Position numbers and translations under genes: made by a program
Notes under the pieces: model-generated
What the model saw: the letters and a program-made list of their open reading frames with translations, nothing else
Databases searched by the model: none
What the model was told of the DNA's origin: nothing
Assembly (NCBI RefSeq): GCF_023264855.1
Contig: NZ_JAHFUW010000044.1
Location: forward strand, 1 to 37,187
Origin: Herbiconiux sp.
GTDB lineage: Bacteria > Actinomycetota > Actinomycetes > Actinomycetales > Microbacteriaceae
Direction of reading: 5' to 3'
DNA length: 37,187 bases
Shown: in pieces, positions 1 through 37,187 of the stretch
How the letters are laid out: each line of letters begins with the position of its first letter
Numbering within the stretch: the stretch's first letter is position 1

Positions 1-22
1 CCCTATGAGCGCCGTTATAGGG
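1..22. other. Short stem-loop at the window edge
   Basis: CCCTAT (1-6) and ATAGGG (17-22) are perfect inverted repeats around a 10-nt loop. The hairpin lies just past the stop of the leftmost minus-strand glycosyltransferase, so it could be part of a terminator, but there is no T-run. The stem may extend beyond the window. Confidence 0.3.
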
Positions 23-47
23 CCAAAATCGACGGCTCGCGAAGAGT

Positions 48-830
48 TCAGCTTCGAGCGCGGCGGGCGGCTCGGGCCCGGCGGGCGACACGCGCGCGGC
101 GCGACGCCTCGGCGGTGAGGCGGGCGAAGCGGCGGCGGGCGGCGAGGATGGTGGGGAGGCCGCGGATGCCCAGGGGGGTCTGGTTGCTGTCGTGCAGGCG
201 GCGTTCGACGACGACCTCGTCGAGGTGACGGATGCTGTGGCGCACGTTGCCGGTGATGGCGATCCAGATGTCGTGCGACTCGGTGACGTACTCGGGGATC
301 GGCAGGATGCCGCCGTCGATCGCCTCGCGCCGGAAACCCATGGCGCATCCGAAATACGGCCGATAGCCGATCATGATCGCGAACAGGTTGGCCAGGTACC
401 GGCGCGAGCCCCGGGCCCGCAGCGGCGGGTACCAGAGCCGGGCCCCGTTCCGGCCGAGGATGCTGTGGTTGCCGGCGACCACGAGCGAGCGGGAGAGGCC
501 GGCGATCATGAGCTCGTGGCGGCCGGGGGTCCACACGTCGTCTTGGTCGGAGAGGAACACGAAGCGGCCCCGCGCCCGGCGGATGGCGGCCTCGAAGGCG
601 CGCACGTAGCCGACGTTCGTGTCGGTCTTGGTGAGGAACACCCGGGACTCGCCGAGCCGGTCGATGGTCGAGACGATCACCGCGGCCGTGTCGTCGGGCG
701 AGCAGTCGTCGACGATCACGAGTTCGTCGTCGGGCCCCAGCTGCGCCACGATCGACTCGATCTGCTCGGCGACGTACTCGGCGCCCTTGTAGGTGGCCAT
801 GCAGACACTGGCCCGGATGCCGCGGCTCAT
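48..830 (-). CDS. GT2 family glycosyltransferase
   Basis: 260-aa cytoplasmic GT-A glycosyltransferase that probably adds one sugar to a lipid-linked polysaccharide intermediate. The N-terminus has the GT2 nucleotide-binding strand (VCMATYKGAEYVAEQIESI, then ELVIVDDCSPDDT). The metal-binding region reads FLSDQDDVW near residue 90, a form common in rhamnosyltransferase-like GT2 enzymes. A likely acceptor-side motif is ESHDIW. The C-terminus is an Arg/Ala-rich tail, which may hold the protein to the membrane (inference). The ATG at 830 was chosen because it gives the canonical short GT2 N-terminus and overlaps the stop of the upstream flippase gene by 4 nt (ATGA), so the two are translationally coupled. 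Donor and acceptor cannot be read from sequence. Confidence 0.9.
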   Translation of the reverse strand: MSRGIRASVCMATYKGAEYVAEQIESIVAQLGPDDELVIVDDCSPDDTAAVIVSTIDRLGESRVFLTKTDTNVGYVRAFEAAIRRARGRFVFLSDQDDVWTPGRHELMIAGLSRSLVVAGNHSILGRNGARLWYPPLRARGSRRYLANLFAIMIGYRPYFGCAMGFRREAIDGGILPIPEYVTESHDIWIAITGNVRHSIRHLDEVVVERRLHDSNQTPLGIRGLPTILAARRRFARLTAEASRRARVARRARAARRARS

Positions 831-2179
831 GCGATCCCTTTCGGCTCGTCGGTGGGAGAAGGAGCGCCGGCGGGAGGGGAGGTGTGGCCGGAACCGGCCG
901 CGCGATCCGACTTCCGCGGCCGCAGTGCCAGGTAGTGGATCGCGAGCCCCGCGAGCGGACCGAGCAGAAGGCTCAGCACCGCGCGCAGTTCGATCGGCAG
1001 GGGCAGCAGCAGGAGGAGAACGGCCAGCACCGTCGCCGCGATCCACCCGCCCGAGTAGGCGCGGTGCTTGTCGAGCGCGAGGCACAGCGCGCCCGTGATG
1101 GTGACCAGGGCGAGCATCCCAGCGGCCAGCACCAGGCCGGCGACGGTCCAGGAGCCGACGACGTAGTCGGGCCCGTACACGAGCGTCAGCAGCCACGGCC
1201 CGAGCAGCCCGCCGAGCACCGCTCCCCCCACCGCGATCAGCGCGATCAGGCGGCCCACCGGTGCGAGCGCCCGCAACCCGGCCGAGCGGTTGTTCACGAA
1301 GTGCGCGATCGCCACGCCCTGATAGGCGTTCAGCGGGATCAGCAGCGGCGCCCGGGTGAAGCTGATCGCCAGCAGCAACCCGGCGGCCGCGCGATAGACC
1401 TCGTGACTCGAGGTGAGGCTGAGCAGCACGGGGAAGCCCACCACCAGCACCGCACTGGAGCCGGAGGCCAGGCAGGCGTGCCCCACCCGCTTCAGGAAGT
1501 CGCCGAGGCCGGCGTCGGCCCGCGCCCGCCCTGCCGAGCGCAGCGTGGGCGAGAACAGCAGCCCGATCAGCCAGGCCAGTGTCGAGATGCTCGCCGCCAC
1601 GGCGAAGCCGGCCACGGTCGCCGCCACGACGGCGGCCGCGCCCACCAGGGCCAGCCGCAGCAGCGAGTCTCCGATCAGCAGGCGCGTGTAGGTCGACCAC
1701 TGCAGCCGCCCACCCAGGATGCCCACGATCGTGGCGTGGCCGGAGAACAGCGCGACCCCGCAGCTGAGTGGCACGGCGAGCGCGGTGGAGTCGGGCCCGA
1801 GCACGAGGGGTGCCCACCAGAACCCGGTCGCCCACAGCAGCACGCCGATCGTGACGCCCACCACGAGGCCCACGGGAAGCATCCGGGGCTCACGCCGCTC
1901 GGCCGCCGGGCGGGGGTCGCGGTCGCTGACGTGCACGGCACGCGTGGTCTCGGCCGACAGGCCGCCCAGGATGCCGAACCAGACGAACAGGAACGACCAG
2001 AAGGTGAGGAAGACGGTGGCGGATGCGACATCCGCACCGAAGGCGATCGGCACGATCAGCAGAACCGCGAAACCGACACCCGCGGAGATCAGCGAGGCCG
2101 CACCGACGCCCACGAACGAGCGGCGGCCGATGGTGGGGCCGGATGCGGAACCGTCCTGGGCACCGCTCGGATCGGTCAT
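827..2179 (-). CDS. Wzx-like polysaccharide flippase (MATE/MVF-type membrane protein)
   Basis: 450-aa polytopic inner-membrane protein with about 12 hydrophobic segments, the usual size of Wzx/RfbX-type O-unit flippases. The first two segments follow a short polar N-terminus (MTDPSGAQDG...). Later segments carry small residues and scattered Arg/Lys, as in the MOP superfamily. The C-terminal tail is polar (RPRKSDRAAG). Its position next to three GT2 genes supports a role in flipping undecaprenyl-linked oligosaccharide across the membrane. The ATG at 2179 was chosen because a TATGCT -10 box lies 8 nt upstream and no upstream in-frame start has better support. Assignment is from topology and context rather than from a diagnostic motif; a lipid II flippase-like or other MOP transporter is possible. 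Confidence 0.8.
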   Translation of the reverse strand: MTDPSGAQDGSASGPTIGRRSFVGVGAASLISAGVGFAVLLIVPIAFGADVASATVFLTFWSFLFVWFGILGGLSAETTRAVHVSDRDPRPAAERREPRMLPVGLVVGVTIGVLLWATGFWWAPLVLGPDSTALAVPLSCGVALFSGHATIVGILGGRLQWSTYTRLLIGDSLLRLALVGAAAVVAATVAGFAVAASISTLAWLIGLLFSPTLRSAGRARADAGLGDFLKRVGHACLASGSSAVLVVGFPVLLSLTSSHEVYRAAAGLLLAISFTRAPLLIPLNAYQGVAIAHFVNNRSAGLRALAPVGRLIALIAVGGAVLGGLLGPWLLTLVYGPDYVVGSWTVAGLVLAAGMLALVTITGALCLALDKHRAYSGGWIAATVLAVLLLLLPLPIELRAVLSLLLGPLAGLAIHYLALRPRKSDRAAGSGHTSPPAGAPSPTDEPKGIA

Positions 2180-2187
2180 AAGGTGCA

Positions 2188-2193
2188 AGCATA
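2188..2193 (-). promoter_or_regulatory. -10 box TATGCT for the flippase-GT2 operon
   Basis: On the minus strand TATGCT is followed by 8 nt and the ATG of the flippase. This fits a leaderless or nearly leaderless transcript. No clear -35 was seen. Confidence 0.45.
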
Positions 2194-2235
2194 GTAGTCG
2201 CCGTCTCGGAGGTTCCGGGGCGCCAGGGAGGTTCT

Positions 2236-3252
2236 GTGAACGCCGCCACCACCCCCGGTCGACCGGGCGCCGCCGACACCGCACCGGATGCACTGCGCAC
2301 GGTCGCGGCCGTCGTGACCGCCTTCCGGGCGGGCGAGAACCTGGTGGAGCTGGTGGAGACGCTCGCTCCCGTGCTCGGCGCGGTCGTCGTGGTCGACGAC
2401 GGCAGCGGCACCGGATCGGACGCCGTGCTGGCTCGGGCCCAAGCCGCCGGCGCGACCGTGGTTCGGCATCCGCAGAACCGCGGAATCGCCGCCGCGCTGA
2501 ACACCGGCATCGCCGCGGCACGCGCCGCCGGCGGCAGCGCACCCGTCGGCACCACCCCGCCCGCGCCGGCCGCCCCCGCCCCAGCACCCGCCTTCGTACT
2601 CACCCTCGACCAGGACTCCCGCATCGATGCCGCGCTGATCCAGCGCCTGGTCGCGACCGCCCGGGACGCGGCCTCAGCCGGACTCCCGGTCGGCCTCGTC
2701 GCCCCCGCCCGCATCGAAGGGCTGCCCTCGGCCGCCGTCTCGAGCGAGAAGGGCTTCCTGATCGGCGGAACCCCCATCCAGTCCGGCATGCTCATCCCCG
2801 TCGACACCGTGGATGCCGTCGGCCCGTTCGCCGAAGCCCTCTTCATCGACGGGGTCGACACCGACTTCGCGTTGCGGGTGACCGCATCCGGCCGCCGCGT
2901 ACTGCTGGCCATGGGCACCGAGCTCGGCCACAGCCTCGGCGAGCGTCACACCCCCCGCCTGCTCGGCCGCCCCGTCGCCCTCGGCGGCGCGCCCGTGGCC
3001 CTCGTCGTGAGCAAGCCGTTCCGCTACTACTACCTCGTGCGCAACCGCATCCTGCTGAACCGCCGCTACGGCCGCAGCCACCGTGCCTGGACCGTGCAGC
3101 AGACCCTCGCCGACCTCCGCCACTGCGTCATCGTGCAGCTGCTCCTGCCCGGCCGCCGCGCCCGGGGCCGCGCGATGCTTGCCGGTCTCCGCGCCGGCTG
3201 GGCCGGCCGGGCCGGCCGCATCCCCTCCCCCGTGGAGGCTCAGCTCCGCTGA
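2236..3252 (+). CDS. GT2 glycosyltransferase, rhamnosyltransferase (RfbF)-like
   Basis: 338-aa GT2 enzyme. It has the nucleotide-binding strand ending in VVVVDDGSGTGSD, the N-R/G-I-A-A-A-L-N-T-G motif (QNRGIAAALNTGI), and a metal-binding LTLDQDSRID. These are typical of the RfbF/WbbL-like rhamnosyltransferase branch. A Pro/Ala-rich insert (GTTPPAPAAPAPAP) splits the motif-bearing half and is unusual. The C-terminal half keeps the FIDGVDTDFALR acceptor segment and FRYYYLVRNRILLNRRY, a conserved helix of this branch. The GTG start at 2236 is supported by AGGGAGG a few bases upstream. It diverges from the flippase with 56 bp between starts. The sugar transferred is inferred from family resemblance only. 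Confidence 0.88.
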   Translation: MNAATTPGRPGAADTAPDALRTVAAVVTAFRAGENLVELVETLAPVLGAVVVVDDGSGTGSDAVLARAQAAGATVVRHPQNRGIAAALNTGIAAARAAGGSAPVGTTPPAPAAPAPAPAFVLTLDQDSRIDAALIQRLVATARDAASAGLPVGLVAPARIEGLPSAAVSSEKGFLIGGTPIQSGMLIPVDTVDAVGPFAEALFIDGVDTDFALRVTASGRRVLLAMGTELGHSLGERHTPRLLGRPVALGGAPVALVVSKPFRYYYLVRNRILLNRRYGRSHRAWTVQQTLADLRHCVIVQLLLPGRRARGRAMLAGLRAGWAGRAGRIPSPVEAQLR

Positions 3253-3314
3253 CCCTCACCCTCGCTGCGGCCGCGGCACGCGGGCTCCCAGGGCTCCTGC
3301 GGGAGGCCCGTAGC

Positions 3315-3320
3315 TATGAT
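3315..3320 (+). promoter_or_regulatory. -10 box TATGAT, leaderless-type promoter
   Basis: TATGAT is followed by exactly 7 nt and the ATG at 3328. This spacing makes the start codon the likely 5' end of the mRNA. It also decides between the ATGs at 3316 and 3328, since the first overlaps the -10 box. Confidence 0.5.
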
Positions 3321-3327
3321 GGGGGTC

Positions 3328-4089
3328 ATGCCGACCGCCCTCGAACGCACGCTGATCGTGATGCCCGCGTTCAACGAAGAAGAGGCGGTCGGGGCCGTCG
3401 TACGCGAGGTCTTCGCCACCGCTCCGGGGGTCGCCTGCCTCGTGGTCGACGACGGATCGCTCGACGCCACGGCCCGTGAGGCCGAGGCCGCCGGGGCCAC
3501 CGTGCTGCGGCTGCCGATCAACCTCGGCGTGGGCGGCGCCATGCGCGCCGGGTTCAAGTACGCCGTGGCATCCGGCTACTCCAACGTCATCCAGGTCGAC
3601 TCCGACGGGCAGCACGACCCTCGCGGCATCGAAGAGCTGGTGGCCCAGCTCGGGCGCTACGACCTCGTGCTCGGCGCCCGGTTCGCGGGCGTCGGCGACT
3701 ACGCGGTGCGCGGCCCCCGCCGCTGGGCGATGCAGGTGCTCTCGGGCATCCTGTCGAAGATCACCAAGACGAAGCTCACCGACACCACCTCCGGTTTCCG
3801 GGCCAGCGGGCCGCGCGCGGTGGCCCTGTTCGCGCAGCACTATCCCTCCGAGTACCTCGGCGACACCGTCGAGTCGCTCGTGATCGCCGCCCGCTCGGGC
3901 CTCACCGTCACCCAGGTGCCCGTCGCCATGCGGCCGCGGGCCGGCGGCGTGCCCTCGCACAACCCGTACAAAGCCGCGGTCTATCTCGGCCGCGCCGGCA
4001 TGGCCCTGTTCGTGGCCCTGATCCGCCCGCGCATCACCATCTCCGAGCCGCCGGCCTCGACCGCGGCGATCCCGGTGGTGAGCGGATGA
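3328..4089 (+). CDS. GT2 polyprenyl-phosphate sugar synthase-like (DPM1/GtrB-like)
   Basis: 253-aa GT2 enzyme of the dolichol/polyprenyl-phosphate mannose synthase type. Motifs in order are LIVMPAFNEEEAVG, CLVVDDGSLD, the NLGVGGAMRAGF donor-site loop, and VIQVDSDGQHDP with the DxD metal site. The TDTTSGFRA segment is characteristic of this family. There is no C-terminal membrane domain, so it probably works with a separate membrane partner. It likely transfers a sugar from a nucleotide donor to polyprenyl phosphate at the cytoplasmic face. Its stop overlaps the next ATG (ATGA), and the two following genes form a coupled trio with it. The ATG at 3328 is preferred to 3316 because TATGAT sits 7 nt before it. 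Confidence 0.88.
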   Translation: MPTALERTLIVMPAFNEEEAVGAVVREVFATAPGVACLVVDDGSLDATAREAEAAGATVLRLPINLGVGGAMRAGFKYAVASGYSNVIQVDSDGQHDPRGIEELVAQLGRYDLVLGARFAGVGDYAVRGPRRWAMQVLSGILSKITKTKLTDTTSGFRASGPRAVALFAQHYPSEYLGDTVESLVIAARSGLTVTQVPVAMRPRAGGVPSHNPYKAAVYLGRAGMALFVALIRPRITISEPPASTAAIPVVSG

Positions 4090-4469
4090 GCGTCGCCAGT
4101 TACATCCTCGGCATCGTCGCCGCGCTGATCGTGCTCGGCGTGGTGATCGAGTCGCTGCGCCGGCACCACCTGCGCGAGCGCCACGCCATCTGGTGGCTGG
4201 CCGCCGGCGTGATCGCCTTGATCATCGGCGTGTTCCCGAACCTGCTCGGCGCCCTGGCCGGCCTGTTCGGCGTGACGGTACCCACCAACCTGGTCTTCTT
4301 CCTCAGCATCGCGGTGCTGTTCCTGGTGTCGATCCAGCACTCGGGCGAGCTCACCGAGCTCGAGAGCGAGACCCGCACCCTGGCCGAAGCGGTCGCCCTG
4401 CAAGACCTGCGCATCAAACAGCTCGAGACGTCCCTCGCCGAGGCCCTCGAGACCCGAAGGAATCCATGA
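4086..4469 (+). CDS. DUF2304 family small membrane protein
   Basis: 127-aa protein with three hydrophobic segments (about residues 5-22, 35-52 and 60-80) and a C-terminal cytoplasmic coiled-coil-like helix rich in Glu, Leu and Arg (ELTELESETRTLAEAVALQD). This layout matches DUF2304, a family found next to DPM-like GT2 genes in many polysaccharide loci. Its biochemical role is not established. By position it may assist the preceding GT2 or the flipping of its lipid-linked product (inference). It overlaps its upstream neighbour and the downstream DUF2142 gene by ATGA at both ends, so the three proteins are likely made in fixed ratio. Confidence 0.85.
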   Translation: MSVASYILGIVAALIVLGVVIESLRRHHLRERHAIWWLAAGVIALIIGVFPNLLGALAGLFGVTVPTNLVFFLSIAVLFLVSIQHSGELTELESETRTLAEAVALQDLRIKQLETSLAEALETRRNP

Positions 4470-6193
4470 CGTTCGCCCCCGCATCATCCGGAGCCCGCTC
4501 CTACGGCCAAGGCGACGGCACGGTCTCCGCACCCGGCAGCGCCGCCGGATCGGCGTACGGCTCGCAGCCCGCCCCGCGCCGCTCCGTCTGGCGCTGGCTG
4601 CTGCTGCCCTGGATCCTGCTCTCGGTGCTCGGGGCGCTGTGGGCGCTCGCCACCCCGATCGGCGGCTCGCCCGACGAGCCCGCCCATGTGGTGAAGGCCG
4701 GCTCCGTGGTGCGCGGCGAGCTGCTGCCGAGCGAGATGATCCCGAGCGGCGGCGTGCTGCACGTGCCGGCCGCCCTCGCCTACGAGTACTCGCAGGGCTG
4801 CTTCGCGTTCTTCGCCGACGTCTCGGCCGCCTGCGCCCCGGCGTTCACCGGCGACCCGAACGAGATCGTCGAGAGCTACTCGGCCGCGAGCCTCTACAAC
4901 CCGGTCTACTACTGGATGGTGGGCTGGCCCACGCTGATCGCGCCCGACTACACGGGCATCTACGCCATGCGGATCGTCAGCGCCGTGCTCACCGCGTTCT
5001 TCCTGGCCGCGACGTTCTGGATGATCGGCGCCTGGCGCTCGCACCGCCTGCCCACGCTCGCCGTGATGGCGGCGATCACCCCCATCGTGCTCTACCTGAT
5101 GGGCACGGTGAACCCGAACACCCTGGAGTTCACCGCCGGCCTCGCCCTGTTCGCCGGCATGCTCGGCATCGTGCTGCAACCCGATCCACGACTTCTCGAC
5201 TCACGCCTGACGATGGTGGTGATCGCGGCCGCCCTGGTGTGCAACACCCGCGGCATCTCGCCGCTCTGGGTGGCGGTGCTGCTGGTGCTGCCGCTCATCC
5301 TGCTCACCGGGCGCGAGCTGGGCGCGCTGCTGAAACGCCCCGGCGTCATCATCAGCATCCTGCTGATCGCCCTCGGCGCCGTGGCGAGCATCGGCTGGAC
5401 GCTGTCCAGCAACTCGCTCGGCACCGGTCCGAGCGCGACTCCGGATGTGGTCTCCGAGGCCCCGGGCGTCGGCCTCACCCCGGTGGAGGGCTTCTTCGCC
5501 ATGATCGGCCAGTTCTACCTGCAGGCCCGGCAGATGGTGGGCATCCTGGGCTGGCTCGACACCCCGTTGCATCCGACGGTCTACTTCGTCACCTACGCCC
5601 TGGTCGGACTGCTCGCGCTCGGCACGATCATCTGGGTGCGCGGCCGCAAGCTGGTGTTCGTGATCGCGCTGGGGCTCGCGTTCTTCTTCCTGCCGCCGTT
5701 CATCCAGTCGTTCTACGTGACCAAGGGAGGGCTGATCTGGCAGGGCCGTTACACGCTCATCCTCGCCATGGCGCTGCTGCTCGGGATGGCGGCGTGCATC
5801 GCCGCATCACCGCGCTTCCTGCGCTGGACCCGCGGCCGCTGGGTGCTGACCGTCGTGGCCGTGCTGGCCGGCGCGGCCTGGACGTATGCGGTGGCCTATT
5901 CGTTCCAGACCACCATGCGCCGCTTCGCGGTCGGCTACGAGAACGAGTGGGCGCAGGTCGCCGATCCGGGCGCCTGGGTGCCGCCGCTCGGCGCCATCCC
6001 GCTCACCATCGCCTTCGCCGTCACGGCCGCACTGTTCGCCCTCTGGGTGGTGCTGGGAGGTCACGACCGCCGCCGCTCCACCTTGCAGCCCGCGACGCCC
6101 ATGGCGTTCCCGGGCGACCCCTACGGCCTGCAGACACCCCCGCCCTCCGCCGGCCGGCACCCGCTCGACCCCGCCTTCCCGACCCGCATCTGA
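4466..6193 (+). CDS. DUF2142 family membrane protein, GT-C-like glycosyltransferase candidate
   Basis: 575-aa polytopic membrane protein. A Gly/Ser/Ala-rich N-terminal cytoplasmic stretch of about 40 residues precedes the first membrane segment. The first extracytoplasmic loop holds GGSPDEPAHVVKAG, whose acidic residues match the conserved DUF2142 motif and resemble the catalytic loop of GT-C enzymes. About 10-12 further membrane segments follow, with a KGGLIWQGRY loop late in the protein. GT-C enzymes use polyprenyl-phosphate sugars on the outer face, so it is the natural user of the product of the GT2 two genes upstream (inference). The ATG at 4466 overlaps the previous stop. The C-terminal tail is Pro-rich and cytoplasmic. 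Confidence 0.85.
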   Translation: MTFAPASSGARSYGQGDGTVSAPGSAAGSAYGSQPAPRRSVWRWLLLPWILLSVLGALWALATPIGGSPDEPAHVVKAGSVVRGELLPSEMIPSGGVLHVPAALAYEYSQGCFAFFADVSAACAPAFTGDPNEIVESYSAASLYNPVYYWMVGWPTLIAPDYTGIYAMRIVSAVLTAFFLAATFWMIGAWRSHRLPTLAVMAAITPIVLYLMGTVNPNTLEFTAGLALFAGMLGIVLQPDPRLLDSRLTMVVIAAALVCNTRGISPLWVAVLLVLPLILLTGRELGALLKRPGVIISILLIALGAVASIGWTLSSNSLGTGPSATPDVVSEAPGVGLTPVEGFFAMIGQFYLQARQMVGILGWLDTPLHPTVYFVTYALVGLLALGTIIWVRGRKLVFVIALGLAFFFLPPFIQSFYVTKGGLIWQGRYTLILAMALLLGMAACIAASPRFLRWTRGRWVLTVVAVLAGAAWTYAVAYSFQTTMRRFAVGYENEWAQVADPGAWVPPLGAIPLTIAFAVTAALFALWVVLGGHDRRRSTLQPATPMAFPGDPYGLQTPPPSAGRHPLDPAFPTRI

Positions 6194-6207
6194 CACGCGG
6201 CCGCCGG

Positions 6208-6232
6208 GCCGGGCTCGGCGGCGCAGCCCGGC
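6208..6232. terminator. GC-rich stem-loop after the DUF2142 operon
   Basis: GCCGGGCT (6208-6215) pairs with AGCCCGGC (6225-6232) around a 9-nt loop, starting 15 nt after the DUF2142 stop. There is no U-tract, so this is a candidate terminator or mRNA 3' stabiliser only. The rest of 6194-6346 holds the promoter and palindromes of the next operon. Confidence 0.4.
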
Positions 6233-6294
6233 GGAGCCCGGCGGAGATCCCCGTGGTTCCGGGCCGAGCGCCGTGTCGCGGGTGGCGAAGCGCG

Positions 6295-6328
6295 GTGATC
6301 ACACAGCAGCAACGTCGGTGAAACACCG
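6295..6328. promoter_or_regulatory. Two palindromes upstream of the catabolic operon (candidate operators)
   Basis: GTGATCAC (6295-6302) is a perfect 8-bp palindrome. CGGTG-AAA-CACCG (6316-6328) is a perfect inverted repeat that ends 6 nt before the -10 box. GntR/HutC-type regulators bind short inverted repeats of the GT...AC kind, and a GntR/UTRA gene ends this operon, so the second repeat is a plausible operator (inference). Confidence 0.4.
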
Positions 6329-6334
6329 CCCGCC

Positions 6335-6340
6335 TACGCT
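6335..6340 (+). promoter_or_regulatory. -10 box TACGCT, leaderless-type promoter
   Basis: TACGCT is followed by 6 nt and the ATG at 6347. No Shine-Dalgarno sequence precedes this ATG, so a leaderless transcript is likely. The inverted repeat CGGTG-AAA-CACCG sits where RNA polymerase or a repressor would contact the promoter. Confidence 0.5.
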
Positions 6341-6346
6341 TCGGGA

Positions 6347-8026
6347 ATGGCCTCCACCCCTGCCGCTCGCGCTCGCATCGTGATCTTCTCCGGCCCGCGC
6401 GCCACCATCCAGAACAGTCCCGCCCTGCGCACCAGCCAGTCGGTGCGCCGCGACCGCGGTCTCGCCGGGGCCGACACGGGTCTCCCCGAATCGCTGCGCG
6501 CGCAGCAGCTGGCCGCGCCGGTCACCGTCTACGTGTCGGCGTTCTCGGCGCATCCGCTCGAAAAGGATGCCGCCGAGCTCTACGGCCCCGTCGACGGCTG
6601 GCTCGATCCGGAGACCGGCGCGTTCTCGACCGAGGAATCCACCGGCGCCACTCCCGTCTACAGGGTCACCCTCGACCCGGCCGACGGCCCCTTCCCCCTC
6701 CCCTACGCCGCCACGCAGGCGAACGGGCAGCCATGGGACGGGCCCTTCGACGACGCCGGCACCGCGCGCCAGCTGTTCTATCCCGACGCCTCGCGGATCG
6801 TGCGCGAGATCGATCACTTCGGGCTCGACGGCTACGGCGCCAACAACCTGATGAGTGACTTGGCCGACTTCGACTTCGTGCGCGCGGCGCCCTCCGGCGG
6901 CTACACCAAGGGGCAGCCCGCCGCCGAACGCACCGACACCCCGACGCCCGCCGGTCACCGCGGCGAACCGGGCGACCTCGCCCCCGAGACGCTCGGCGAG
7001 CACTTCTTCCCCTACATGCCGATGCGGCAGGAACCGGCGCTGCCGACGCTCGCCGCCCTCACGAACATCGTCTTCGACACCCTCGCCGCCGGCGACTATG
7101 ACGGCGCCATCTGGCTCGAGGGCAGCCCCACCACCGAAGAGACGGTCTACTGGTTCAACCTGCTCATCCCCACCACGAAGCCCCTGATCGGCAACTGCTC
7201 GCAGTACGGCCACGGGGTGTTCGGCAACGACGGCGACCACAACCTGGTGCAGTCGGCCACCTACATCGCCTCGAAGGTGTGGGCGGATGCCGAGGGCCAC
7301 GACCGCGTCGGCGCCGTGATGATCCAGAACGGCCAGGTCTTCACCTCCCGCGAGGTGCAGAAGGCGGATGCCCGCCCCGGCGGCTACATCGCCTACGGCG
7401 GTCACGGCGGCATCGTGGGCAACACGGTCGAGGAGCCGGTGCTCTCGTTCGTACCGGTGGCCCGGCACACCCACACCTCGGCTCTGTCGCTCGATCAGCT
7501 GCCCACCGCCGTCACCGGCATCCACGGGTCGCCCGTGCCCACGCGTGACGAGAACGGTCACCTGCTCGCCGACGCGCTGCCCAAGGTCACGATCGCGCGC
7601 TACGTGAACTACGGCCAGGACGACTTCTCCGACTCCGCCGACAGCGAGGTCGAGATCCTCGCCCGCATCCAGAAGAACCTGCGCGACCATCCGCTCTCGG
7701 GCATCGTGGCCGAGGGATCGGCCCCGTACGGCGGCGTGTACGAGTCGATGCGCGCCGCGCTGCTGCAGGGCGTGTTCCGCGGCATGCCTGTCGTGGCCGT
7801 CGGTCGTGGCGGCGGCGGCTACGCCTTCGGCCAGTCGACGCTCGGCGGTCTGCTCATCCGCGGCAGCAACCTCTCGGCGCCGAAGGCGCGCATCCTGCTG
7901 ATGGCGAGCCTGCTGAAGTTCGGCGCGCTGCCGGTTCCGGCCGATCCGGATGCTCCGACCCCCGCCGAGCTCGACGCCATCCGCCAGAAGGTGGCCGAGT
8001 ACCAGGCCGTCTTCGACACGCACTGA
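6347..8026 (+). CDS. Asparaginase-fold amidohydrolase-like protein, divergent catalytic motifs
   Basis: 559-aa cytoplasmic protein whose centre resembles the L-asparaginase family. LEGSPTTEET (residues 257-266) lines up with the asparaginase GTDTMEET block, and GNDGDHNLVQSA (about 293-304) lines up with the DGPxNL block. The C-terminal half keeps SGIVAEGSAPYGGVYESM, like the family's second domain. The key Thr-Asp pair of asparaginases is replaced by Ser-Pro, and the N-terminal GGTI site reads SGPRAT. It is also about 200 residues longer than a normal asparaginase. It may therefore act on another amide or ureide, or have lost this chemistry. It is first in a tight operon with two flavin oxygenases and a GntR regulator, suggesting hydrolysis of a ring-opened product (inference). 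Confidence 0.72.
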   Translation: MASTPAARARIVIFSGPRATIQNSPALRTSQSVRRDRGLAGADTGLPESLRAQQLAAPVTVYVSAFSAHPLEKDAAELYGPVDGWLDPETGAFSTEESTGATPVYRVTLDPADGPFPLPYAATQANGQPWDGPFDDAGTARQLFYPDASRIVREIDHFGLDGYGANNLMSDLADFDFVRAAPSGGYTKGQPAAERTDTPTPAGHRGEPGDLAPETLGEHFFPYMPMRQEPALPTLAALTNIVFDTLAAGDYDGAIWLEGSPTTEETVYWFNLLIPTTKPLIGNCSQYGHGVFGNDGDHNLVQSATYIASKVWADAEGHDRVGAVMIQNGQVFTSREVQKADARPGGYIAYGGHGGIVGNTVEEPVLSFVPVARHTHTSALSLDQLPTAVTGIHGSPVPTRDENGHLLADALPKVTIARYVNYGQDDFSDSADSEVEILARIQKNLRDHPLSGIVAEGSAPYGGVYESMRAALLQGVFRGMPVVAVGRGGGGYAFGQSTLGGLLIRGSNLSAPKARILLMASLLKFGALPVPADPDAPTPAELDAIRQKVAEYQAVFDTH

Positions 8027-8050
8027 TCTCCCGACCGATAGGAGCACCAC

Positions 8051-9124
8051 ATGGTCAGCTACGGAGTCTTCCTCCCCGTCGGCAACAACGGCTGGATCCT
8101 CTCGACCACCTCACCGCAGTACGAGCCGACCTTCGCGCTGCAGCGCGAGGTCGTGGCGCGCGCCGAGAAGCACGGCTTCGACTTCGCGCTGGCGATGCTG
8201 AAGTATCGCGGCTACGGCGGCGAGACGCAGCACTGGAACCACACCATCGACCCGATGACGCTGATGGCGGCGCTGGCCCCGATCACCTCGACGATCAAGC
8301 TCTACGCCACCGTCTCGCCGCTCAGCTACAACCCGATCGTGGTGGCCAAGATGGCGCAGCTGATCGACGAGATCTCGGGCGGCCGCTTCGGCATCAACCT
8401 GGTGGCCGGCTGGAACCGCAGCGAGTACGCCCAGATGGGCGCCTGGCGCGGCGACGACTACTACGGGTACCGCTACGACTACCTCAGCGAGTTCACCCAG
8501 ATCCTGCTGACCGCGTGGGAGACCGGCCGGGTCACCTTCCAGGGCGAGTACTTCGACATCGAGGACTGCGAGGTGGCCCCCGTTCCCGCGGGTCACATCG
8601 ACCTGATCTCGGCGGGCACCTCGGGGCGCGGTCGCCGCTTCGTGGCCGAGTACGCCGACTACCACTTCGGAGCGGGCGGTGACGCCGAGGAGGTGGCGGC
8701 CTCGAACTCCGCCCTCGCCGAGGCGAGCGCGAGCCTCGGCCGCACGCCGGGAGCCTTCGCGCAGACCCTCGTCATCCTCGGCGACACGGATGCCGACGCG
8801 GCCCGCAAGGTGGAGCTCTACACCCGGGGCGTCGATCGCGGGGCCGTGGCCGGCATGGTGCGCGAGTACTCCAACGACACCTCCACCGACGGCTCCAGTG
8901 CGATGGTGGCGGAGAGCCACCGGGCCGAGGTGTCGCCGTTCTACGGCGGCCGCGCGCTCGTGGGCTCGCCGCAGACCGTGGCCGACCACCTCAACGCCAT
9001 CGCGGCCGTGCCGGGCACCGCGGGCACCATGCTCACCTTCGACGACTTCCTCGAGGGCGTCGACCGCTTCGGCACCGAGGTCATGCCGCTGCTGGACCAC
9101 CTGCCGGCGACGAAGGAAGGCTGA
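8051..9124 (+). CDS. RutA-like pyrimidine/N-heterocycle flavin oxygenase (LLM family)
   Basis: 357-aa luciferase-like FMN-dependent oxygenase. The N-terminus GVFLPVGNNGWILSTTSPQY is very close to the RutA signature as I recall it, and FDFALAMLKYRGYGG, ISGGRFGINLVAGWNRSEY, and the late LTFDDFLEGVDRFG all follow RutA order and spacing. RutA opens the uracil ring using reduced FMN and oxygen. The near full-length resemblance makes a pyrimidine or related cyclic amide the likely substrate. No RutB, RutF or other rut genes lie beside it, so the rest of the pathway differs from the E. coli one. ATG at 8051 has AGGAG 6 nt upstream. It starts 24 nt after the asparaginase-like gene and is followed by a second oxygenase after 3 nt. 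Confidence 0.85.
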   Translation: MVSYGVFLPVGNNGWILSTTSPQYEPTFALQREVVARAEKHGFDFALAMLKYRGYGGETQHWNHTIDPMTLMAALAPITSTIKLYATVSPLSYNPIVVAKMAQLIDEISGGRFGINLVAGWNRSEYAQMGAWRGDDYYGYRYDYLSEFTQILLTAWETGRVTFQGEYFDIEDCEVAPVPAGHIDLISAGTSGRGRRFVAEYADYHFGAGGDAEEVAASNSALAEASASLGRTPGAFAQTLVILGDTDADAARKVELYTRGVDRGAVAGMVREYSNDTSTDGSSAMVAESHRAEVSPFYGGRALVGSPQTVADHLNAIAAVPGTAGTMLTFDDFLEGVDRFGTEVMPLLDHLPATKEG

Positions 9125-9127
9125 CCC

Positions 9128-10474
9128 GTGCCCTACCAGATGAGCCTCGCGCTCGACCTCTCGTTCTCGCACCACCAGGGCCGCTGGCGGCTCCCCGGCT
9201 CCTGGGCCGGCCGCGACTTCCCCGACCTGCGGATGTACCGCGAATTGCTGCTCGCCGCCGAGCGCGGCTGCCTCGACATGGTGTTCTTCGGCGACGGAAC
9301 CGGCATCCCCTCCACCTACGGCGCCTCGATCGATCCGGCCGTCGAGTGGGGCATCGGCTTCCCCCGGCAGGACATGAGCCCGTTCATCGCGGCGCTCGCC
9401 CAGGACACGCAGCACATCGGCTTCGGGCTCACCTACTCGTCGACCTTCCTGCATCCGTTCTACGTGTCGCGCCTGCTCAACTCGCTCGACATCGTGACGA
9501 ACGGGCGGATGGCCTTCAACGTGGTCACCTCCTCGCGGGGGGCGGATGCCGCCAACTTCGGCTTCGACGAGCTGATGGACCACGACGCCCGGTACCGCCG
9601 GATGGAGGAGTTCGTGCGGGTGTGCCAGGAGCTCTGGCGCAGTGTCGACCGCGACGCGTTCGTGTGGGACCGCGAGACCGGCATGGTGGCCGAACCCGGC
9701 AGCATCCGGGCCATCGACCACCACGGGGAGTTCTTCGACGTGGCCGGGCCGCTGAACACCGTGGCGAGCCCGCAGCAGGCGCCCGTGCTGATCCAGGCCG
9801 GCGGATCGCCTCGCGGCATCCGCGCCTCGGCCGGCTTCGCCGACGTGGTGTTCGGCGGGGCGTTCGCCGAGGCCGACCGGGTGCGCCACCGCACCGCCCT
9901 CGACCAGGAGCTGCTCGCCGCCGGCCGCGACCCGTCGCGAGTCGGCATCCTGTGGGATCTGCACCTGATCGTGGGCGACACCCCGGATGACGCGCGCCGG
10001 CGCAAGGAGCAGCTGGCCGACTTGCTGCCGCCCGAGGCCTCGGCCGCCCAGTTCGCCCACAACACCGGATACGACTTCGCCTCCCTGCCCGCGCGCTTCA
10101 CGCTGGAGGAGCTGCAGGCCGAGGTGATCGCCAAGCAGGCCAGCCCGATGGGCTTCCGCGATCTCGTGAACGAGCACGGCGCCACCACCGAGCTCAGCCG
10201 CGAGGAGTTCTTCGACTCGCTCTGGAAGGTGGCCACCGGGTACGAGCACACCGTCGCGGGCAGTGCCGCCGAGGTGGCCGACTACCTCGAGGAGTCGTAC
10301 GAGTCGACCGGCAGCCGGGGCGGTTTCATGATCGCGCACCCGCAGGTGACGCCTCGCGACCTGATCGACGTTGTCGGGCTGCTGGTGCCCGAGCTGCAGC
10401 GCCGCGGGCGGTTCCGCACCCGCTACGACGGCACGACGCTGCGAGACACCTTGGGAGTGCCGGAGTTCGCGTGA
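9128..10474 (+). CDS. NtaA/SnaA/DszA-family FMN-dependent monooxygenase
   Basis: 448-aa LLM-class flavin monooxygenase of the nitrilotriacetate/dibenzothiophene-sulfone type. Features seen are GRDFPDLRMYRELLLAAERG, an FGDG strand, LSRLLNSLDIVTNGR-type and FNVVTSSRGADAANFG, the DHDARYRRMEEFV helix, and VLIQAGGSPRG, which binds FMN phosphate in this family. The length matches the family norm. Such enzymes need reduced FMN from a separate reductase, and none is encoded nearby. The GTG at 9128 is preceded by GGAAGG 7 nt upstream and lies 3 nt after the RutA-like stop, so the two oxygenases are coupled. They could act in sequence on one compound, or on two related ones; the substrate is unknown. 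Confidence 0.88.
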   Translation: MPYQMSLALDLSFSHHQGRWRLPGSWAGRDFPDLRMYRELLLAAERGCLDMVFFGDGTGIPSTYGASIDPAVEWGIGFPRQDMSPFIAALAQDTQHIGFGLTYSSTFLHPFYVSRLLNSLDIVTNGRMAFNVVTSSRGADAANFGFDELMDHDARYRRMEEFVRVCQELWRSVDRDAFVWDRETGMVAEPGSIRAIDHHGEFFDVAGPLNTVASPQQAPVLIQAGGSPRGIRASAGFADVVFGGAFAEADRVRHRTALDQELLAAGRDPSRVGILWDLHLIVGDTPDDARRRKEQLADLLPPEASAAQFAHNTGYDFASLPARFTLEELQAEVIAKQASPMGFRDLVNEHGATTELSREEFFDSLWKVATGYEHTVAGSAAEVADYLEESYESTGSRGGFMIAHPQVTPRDLIDVVGLLVPELQRRGRFRTRYDGTTLRDTLGVPEFA

Positions 10475-10487
10475 GAGGCTCGAGTCG

Positions 10488-11363
10488 ATGACGAGCGCCA
10501 CCTCAGACGACCAAAACCCGGCCGATGAGCCGGGGCAGACCGACGACGCCCAGCGCGTGGATGGGTCCGTGCACCCGGCGCGACCGTTCGGCGGCTCCGG
10601 GCCCCGGCGGCGCAGCTTCACCGACGACAAGATGCTCGACCTCGGTCAGCACCGACGCCAGGATGAGGCCAGGCGGCTTCGCGATCTCGTGTCGGCCTTC
10701 GTGCTGGCCGCCGCCGACAGCGGGCAGCGGTTGCCCTCGGACGAGGAGATCGCGCGCGAGTTCTCCTGCACCCGCAACACCGCCCGCATCGCGATGCAGA
10801 TGCTCGTGCAGGAGAACACCATCGGCCGCACGGCCGGGCAGGGCACCTACGCCCACAGCCGTCCCACCACCTGGCGCACCGACCGTCTACTCGACATGCT
10901 GCGGATCGACCCCGCCCCGCTCGAGCACGACTACCTGCTGATCGGCTGGCGCGAGACCTCCGCGGTGCCCGCATCGATGGCCGCGGTGTTCTCCCCCGAC
11001 ACGACCCGGATGGCGGTGTTCGAGCGCGTGGTGCTCTACCGCAATCGGCCCGGTTCGCTCCGCACCTACTACGTTCCGCTGCGCGACGAGGACGATTTCA
11101 CGCGCAGCGACGCGAACGACGACGTGCTCGAAATCTTGGAGGGCCGCTTCGGCCACCGGCCGCTCAGCGCCTCGCGCCAGATCAGCGCGATATCGGCCGA
11201 CCTCTCGGCCGCCGAGCTGCTCTCGGTCGACGTGGGGTCGCCGCTGCTATTCATCGAGACGACGGTGCGCTCGGCCGCCGGCCACGTCGTGATGGTCTAC
11301 CACGGCCGCCAGCGCTCCGACCAGGTGCGCGTGGAGCTGTCCCCGGCCCGCGTCGAGCTCTAG
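10488..11363 (+). CDS. GntR-family transcriptional regulator with UTRA domain (HutC-type)
   Basis: 291-aa regulator. A polar N-terminal extension of about 45 residues comes first. The winged helix-turn-helix is at about 60-122 (RLPSDEEIAREFSCTRNTAR, then GRTAGQGTYAHS), and a C-terminal UTRA ligand domain is at about 140-288 (FGHRPLSASRQISAISA, then LLFIETTVRSAAGHVVM). HutC-type proteins are usually repressors released by a pathway substrate or intermediate. It is the last gene of the asparaginase-like/RutA-like/NtaA-like operon, so autoregulation through the palindromes at 6295-6328 is the simple model (inference). ATG at 10488 has GAGAGG about 9 nt upstream; the longer frame upstream overlaps the oxygenase and is not credible. 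Confidence 0.9.
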   Translation: MTSATSDDQNPADEPGQTDDAQRVDGSVHPARPFGGSGPRRRSFTDDKMLDLGQHRRQDEARRLRDLVSAFVLAAADSGQRLPSDEEIAREFSCTRNTARIAMQMLVQENTIGRTAGQGTYAHSRPTTWRTDRLLDMLRIDPAPLEHDYLLIGWRETSAVPASMAAVFSPDTTRMAVFERVVLYRNRPGSLRTYYVPLRDEDDFTRSDANDDVLEILEGRFGHRPLSASRQISAISADLSAAELLSVDVGSPLLFIETTVRSAAGHVVMVYHGRQRSDQVRVELSPARVEL

Positions 11364-11432
11364 TTGTGGTCCTTTCCAGGGCGGCGTGGTCCGGCGCGCA
11401 ATCACCGTCCGGCTCAAATTAATCGAGCTTTC

Positions 11433-11453
11433 ATCAGGTCTTTCTGATAGAAT
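11433..11453 (+). promoter_or_regulatory. Promoter with -10 TAGAAT and overlapping inverted repeat
   Basis: TAGAAT (11448-11453) is followed by 6 nt and the ATG at 11460, a leaderless pattern. ATCAG (11433-11437) and CTGAT (11444-11448) form an inverted repeat around 6 nt that touches the -10 box and could be an operator. The segment about 11415-11460 is clearly A/T-richer than its surroundings. Confidence 0.5.
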
Positions 11454-11459
11454 CTCAGT

Positions 11460-12857
11460 ATGCAGACAGTAGCTCGACTCCAAGGGATCGCCGCCGATCT
11501 CCGTGGCGACGAGGGCGAGATCAACGCCGCGATGGCAGGGCTGCAAGACGAGGATCTGCTGGAGGTGATGGCCGCTATTGAGGCGGCCGGGCGGGCGCTC
11601 TCGGCCTGGCAGATTCGGGTGGCCGGTGAGGTCGGGGTGCGGTCGCGCAGCGAGCTCGGGGACGAGGGGTTGAGCAGGTCGCAGAACTTCACCAGCCCGG
11701 TCAAGCTCGTCTCAACCATCACTGGCACGTCAGCACGCGAGAGCAAGGCGCGGCTCGAGATCGGGCGCAAACTACGCGGGGCGGTGCTACTGGGTGGCGG
11801 TGAAGGGCCGGCCCCGTTCCCGGCCGTCGGCCGGGCCCTCGACGAAGGCTCCCTCGGGGTTGAGACGGCGTCGATCATCGTGACCCGGTGCGCCGAACTG
11901 TCGGAGCGCGGATGCGCCCCCGAGGTTGTGGCCAGCGCCGAGCAGACCCTCGTCGACGAGACCCTCACCAACCACCTCACTGCCGATCAGACCTCCAGGC
12001 TCGCCATTCATCTTCGTGAGGTCATCGATCCCGATGGTGCGGAGCCTCGGGATGAGCGACTCCAGCAGCAGCGCTCCCTCACCATCAGCCAGGCCAGTGA
12101 CGGGATGATCCGCGGCCGGTTCGCCCTCACACCCGAACAGGGCAGTGTGTGGCTGGCGAGCATCCAGGCCATGCAAAGCCCCCGCATCGCAGGATCACCC
12201 TCCAGTGGACCGCGGTTCCTGACCGAAGACGAATACGTGGCACACACCGCCACCGCCGACATTCGCACGCAGGCGCAGAAGAACTCCGACACCGTCACCG
12301 AACTCATCGCCCGCGCTGCCGGCGCCCCTGACATGCCGCGCCTCAACGGTGCCACCACCACCCTTAACGTGCACATCACTCTCGACAACATCGAGGCGGG
12401 GCGCGGGGTCGGCTGGATTGATGGCATCGACGAGCCCGTTCCCGCTTCCACCGTGGCGCAGTTGCGCTGCACCTCCCCGATCGCGGTGACCCTGTTCAGC
12501 GACCGTGGCGCGGTGCTGTACCACGGCAAGACAGAACGGCTCTTCACTGCGGCTCAGAATCGGGCGCTCGCGGCCCGAGATGGCGGATGCGTGTGGCCCG
12601 ACTGCGACCGGCCCCCCTCATTCTGCGAAACACACCACGCAGATGAATGGGTCTCCGCCGATCACCCGCCGGGACGTACCGATATCGACAACGGCGTGCT
12701 GCTCTGCCATTTCCATCACTCGCACCTGCACAAGTCATCCTGGAAACTGACCATGCATGCGGGTGTGCCCCACCTCATCCCGCCGAGGTGGATCGATATC
12801 GAGCAGACGCCGATCCCGACCACCCGCCGACGCACCACCCAACGCCCAGCCGCCTAA
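11460..12857 (+). CDS. DUF222 (REP13E12-like) HNH endonuclease family protein
   Basis: 465-aa protein with an N-terminal helical DUF222 domain (about residues 20-330) and a C-terminal HNH nuclease motif. The motif shows CVWPDCDRP, CETHHADEW and CHFHHSHLH, which gives two Cys pairs and the His residues of a zinc-stabilised beta-beta-alpha-metal nuclease. Families of this kind occur in many copies in actinobacterial genomes, often near repeats, and are suspected selfish elements; their cellular role is not known. It sits alone between the catabolic operon and a convergent MFS gene, with its own promoter. The sequence just upstream is A/T-rich and the gene uses more A/T-ending codons than its neighbours, which fits transfer. 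An unusual inverted repeat lies 34 nt after its stop. Confidence 0.88.
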   Translation: MQTVARLQGIAADLRGDEGEINAAMAGLQDEDLLEVMAAIEAAGRALSAWQIRVAGEVGVRSRSELGDEGLSRSQNFTSPVKLVSTITGTSARESKARLEIGRKLRGAVLLGGGEGPAPFPAVGRALDEGSLGVETASIIVTRCAELSERGCAPEVVASAEQTLVDETLTNHLTADQTSRLAIHLREVIDPDGAEPRDERLQQQRSLTISQASDGMIRGRFALTPEQGSVWLASIQAMQSPRIAGSPSSGPRFLTEDEYVAHTATADIRTQAQKNSDTVTELIARAAGAPDMPRLNGATTTLNVHITLDNIEAGRGVGWIDGIDEPVPASTVAQLRCTSPIAVTLFSDRGAVLYHGKTERLFTAAQNRALAARDGGCVWPDCDRPPSFCETHHADEWVSADHPPGRTDIDNGVLLCHFHHSHLHKSSWKLTMHAGVPHLIPPRWIDIEQTPIPTTRRRTTQRPAA

Positions 12858-12890
12858 CCACGCACGCCCGTCTCCGCGAACCGGGCACGG

Positions 12891-12995
12891 TCATCGTGGG
12901 CAAGCGCGAAGCGCGCGGCAGACCCTCGCCGAGCCAACCATCCAGGCACCGAACCGTACGGGGGCTGCCGCGCGCTCCGCGCTTGCCGACGATGA
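12891..12995. repeat. 31-bp imperfect inverted repeat with 43-nt loop
   Basis: The left arm (12891-12921) and the right arm (12965-12995) match as reverse complements at 29 of 31 positions. The arms carry the core GGCAAGCGCG and end in GCGCGCGGCAG. The structure lies between the DUF222-HNH gene and the convergent MFS gene. It has no T-run. It may be a repetitive extragenic palindrome, a miniature element remnant, or a strong bidirectional terminator. The remainder of 12858-13117 has no credible gene. Confidence 0.75.
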
Positions 12996-13054
12996 TCATG
13001 GCTGGGTCGGCAAAGCCTGATCGCACCCGGGGCAGGTGAGGATCGCTTGTGACC

Positions 13055-13073
13055 GTCCCTGCCGGCCAGGGAC
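13055..13073. terminator. Perfect 7-bp stem-loop between convergent genes
   Basis: GTCCCTG (13055-13061) and CAGGGAC (13067-13073) pair around CCGGC. It lies 45 nt downstream of the MFS stop on the minus strand and also downstream of the HNH gene. A U-tract is absent, so it is a candidate only. Confidence 0.4.
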
Positions 13074-13117
13074 ATGACCGGATCGCTTCCACGAAGACAA
13101 GGCGTGGGTGTCATGGG

Positions 13118-14422
13118 CTATCCGATCACACTTCTCCGCCCGGGGCGGAGCGAGGGGGCGAGCACGGCCAGGGCGACCAGCAGCACAGCCGCGATGACGG
13201 CGACCGCGGCGAGGTCTCCGGAGGCGGCCGCGAGCGCGAACACCAGAAGCGGGCCGACGGCGGCGCCGACGTCGCCTGCCGTGCGGGTGAGCCCGACCAC
13301 GGCGCCGGCCGCCGCCGGAGCGAATCGCTCGCTCGTGACGACGTTCGGCACCACACCGGCCACGCTCGTGGCCAGGTAGTACAGCACGATCGCGGCGCCG
13401 AAGCCGAGCGGCCACGTGAGAAATGGGAACGCCAGCAGCACGGCCGCACCGACGACTCCGGCGGGCACGAGCACCGTGAGCCGCGCACCGCGGTCGACCA
13501 GCCTCCCTATTCCGGGCAGCACCGCGATGCTCACCACCGTGCCCACCGCCATCGCCACGCCCAAGCCCAAGGGTGAGAGACCGCCGGTGCCGTAGGCCAG
13601 CACCGGGATGAGACCCTGCTCCCCCGCGAAGCGCGCCAGGAAGGTGGCGAAGGAGAACACCACCAGGCCCACCACCAGCCGCCGGCCACTGGAGCGCTCA
13701 AAGCCAGTGGGATCTGCGGACTCCGCAGCTACCGGAGACGTCGAAGCGCCGTGCGGCTCCGGCACGGGCTCGAGTACGGTCGCCGACACAGGCACCTCCG
13801 GCGAGCGCCGGAACGCACCCCAGTAGTGTCGCGCCGGCCGCAACAGGTCGACCCCGAGGCACAGCAGCAGCGGCACCGCCGCCACGGCGAACGCCGCGGT
13901 CACGCCCCAGCCCTCCACCACGACCCCGCCGAGCAGCGCACCCACCGCCGACCCGCTCATCTGCACCACGGTCGCCGTCGCCATCGTGCGGCCCCGCCGA
14001 TCCGCCGGCGCCCCCGCCACCAGCACCGCGAAGCCGATCGTCACCGCAGCACCGCCCAGCACGCCCGCGAGCAGTCGCGCGCCGAGCAGCAGCGGCTCCG
14101 AGTCGAGCAGCCCGGTCACCGCGGTCAGCGCCACCAGCAGCACCGAGACCACCTGGAGGAAGGGCCGGGGCGGGATGCGGCGGAGCGCGAGCCCCGCCGG
14201 CACGTTGGCCAGCACCCGCCCGATCGCGAAGGCCGCGATCAGCAGGCCGATGCTGCCCACCCCGATCCCGAACCGCTCGACCAGCAGCGGCAGCGCCGGC
14301 ACGATCACGCCCCAGGTCATCTGCACCGACGCGATGAACGCGCAGACGAGGATCGCCTGCGCGTTCATGCCGAGCGGAGCGGATGCCCGCCCGGCCGCCC
14401 CACCACCGGCGGCCGGGGGCAT
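13118..14422 (-). CDS. MFS transporter (12-TMS type)
   Basis: Major facilitator of 434 aa from this start, with about 12 membrane segments. N-half features are GVIVPALPLLVERFGIG in the first loop, IGRVLANVPAG, and the TM5-like GSAVGALLGGVVVEGWG. A long polar linker (about 40 residues, Pro/Ser/Ala-rich, EVPVSATVLEPVPEPHG...) joins the two six-helix halves. The start is uncertain. ATG 14422 lies 8 nt after the binding-protein stop and adds an 18-residue Pro/Ala/Gly segment, while ATG 14368 gives a more usual MFS N-terminus; neither has a good ribosome-binding site. It is translated directly after an orphan substrate-binding lipoprotein. Export or uptake direction and substrate are unknown; context suggests the same compound family as the oxygenases (inference). 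Confidence 0.85.
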   Translation of the reverse strand: MPPAAGGGAAGRASAPLGMNAQAILVCAFIASVQMTWGVIVPALPLLVERFGIGVGSIGLLIAAFAIGRVLANVPAGLALRRIPPRPFLQVVSVLLVALTAVTGLLDSEPLLLGARLLAGVLGGAAVTIGFAVLVAGAPADRRGRTMATATVVQMSGSAVGALLGGVVVEGWGVTAAFAVAAVPLLLCLGVDLLRPARHYWGAFRRSPEVPVSATVLEPVPEPHGASTSPVAAESADPTGFERSSGRRLVVGLVVFSFATFLARFAGEQGLIPVLAYGTGGLSPLGLGVAMAVGTVVSIAVLPGIGRLVDRGARLTVLVPAGVVGAAVLLAFPFLTWPLGFGAAIVLYYLATSVAGVVPNVVTSERFAPAAAGAVVGLTRTAGDVGAAVGPLLVFALAAASGDLAAVAVIAAVLLVALAVLAPSLRPGRRSVIG

Positions 14423-14430
14423 CCCCGGGA

Positions 14431-15624
14431 TCAGTCCATCCCGATCGAGCTGTCGATGAACTCGTTCGTCACCAGGTCGGCGGGCGTGAGCGAGTCGGCG
14501 ACGGTGATGCCCTGCTGGCTGTAGACCGGCAGCACCTTGTCCATCAGATCCTGCACCCGCGCCTCGTCGAAGTCGCCCAGAGTGTCGTTGTCGCCGTTGC
14601 CCGAGATGCCCTCGGAGAGCATCGTCTCGACCGAGTAGTCCGCCACACCCTGCGTGTAGACCCAGCCGGTGTCGTACTGGTCGACCAGGTCGAGGATGAG
14701 GGCGTTCGTGGCATCCGGAGCCGCGAAGTAGTCCACCTCGGCCTGCTGCAGCACCGGCACGAGGGCGGCGAGGCAGTCCGGCTGCGCGGCCACGTCGTCG
14801 CTGCGCACCACGACCGGATCCTGGTACGGCCGGAAGCCGAGGTCGTCGATCAGCTGGTACTGCACGGGCTTCATCCAGCTCTCCACCTCGTTCTCGTAGA
14901 CGTAGGGCTCGGCGGAGGCGTAGCCCTGCTGGGCGTCCTTGCCACCCGCCGCCACGAACGAGGCGGGGCTGCCGTCGTACGACCCGTCGGTCTGATCGGC
15001 CGGGATGATGCCCGCCGAGGTGAGGTACTCCATGTAGGCGGTGCCGTCGAAGTACCGGATGATCGCGCCGGCGTCGACGAGGTCGGTCACGCCCTTCACG
15101 TCGGGATAGGTCTCCGGGTCCCACATGATCATCAGCGGGCTGATGTCGTGCGAGGCGAACACCGCGGTGGTGGGCATCTCGGCCGACTGGGCGATCGACT
15201 CGTCGGTGGAGACGTAGCCGAGCAGAATGTCCGGATCGGTGTACATCAGGCTGCTCACGGTCTGGTATCCGGTGGCCGGCCCGCCCGCCCGGATCTCCAC
15301 GTCGACGCCGGTGTACTCGCCACCGGCCATCAACGGACCGGAGACCACCTTGTTCGTGGCGTCGATCGTGTAGTCGTCGCCGAGCAGCTGGTAGAGGTGC
15401 CCGTGCTCGGCCTCCGGATTCCAGCCGGTCTGGATGACGACCATCGCCGGGCAGCCGGCCGCGGCGAGGTCGGTGGCGCCGACGCTGAGTGCGGCATCCG
15501 TGGCGGCGTCCTCGCTGGCCGAGGAGCCGGAGCTGCACGCGGTGAGCAGCAGCGCGGTGGCTGCGAGGGCGCCGATCGCCACGGCGGTCTTCGGTGGGGT
15601 GCGAAGCGGAATGGTGCGGAGCAT
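14431..15624 (-). CDS. NMT1/THI5-like substrate-binding lipoprotein
   Basis: 397-aa exported lipoprotein. The N-terminus has a signal with lipobox LLLTAC, so Cys30 is the expected lipidation site. The mature part begins with a strand and GWNPEAEHGHLYQLLG, the first ligand-binding loop of NMT1/THI5-like periplasmic-type proteins, several of which bind pyrimidine precursors or other N-compounds. A later region, SHDISPLMIMWDP, matches the family's hinge region. The ATG at 15624 is chosen because GAGGGAG lies 6 nt upstream and it places the signal peptide correctly; the frame is open further upstream but without such support. No ABC permease or ATPase gene accompanies it. An MFS gene follows after 8 nt. 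Confidence 0.82.
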   Translation of the reverse strand: MLRTIPLRTPPKTAVAIGALAATALLLTACSSGSSASEDAATDAALSVGATDLAAAGCPAMVVIQTGWNPEAEHGHLYQLLGDDYTIDATNKVVSGPLMAGGEYTGVDVEIRAGGPATGYQTVSSLMYTDPDILLGYVSTDESIAQSAEMPTTAVFASHDISPLMIMWDPETYPDVKGVTDLVDAGAIIRYFDGTAYMEYLTSAGIIPADQTDGSYDGSPASFVAAGGKDAQQGYASAEPYVYENEVESWMKPVQYQLIDDLGFRPYQDPVVVRSDDVAAQPDCLAALVPVLQQAEVDYFAAPDATNALILDLVDQYDTGWVYTQGVADYSVETMLSEGISGNGDNDTLGDFDEARVQDLMDKVLPVYSQQGITVADSLTPADLVTNEFIDSSIGMD

Positions 15625-15820
15625 GGGATCTCCCTCATGTCGGCGGTGCGGGATCGGGTCGAGGTCAGTGAAGCCCCGCCAGTCTCGCGGCCCGCCGTTG
15701 CGCGCCTGTTTCCCGAGGGAGAACTCTCCGTTGCGCCACCCCGCGGCCGGTGCGCGGCCCGCTTTCCCGCGGAAGATCAGCGTCTGCGCCACTGCACTCC
15801 CACGCCGGGGGCGCCGGATG
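15625..15820 (-). promoter_or_regulatory. 196-bp leader of the binding-protein gene with repeated motifs
   Basis: Read on the plus strand, CCGTTGCGC occurs twice (15695-15703 and 15728-15736) and TTTCCC occurs twice (15709-15714 and 15763-15768). GGAGA-AC-TCTCC (15718-15729) is a perfect inverted repeat. The repeats suggest an operator array or a structured leader. I did not find a TPP riboswitch consensus. No separate gene is evident. Confidence 0.35.
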
Positions 15821-16327
15821 CTACGGCGCGACGCTGCGGGAGGCGTCGGCCTCCTTGTTCTTCAGAGCGGTGTAGCCGTCGGACCGGGTGGGCGCGAACA
15901 CCCAGTAGCGGTAGAGCAGGAAGCGGAACGCCGTGGCCAGCACCAGCCCCACCACGTTGCCCGAGATGTTGTCGGCCAGCAGGCTGGTAAGGCCGAGGAG
16001 GTAGTGCGAGACGTAGAGGCAGGCGAGCGAGATGCCGAGGCCGATCACGGCGATCAGGCTGAACTCGGCGAGCTCGAGCAGGAAGTTCTTGCGGCGGTGC
16101 TCGCGGAAGGTCCAGTACCGGTTGCCGAACCAGGTGACCAGCGTCGAGATCGTGACCGAGATGAACTTGCCGCCGAGCGGGGTCTCGTACCAGCCGTCGC
16201 CCAGGGCGCCGGACCACAGCAGGTTCGAGATGCCGAGGTCGATGAAGTAGCCGACCAGCCCGACGACCCCGAACTTGAGGGCGTACCGCACCAGGCGTTC
16301 CCAGAGGTAGTCCCAGATCTTCTTCAC
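15821..16327 (-). CDS. GtrA-like small membrane protein
   Basis: 168-aa protein with four membrane segments typical of GtrA: FGVVGLVGYFIDLGISNLLW, a second with FISVTISTLVTWFGNRYWTF, and two more before a polar C-terminus. WFGNRYWTFREH is the family's best conserved block. GtrA-like proteins are thought to flip polyprenyl-linked sugars or to work with a DPM-like GT2. The GTG at 16327 is chosen because it gives a normal N-terminus (KKIWDYLWERLVRYALKFG); the frame is open further upstream but would add about 60 residues without membrane features. It diverges from the dehydrogenase operon with 151 bp between starts. Its GT2 partner may be the GT2 at 17681 or the DPM-like one at 3328 (inference). 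Confidence 0.85.
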   Translation of the reverse strand: MKKIWDYLWERLVRYALKFGVVGLVGYFIDLGISNLLWSGALGDGWYETPLGGKFISVTISTLVTWFGNRYWTFREHRRKNFLLELAEFSLIAVIGLGISLACLYVSHYLLGLTSLLADNISGNVVGLVLATAFRFLLYRYWVFAPTRSDGYTALKNKEADASRSVAP

Positions 16328-16397
16328 GAATTCGCCGTTCTCACCGATCGATGCGGGGCGGCGGTGTGCCGAGCCCTGAAGATGATAACCGACCCTG

Positions 16398-16429
16398 TAT
16401 CCTGACCCATGCTCTACTAGTGTCGACAC
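16398..16429 (+). promoter_or_regulatory. Possible promoter and palindrome upstream of the dehydrogenase operon
   Basis: TATCCT (16398-16403) resembles a -10 box; the same TGTATCCT octamer precedes the ABC-exporter permease gene. GTGTCGACAC (16420-16429) is a perfect 10-bp palindrome near the expected transcript start. No convincing -35 was seen. Confidence 0.3.
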
Positions 16430-16478
16430 GGACATCGGGGGTGGAGCGGCCCATGATAACGATGCGAGGTCAGACCTT

Positions 16479-17684
16479 TTGTCCACGAATTTCGAAAACG
16501 ACGTCGTCGTCATCGGGGGCGGCGGTCACGTCGGTCTTCCCCTCGCGATCGCGCTGGCCGACCGCGGTTCGCGGGTGGTCGTGTACGACCTCAGCGAGAA
16601 GGCCGTCGCCGGCATCCTGGCTGGCCGGATGCCGTTCAGCGAGCCGGGTGCCGAGCCCGTGCTGCAGAAGGCGCTGGCCGACGGCATGCTGACGGCGTCG
16701 ACGGATGCGGCGGTCGTCGCGACCGCCGAGAACGTGGTCGTGGTCATCGGCACGCCCGTCGACGAGCACCTGAACCCCGATCCGAACGCCATCCCCAAGG
16801 CGCTCGAAGCGTGCATGCCCTACTTCTCCGACGAGCAGCTGCTCATCCTGCGCAGCACCGTCTACCCGGGTGTCACCGCCTTGGTGGAGCGTCGCCTGCG
16901 CGAGGCGGGCCTGGGTACCGAGGTCGCGTTCTGCCCCGAGCGCATCGCCGAGCACAAGGCGATGGAAGAGCTGTTCACCCTCCCCCAGATCGTCTCCAGC
17001 CGCACCGCGACGGGCCGCGCTCGCGCCGCCGCGCTGTTCGGCACCCTCACCGAGCAGATCGTGCACCTCGAGCCCGAAGAGGCCGAGCTGGCGAAGCTGT
17101 TCACCAACACGTGGCGCTACATCAAATTCGCCGCGGCGAACCAGTTCTACATGATGGCGAACGACCGCGGTCTCGACTTCGAGAAGATCCGCAAGGGCCT
17201 CACGCACGACTACCCCCGCGCCAAAGACCTGCCGGGCCCCGGTTTCGCCGCCGGCCCGTGCCTGTTCAAAGACACCATGCAGCTCGCCGCGTTCAGCGAC
17301 AACAAGTTCGCGCTCGGCCACTCGGCCATGCAGGTGAACGAGGGGCTGCCGCTGTACATCGTCACGCAGCTCGAGAAGCGCTTCGACCTCGAGAACCTCA
17401 CCGTGGGCATCCTCGGCATGGCGTTCAAGGCCGGGTCGGACGACATCCGCTCGTCGCTCTCCTACAAGCTGCGCCGGGTGCTGAAGTTCCGGGCGAAGGC
17501 CGTCATCGGCACCGACCCGCACGTCACCGAGGAGACCGACGACACGCTGCTGCCGTTGGAGTCGGTGCTCGAGAAGGCCGACATCCTGATCGTCGCCACG
17601 CCGCATGCGGAATACCGCGACATCCAGACGGACAAGCCCGTCGCGGATGTCTGGAACCTGCTCGGCCAGGGGGTCCTGATTTGA
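16479..17684 (+). CDS. Nucleotide-sugar dehydrogenase (UDP-glucose/UDP-ManNAc dehydrogenase family)
   Basis: 401-aa cytoplasmic NAD-dependent dehydrogenase that would oxidise the C6 hydroxyl of a UDP-sugar to a carboxylate. The Rossmann motif is VVVIGGGGHVGLPLA (about 9-23). FCPERIAEHKAM (about 151-162) and AELAKLFTNTWRYIKFAAANQ (about 203-221) match the family. The catalytic Cys is in AGPCLFKDT (Cys261), where classical enzymes have GGxCxPKD, so the subfamily is unusual. C-terminal MAFKAGSDDIRSS is the usual second-domain motif. The start is TTG with GAGGT about 9 nt upstream; the nearby ATG is out of frame. Its stop overlaps the next TTG start, and a GT2 and an epimerase follow, so it supplies a uronic-acid or related donor. 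The exact sugar is unknown. Confidence 0.9.
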   Translation: MSTNFENDVVVIGGGGHVGLPLAIALADRGSRVVVYDLSEKAVAGILAGRMPFSEPGAEPVLQKALADGMLTASTDAAVVATAENVVVVIGTPVDEHLNPDPNAIPKALEACMPYFSDEQLLILRSTVYPGVTALVERRLREAGLGTEVAFCPERIAEHKAMEELFTLPQIVSSRTATGRARAAALFGTLTEQIVHLEPEEAELAKLFTNTWRYIKFAAANQFYMMANDRGLDFEKIRKGLTHDYPRAKDLPGPGFAAGPCLFKDTMQLAAFSDNKFALGHSAMQVNEGLPLYIVTQLEKRFDLENLTVGILGMAFKAGSDDIRSSLSYKLRRVLKFRAKAVIGTDPHVTEETDDTLLPLESVLEKADILIVATPHAEYRDIQTDKPVADVWNLLGQGVLI

Positions 17685-18466
17685 GCGAGGACCACCGCGC
17701 CTCGATCATCATCCCCGCCTACAACGAGGGCGAGGACATCGTTCCGGGGCTGGATCGCATCTTCGAGGCCGTGCACCTCGACGTCGAGGTGCTGGTGGTG
17801 GTCGACTCACCCGACGACACCACGGTTCCGGTGGTCGAGGCCTACGCCGCGCAGCATCCGGCTCTCCGGATCGCCGTCAACGACTACGGTCGCGGCCCCG
17901 CCTACGCCATCCGCTACGGCATCGACCACGCCACCAGCGACACCGTGGTGGTGACGATGGCCGACGGATGCGACGACCCCCGCCAGATCGACGACCTCGT
18001 GCGCCTGGTCGAACGCGGGGTCGTGGTGGCCGCCGCCTCGCGCTACATGCCGGGCGGCCAGCAGGTCGGCGGGCCGCGTTTCAAGGCCTTCCTCTCGCGC
18101 ACGGCCGGGATCACGCTGAACCTGTTCACGAACGCGGGCACCCGCGACGCCACCAACTCGTTCAAGGCCTACAACGCCGAGTTCGTGCGCCAGGTGGGCA
18201 TCGACTCGATCGACGGCTTCGAGATCGGGCTCGAGCTCACGGCCAAGGCCCGGCGCCTGCGCCGCCCGGTGGCCGAGATCCCCACCATCTGGCTGGACAG
18301 GGCGTTCGGCCAGTCGAACTTCAAGCTCGCCAAATGGCTCCCCAAGTACTTCCGGTGGTACCGTTTCGCGTTCGGCCGCCAGCTGACCCTCGACGAGCTG
18401 CACGAACTCGTCCGCACGACCCGCACCTCCCCCAGCCCCTCGAACACAAGGAAGCAGACGTCATGA
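17681..18466 (+). CDS. GT2 glycosyltransferase, polyprenyl-phosphate-sugar type
   Basis: 261-aa GT2 enzyme, DPM1-like but divergent. The N-terminus shows ASIIIPAYNEGEDIVPG, VLVVVDSPDDTT in place of VDDGSxD, and YGRGPAYAIRYGI in place of the NxGxGxA loop. VVVTMADGCDDPRQIDDL replaces the usual DxDGQHDP, keeping D-G-x-D-D for metal and substrate. NSFKAYNAEFV and FEIGLELTAKA follow. The lack of membrane segments suggests a soluble enzyme with membrane partners. The TTG start at 17681 overlaps the dehydrogenase stop by 4 nt (TTGA) and AGGGGG lies upstream. Its stop overlaps the epimerase start (ATGA). It may put the sugar made by its neighbours onto a lipid carrier (inference). Confidence 0.85.
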   Translation: MSEDHRASIIIPAYNEGEDIVPGLDRIFEAVHLDVEVLVVVDSPDDTTVPVVEAYAAQHPALRIAVNDYGRGPAYAIRYGIDHATSDTVVVTMADGCDDPRQIDDLVRLVERGVVVAAASRYMPGGQQVGGPRFKAFLSRTAGITLNLFTNAGTRDATNSFKAYNAEFVRQVGIDSIDGFEIGLELTAKARRLRRPVAEIPTIWLDRAFGQSNFKLAKWLPKYFRWYRFAFGRQLTLDELHELVRTTRTSPSPSNTRKQTS

Positions 18467-19488
18467 AGAAGGTCCTCGTCACCGGATCCGCAGGATTCAT
18501 CGGTGGTTACATCGTCGAAGAGCTGCTCGAGAAGGGCTACCAGGTCGTCGGAGTCGACAACTACTCCAAGTACGGCCCCGTGAAGAAGTCGTACGACGAG
18601 AACCCGAACTACGAGCTCGTGGTCGGCGACGTGCAAGACGTCGAGCTGATGACCCGTCTGCTGGAGGACTGCGACCACTTCATCGCCGGCGCCGCCCTCA
18701 TCGGCGGCATCTCCTACTTCCACACCTACGCCTACGACCTGCTGGCGCAGAACGAGCGCATCATCGCCTCGAGCGTGGATGCGGCCATCGCCGCCCACAA
18801 GAAGGGCCGCCTCGAGAAGGTGACCTACATGTCGAGCTCGATGGTGTTCGAGTCGACCGACCGCTGGCCCTCAAAAGAAGGCGACGAGCGCGAGGTTCCG
18901 CCGCCGCTGTCGTCCTACGGCTTCCAGAAGCTCGCCGTGGAGTACTTCGCCCGCGCCGCCTGGGACCAGTACAAGCTGCCCTACACGATCCTGCGACCCT
19001 TCAACTGCGTGGGCATCGGCGAGAGCCGCGCGCTCGGCGACGTCGAGATCGACTCGGGCAACGTGAAGCTCGCCATGAGCCACGTCGTGCCCGACCTCGT
19101 GCAGAAGGTGCTGAAGGGTCAGGACCCGCTGCACATCCTCGGCTCGGGCGAGCAGGTGCGCCACTACACCTACGGTGGCGACCTGGCCCGCGGCATCGTG
19201 CTCTCGCTCGACCACCCGGCCGCGCTGAACAACGACTTCAACGTCTCGACCGCCGAGGGCCACTCGGTGATCGAGCTCGCCGAGGTCATCTGGCGCAAGA
19301 TCAAGGGCCCGGACGTGCCGCTGAACGTCACCAGCGACCCCGGCTTCGAGTACGACGTGGCCAAGCGGGTTCCGGATGTCTCCAAGGCGAAGGAACTCCT
19401 CGGCTTCGAGGCGACCACTACGCTGGAGGACATGCTCGACGAGGTCATCCCGTGGATCGAGAACGCCGTCGCCGACGGCACCATCTAG
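18463..19488 (+). CDS. NAD-dependent epimerase/dehydratase (extended SDR)
   Basis: 341-aa nucleotide-sugar modifying SDR. The NAD site is GSAGFIGG (residues 8-15). MSSSMVFES (about 123-131) supplies the catalytic Ser, and SYGFQK gives Tyr152 and Lys156 of the YxxxK pair. LRPFNCVGIGE and RHYTYGGDLARGI match the substrate-binding region of UDP-sugar epimerases and decarboxylases. It likely converts the uronate product of the dehydrogenase two genes upstream, by C4 epimerisation or by decarboxylation; the sequence alone does not decide. The ATG overlaps the upstream stop and AAGGAAG precedes it. The protein has more Lys than its neighbours, which is normal for this family. Confidence 0.9.
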   Translation: MKKVLVTGSAGFIGGYIVEELLEKGYQVVGVDNYSKYGPVKKSYDENPNYELVVGDVQDVELMTRLLEDCDHFIAGAALIGGISYFHTYAYDLLAQNERIIASSVDAAIAAHKKGRLEKVTYMSSSMVFESTDRWPSKEGDEREVPPPLSSYGFQKLAVEYFARAAWDQYKLPYTILRPFNCVGIGESRALGDVEIDSGNVKLAMSHVVPDLVQKVLKGQDPLHILGSGEQVRHYTYGGDLARGIVLSLDHPAALNNDFNVSTAEGHSVIELAEVIWRKIKGPDVPLNVTSDPGFEYDVAKRVPDVSKAKELLGFEATTTLEDMLDEVIPWIENAVADGTI

Positions 19489-19510
19489 CTTCTACCTCAG
19501 TGGAGTCGAT

Positions 19511-20878
19511 CTGACGACAAGTCTCCGGGCGCGGCTCGCCACGTGGATCTTCGGACCCGTGGCGGCCGCGCCGCGACCTCTCTGGCGCGCCGGCATCGTC
19601 GTCGTCCTGATGTTCGCTGCCGGCATCCTGGTGGCGCTGACCCGACTTCCGTCGGATCAGTGGAACGTGCTCTGGGCCGAAGACGGCAATCAGTTCCTGA
19701 CGTCGGCGTTCCGCGTCGACTACCTCACGAACCTCTTCACCCCCTACGCCGGCTACATGCACCTGGTGCCGCGCACCGCGGCGCAGCTGGTGGCGGCGAT
19801 CGTGCCGACCAGCCACCTCGGCCTCGGCATGAACCTGTGCGGGGCCGCCGTCTGGTCGGCCGTGGCCCTCTCGGCGTTCGTGTTCACGCGGGGCCGCATC
19901 CAGGATCCGCTGCGCTGGGTGCTCTGGCTGCTCGTGCTGGTGCTGCCGATCGGCTCGATGGAGGTGGCCACCAACGTCTCGAACTCGCACTGGCTGCTGA
20001 TGTTCGGGCTGTTCATGGCGGTCTCCGCGCGGAGCGGCCCCGGGGCGGCCGGCGTCTTCCGCATCGTCTTCGCCTCGCTGCTGATCGTGGCCTCGGTGAT
20101 GAGCGACCCGCTGTCGCTCGCGTTCACGCCCTTCGTACTCGCTCGGGTCATCACCCTGCCGAAGCTGCGCGAGAACGTGGTCAGCGTGGTCTTCGTGGTG
20201 GCCGCGGCGATCCAGCTGATCGTGGTGTCGGGCACCGAGCGCGACCGCGGCGATCCGCAGGTGTCGCCGGTGCTGCAGCTGACCACGTACCTCGTGCGGG
20301 TGGTCTGGGGCGACCTGCTCGGCCAGCAGGCCGGCACGACCCTGTACAACGAACTGGGCCGCCATCCGGTGGTCGTCCTGGCCGGGGTGGTCGTTCTCGC
20401 CCTGGCCGTGCTGATCGTCGTGCGCTGGCGCCGCAGCGGCCTCGCGGCCCTCGCACTGGCCGGCTCGCTCGGCTTCTACGCCGTCGTGGCGGTGCTCACC
20501 TGGAACCGCTTCGGCCTGCAGCCGATCGGCGTGGAGGTGTACTGGGGCGGCCGCTATCTCGTGGTCCCGACCCTGCTGCTGCTCGTCTCGCTGGTGGCGA
20601 TGCTCAGCGTGTGGCTGCCCTCGGGCGGGCGGGAGCTGTCTCGAGGACGACGTGCCGGGCGGGCCGTCGGGATCGGGGTGGTCGCCGTTCTGCTGCTGCT
20701 TCCCGGGGTGTTCAACTACCAGGTGCCGGCCTACAAGGCGAACGTGCCGCCCCTGTCGGCCTCGGTCGTTAAGTTCCAGAGCGCCTGCACCGCCACGCCG
20801 ACGACGTCGGTCGCGGTGCCGATCGCGCCGCAGGGGTTCTCGTTCATCGTTCCGTGCGAGCGGATCCTGCAGAACTAA
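19511..20878 (+). CDS. Polytopic membrane protein, GT-C-like (function unknown)
   Basis: Membrane protein of about 455 aa with 10-11 hydrophobic segments. The first extracytoplasmic loop has WNVLWAEDGNQFLTSAF, an acidic motif placed as the catalytic loop in GT-C transferases, then YMHLVPRTAA. A late loop (GVEVYWGGRYLVV) and a final exported C-terminal domain of about 50 residues with two Cys follow. I do not recognise the family with certainty. It lies 22 nt after the epimerase stop and so is probably the last gene of that operon. The start is unclear: a CTG at 19511 is preceded by GTGGAG and gives a normal N-terminus, while the first GTG in frame is at 19559. There is no ATG before the first membrane segment. 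Confidence 0.75.
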   Translation: MTTSLRARLATWIFGPVAAAPRPLWRAGIVVVLMFAAGILVALTRLPSDQWNVLWAEDGNQFLTSAFRVDYLTNLFTPYAGYMHLVPRTAAQLVAAIVPTSHLGLGMNLCGAAVWSAVALSAFVFTRGRIQDPLRWVLWLLVLVLPIGSMEVATNVSNSHWLLMFGLFMAVSARSGPGAAGVFRIVFASLLIVASVMSDPLSLAFTPFVLARVITLPKLRENVVSVVFVVAAAIQLIVVSGTERDRGDPQVSPVLQLTTYLVRVVWGDLLGQQAGTTLYNELGRHPVVVLAGVVVLALAVLIVVRWRRSGLAALALAGSLGFYAVVAVLTWNRFGLQPIGVEVYWGGRYLVVPTLLLLVSLVAMLSVWLPSGGRELSRGRRAGRAVGIGVVAVLLLLPGVFNYQVPAYKANVPPLSASVVKFQSACTATPTTSVAVPIAPQGFSFIVPCERILQN

Positions 20879-20890
20879 CGTGAGGAATCC

Positions 20891-20954
20891 TCCCGAATCG
20901 GGATGATAGGGTTCCCGCGCGGCGCACATCAGGGGATTTGTACACTTGTAGAAT
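20891..20954 (+). promoter_or_regulatory. Inverted repeat and possible promoter before the GT-C-like gene
   Basis: TCCCGA-A-TCGGGA (20891-20903) is a perfect inverted repeat, possibly a terminator for the previous operon or an operator. TAGAAT (20949-20954) lies 9 nt before the ATG at 20964, and TAGGGT (20907-20912) is a second -10-like sequence. Confidence 0.35.
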
Positions 20955-20963
20955 TCAGGTCTC

Positions 20964-22709
20964 ATGTCACTTTGGATCATCCTGCTCGCGGTCCTGGCCT
21001 TCACCATCCCCGCGACCATCGTGGTCACCGCCGGGATGACCGTCACGAGACGCCTGTGGCTCGCGAATCCTCTGGTCGGGCCCTTGTACGGCGTGCTCGT
21101 GCTTGCACTCATCTCCTGGCTCGCGTTCCTGGCCTACTGGATCGCGCCGGCCGTCGGCGTGGTGTTCGGCAGCGCGGCACTCGTCGCCGCTCTGGTGGCC
21201 TTCGTGCAGGGCGGGCTGTGGCGGGAATGGCGCCAGGCCCTGCCGATCGGCGCCCTCATCGTGGGCGCGATCGTGTTCTACCTGGGCTTCACCTACCTCT
21301 GGGGCACCGACGGAGGCGTGTACGACGTCGTTCCGACCCGCTTCTTCCACTTCCGGATGCCGGCCGACAACCTGCTGCCCGGCATCTTCGGGCAGCACCT
21401 CGTAGCCGGCCAGCCCACCCACGCCATGCTCGGCGACTGGAACGGCGGCGACCGGCCACCGCTGCAGTCCGGCTTCGGCCTGCTGATGCGGCCGATCGTC
21501 GGGCTCGCCCAGCTGCTCACGGGCCATTCCCCCGTCGAGGAGATCCCCGAAGCCACCTCGTTCGCCTTCGACATGCTGCCGCAGCTGTTGTGGGTGCCCG
21601 CCGGCTACGCGCTGCTGCGGATGCTGTCGTTCCGCCGCTGGACGGCGGTCGGCGGCCTCGTGTTCGCCCTGATCATCCCCACGGTCATGGTCAACACGGT
21701 CTTCACCTGGCCGAAGATGCTGTCGGCCGCCCTTGTGCTGGCCGCGCTGGCCTTCCTGCTGGCGGCGAAGAAGACCCCCGAGCGCTTCGCCGTGTACTTC
21801 GGATCGGCCATCCTCGCCGCGGTCTTCGCCGTGCTCGCCCACGGCGCCGCCGCCTTCACCATCCCCGTGCTGCTGATCGTCGGCGTGTACGCGTTGCGCG
21901 GCCGGCCGCTGCGCCGCAGTCTCGCGGGCATCGGGATCGCGATCGGCGCGGGACTCGTGCTCTACGCGCCGTGGATCATCTACCAGCGGTTCGTCGACCC
22001 GCCCGGCGACCGGCTGCTGAAGTGGCACCTGGCCGGGATCACCCAGATCGACCCCCGTTCCTTCCTGCAGGCCTTCGTCGATCAGTACTCGTCGCTGACC
22101 TTCTCGCAGTTCCTCGCCAACCGGCTGCAGAACCTCTCGACTCTGTTCGGCTCCGATCGCTTCGCCCAGTTCAGCGATCCGAAGGCCGACCTCACCGTGG
22201 TGTTCCGGGTCGAGGACTGGACGAGCACGATGTTCGCGATCGGGATCATCGCGACCGTGCTGCTGACCATGGCCGTGGTGAGCCTGGCCGGCCGGTGGCG
22301 CAGCCTCAGCACGTCGGAACGGCCACGGCTGGTGCTGCTCGGCGGGATGCTGGCATCCGTCGTGATCTGGGTGCTCGTGCTGTTCACCCCCAACCAGGCG
22401 ATCGTGCCGCACGGCTCGCACGCCTGGATCCTCGTGCTCACCATGGTGCCGTTCGCCTGGCTGCTCGAGTGGGCGCCGCGCACCGGAGTGGTGCTGCTGT
22501 GCGTGCAGGCCGCGTTCGGCGTGACGCTGTACTTCCGCGACCTCTACGATCCGACCTCGCGGTTCTCCCCGAGCGCAGCGCTGGTGAGCTTCGTCGGACT
22601 GCTGTTCCTGCTGGTGGTGCCGCTGCTGCTGGCCCGCCGAGGCGAGCGGATGAGCTCGCCCGACGAGCTGGCCGGCACCCGCAGAGCCGCCCGCGCACCC
22701 GCCCGCTGA
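20964..22709 (+). CDS. Large polytopic membrane protein, GT-C-like (function unknown)
   Basis: 581-aa inner-membrane protein with about 13 membrane segments. The loop after the fourth segment reads FTYLWGTDGGVYDVVPTRFFH and is followed by GDWNGGDRPPLQSGF. An acidic loop followed by RPPL is typical of PMT-like GT-C glycosyltransferases, which use polyprenyl-phosphate sugars outside the cell. A long extracytoplasmic loop (about 355-425, with FVDQYSSLTFSQFLANRLQNL) would carry acceptor contacts. The short C-terminal tail is basic. It starts 85 nt after the previous gene and ends 13 nt from the convergent repeat protein. Assignment to a named family is not possible by eye. Confidence 0.8.
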   Translation: MSLWIILLAVLAFTIPATIVVTAGMTVTRRLWLANPLVGPLYGVLVLALISWLAFLAYWIAPAVGVVFGSAALVAALVAFVQGGLWREWRQALPIGALIVGAIVFYLGFTYLWGTDGGVYDVVPTRFFHFRMPADNLLPGIFGQHLVAGQPTHAMLGDWNGGDRPPLQSGFGLLMRPIVGLAQLLTGHSPVEEIPEATSFAFDMLPQLLWVPAGYALLRMLSFRRWTAVGGLVFALIIPTVMVNTVFTWPKMLSAALVLAALAFLLAAKKTPERFAVYFGSAILAAVFAVLAHGAAAFTIPVLLIVGVYALRGRPLRRSLAGIGIAIGAGLVLYAPWIIYQRFVDPPGDRLLKWHLAGITQIDPRSFLQAFVDQYSSLTFSQFLANRLQNLSTLFGSDRFAQFSDPKADLTVVFRVEDWTSTMFAIGIIATVLLTMAVVSLAGRWRSLSTSERPRLVLLGGMLASVVIWVLVLFTPNQAIVPHGSHAWILVLTMVPFAWLLEWAPRTGVVLLCVQAAFGVTLYFRDLYDPTSRFSPSAALVSFVGLLFLLVVPLLLARRGERMSSPDELAGTRRAARAPAR

Positions 22710-22722
22710 GGCGGGCTCCGGG

Positions 22723-25341
22723 TCAGGGGACAGTGACCGTCGAGCAGCCGAGGTCGCGGCCGTCGAAGCCGGCCGTGAGGCAGATCTTGTGGCTACCCGA
22801 CGAGGCCGGAACGATCGCGTCGATGCCGTGGTTCGGTCCGACGCCCGGGAAGTAGGCGTCGATCCAGCCGAGCGGCAGGCTGGCCGAGATCGGGGTGGCT
22901 CCGCCGCCGTCGACCGAGGCCCAGACGTAGGTGCGCTCGTTCGTCGACCGGTTCACCGACCAACCGGTGACGCGGATGCCGCCCTTCACCCCGGTGACCG
23001 AGTCGATGCTGGCGGCACCGGTCGACGGCACGTCCACATCGCGGCAGCCGAGGCTGGTGTTGTCATAGGAGTGCGTCACGCAGACCGTGTGCTTGCCGGC
23101 CGTGGCCGGGATCGAGAGGTCGAAGCCGTGGTTCGACCCGACCCCCGGGAAGTAGCCGTTGATCCAGGAGAGCGACTTGTCGGCGCGGTACGGGCCACCC
23201 TTGCCGTCGACCGTCACCCAGATGTAGGTGACGGCGGTGCTCAGGCGGTCGACCGCCCAGCCGCTGAGCTTGATGGTGCGGTCGGCCGTGGTGGCCGAGT
23301 CCCAGCTCGCGGCCCCGCTGGAGGGAACGGTGACCGTCTTGCAGCCGTAGGACACTTGCTCCGAGGTGCCCGTCACGCAGACCGTGTGCGGGCCGGCCGA
23401 GGCCGAGAAGGTTCCGGAGAACCCGTGGTTCGGGCCCGACTTCGGGTAGAGGTTCGGAATCCAGGTCAGCGTCTGGTTGGCCAGCAGCGGGCCGCCGTTG
23501 CCGTCGATCGTCACCCACACGTAGGTCGACTTGGAGTTGCGCTGATCCAGCGACCAGCCGGTGACGCTGATCTTGCCCATCGTCGCCGAGACCGTGTCGA
23601 AGCTGCCGACCTCGTTGTTGGGCACGGTGACGGTCTGGCAGCCGTACGACGACGACTCGAGCGTGCCGAAGACGCAGACCGTGTGCTTTCCGGGTGAGGC
23701 CGCGATGGTCTCGCTGAAGCCGTGGTTCTTGCCGGAGGACGGGTAGGCCTTGCCCGCGGCGTCGTTGGCCTTGTTGGCGAGGTAGCCGCGGCCCGATCCG
23801 TCGACGTTGATCCAGACGTAGGTGGCAGCGGTGGAGCGCTTGTCCAGGCTCCAGCCGGCGACCGTGATGCCGCCCTGCACGCCGGTGACCGACTGCACCG
23901 CTCCGGCCTCGTTCGAGGGCACGTAGGCGGTCTTGCAGCCCAGCAGCGCCGAGGCGTAGCCGTAGACGCAGACCCGGTGTGTTCCGGGGCCGGCCGGGAT
24001 GACCCGGTCGTAGCCGTGCAGGTTGCCGATGTTGGGGTACAGCCCCGGCGTCCAGCTCAGGTTCTTGTCGACCTTGTAAGCGGTGCCGGATCCGTCGACG
24101 TCGACCCAGATGTAGGTCTGGCCGCCCGCGGCCTTGTTCAGCGACCAGCCGGAGATGTGCACGCCGCCCACGACGCCGTCGGCGACGTCGAGGTAGCCCA
24201 TCGCCGTGGTGCTCGGCACCTTGACCGACTTGCAGCCGAGGTCGATGCCGTTCGACTTCGACACGCAGACCGTGTGGTTGCCGGCGCTCGCATTCACGAT
24301 GGTGTCGAACCCGTGGTTCACGCCGGCGTTGGGGTAGAGGGCGGGGATCCAGTCCAGCCGCACGTCGGCGGTGGCTGCGGTGGCCACGCCGTCGACGGTG
24401 ACCGTGACGCCGACCGGGTTGCTGCTGGAGGGGTCGACGGCCCAGCCGGTGACCTGGATGCCGGCGGCCACGGCGACGGCCGTGTCGAACGCGCCGTTCG
24501 GGTTGTTCGAGCCGCGCGGGTCGCCGAACCAGTCGGTGTACAGACGCCAGAAGTTGCGGTTGCCGTAGGAGGAGCATCCGTCGTTCTGGCCGCCGTAGAC
24601 GTTCGACATCGCCGTCGCGTTGGGCTGGTACGGCGTGTAGTAGTACAGACCCGCGGTGGCCTGGTTCTGGATCAGCACCGGCGAGGATCCGCAGTTCGCG
24701 TCGGGGTGGTAGCGCACGTTGGCGTACTTGCCCACGGGGAACCAGGTGAAGAAGGCGGTGGTGCCGGGCGGGTTCGAGTAGCGCTTGTACTGCCAGGCCG
24801 CCTTGTAGACCTGGTTGTAGAAGCCGGTGAACTCGGCGTCGCAGGGCGCGGTGTCGGGGCAGGCGAAGCCGGTCGCCGCCGCGTACTGGCGGGCGCTCGG
24901 AGCGGTGTCGGTGATCAGCGACTGCTCCTTCTGCAGCAGCACGATCAGCACGGACTGGCTCACGTTGCAGGCCTTGCCCACCTTGGCGATGATCGTCGCC
25001 GCCGACTCGTTGGAGGCGCCGGTGTAGCTGTTGCACATCGCGTCGGCGGAGCGCGTCCAGGTCGTCTGCGTGTAGTCCTTCACGCAGGTGTAGCCGGAAC
25101 GGCAGCTGGAGACCTGGGAGTTGAGGAAGTTCTGCACGGCCTGCGCCGACATGGCTCCGCCGTTGAAGAAGTTGGCATCCGAGATGATGTTGCCCGGGTC
25201 GAAGTCGGAGGCGTTGGCCTGCATGACGGCCTGCGGGGCGGGAACGGCGGAGGCGGGGGATGCGGTGGCGACGAGCCCGGCCGCGGCCAGAATCACGCTC
25301 AGTCCGGCCGCAAGTATTCCCCTGGTCGAACGGCGTCTCAT
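22723..25341 (-). CDS. Secreted protein with lytic-enzyme-like domain and six tandem repeats
   Basis: 872-aa exported protein. Signal peptide 1-32 ends in ASPASA. Residues about 46-277 form a Cys-rich domain with VLIVLLQKEQSLIT (Glu139 in a transglycosylase-like setting), FFTWFPVGKYANVRYHPD and FWRLYTDWFGDP. Similar domains occur in actinobacterial proteins loosely called hemagglutinin; I infer wall or peptidoglycan interaction. Residues 284-872 are six repeats of about 98 residues, each with GWSLD, a TYVWVxVDG strand, a YPxxGxNHGF motif, GxHTVCV and LGCxTVTVP. Each repeat keeps two Cys, likely a disulphide. There is no sortase motif or membrane anchor. The ATG follows TAGGAT by 6 nt, so it is probably leaderless. 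It lies convergent to the GT-C-like gene and divergent from an MFS gene. Confidence 0.88.
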   Translation of the reverse strand: MRRRSTRGILAAGLSVILAAAGLVATASPASAVPAPQAVMQANASDFDPGNIISDANFFNGGAMSAQAVQNFLNSQVSSCRSGYTCVKDYTQTTWTRSADAMCNSYTGASNESAATIIAKVGKACNVSQSVLIVLLQKEQSLITDTAPSARQYAAATGFACPDTAPCDAEFTGFYNQVYKAAWQYKRYSNPPGTTAFFTWFPVGKYANVRYHPDANCGSSPVLIQNQATAGLYYYTPYQPNATAMSNVYGGQNDGCSSYGNRNFWRLYTDWFGDPRGSNNPNGAFDTAVAVAAGIQVTGWAVDPSSSNPVGVTVTVDGVATAATADVRLDWIPALYPNAGVNHGFDTIVNASAGNHTVCVSKSNGIDLGCKSVKVPSTTAMGYLDVADGVVGGVHISGWSLNKAAGGQTYIWVDVDGSGTAYKVDKNLSWTPGLYPNIGNLHGYDRVIPAGPGTHRVCVYGYASALLGCKTAYVPSNEAGAVQSVTGVQGGITVAGWSLDKRSTAATYVWINVDGSGRGYLANKANDAAGKAYPSSGKNHGFSETIAASPGKHTVCVFGTLESSSYGCQTVTVPNNEVGSFDTVSATMGKISVTGWSLDQRNSKSTYVWVTIDGNGGPLLANQTLTWIPNLYPKSGPNHGFSGTFSASAGPHTVCVTGTSEQVSYGCKTVTVPSSGAASWDSATTADRTIKLSGWAVDRLSTAVTYIWVTVDGKGGPYRADKSLSWINGYFPGVGSNHGFDLSIPATAGKHTVCVTHSYDNTSLGCRDVDVPSTGAASIDSVTGVKGGIRVTGWSVNRSTNERTYVWASVDGGGATPISASLPLGWIDAYFPGVGPNHGIDAIVPASSGSHKICLTAGFDGRDLGCSTVTVP
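22726..24492 (-). repeat. Six protein-coded tandem repeats of about 295 bp
   Basis: The DNA encodes six homologous units of 95-100 codons in the secreted protein. The third unit carries a variant insert (ANKANDAAGKAYPSSGKNHGF) in place of the LSWIxxLYP segment. Units have diverged enough that recent recombination between them is not obvious. Confidence 0.8.
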
Positions 25342-25347
25342 GAATTC

Positions 25348-25353
25348 ATCCTA
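25348..25353 (-). promoter_or_regulatory. -10 box TAGGAT for the secreted repeat protein
   Basis: On the minus strand TAGGAT is followed by 6 nt (GAATTC) and the ATG at 25341. No Shine-Dalgarno sequence is present, which supports leaderless transcription. Confidence 0.5.
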
Positions 25354-25418
25354 GGGAACGCCTTCGAATTCGCTCCCGACCTCCTGATCTCCGGCGAGTC
25401 GCGCTCACTTTCAAACTT

Positions 25419-25434
25419 TACATTCATGAATGTA
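25419..25434. promoter_or_regulatory. Perfect 16-bp palindrome, candidate TetR operator
   Basis: TACATTCATGAATGTA is fully self-complementary and overlaps the start of the -10 box TATAGT of the MFS gene. TetR-family repressors bind palindromes of this size, and a TetR-type gene follows the MFS gene in the same operon, so autoregulated repression is likely. The A/T-rich site stands out in this GC-rich region. Confidence 0.75.
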
Positions 25435-25438
25435 TAGT
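25433..25438 (+). promoter_or_regulatory. -10 box TATAGT with -35-like TTCAAA
   Basis: TATAGT is followed by 6 nt and the ATG at 25445. TTCAAA (25410-25415) lies 17 nt upstream, the ideal spacing for a -35 element. The palindrome occupies most of the spacer. Confidence 0.6.
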
Positions 25439-25444
25439 TAGAGG

Positions 25445-26809
25445 ATGAGTGCCCAGATGAAGACGCGGTGGATCCTGTTGGCGACCGTTTCGGCGGGGCT
25501 GCTGCTGATCACGATCGACAATTCGGTGCTGTACACGGCGCTGCCCACGCTGACCCGCGAACTCGGGGCGAACCCGACCGAGAGCCTCTGGATCATCAAC
25601 GCCTACCCCTTGGTGATGGCCGGCCTGCTGCTTGGTGCTGGAACGCTCGGCGACCGGATCGGGCACAAGCGGATGTTCGTGATCGGCCTCGTCGTCTTCG
25701 GCGCGGCTTCGCTGCTCGCCGCCTTCTCCCCCACCCCCGAGGTGCTGATCGCGGCCCGGGGTCTGCTCGCCGTGGGCGCGGCGGCCATGATGCCGGCCAC
25801 GCTCGCGCTCATCCGGGTGGGTTTCGACGACCAGCGCGAGCGCAACATCGCGATCAGCGTGTGGGGCAGCGTCGCCGTGCTGGGCGCGGCCCTCGGCCCG
25901 ATCGTGGGCGGTGCGCTGCTGGAGTGGTTCTGGTGGGGATCGGTGTTCCTGGTGAACGTGCCGGTGGTGGTGGTCGCCCTGGTGGCCGCGCTGATCGTCG
26001 CACCGGGCGGCGACCGCGATCGATCGCGGCCCTGGGATCTGCTCTCGTCCGTGCAGGCCATGCTCGGACTCGGCGGCCTCGTGGTGGCGCTGAAGGAGGC
26101 CACCAAGACGGATCCCTCGTGGCTGGTCGTCACCGTCGCGGCCGTGATCGGGGCGATCGCGTTCGCCCTGTTCATCCGCCGCCAGCGGCGACTGCCCTAC
26201 CCGCTGCTGGATCTCACGCTGTTCCGCATCCCGGCCCTCAGCGCGGGCGTCGTGGCCGCCGGGCTCTCGCTGTTCGCGGTGGCCGGCGTCGAGCTGGCGA
26301 CCTCGCAGTACTTCCAGGTGGTGGCCGGTTTCACCCCGCTGCAGGCGGGTCTGATCGTCGTCTCGTTCGCGGTGGGTTCGCTGCCGAGCTCCCTGCTCGG
26401 CGGCGCGATCCTGCACCGGGTCGGCCCGCGGATGCTGATCGCCGGCGGGCTCGCGATCGCCGCGTCGGGCGTCGTGCTCGCTATCGCGCTGCTGCCGCTG
26501 GGCTGGGGAGGTCTGGTGGTAGGGCTCGTGCTGGCCGGCATCGGGCTCGGCTTCGTGATGGCCTCGGCCTCGTCGGCGATCGTCGGGAGCGCGCCGCGGC
26601 ACCGGGCGGGCATGGCCTCCTCGGTGGAGGAGGTGTCGTACGAGTTCGGCGGACTGGTGGCCGTCGCCGTGCTCGGCAACCTCATCTTCTCGATCGAGAG
26701 CGGCTACCCCGTGGTGATGGCGATCGTCGCGGCCGTGCTGGTGGGAGGCGCGATCCTCACCTGGCTCATGCTCCGCCGCACGGATGCCACAGCCCTCGCC
26801 GCACACTGA
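25445..26809 (+). CDS. DHA2-family MFS efflux transporter (EmrB/QacA/SmvA-like)
   Basis: 454-aa drug:proton antiporter-like protein with about 14 membrane segments. TM1 carries ITIDNSVLYTALPTLTREL, matching the DxxxLxxALP signature of 14-segment exporters. GDRIGHKRMFVIG is the loop 2-3 motif A, and AVLGAALGPIVGGALLEW is the antiporter motif C in TM5. Family members export quaternary ammonium compounds, dyes and other cationic drugs with proton uptake. It shares a promoter with the TetR-type gene 49 nt downstream, and the palindrome over its promoter suggests induction by its substrate. Start ATG fits the -10 spacing. It sits within the glycan locus but shows no link to glycan synthesis. Confidence 0.92.
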   Translation: MSAQMKTRWILLATVSAGLLLITIDNSVLYTALPTLTRELGANPTESLWIINAYPLVMAGLLLGAGTLGDRIGHKRMFVIGLVVFGAASLLAAFSPTPEVLIAARGLLAVGAAAMMPATLALIRVGFDDQRERNIAISVWGSVAVLGAALGPIVGGALLEWFWWGSVFLVNVPVVVVALVAALIVAPGGDRDRSRPWDLLSSVQAMLGLGGLVVALKEATKTDPSWLVVTVAAVIGAIAFALFIRRQRRLPYPLLDLTLFRIPALSAGVVAAGLSLFAVAGVELATSQYFQVVAGFTPLQAGLIVVSFAVGSLPSSLLGGAILHRVGPRMLIAGGLAIAASGVVLAIALLPLGWGGLVVGLVLAGIGLGFVMASASSAIVGSAPRHRAGMASSVEEVSYEFGGLVAVAVLGNLIFSIESGYPVVMAIVAAVLVGGAILTWLMLRRTDATALAAH

Positions 26810-26823
26810 GCGGCGGCCGCCGC
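26810..26823. other. 14-bp GC palindrome between MFS and TetR genes
   Basis: GCGGCGGCCGCCGC is self-complementary and starts just after the MFS stop. It could form an RNA hairpin that lowers read-through into the regulator gene or protects the upstream mRNA. Confidence 0.3.
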
Positions 26824-26858
26824 CCCCGGAAGCCCGGCCACTGCAGGAGGATGGACCC

Positions 26859-27395
26859 ATGCGCCCCAACAACCGCACCCGCATCCTGGAGGCCGCGACC
26901 CGCGTGGTCGAACGCGACGGAGTCCGCCGCCTCACCCTCGAGGCCACGGCCGAGGAGGCCGGGCTCACCCGCGGCGGGATGATGTACCACTTCCGCGACA
27001 AAGACGCCCTGATGCTCGCGCTGCAGGAGTTCGAATCGGCCCGCTGGGAGGCGCAGCTGGAAGAGGCGGCCGGCAAGACCGCGGCCGAGGCCACACCCGA
27101 CGAGCGGATCGCCGCCTACGCCCGGGTCGCGATGGAGTCGGTGAGCGGCGCGGAGTTCGCCCTGGTGATCGAGTCGTCGTCGGATCCGCGGCTCGCCGAA
27201 CCGTGGAACACCGTGCAGCGGCGCTGGACGCCGACGCCCGAGCAGGCGGCGGCCGACCCGGCGGAGTTCGACCGCTTCGTGCTGCGCCTGGCCGCCGACG
27301 GCCTCTGGTCGTACGACGCCTTCGGCAGCGAGCCGATCACCCCCGAGCTGCGGCACGCCCTCGCCGAGCGCATCTCCACCCTGCTGAGCCGCTGA
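26859..27395 (+). CDS. TetR-family transcriptional repressor
   Basis: 178-aa DNA-binding regulator. The helix-turn-helix is at about residues 6-52, with TRILEAATRVVERDG, LTLEATAEEAGLTRGGMMYHFRDKDAL, where GxMYHFxxKxxL is the TetR signature. The C-terminal ligand domain has the layout of TetR_C-type regulators of DHA2 pumps. It is co-directional with the MFS gene and likely represses the pair by binding the palindrome at 25419-25434. ATG at 26859 has AGGAGG 8 nt upstream; the ATG at 26851 is out of frame. The gene ends 36 nt before the stop of the convergent WbsX-type gene, and no clear terminator hairpin lies between them. Confidence 0.92.
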   Translation: MRPNNRTRILEAATRVVERDGVRRLTLEATAEEAGLTRGGMMYHFRDKDALMLALQEFESARWEAQLEEAAGKTAAEATPDERIAAYARVAMESVSGAEFALVIESSSDPRLAEPWNTVQRRWTPTPEQAAADPAEFDRFVLRLAADGLWSYDAFGSEPITPELRHALAERISTLLSR

Positions 27396-27431
27396 CCCTC
27401 CGCTGAGTTGCGAGAGTGGGACGAGAACGCG

Positions 27432-29489
27432 CTAGCGGAAGAGCACGTCGCGCACGGCCAGGAGGTAGGTGCGGCCCCAGCGCTGCGAGGGCTCGAGCAC
27501 GGCGCCCTCGGCCCACTCGTTCCAGGCGTTGATGAAGACCACGCGCTGGTCGCGCTCACGGTCGGCCACCGACGAGACGGTGGTGTTGAGCCAGCGACGG
27601 AACGTGAACGGGTTCGATCCGTACCACATGTCGGGCTGCCACTGCCGGCGGGCCGTGTTGTCGAAGTTCACCATGACGCCCGGGTAGCGGCCCTCCGGCG
27701 ACGCGCTGTTCAGCTTGTCCTCCGCCGCGGAGGCCATCGCGCCGTAGCTCAGGAAGTTGCCCTGGAAGCGCTCGTCGAGCCCACGGCCGAGTCGCGGGAG
27801 CGACGACCAGAACATGTTGTGCGGCGCGAACTCGAGCGAGGCGTCGAGGCCGTGCTCGGCCACACCACCCTCGATGCCCTGCATCGACCCGCCCACGTCG
27901 ACCGTCACCATCGTCAGACCGGGCAGCCCGGCCTCCTCGGCGACCTGACGCCAGTAGGCGACCGTCTCGACGTGATCCGGGATCTGGGTGATGCGGTACA
28001 CCGCGATCACCGGCTTGCCGTCGATCCGGATGTAGCGCGGATCGGTGATCAACGGCAGCACGTCGTGGATGAACTGCTTGGCCGGCACCCGGTCGTAGTC
28101 CTGGGCGATCAAGATGTTCTTCTCGCTGCCGTCCCAGCGTCGGGTCCAGTTCTCGTTGGCCCACATGATGCAGAACGGCTGGTCGCCGGAGCCGGCCACC
28201 AGGTCTTCGACCGGCATCTCCATGAGCTTCTTGCCCGCGAACCAGTAGTAGTAGTACATGAAGCCCTCGATGCCCGCGGAGGCCGCGAGCTCGTACTGGG
28301 CGTCGCGCACGCCGGGCGTGCGCAGATCGTAGAAGCCGAGGTCGCTCGGCAGGAACGGCTGGATGTGGCCCGGGTACAGCGGCACGCCGGCGGCCACGTT
28401 CGACCACTCGGTGAAGCCCTTCTCCCACCACTCGTCGTTCTCGGGGAAGGTGTGGAACTGCGGCAGGTAGAACGGGATGACCCGGGCGCGCGGCAGCACC
28501 TCGGTGTCGGGGCGGTACCGTTCGAAGGCGCTGCCGGCCGCACCGGATGCGGCGGTCGCGGCATCCGGAAGGCTCGAGGCGTCGCGGATGTCGTACCCCG
28601 CCTCGCCCGCCACGATGCCCAGGATGCGCTCGATCCCGTGCGCCGTGGTGGCGTCGACCTGACCGGCCTCCTCCTCGAAGTCGCCCGGCGCGAGCTCGAA
28701 GGCGCGCAGGCCCTGCAGAAGGAAGCCGCGGATCCAGTAGATCGAGCCGGCGGCGAAGCGCAGTGCCTCGTCGTCGAAGTCGATCTGGATGCGGCCGAGC
28801 AGCGCCGCCACGATGTCGCGGTCTCCACCCCAGAACTCCGGGCCGAGCACGTTGCCGGTGGAGGTGAGGATGCCGAGGGAGGGATCGGTGGCGAATTCGT
28901 TCAGCACCCGCGTGATGGTCTCGACCGAGCCGGCGAGCTCGCTGAAGAAGCCCTCGCGCCACTGGTCGCCCGAGCCGCCGAGTTCTTCGTGCGCCTCGCG
29001 CCAGGCGCTCTTCTTGGTGTGCACCTTGAACACGAGCTCGTACGGGTCGAGCAGGCCGGCGTTCGCCAGCGAGACCAGGGGCAGGATGTCACGGCCGTGG
29101 TTCGGCAGGGCGAACATCTGAACGCGGTCGGCGTTCGGCAGTGCCGCAGCATCGATCGAGACGTCTTCGCCAGACGCATTGGTGACCAGAAGGTCGAACG
29201 GCACCGGGATGGCGGCGATCGACTCGAGGATCTGCGGCAGGAGATCGGTGTAGTACACGTGCACGACCACGGCGATGCGCGAGGTGGGCGGCGCGGCGAG
29301 GAACTGCTTCTTCCACTCGCCCGGGTACAGCGCCTTCAGCCGGGCGCTGCGGTTGTACGACCAGTCACCGAAACTCGCCGGGAAGTCGTCGTCGCGCGTG
29401 CTCGAGGGCGGATCCGCCAGGATCTCGCCGGCCCGCTTGAGTGCGCGCCCCGTTCGCCGCTTGACCCCGCCGATGGTGATTCGTCTCAT
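27432..29489 (-). CDS. Fusion of RgpF-like and WbsX-like glycan synthesis domains
   Basis: 685-aa protein with two glycan domains. Residues about 70-290 match the rhamnan synthesis protein F family: RIAVVVHVYYTDLLPQIL, LPNHGRDILPLVS, ELVFKVHTKKS and the aromatic GSIYWIRG. Residues about 336-680 match the WbsX family: IPFYLPQFHTFPENDEWW, KGFTEWSNV, MYYYYWFAGKKLMEMP, WANENWTRRWDG and NAWNEWAEG. WbsX proteins are GT99-like glycosyltransferases or related enzymes of O-antigen loci. A Pro/Ala-rich linker joins the halves. ATG 29489 is chosen because AAGGGA precedes it and it begins 11 nt after the upstream stop; a GTG at 29510 would overlap that gene. It is third in a minus-strand operon. It is probably cytoplasmic and works on polymer elongation or side chains (inference). 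Confidence 0.87.
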   Translation of the reverse strand: MRRITIGGVKRRTGRALKRAGEILADPPSSTRDDDFPASFGDWSYNRSARLKALYPGEWKKQFLAAPPTSRIAVVVHVYYTDLLPQILESIAAIPVPFDLLVTNASGEDVSIDAAALPNADRVQMFALPNHGRDILPLVSLANAGLLDPYELVFKVHTKKSAWREAHEELGGSGDQWREGFFSELAGSVETITRVLNEFATDPSLGILTSTGNVLGPEFWGGDRDIVAALLGRIQIDFDDEALRFAAGSIYWIRGFLLQGLRAFELAPGDFEEEAGQVDATTAHGIERILGIVAGEAGYDIRDASSLPDAATAASGAAGSAFERYRPDTEVLPRARVIPFYLPQFHTFPENDEWWEKGFTEWSNVAAGVPLYPGHIQPFLPSDLGFYDLRTPGVRDAQYELAASAGIEGFMYYYYWFAGKKLMEMPVEDLVAGSGDQPFCIMWANENWTRRWDGSEKNILIAQDYDRVPAKQFIHDVLPLITDPRYIRIDGKPVIAVYRITQIPDHVETVAYWRQVAEEAGLPGLTMVTVDVGGSMQGIEGGVAEHGLDASLEFAPHNMFWSSLPRLGRGLDERFQGNFLSYGAMASAAEDKLNSASPEGRYPGVMVNFDNTARRQWQPDMWYGSNPFTFRRWLNTTVSSVADRERDQRVVFINAWNEWAEGAVLEPSQRWGRTYLLAVRDVLFR

Positions 29490-29500
29490 TGTTCCCTTAG

Positions 29501-30310
29501 TTAGATCCACTCGACCGGATCGACGCCGTACTTCTCTGCGATGACCGCGGGCACCCGGAAACCATCCCCCACGATACCGGGGTTGGTCACCAGCTCCCGT
29601 TTGACGAACGGGAAGCCGAGCTCCAGCAGGCCGCGCCAGCCCTGGATGGTGGGGTTCTGGGTGTAGTCGACGACCTGCTCGTAGCCGAACCAGGCGCCGG
29701 TGACGAACCCCTCGCCCTGCAGCAGGCGGTTCAGGCCCAGCTCGTACTTGTCGATGATGTCGAACTTGGTGGGCTGCTCGGGCAGGTTCTTCCAGAAGTA
29801 GCGCAACGCCGGGTCATCCAGCACCCCGCCCTGGAACCCCAGCAGGAAGCTCTGCAGGTGCGGCATGTACTGGTTCGTCCAGGTGCCACCCCAGACGTCG
29901 TAGTAGGAGTTCTCGAAGTCGGCGACCATCGGCTCCAGGCTGCCGAACGGGCCCACCAGCGAGTCGTTGGTGATGATCACGTACCGCTTGGAGCGGATGG
30001 CCGGGAACAGCTCGAGGCCCGTGGCCCACGAGCCGAAGTCGTAGCCGATGTTGGGCTTCCGCACGACGATCGCGTCGTTCGCGGGACCCCGGGACCAGTC
30101 CAGGGGCTCGGTGTCGTCGGATGCGCGCACCACGACGACCGCGTAGCCCTGCTCCTCCAGCCGGGCCACCATCCACGACAGCGACAGCGACACACGGGAC
30201 GAACGCCCCCAGCTCGCCACCACGGCCACCCGGTCGCCGGCCGGAAGCGTCTTGCGCGGGCTCTCGACGACGACGCGGTGCAGAACCTGCTCGAGAACGG
30301 TACCGGCCAT
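29501..30310 (-). CDS. Rhamnan synthesis protein F-like protein
   Basis: 269-aa stand-alone member of the RgpF-like family. RVAVVASWGRSSRVSLSLSW begins the first strand, PNIGYDFGSWATGLEL replaces the NHGRD segment, YVIITNDSLVGPFG is the family's best motif, and GGTWTNQYMPHLQSFLLGF follows. These proteins take part in rhamnose-glucose and related polysaccharide assembly, with a GT-A-like fold. It is the second gene of an operon that also has the RgpF-WbsX fusion, so two RgpF-like domains act in one pathway. ATG 30310 overlaps the stop of the mini-protein gene by one base (TGATG), giving coupling. The open frame upstream to 30373 lies inside that gene and is not needed. Confidence 0.87.
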   Translation of the reverse strand: MAGTVLEQVLHRVVVESPRKTLPAGDRVAVVASWGRSSRVSLSLSWMVARLEEQGYAVVVVRASDDTEPLDWSRGPANDAIVVRKPNIGYDFGSWATGLELFPAIRSKRYVIITNDSLVGPFGSLEPMVADFENSYYDVWGGTWTNQYMPHLQSFLLGFQGGVLDDPALRYFWKNLPEQPTKFDIIDKYELGLNRLLQGEGFVTGAWFGYEQVVDYTQNPTIQGWRGLLELGFPFVKRELVTNPGIVGDGFRVPAVIAEKYGVDPVEWI

Positions 30311-30573
30311 CAGGTCCAGCCGTTGTTCAGGGCTTTGCGCCGTCGCATCCGCAGCGGCCGGGTGATCGACCACGAGGTGGAGGCGCGCAAGGCCTTGAGC
30401 TGGCTGCTGTAGCGCTCGCTCTGGTTGCGGGCGGCCAGGAGTCGCCGACGGTACTCCTCGGTCTCGGCGGTACGCCGGGCGAGCTGGGAACGCAGAGCGG
30501 CGACCTCGAGACGGAGTTCGCGCAGTTCGTTCGCGACATCGACGTCGCCTGTGGGAGGAAGTCGTGAGCTCAT
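30310..30573 (-). CDS. 87-aa coiled-coil mini-protein of the glycan operon
   Basis: Small protein with one long predicted helix (about residues 14-65, ELRELRLEVAALRSQLARRT and onward) that has Leu and Glu/Arg in heptad-like order. It ends in LKALRASTSWSITRPLRMRR. This tail is seen at the end of many polysaccharide glycosyltransferases and coiled-coil linkers, so the gene may be a split-off linker or scaffold that brings the following RgpF-like enzymes together (inference). It has no catalytic motif. It is real rather than a shadow because its stop overlaps the next ATG and it starts the operon. The upstream ribosome site is weak. Confidence 0.75.
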   Translation of the reverse strand: MSSRLPPTGDVDVANELRELRLEVAALRSQLARRTAETEEYRRRLLAARNQSERYSSQLKALRASTSWSITRPLRMRRRKALNNGWT

Positions 30574-30609
30574 CGCTGCTACCGCACTTTCGACAGGGGA
30601 AACCAGCCC

Positions 30610-30615
30610 ATCGTA
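30610..30615 (-). promoter_or_regulatory. Possible -10 box TACGAT for the mini-protein/RgpF/WbsX operon
   Basis: TACGAT on the minus strand lies 36 nt before the ATG at 30573, in the 134-nt gap behind the lipoprotein gene. No good -35 was seen, so support is weak. Nothing else is evident in this gap. Confidence 0.3.
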
Positions 30616-30707
30616 GTCGGCTCCGGATGCCGCTGCCTGCGAGAGCGCCGAATGCGCCGAGCCCTGCTCAGCGGCGGGCGTCAGCGCGGGAGTCGGCGGA
30701 ACGCGCT

Positions 30708-31226
30708 TCAGCCGACCTCGACGCTCGTGCTGGTGGCGCCGGAGTGCGTCGAGTCGGCGAAGGAGAGCTCGACCGTCCAGGTGCCGGTGGAGCCGGCGGG
30801 CAGCGCGATAGCGAGGTTCGAGCAGTAGGTGACGGCCGCATCCGCCATGCCGGGCGCCTGCGCCGAGGCCGACTGGGTGTCTTGCGTGGCGGTGGCGATG
30901 CAGACACCGGTGGAACTCACCAGGTCGGTCACCATGCCGGCCACCGAGATGGCCGAGGAAGAGGGATCGTAGGCCGCGTTGATGATCTCGACGCTCACCG
31001 GTGCGATCTCCGGCGCGGTGGGGGTCGGCGTAGGAGTGGGAGTGGCCGTCGGCGTCTTCGTGGCGGTCGGCGTCGGCGTGGCGGTGGCCGTGGGAGTGCT
31101 GCTGGCGGTGAGGGTGGGGGTGCTCGTCGGCGTCGCCGATCCGTCGACGCAGCCGGCCAGTGCGACGCCCGCCGAGACGGCGAGGAGGGAGCTGACGGTG
31201 AGGCGGAGCAGTGTCGATCGAACCAT
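30708..31226 (-). CDS. Small lipoprotein with Thr/Pro-rich stalk
   Basis: 172-aa exported lipoprotein. The signal ends in the lipobox ALAGC with Cys26 as the lipidation site. Residues about 30-67 are a repetitive Thr/Pro stalk (TPTPTATKTPTATPTP), likely glycosylated or spanning the cell wall. A globular domain follows with two Cys (VSSTGVCIATATQ and AVTYCSNLAIAL), which may form one disulphide, and an end like an Ig-type beta sandwich (TGTWTVELSFADSTHSGA). I do not recognise the family. It diverges from the GT2-GT4 gene with only 63 bp between starts, and each side has a leaderless-type promoter, so the two may be co-regulated. The ATG is 7 nt after TAGGAT. Confidence 0.82.
   Translation of the reverse strand: MVRSTLLRLTVSSLLAVSAGVALAGCVDGSATPTSTPTLTASSTPTATATPTPTATKTPTATPTPTPTPTAPEIAPVSVEIINAAYDPSSSAISVAGMVTDLVSSTGVCIATATQDTQSASAQAPGMADAAVTYCSNLAIALPAGSTGTWTVELSFADSTHSGATSTSVEVG
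31015..31137 (-). repeat. Low-complexity Thr/Pro-coding tract
   Basis: Degenerate repeats of GTNGGNGT type on the plus strand encode alternating Thr and Pro. Copy number could vary by slippage, which would change the stalk length of the lipoprotein. Confidence 0.6.
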
Positions 31227-31233
31227 GGCACCG

Positions 31234-31239
31234 ATCCTA
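31234..31239 (-). promoter_or_regulatory. -10 box TAGGAT for the lipoprotein
   Basis: TAGGAT on the minus strand, then 7 nt, then the ATG at 31226. The same hexamer serves the secreted repeat protein at 25341. Confidence 0.5.
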
Positions 31240-31277
31240 GGCACGGCCGCTCCGGATGCCGCCAGGCGCACCGGCGA

Positions 31278-31283
31278 TAGGCT
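31278..31283 (+). promoter_or_regulatory. -10 box TAGGCT for the GT2-GT4 gene
   Basis: TAGGCT, then 6 nt, then the GTG at 31290. It supports the GTG start, which has no Shine-Dalgarno sequence. Confidence 0.5.
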
Positions 31284-31289
31284 GAACGG

Positions 31290-33890
31290 GTGAAGCAGAG
31301 AGCGTTGCCCGCCGAATCCGGCGTCGTGTCCGTGGTGGTCGTCAACTACCGCGGGGCCGACGACACGATCGAGTGCGTCTCGCAGCTCGCCGGCGTCGAC
31401 TGGCCCGCCGGGAAACTCGACATCGTGGTGGTGGAGAACGGATCGGGCGACGACAGCCTGGCCCGCCTCGGCGCCGCCTTCGCCGGCGACGATCGTGTTC
31501 GGGTGATCGAGTCGGCCGAGAACCTCGGCTTCGCGGGCGGTTCCAACCTCGGCGCGCAGGCCGCCCGGGGCGAATTCGTGGCCTTCCTCAACTCGGATGC
31601 GAAGCCGCATCCGCAGTGGATCCGGGGCGCGCTCGAGCAGTTCGACATCAGCCCCTCGGTCGCCGCCGTCGGCAGCAAGGTGCTCGACTGGGAGGGCAAG
31701 GTGATCGACTTCGTCGGCGGCAGCCTCACCTGGTTCGGCATGGGCTACAAAGACCACGAGAACCAGCCCGACGACGAGCGCTTCCAGACCCCGCGCGACA
31801 TCCTCTACGGCACCGGATCGGCCCTGTTCGTGCGGGCCTCGGCCTTCGAGGCGGCCGGCGGCTTCGACGAGCGCTTCTTCATGTTCTACGAAGACGTCGA
31901 CCTCGGCTGGCGGCTGAACCTCGCGGGGCTCCGGGTGCGGTTCGCACCCGCATCCGTGGTCTTCCACAAACACCACGCCTCGATGCGCAGCTTCGGGCCG
32001 TACCGCGAGAGCTACCTGCTCGAACGCAACGCGCTGGCCACGCTCTACAAGAACCTCTCCGACGAGAACCTCGCGCGGTTCCTGCCCGGCGCCATGGCGC
32101 TGCTGGCCCGGCGCGCGGTCGCCAAGAGCGACCTCGACTCGCAGGCCTTCGACATCCGCCGCTTCGACCGCACGGATGCCGCGGCCGAGTTCGACGAGAC
32201 GACACCCGTCTCGAAGGAGTCGCTGGCGGGGCTGTTCGCGCTGGACCAGTTCGTGGAGGAGCTGGAGTCGCTGAGCGTCTCGCGCGACACGATCCAGGCC
32301 GGTCGCCGGCGCACCGACGGCGAGCTGTTCCGGCTGTTCGGCAACATGATCCACCCGCTGCTGGGCGGTTCCTCCTACCTCTCGGGTTTCCGGGCCGTGG
32401 TCGACGCCTTCTCGATCGAGGCCTCGACCGACCGGCGGCGCATCCTCGTGATCACGGGCGATGCGCTCGGCGAGAAGATGGCGGGGCCGGGGCTTCGCGC
32501 CTGGAAGATCAGCGAGGCCCTCTCGGCCGAGCACGACGTGCGGCTCGTCACCTGGAACGCCGCCGCCCGCAGCTCCGACCGCTTCGAGGTCGAGCACGTG
32601 CAGCTGCAGAACGAGCGGCAGATGCGCCGGCACGAGCAGTGGGCCGACGTGATCTTCTTCCAGGGCTACGCGCTGCACCACTTCACCACCCTGCAGAAGT
32701 CGCAGAAGATCATCGTGGCCGACATCTACGACCCGATGCACCTCGAGCAGCTCGAGCAGGGCCGCGAGTTCGGCACCGAGCGGTGGACGAACATCGTGCG
32801 CTCGGCCACCGACGTGCTGAACCAGCAGCTGGCCCGGGCCGACTTCTTCCTCTGCGCCTCCGAGCGGCAGCGACTGTTCTGGCTCGGTCAGCTGGCCGCG
32901 CTCGGCCGCATCAACCCGGCCAACTACGCGGCCGACGACACCCTCGAGCAGCTGATCTCGCTCGCCCCGTTCGGGCTCGACTCCACGCCTCCCCGGCACA
33001 CCCGCGACGCCATCCGGGGCGTGGTGCCCGGCATCGGCAAGACCGACAAGGTCATCATCTGGGGCGGCGGCATCTACAACTGGTTCGACACCCTGACGCT
33101 GGTGCGGGCCGTGGGGCAGTTGGCCGAGCGCCGCAAGAACGTGAAGCTGTTCTTCATGGGCGTGACGCATCCGAACCCGGATGTGCCCGAGATGGCCGTG
33201 GTGCAGAAGACCAGGCAGCTCGCCGCCGACCTCGGGCTGACGGGTAAGAACGTGTTCTTCAACGACTCCTGGGTCGACCTCGACGACCGGCAGAACTACC
33301 TGCTGGAGGCGGATGTGGGGGTCAGCACGCACTTCGAGCACATCGAGACGACCTTCTCGTTCCGCACCCGCATCCTCGACTACCTGTGGGCGGGACTGCC
33401 GATCGTGACGACCCGCGGCGACAGCTTCGGCGACCTGGTGGAGAAGGAGGGCCTCGGCGTCTCCGTGCCCGAGCGCGACGTCGACGCCCTGGCCGACGCC
33501 CTCGAGCGGATGCTCTACTCGGCTCCCGAGCGCAAGGCGGCGGTCGCCGCCGTGGCCCGGGTGCGCGAGCAGTTCACCTGGGACGAGACGCTCAAGCCAC
33601 TGGTCGCATTCTGCCGGGACCCGCATCCGGCCGCCGACCGTGTGCTGGGCTCGCTCGCCGACGACTCCGGCGCATCCGGAGGCTCGTCGTCGTCGCTGCT
33701 GGCCGGCGGCGCTCCCGGCCGCGCCCGCCCGGTGACGGCCGAAGAGAAGTTCCAGCGCATCTCGACCCGTCGACACGGCATCCGCCGCGACCTGGCACTG
33801 GCCGGCCACTACCTCACCAACGGCGGCCTCGGCTCGCTCGCCGGCAAGGTGCGCTCGCGCCTGAACCACCGCAGCGCCTCCCGCTCCTGA
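31290..33890 (+). CDS. Bifunctional GT2-GT4 glycosyltransferase
   Basis: 866-aa protein with two transferase parts. The GT2 domain (about 12-230) has VSVVVVNYRGADDT, DIVVVENGSGDDS, ENLGFAGGSNLG, the NSD metal site (101-103) and MFYEDVDLGWRL. The GT4-like part (about 385-790) has RILVITGDALGEKMAGPGLRAW at its start, VIIWGGGIYNWFD, FMGVTHPNPDVPE, and FRTRILDYLWAGLPIVTTRGD, the retaining-GT C-terminal donor site. A helical linker joins them, and a low-complexity Ser/Gly tail with basic end follows. One protein thus probably adds two sugars in succession (inference). It starts at GTG 31290, 6 nt after TAGGCT. The ABC exporter genes follow after 109 nt. Confidence 0.88.
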   Translation: MKQRALPAESGVVSVVVVNYRGADDTIECVSQLAGVDWPAGKLDIVVVENGSGDDSLARLGAAFAGDDRVRVIESAENLGFAGGSNLGAQAARGEFVAFLNSDAKPHPQWIRGALEQFDISPSVAAVGSKVLDWEGKVIDFVGGSLTWFGMGYKDHENQPDDERFQTPRDILYGTGSALFVRASAFEAAGGFDERFFMFYEDVDLGWRLNLAGLRVRFAPASVVFHKHHASMRSFGPYRESYLLERNALATLYKNLSDENLARFLPGAMALLARRAVAKSDLDSQAFDIRRFDRTDAAAEFDETTPVSKESLAGLFALDQFVEELESLSVSRDTIQAGRRRTDGELFRLFGNMIHPLLGGSSYLSGFRAVVDAFSIEASTDRRRILVITGDALGEKMAGPGLRAWKISEALSAEHDVRLVTWNAAARSSDRFEVEHVQLQNERQMRRHEQWADVIFFQGYALHHFTTLQKSQKIIVADIYDPMHLEQLEQGREFGTERWTNIVRSATDVLNQQLARADFFLCASERQRLFWLGQLAALGRINPANYAADDTLEQLISLAPFGLDSTPPRHTRDAIRGVVPGIGKTDKVIIWGGGIYNWFDTLTLVRAVGQLAERRKNVKLFFMGVTHPNPDVPEMAVVQKTRQLAADLGLTGKNVFFNDSWVDLDDRQNYLLEADVGVSTHFEHIETTFSFRTRILDYLWAGLPIVTTRGDSFGDLVEKEGLGVSVPERDVDALADALERMLYSAPERKAAVAAVARVREQFTWDETLKPLVAFCRDPHPAADRVLGSLADDSGASGGSSSSLLAGGAPGRARPVTAEEKFQRISTRRHGIRRDLALAGHYLTNGGLGSLAGKVRSRLNHRSASRS

Positions 33891-33942
33891 CTCCCCGCCG
33901 ACCCGGCCCGCGTCACTGGGAAGGGCGCGCAGTGGCGTCATG

Positions 33943-33948
33943 TATCCT
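33943..33948 (+). promoter_or_regulatory. Possible -10 box TATCCT before the ABC exporter
   Basis: TATCCT would start a transcript with a leader of about 45 nt that carries TTGGAGG, the ribosome-binding site of the permease. The 109-nt gap 33891-33999 holds nothing else that I recognise. Confidence 0.35.
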
Positions 33949-33999
33949 CAGACGCGGCAGTTTTCCGGCTGCCGCACGATATGCCTTGGAGGCCGTTAT

Positions 34000-34914
34000 A
34001 TGGCTGGCTCCGCACTAGAGTCCCCGGCCGCGCGAGCGGCCCGGCTGCAGGATGAACCGTGGCAGTACGCCGGCGGCAGCAGCAAGGGCGTCACCGGTAC
34101 GGTCGCCTCCGTCCGTGAGATCTGGGCCCAGCGCCGCCTGCTCGGGCTGCTGACCAGCCGTGAGCTGAAGTCGCGCTACAAGGACAGCGCGGGCGGGTTC
34201 CTCTGGAGCCTCGCCAAGCCGCTGACCCAACTGTTCATCTACTACCTGGTCATCGGCCAGTTCCTGGGCGCCGCCCGCAACATCGACAACTTCGCGGTGT
34301 ACATCTTCGCGGGGCTCACCATCTACACGCTGTTCAGCGAGATCGTGGGCGCCGGCACGGGCTCCATCATCGCCAACGCGGGTCTGGTGAAGAAGGTCTA
34401 TCTCCCCCGGGAGATCTTCCCGCTCGCCGCCGTCGGGTCGGCGCTGTTCAACTTCGTGGTGCAGATGGTCATCCTGCTCGTCGCCGCGGGCATCATCGGC
34501 ACGCTGTCGTTCGGGCCGCAGTTGCTGTTCGGCCTCGGCTCCCTGGTGCTGATCCTCATCTGGGGCACCGCGATCGCGCTGCTGCTCGGCGCCCTGAACG
34601 TGTACCTGCGCGACATCCAGTACCTGGTCGAGGTGGTGCTGCTGCTGCTCATGTGGGCCTCGCCCATCCTGTACTCCTGGCAGCAGGCCGCCTCGGTGCT
34701 GCCGCAGTGGCTGCTCGAGATCTACGTGAACTCCCCCATCACGCTGGCGGTGCTCGGCTTCCAGGAGGCCTTCTGGAGCGAAGCCTCCAACGGCGTCCCC
34801 CTCCCCCACCTGGCGCTGCGGATGCTGATCGCCGCCGCCATCGGGGTGCTGGCACTGTTCGGCGCCCAACGAGTCTTCAGCCGCCTTCAGGGCGACTTCG
34901 CACAGGAGCTGTGA
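34000..34914 (+). CDS. ABC polysaccharide exporter permease (Wzm-like)
   Basis: 304-aa ABC-2 type membrane subunit with six membrane segments, the size and layout of Wzm/TagG exporters. The cytoplasmic N-terminus ends in LLTSRELKSRYKDSAGGFLW, the amphipathic helix and RYK motif typical of this family. LVKKVYLPREIFPLAAVGSA is the coupling-helix region, and YLRDIQYLVEVVLLLLMWASPI follows. It forms the channel for lipid-linked polysaccharide or teichoic-acid-type polymer together with the ATPase encoded 3 nt downstream. ATG 34000 has TTGGAGG 7 nt upstream; the longer frame begins in the intergenic region without support. Confidence 0.92.
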   Translation: MAGSALESPAARAARLQDEPWQYAGGSSKGVTGTVASVREIWAQRRLLGLLTSRELKSRYKDSAGGFLWSLAKPLTQLFIYYLVIGQFLGAARNIDNFAVYIFAGLTIYTLFSEIVGAGTGSIIANAGLVKKVYLPREIFPLAAVGSALFNFVVQMVILLVAAGIIGTLSFGPQLLFGLGSLVLILIWGTAIALLLGALNVYLRDIQYLVEVVLLLLMWASPILYSWQQAASVLPQWLLEIYVNSPITLAVLGFQEAFWSEASNGVPLPHLALRMLIAAAIGVLALFGAQRVFSRLQGDFAQEL

Positions 34915-34917
34915 TCC

Positions 34918-36126
34918 GTGGCCGGTAATACCCGCGTCGTCGAAGTCAACGACGTCTCGAAGCGCTTCATCATCCGCAAGGAGAAGAGCCTCAAGGAACG
35001 CCTGGTGAACGCCGGCCGTTCGAAGCAGTTCAAAGAGGACTTCTGGGCGCTGAAGAACGTCTCGCTCGAGATCACCTCGGGCCAGACCATCGGCCTGATC
35101 GGGCCGAACGGATCGGGCAAGTCGACGCTGCTGAAGACCATCGGCGGCATCATCCAGCCGACCACGGGCTCCATCCGTCGCCGTGGCCGCCTGGCGGCTC
35201 TGCTCGAGCTCGGTGCCGGGTTCCACCAAGACCTCACCGGGCGCGAGAACGTGTACCTCAACGCGTCGATCCTCGGCCTCTCGCGCAAGCAGACCGACCT
35301 CTACTTCGACGACATCGTCGACTTCTCGGGCATCAAGGACTTCATCGACACCCAGGTGAAGTTCTACTCCTCGGGCATGTACGTGCGACTCGCCTTCGCC
35401 GTGGCCGTGCACGTCGACCCCGACCTGCTGCTGGTCGACGAGGTGCTGGCCGTCGGCGACGAGGCGTTCCAGCGCAAGTGCCTCGACAAGATCCGCTCGT
35501 TCCAGCGCGAGGGCCGCACCATCGTGCTGGTCACGCACTCGCTGGGCCAGATCACCGAGTTCTGCGACCGTGCCGTGCTGCTGAACCGCGGCACCGTGCT
35601 GTTCGACGGCGCCCCGCACGAGGCCGTGCGCGACTTCCGTGAGGTGCTCGAAGAGCGCCGCATCGACGAGGCCGAGGCGCACAACGCCACCCACGAAGAG
35701 CAGGTTCCGGTCGACAACGGCTCGATCCTCTCCACCACGGTGCACGCCGCCGGCCGCGCCGAGGGCGACCCGGTGCGCCCGGGCGACGACCTCGTGGTGC
35801 GCGTGACCTACCGGCATCCGACGGGCCTGGACGACTGGATCGCCGCCATCCAGATCGACAACGTGCAGGGCGTGCCCGTCTACGGCACCGCCTCGCTCCG
35901 CCTGGGCGTGTCGATGGGCACCCTGCGCGAGCCGCGCACGGTGGAGTTCATCATCCGCGGGGCGCAGTTCGGCACCGGCAAGTACTTCATCAACTCCACG
36001 CTGATGGATGCCGAGAAGAAGCACCTCGCCGATGTTCCGCAGGCCGTGTCGTTCGACGTGCCGCACTACGATCTGGCCGTCGGCATCCTGCACGCCGAGC
36101 CGGAGATCCGCGTTCTCGGAGCCTGA
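34918..36126 (+). CDS. ABC polysaccharide exporter ATPase with C-terminal carbohydrate-binding domain (Wzt-like)
   Basis: 402-aa ATPase subunit. Walker A is GPNGSGKST (62-70), the signature is YSSGM (150-154), Walker B is LLLVDE (about 171-176) and the H-loop His is in LVTHS (His207). The GAGFHQDLTGRENVYLN segment is typical of Wzt/TagH ATPases. Residues about 245-402 form an extra domain (VVRVTYRHPTGLDDWIAAIQ, then GKYFINSTLMD) like the C-terminal domain of Wzt, which binds the modified end of the finished chain. That suggests export is gated by chain termination (inference from Wzt). The GTG start lies 3 nt after the permease stop, with AGGAG 9 nt upstream. A GT2 gene follows after one base. 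Confidence 0.92.
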   Translation: MAGNTRVVEVNDVSKRFIIRKEKSLKERLVNAGRSKQFKEDFWALKNVSLEITSGQTIGLIGPNGSGKSTLLKTIGGIIQPTTGSIRRRGRLAALLELGAGFHQDLTGRENVYLNASILGLSRKQTDLYFDDIVDFSGIKDFIDTQVKFYSSGMYVRLAFAVAVHVDPDLLLVDEVLAVGDEAFQRKCLDKIRSFQREGRTIVLVTHSLGQITEFCDRAVLLNRGTVLFDGAPHEAVRDFREVLEERRIDEAEAHNATHEEQVPVDNGSILSTTVHAAGRAEGDPVRPGDDLVVRVTYRHPTGLDDWIAAIQIDNVQGVPVYGTASLRLGVSMGTLREPRTVEFIIRGAQFGTGKYFINSTLMDAEKKHLADVPQAVSFDVPHYDLAVGILHAEPEIRVLGA

Positions 36127-36127
36127 G

Positions 36128-37187
36128 ATGGCGCCGCGCCGTTCGCCCGCAGCCGCCGAGATCGCCGTGACGGCGGTTCTGGTGAACTGGCGGCAGCCTG
36201 CACTGACCTCGGCGGCGGTCGCGTCGCTGGAACGGCAGACCGGGCTGCACGGTGAGGGCCCGCATCCGGGCATCCGGCTGCGGATCGTGATCGTGGACAA
36301 CGGATCGGGCGACGGCTCGCTCGACGAGCTGCGCGCGCGCCATCCGCAGCATCTGGTGGTCGATGCCGGACGCAACGGGGGGTTCGGCGCCGGTGTGAAC
36401 GCCGGAATCCGCGCGTGCCCCGCCGATGCCTACGTGCTGCTGAACAACGACGCCGTGGCGGAGCCCGGCTTCGTGGCCGGGCTGGTGCGTGCGCTGTGGG
36501 CCGAGCCGACGGCGGGTGCCGTGACCGCCCGGATCGTGCTGCAGGGGCGGTGGCGGCGCGCCGGGGCAGGTGCGGCAGGCGCAACGGCGGCAGACTCCGG
36601 GCTGGTGAGTGCAGACGGCACGCGCTGGCAGCGGGTCGCGGACGACGCCGCCGACGACGGGGTGGAGCTGCTGAACAGCACGGGTAACGAGATGACCCGT
36701 TCGGGCAACGGCCGCGATCGCGACTGGCTGCGACCGGCCGCCGAGGGCGAGACGCGCCCGGCCGGCGAGGTGTTCGGCCTCTGCGGCGGTGCCGCCGTGC
36801 TGCGCGCGACGGCCCTGGAGCAGGCCGGCCTGTTCGACGAAAGCCTGTTCATGTACTACGAAGATACCGAGCTGTCGTGGCGTCTGCGCCGGGCCGGCTG
36901 GGGCATCCGGTACGAGCCGGGGGCCACCGCTCGGCACGCGCACGCCGCGTCATCCGGAACCGGGAGCGAGACATTCCGTTTCAGCAATGAACGCAACCGG
37001 ATGCTCGTGGCCCTGCGCACGGCGCCCGCTCGGGTGGCGCTCACCGCCGTGGCCCGTACGACGGCGGCCACCGGGCGATCGGCCGTGCGCGCCGCGCTGC
37101 GCCCTTCGGCGGCGAACCGCTCCGACGCGCGCCGCCGCGCGCGCTCGCTGGGCTCCGCCCTGCGCCTCGCCCCCGCGAACCTGCGCC
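36128..37187 (+). CDS. GT2 glycosyltransferase, truncated by the window edge
   Basis: The frame opens at ATG 36128, one base after the exporter ATPase stop, and runs without a stop to the last base, giving 353 residues. GT2 motifs in order are VTAVLVNWRQPALTSAAV, RIVIVDNGSGDGS, GRNGGFGAGVNAGIRA, VLLNNDAVAEPGF, FGLCGGAAVLRATALEQAG and MYYEDTELSWRLRR. It resembles the WbbL/RfbF-type branch of GT2. An insert of about 70 residues (160-225, Ala/Gly/Asp-rich) breaks the middle. The tail is Arg/Ala-rich. It probably belongs to the exporter operon and adds sugar before export. The true end is outside the window. Confidence 0.9.
   Translation, partial: MAPRRSPAAAEIAVTAVLVNWRQPALTSAAVASLERQTGLHGEGPHPGIRLRIVIVDNGSGDGSLDELRARHPQHLVVDAGRNGGFGAGVNAGIRACPADAYVLLNNDAVAEPGFVAGLVRALWAEPTAGAVTARIVLQGRWRRAGAGAAGATAADSGLVSADGTRWQRVADDAADDGVELLNSTGNEMTRSGNGRDRDWLRPAAEGETRPAGEVFGLCGGAAVLRATALEQAGLFDESLFMYYEDTELSWRLRRAGWGIRYEPGATARHAHAASSGTGSETFRFSNERNRMLVALRTAPARVALTAVARTTAATGRSAVRAALRPSAANRSDARRRARSLGSALRLAPANLR

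What the first reader, a model, noticed from the sequence alone, without database searches (positions are those of the whole stretch)
6347..15624. Candidate undescribed pathway: RutA-like and NtaA-like oxygenases with an asparaginase-fold protein, GntR regulator, and NMT1-like uptake pair
A RutA-like oxygenase is coupled to a second flavin monooxygenase and to an asparaginase-like protein, with no RutB, RutC, RutD or flavin reductase. Across a DUF222-HNH gene lie an NMT1/THI5-like binding lipoprotein and an MFS transporter; that family includes pyrimidine binders. A consistent model is uptake of a pyrimidine-like or cyclic-amide compound, oxidative ring opening by the RutA-like enzyme, a further oxidation, and hydrolysis by the asparaginase-fold protein. 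The family calls are seen by eye; the shared substrate is inference.
Basis: partly seen in the sequence, partly recalled or inferred. Interest (0 to 1): 0.72.

Follow-up and report, generated by a model that had tools for sequence, protein, structure and literature searches.

The report
Two-oxygenase operon with asparaginase-fold hydrolase
An actinobacterium carries a compact, transplantable set of genes that looks built to import a small nitrogen-containing compound, break it open with two oxygen-using flavin enzymes and finish it with an unusual relative of asparaginase; the gene set recurs in other bacteria but its substrate is unknown.

Summary
An asparaginase-fold protein, a RutA-like oxygenase, an NtaA-like oxygenase and a GntR-UTRA regulator form a tight operon (6347-11360), with an MFS transporter and an NMT1-type binding lipoprotein convergent behind it. 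The four-gene core is together in 9 genomes of three Microbacteriaceae genera and sits at different chromosomal sites within Herbiconiux. The RutA-like/NtaA/asparaginase-fold trio recurs on an Agrobacterium vitis plasmid, with flavin reductase, GntR and ABC transporter. The DUF222-HNH gene, absent from the 8 relatives examined, is judged an intruder.

New here: other Microbacteriaceae loci (9 of 9 fetched, of 19 found) carry a parallel operon with the same NtaA subfamily and a RutA-like enzyme, but with a RutB-like isochorismatase where the window has the asparaginase-fold protein. In that protein's family, also found outside Actinomycetota, the catalytic Asp of asparaginase is an invariant Pro (41 of 41 rows); elsewhere its genes often sit near formamidases, amidases, isochorismatases and NMT1 transporters.

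The RutA-like protein forms a sister clade of true RutA, not a member. Most likely a catabolic operon for an N-heterocycle or cyclic amide. The substrate is not shown; an organosulfur substrate is the main rival.

The parts
6347..8026 (+). Asparaginase-fold protein (559 aa), first gene of the operon; T20, S260, P261, K339 invariant in its family
   Evidence: PF00710 E 1.1e-7; Foldseek asparaginases E 1.6e-13; residue survey over 41 rows
8051..9124 (+). RutA-like flavin monooxygenase (357 aa), sister clade to RutA proper
   Evidence: TIGR03612 386.5 bits, under the cut-off of 498.3; trees
9128..10474 (+). NtaA/DmoA-family FMN-dependent monooxygenase (448 aa)
   Evidence: TIGR03860 363.4 bits, over the cut-off; 23-row subfamily clade 100/100
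10488..11363 (+). GntR-family regulator with UTRA domain
   Evidence: PF07702 E 2.3e-15, PF00392 E 1.7e-8; present in 8 of 8 relatives of the operon
13118..14368 (-). MFS transporter; its family also follows NtaA in most of the parallel operons
   Evidence: PF07690 E 8e-36; matched in 5 of 8 relatives and 6 of 9 parallel operons
14431..15624 (-). NMT1/THI5-type substrate-binding lipoprotein, orphan (no ABC permease or ATPase beside it in the window)
   Evidence: hhalign 95.4%, E 1.7e-8; ortholog adjacent in 6 of 8 relatives; lipobox-like LLLTAC seen in the sequence
11460..12857 (+). DUF222(-HNH) gene, judged an insertion and not part of the system
   Evidence: PF02720 E 2.3e-31; no match in 8 of 8 relatives of the operon

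Best explanation
A substrate-induced catabolic cassette for a small N-heterocycle or cyclic amide, used as nitrogen (and perhaps carbon) source. The binding lipoprotein captures the compound outside (inferred); entry is by the MFS protein or by an ABC translocator encoded elsewhere (inferred). FMNH2 comes from a flavin reductase elsewhere in the genome, or from one beside the cassette in some relatives (inferred). The RutA-like enzyme makes an oxygenative C-N (amide) cleavage that opens the ring, by the chemistry known for RutA (inferred from homology). The NtaA-like enzyme makes a second oxygenation on the same molecule or its product (inferred). The asparaginase-fold protein hydrolyses the resulting amide or ureide, the task done by a RutB-like isochorismatase in the parallel operon of the same family (inferred from position). 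The GntR-UTRA protein senses the substrate or an intermediate (inferred). Shown: the genes, their families, their conservation as a unit, their different sites in related genomes, the parallel operon, and the changed catalytic motif of the asparaginase-fold protein.
For: The four-gene core is intact in 8 of the 11 genomes that hold the asparaginase-fold gene among 299 Microbacteriaceae (neighbours), plus one named genome (L022): 9 in all. All 8 genomes with an NtaA of 76% identity or more (of 297 searched) are these same 8. The same three enzyme families stand together on Agrobacterium vitis plasmid CP146243.1 with flavin reductase, GntR and a three-gene ABC transporter (identities to the window 33, 57 and 44%). 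Parallel operon with RutA-like, isochorismatase and NtaA in 9 of 9 fetched loci, of 19 found. The asparaginase-fold family in 28 loci outside the window type: isochorismatase in 11 of 28 against 1 of 20 control stretches; NMT1 protein 10 of 28 against 0 of 20; in the 22 of these loci outside Actinomycetota, acetamidase/formamidase 11 of 22 against 0 of 20 and amidase 10 of 22 against 0 of 20. RutA-like falls next to RutA, not with the SfnG-like paralogs. Paralogs of the lipoprotein in two fetched loci lie beside creatininase-family genes (L060; L055), L060 also having an amidohydrolase gene.
Against: The substrate is not shown by any result. The oxygen-pocket residues shared with E. coli RutA (L65, T105, N134, V136, F224) are all shared too by the two SfnG-like paralogs L004 and L005, and E292 is not kept in the window protein, so they say nothing on substrate. 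The catalytic Asp90 position of asparaginase is an invariant Pro, so hydrolysis is unproven. No shared palindrome was found before the operon and the lipoprotein gene, so co-regulation is not shown. Seven of the 28 loci outside the window type (L026, L086, L088, L149, L150, L153, L155) have none of the other hydrolases counted (isochorismatase, formamidase, amidase, urease), so that link is not general. NMT1-type binding proteins and SsuE-like reductases also serve sulfonate uptake (recalled; sub-threshold SsuA_fam and SsuE hits on proteins of relatives).
Confidence: 0.55

Rival explanations
1. Organosulfur scavenging: the two oxygenases cleave C-S bonds of a sulfone, sulfonamide or heterocyclic sulfonate, the NMT1-type protein is an SsuA-like binder, and the asparaginase-fold protein trims an amide.
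For: Best solved relative of the NtaA-like protein is the sulfone enzyme DszA. A parallel operon has an SsuE-like FMN reductase (TIGR03567 85.5 bits, below the cut-off of 164.05), and its binding protein and that of relative L047 hit SsuA_fam weakly (38.8 and 51.2 bits, cut-off 163.5).
Against: The RutA-like protein scores 386.5 bits for RutA against 157.8 for SfnG and 77.8 for SsuD and groups with RutA. Isochorismatases, formamidases and amidases often accompany the asparaginase-fold family. The regulator is GntR-UTRA.
Confidence: 0.17
2. A plain variant of the Rut pathway for uracil or thymine, with the asparaginase-fold protein standing in for RutB.
For: Clade next to RutA proper; residues L65, T105, N134, V136, W139, F224 as in E. 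coli RutA, though two SfnG-like paralogs share these.
Against: Outside the 10-row RutA-proper clade (100/98) and under the RutA equivalog cut-off; RutA genes in two annotated rut operons stand with RutB, RutC and RutD, while here a second oxygenase is kept instead; 6 of the 8 type-A genomes have a second NtaA gene of 54-58% identity, in the parallel operon in the 3 of 6 that I fetched, which suggests different substrates.
Confidence: 0.13
3. Degradation of a pyridine-type ring, with the RutA-like protein acting like a pyridine ring-opening monooxygenase.
For: A Rhodococcus plasmid from coking-plant wastewater has a 46% identical LLM gene with flavin reductase, amidohydrolase, acetamidase/formamidase and amidase genes; that such an enzyme opens pyridine is recalled, not found in the searched papers.
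Against: That protein forms its own clade with L076 (100/98), not with the window clade.
Confidence: 0.1
4. The asparaginase-fold protein is not an enzyme of the pathway but a binding or scaffolding protein, since the canonical Asp is gone.
For: Asp90 position is Pro in 41 of 41 rows.
Against: S260 and K339 are in 41 of 41 rows and T20 in 39 of 39 rows with a residue there; at 88 positions all rows that have a residue agree, as expected of an active site kept under selection.
Confidence: 0.15

Closest known systems
Rut pathway (RutA-RutB-RutC-RutD-RutF, pyrimidine catabolism)
   Same: A RutA-like flavin monooxygenase in an operon with a hydrolase; flavin reductase nearby in 3 of 8 relatives
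   Different: RutA-like protein is in a sister clade and below the equivalog cut-off; no isochorismatase or RidA gene in 8 of 8 relatives; the RutB place is taken by an asparaginase-fold protein; an NtaA-family oxygenase is present in 9 of 9 genomes
Parallel Microbacteriaceae operon (ABC-NMT1, RutA-like, isochorismatase, NtaA, often MFS and flavin reductases), found here and not met in the paper searches named
   Same: Same NtaA subfamily (54-59% identity), same MFS family in 6 of 9, RutA-like partner
   Different: RutA-like partner of another clade (35-38% identity); isochorismatase instead of the asparaginase-fold protein; ABC transporter genes with the operon
NtaA/DmoA/DszA-family FMN-dependent monooxygenases
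   Same: Over the TIGR03860 cut-off; DszA is the best solved relative
   Different: Own subfamily against six outgroup proteins; solved members act on nitrilotriacetate, dimethyl sulfide, sulfones, hexachlorobenzene, EDTA or riboflavin (names of PDB entries); a RutA-type partner for any of these is not known to me (recalled)
Type II L-asparaginase (AnsB)
   Same: Fold; Ser at the Thr89 place and Lys at the Lys162 place of the second catalytic motif
   Different: Asp90 replaced by invariant Pro, long stretch between first and second motif, gene context of N-compound catabolism

Membership tests
RutA (TIGR03612 equivalog) | Score over the curated cut-off of 498.3 bits | tested here: not met
   386.5 bits
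RutA (TIGR03612 equivalog) | Falls inside the clade of RutA proteins from rut operons | tested here: not met
   Own clade of 9 (100/100) beside the RutA clade of 10 (100/98), 33-row tree with five rows left out
RutA (TIGR03612 equivalog) | Neighbouring RutB, RutC, RutD | tested here: not met
   None among the genes called in the window; isochorismatase and RidA in 0 of 8 relatives (RutD was not searched for)
RutA (TIGR03612 equivalog) | Oxygenative amide cleavage of uracil | not testable with these tools
   needs assay
NtaA/DmoA subfamily (TIGR03860) | Score over the curated cut-off of 279.7 bits | tested here: met
   363.4 bits
Type II L-asparaginase | Asparaginase fold | tested here: met
   Foldseek E 1.6e-13, TM-score by target 0.69, model pLDDT 64
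Type II L-asparaginase | Second catalytic motif Thr89-Asp90-Lys162 | tested here: not met
   Ser260, Pro261, Lys339, each in 41 of 41 rows
Type II L-asparaginase | Score over the type II model cut-off | tested here: not met
   TIGR00520 39.4 bits against 314.3
NMT1/THI5-like binding protein (PF09084) | Pfam match | tested here: not met
   no PF09084 match up to E 0.5
NMT1/THI5-like binding protein (PF09084) | Profile-level homology to NMT1 proteins | tested here: met
   hhalign 95.4%, E 1.7e-8; phmmer 2e-9 to 4e-11 for 6 orthologs
NMT1/THI5-like binding protein (PF09084) | NMT1 fold in a structure model | tested here: inconclusive
   model pLDDT 40, unusable

The most novel reading that the evidence does not exclude
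An undescribed catabolic route in which two different flavin N5-type oxygenases work on one N-heterocycle and an asparaginase-fold hydrolase with a rebuilt active site (Ser-Pro-Lys in place of Thr-Asp-Lys) does the job of RutB; the hydrolase family serves several such routes in Actinomycetota, Alphaproteobacteria and other groups.
Probability: 0.35. Interest if true: 0.75.

Novelty: new variant of a known kind. Interest (0 to 1): 0.55.

Why it matters
It turns a loose guess into a defined cassette with a built-in comparison: two operon types in the same bacterial family, alike in the NtaA subfamily and in having a RutA-like partner, unlike in the hydrolase. That makes the role of the asparaginase-fold family directly testable by swapping one gene. 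It also points at proteins annotated only as 'asparaginase domain-containing protein' (the two annotated of four plasmid hits) that often lie near formamidases, amidases and isochorismatases, in one locus near a hydantoinase (L154), and may hold a new amide-cleaving chemistry.

Tried and rejected
Structure of the binding lipoprotein: model unusable, mean pLDDT 40, so no fold search was made on it. Oxygen-pocket residues as a sign of uracil specificity: rejected, since two SfnG-like paralogs share them. Shared operator before the operon and the lipoprotein gene: a palindrome scan of 260-base upstream stretches found none in common; only L024 and L054 share a near-palindrome before the asparaginase-fold gene. 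Terminal repeats at the cassette edges: longest shared string 9 bases, as in shuffles. Papers: searches brought up no description of this operon, of the asparaginase-fold family, or of the pyridine enzyme I recalled; two returned nothing; of the other listings I opened three papers and saw passages only (PMC10005588, PMC7662398, PMC7356986). The library holds only openly licensed PubMed Central papers. Whole-genome co-occurrence is not independent evidence genome by genome, since the type-A genomes belong to three genera. The place of the A. vitis and C79 RutA-like proteins in the tree is unsure (long branches). The NtaA tree holds no sulfone or sulfonate enzyme of known function. The Thr20 = catalytic Thr12 equivalence is by eye from the motif (LAGPTATIQN against LATGGTIAG); no profile alignment covered it. 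In one search the AnsB translation lacked its first Met, so printed positions 88, 89, 161 are Thr89, Asp90, Lys162 in the usual numbering (recalled). The 41 asparaginase-fold rows hold three genomes twice (L049/L021, L061/L023, L062/L024). Control stretches were set at round-number positions in six genomes, not drawn at random. I first took the gene upstream of the cassette for a glycosyltransferase; Pfam calls it DUF2142.
Full report
What is there. Between a DUF2142 membrane protein gene (4466-6190) and a GtrA gene (15824-16513) lies the reported set. Four genes run on the + strand with 24, 3 and 13 bases between them: an asparaginase-fold protein, a RutA-like oxygenase, an NtaA-like oxygenase and a GntR-UTRA regulator. 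Then come a DUF222 gene on the + strand, and an MFS transporter and a binding lipoprotein on the - strand.

Family calls. The RutA-like protein is best described by the RutA model but stays under its cut-off, 386.5 against 498.3 bits. The NtaA-like protein is a full member of TIGR03860. The asparaginase-like call is right on fold: the profile of 11 relatives hits L-asparaginases, best E 1.8e-24, and the structure model hits them, best E 1.6e-13 (model confidence moderate, pLDDT 64). Pfam gives no NMT1 call for the lipoprotein, but profile comparison with seven NMT1-type binding proteins does (95.4%, E 1.7e-8; six of the seven are Pfam-confirmed NMT1).

Conservation as a unit. Among 299 Microbacteriaceae genomes 11 hold the asparaginase-fold gene at E 1e-20 or better; in a sample of 394 genomes of the class it is in 3 at E 1e-30, the window's included. 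In 8 of the 11 it is followed by RutA-like, NtaA-like and GntR genes (the window, G205, G093, G011, G007, G153, G080, G195); L022 is a ninth genome. The other 3 of 11 (G022, G123, G241), and a second copy in G195, have another context. The 8 NtaA genes of 76% identity or more in 297 genomes all belong to these clusters. Of the 8 relatives examined in larger stretches, 6 have the lipoprotein beside the operon and 5 the MFS family of the window; L021 has the lipoprotein and another MFS gene beyond it; L046 and L047 have an NMT1 binding protein upstream and an MFS gene after GntR. The DUF222 gene is in none of the 8.

A moving block. In H. gentiana (G011) the genes that flank the cassette in the window stand next to each other without it, their aligned parts 64 bases apart (L202), while the cassette lies on another contig (L061). 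In G093 the same locus also lacks the cassette, with about 1.5 kb between the two genes (L205), and the cassette lies on another contig (L062). So the genes stay together at different sites. No repeats mark the edges.

Across phyla. On Agrobacterium vitis plasmid CP146243.1 the order is flavin reductase, GntR, binding protein, ATPase, permease, LLM oxygenase, NtaA/DmoA oxygenase, small unknown gene, asparaginase-fold protein. Identities to the window are 33% for the LLM protein, 57% for NtaA and 44% for the asparaginase-fold protein. It was the only plasmid record of 72,556 with an NtaA match at E 1e-95 and one of 4 with the asparaginase-fold gene at E 1e-20.

The parallel operon. NtaA genes of 54-59% identity occur at 19 further places in the 297 genomes. 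I fetched 9 of these 19. All 9 have a RutA-like gene, an isochorismatase and the NtaA gene in direct succession, and all 9 have an ABC permease; 6 of 9 have the window's MFS family, 6 of 9 a flavin reductase and 5 of 9 an FMN reductase by the thresholds used. Isochorismatase, NMT1 and reductase calls were checked by Pfam on examples; the two isochorismatases tested hit RutB and biuret hydrolase models below cut-off. Six genomes with the window type (G011, G093, G205, G007, G153, G195) have a second NtaA gene of this kind; of these I fetched G011, G007 and G195, all with the parallel operon. The window genome has one NtaA match at that limit. So the asparaginase-fold protein stands where the parallel operon has a RutB-like hydrolase. 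That the two do the same job is inference.

Trees. In a 33-row tree with five rows of the full set left out (three SfnG-like paralogs, A. vitis, C79), RutA from rut operons and their actinobacterial kin form one clade (10 rows, 100/98), the window type another (9 rows, 100/100), and two other proteins (Rhodococcus PD04 plasmid, L076) a third (100/98); the order of these three is open, and the parallel-operon proteins lie apart (full set). For NtaA, window type (9), parallel type (9), A. vitis and four from the family search around G681 form one clade of 23 (100/100) against six outgroup proteins. Those four have no RutA-like gene of this kind in the fetched stretch. So 19 of the 23 members of this NtaA subfamily stand with a RutA-like partner, and that partner and the hydrolase vary.

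The asparaginase-fold family. Over 41 rows (38 without the three doubled genomes; 42-100% identity to the window) Ser260, Pro261 and Lys339 never vary; they align with Thr89, Asp90 and Lys162 of E. coli AnsB. Thr20 is present in the 39 rows that have a residue there. The window and 11 other rows have Arg18 where 23 rows have Thr. Outside the window type, neighbours within the fetched stretches were counted in 28 loci against 20 control stretches at round-number positions in six of the same genomes: isochorismatase 11 of 28 against 1 of 20 (P 0.007), NMT1 protein 10 of 28 against 0 of 20 (P 0.002), ABC permease of the NMT1 type 11 of 28 against 2 of 20 (P 0.02); and in the 22 loci outside Actinomycetota acetamidase/formamidase 11 of 22 against 0 of 20 (P 0.0002), amidase 10 of 22 against 0 of 20 (P 0.0004), urease 4 of 22 against 1 of 20 (P 0.2, not distinct). 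Seven of the 28 loci show none of these four hydrolases (L026, L086, L088, L149, L150, L153, L155). In 4 of 6 actinobacterial loci (L050-L053) isochorismatase, NMT1 protein and ABC permease are all present. The stretches differ in length and the genomes are related, so the P values are rough.

Mechanism. RutA cleaves the N3-C4 amide of uracil, by a flavin N5-peroxide in the current proposal (passages of PMC7662398 and PMC10005588). The window protein keeps the oxygen-pocket residues, but so do two SfnG-like paralogs, so only the general chemistry may be carried over. The best-supported reading is: uptake, oxygenative ring opening by the RutA-like enzyme, a second oxygenation by the NtaA-like enzyme, and hydrolysis by the asparaginase-fold protein, under a ligand-sensing GntR protein. 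Order and substrate are inferred. FMNH2 must come from outside the cluster in this genome; 8 candidate reductases exist, and 3 of 8 relatives have one in the fetched stretch.

Verdict. A real and conserved cassette, most likely catabolic, a new variant of RutA-type catabolism, with an open substrate. That it is undescribed rests on searches in an open-licence library only.

Noticed in passing
L156-L164 (nine loci): Parallel operon in Microbacteriaceae: ABC-NMT1 set, RutA-like, isochorismatase, NtaA, often MFS and flavin reductases; looks like a pathway of its own, with a small unknown gene of about 140-170 aa often nearby (no Pfam match for the one tested).
   Followed up: partly
L084 (G000:C79), 4867-11171 of the locus: A second RutA-like gene of the same genome stands in a row with a putative cyclase, a flavin reductase and a carbon-nitrogen hydrolase: another candidate ring-opening cluster.
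   Followed up: partly
L085 (G496:C96), 119-6057 of the locus: Two RutA-like genes flank a RidA-family (L-PSP) gene and an unknown gene, with flavin-reductase-like and ABC-like genes (by eye): a further Rut-like arrangement.
   Followed up: partly
G000:C78, C34, C26 (L055-L057): Three paralogs of the window's binding lipoprotein (59-71% identity) in the same genome; L055 has a creatininase gene beside it, and a related locus in G205 (L060) has creatininase, FAD-binding and amidohydrolase genes.
   Followed up: partly
L089, L146-L148: The asparaginase-fold gene lies between an acetamidase/formamidase gene and urease genes, with a dipeptide ABC transporter (annotated in L089, by homology and eye in the others).
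   Followed up: partly
L027, L028: Two asparaginase-fold genes in tandem.
   Followed up: no
L026 (MAG labelled Chitinophaga pinensis): Neighbours look by eye like Bug/TctC-type binding proteins common in Burkholderiales, so the contig may be wrongly binned; the phylum label should not be relied on.
   Followed up: no
window 11460-12857: DUF222(-HNH) gene between the operon and the transporter genes, absent from all 8 relatives of the cluster examined.
   Followed up: yes
whole genome G000: 37 matches to luciferase-like flavin oxygenases in one genome, a rich set.
   Followed up: no
L102-L105: Four members of the NtaA subfamily stand without a RutA-like partner of that kind, in one case (L103) beside Rieske-type, RidA-like and polysaccharide-deacetylase-like genes (by eye).
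   Followed up: no
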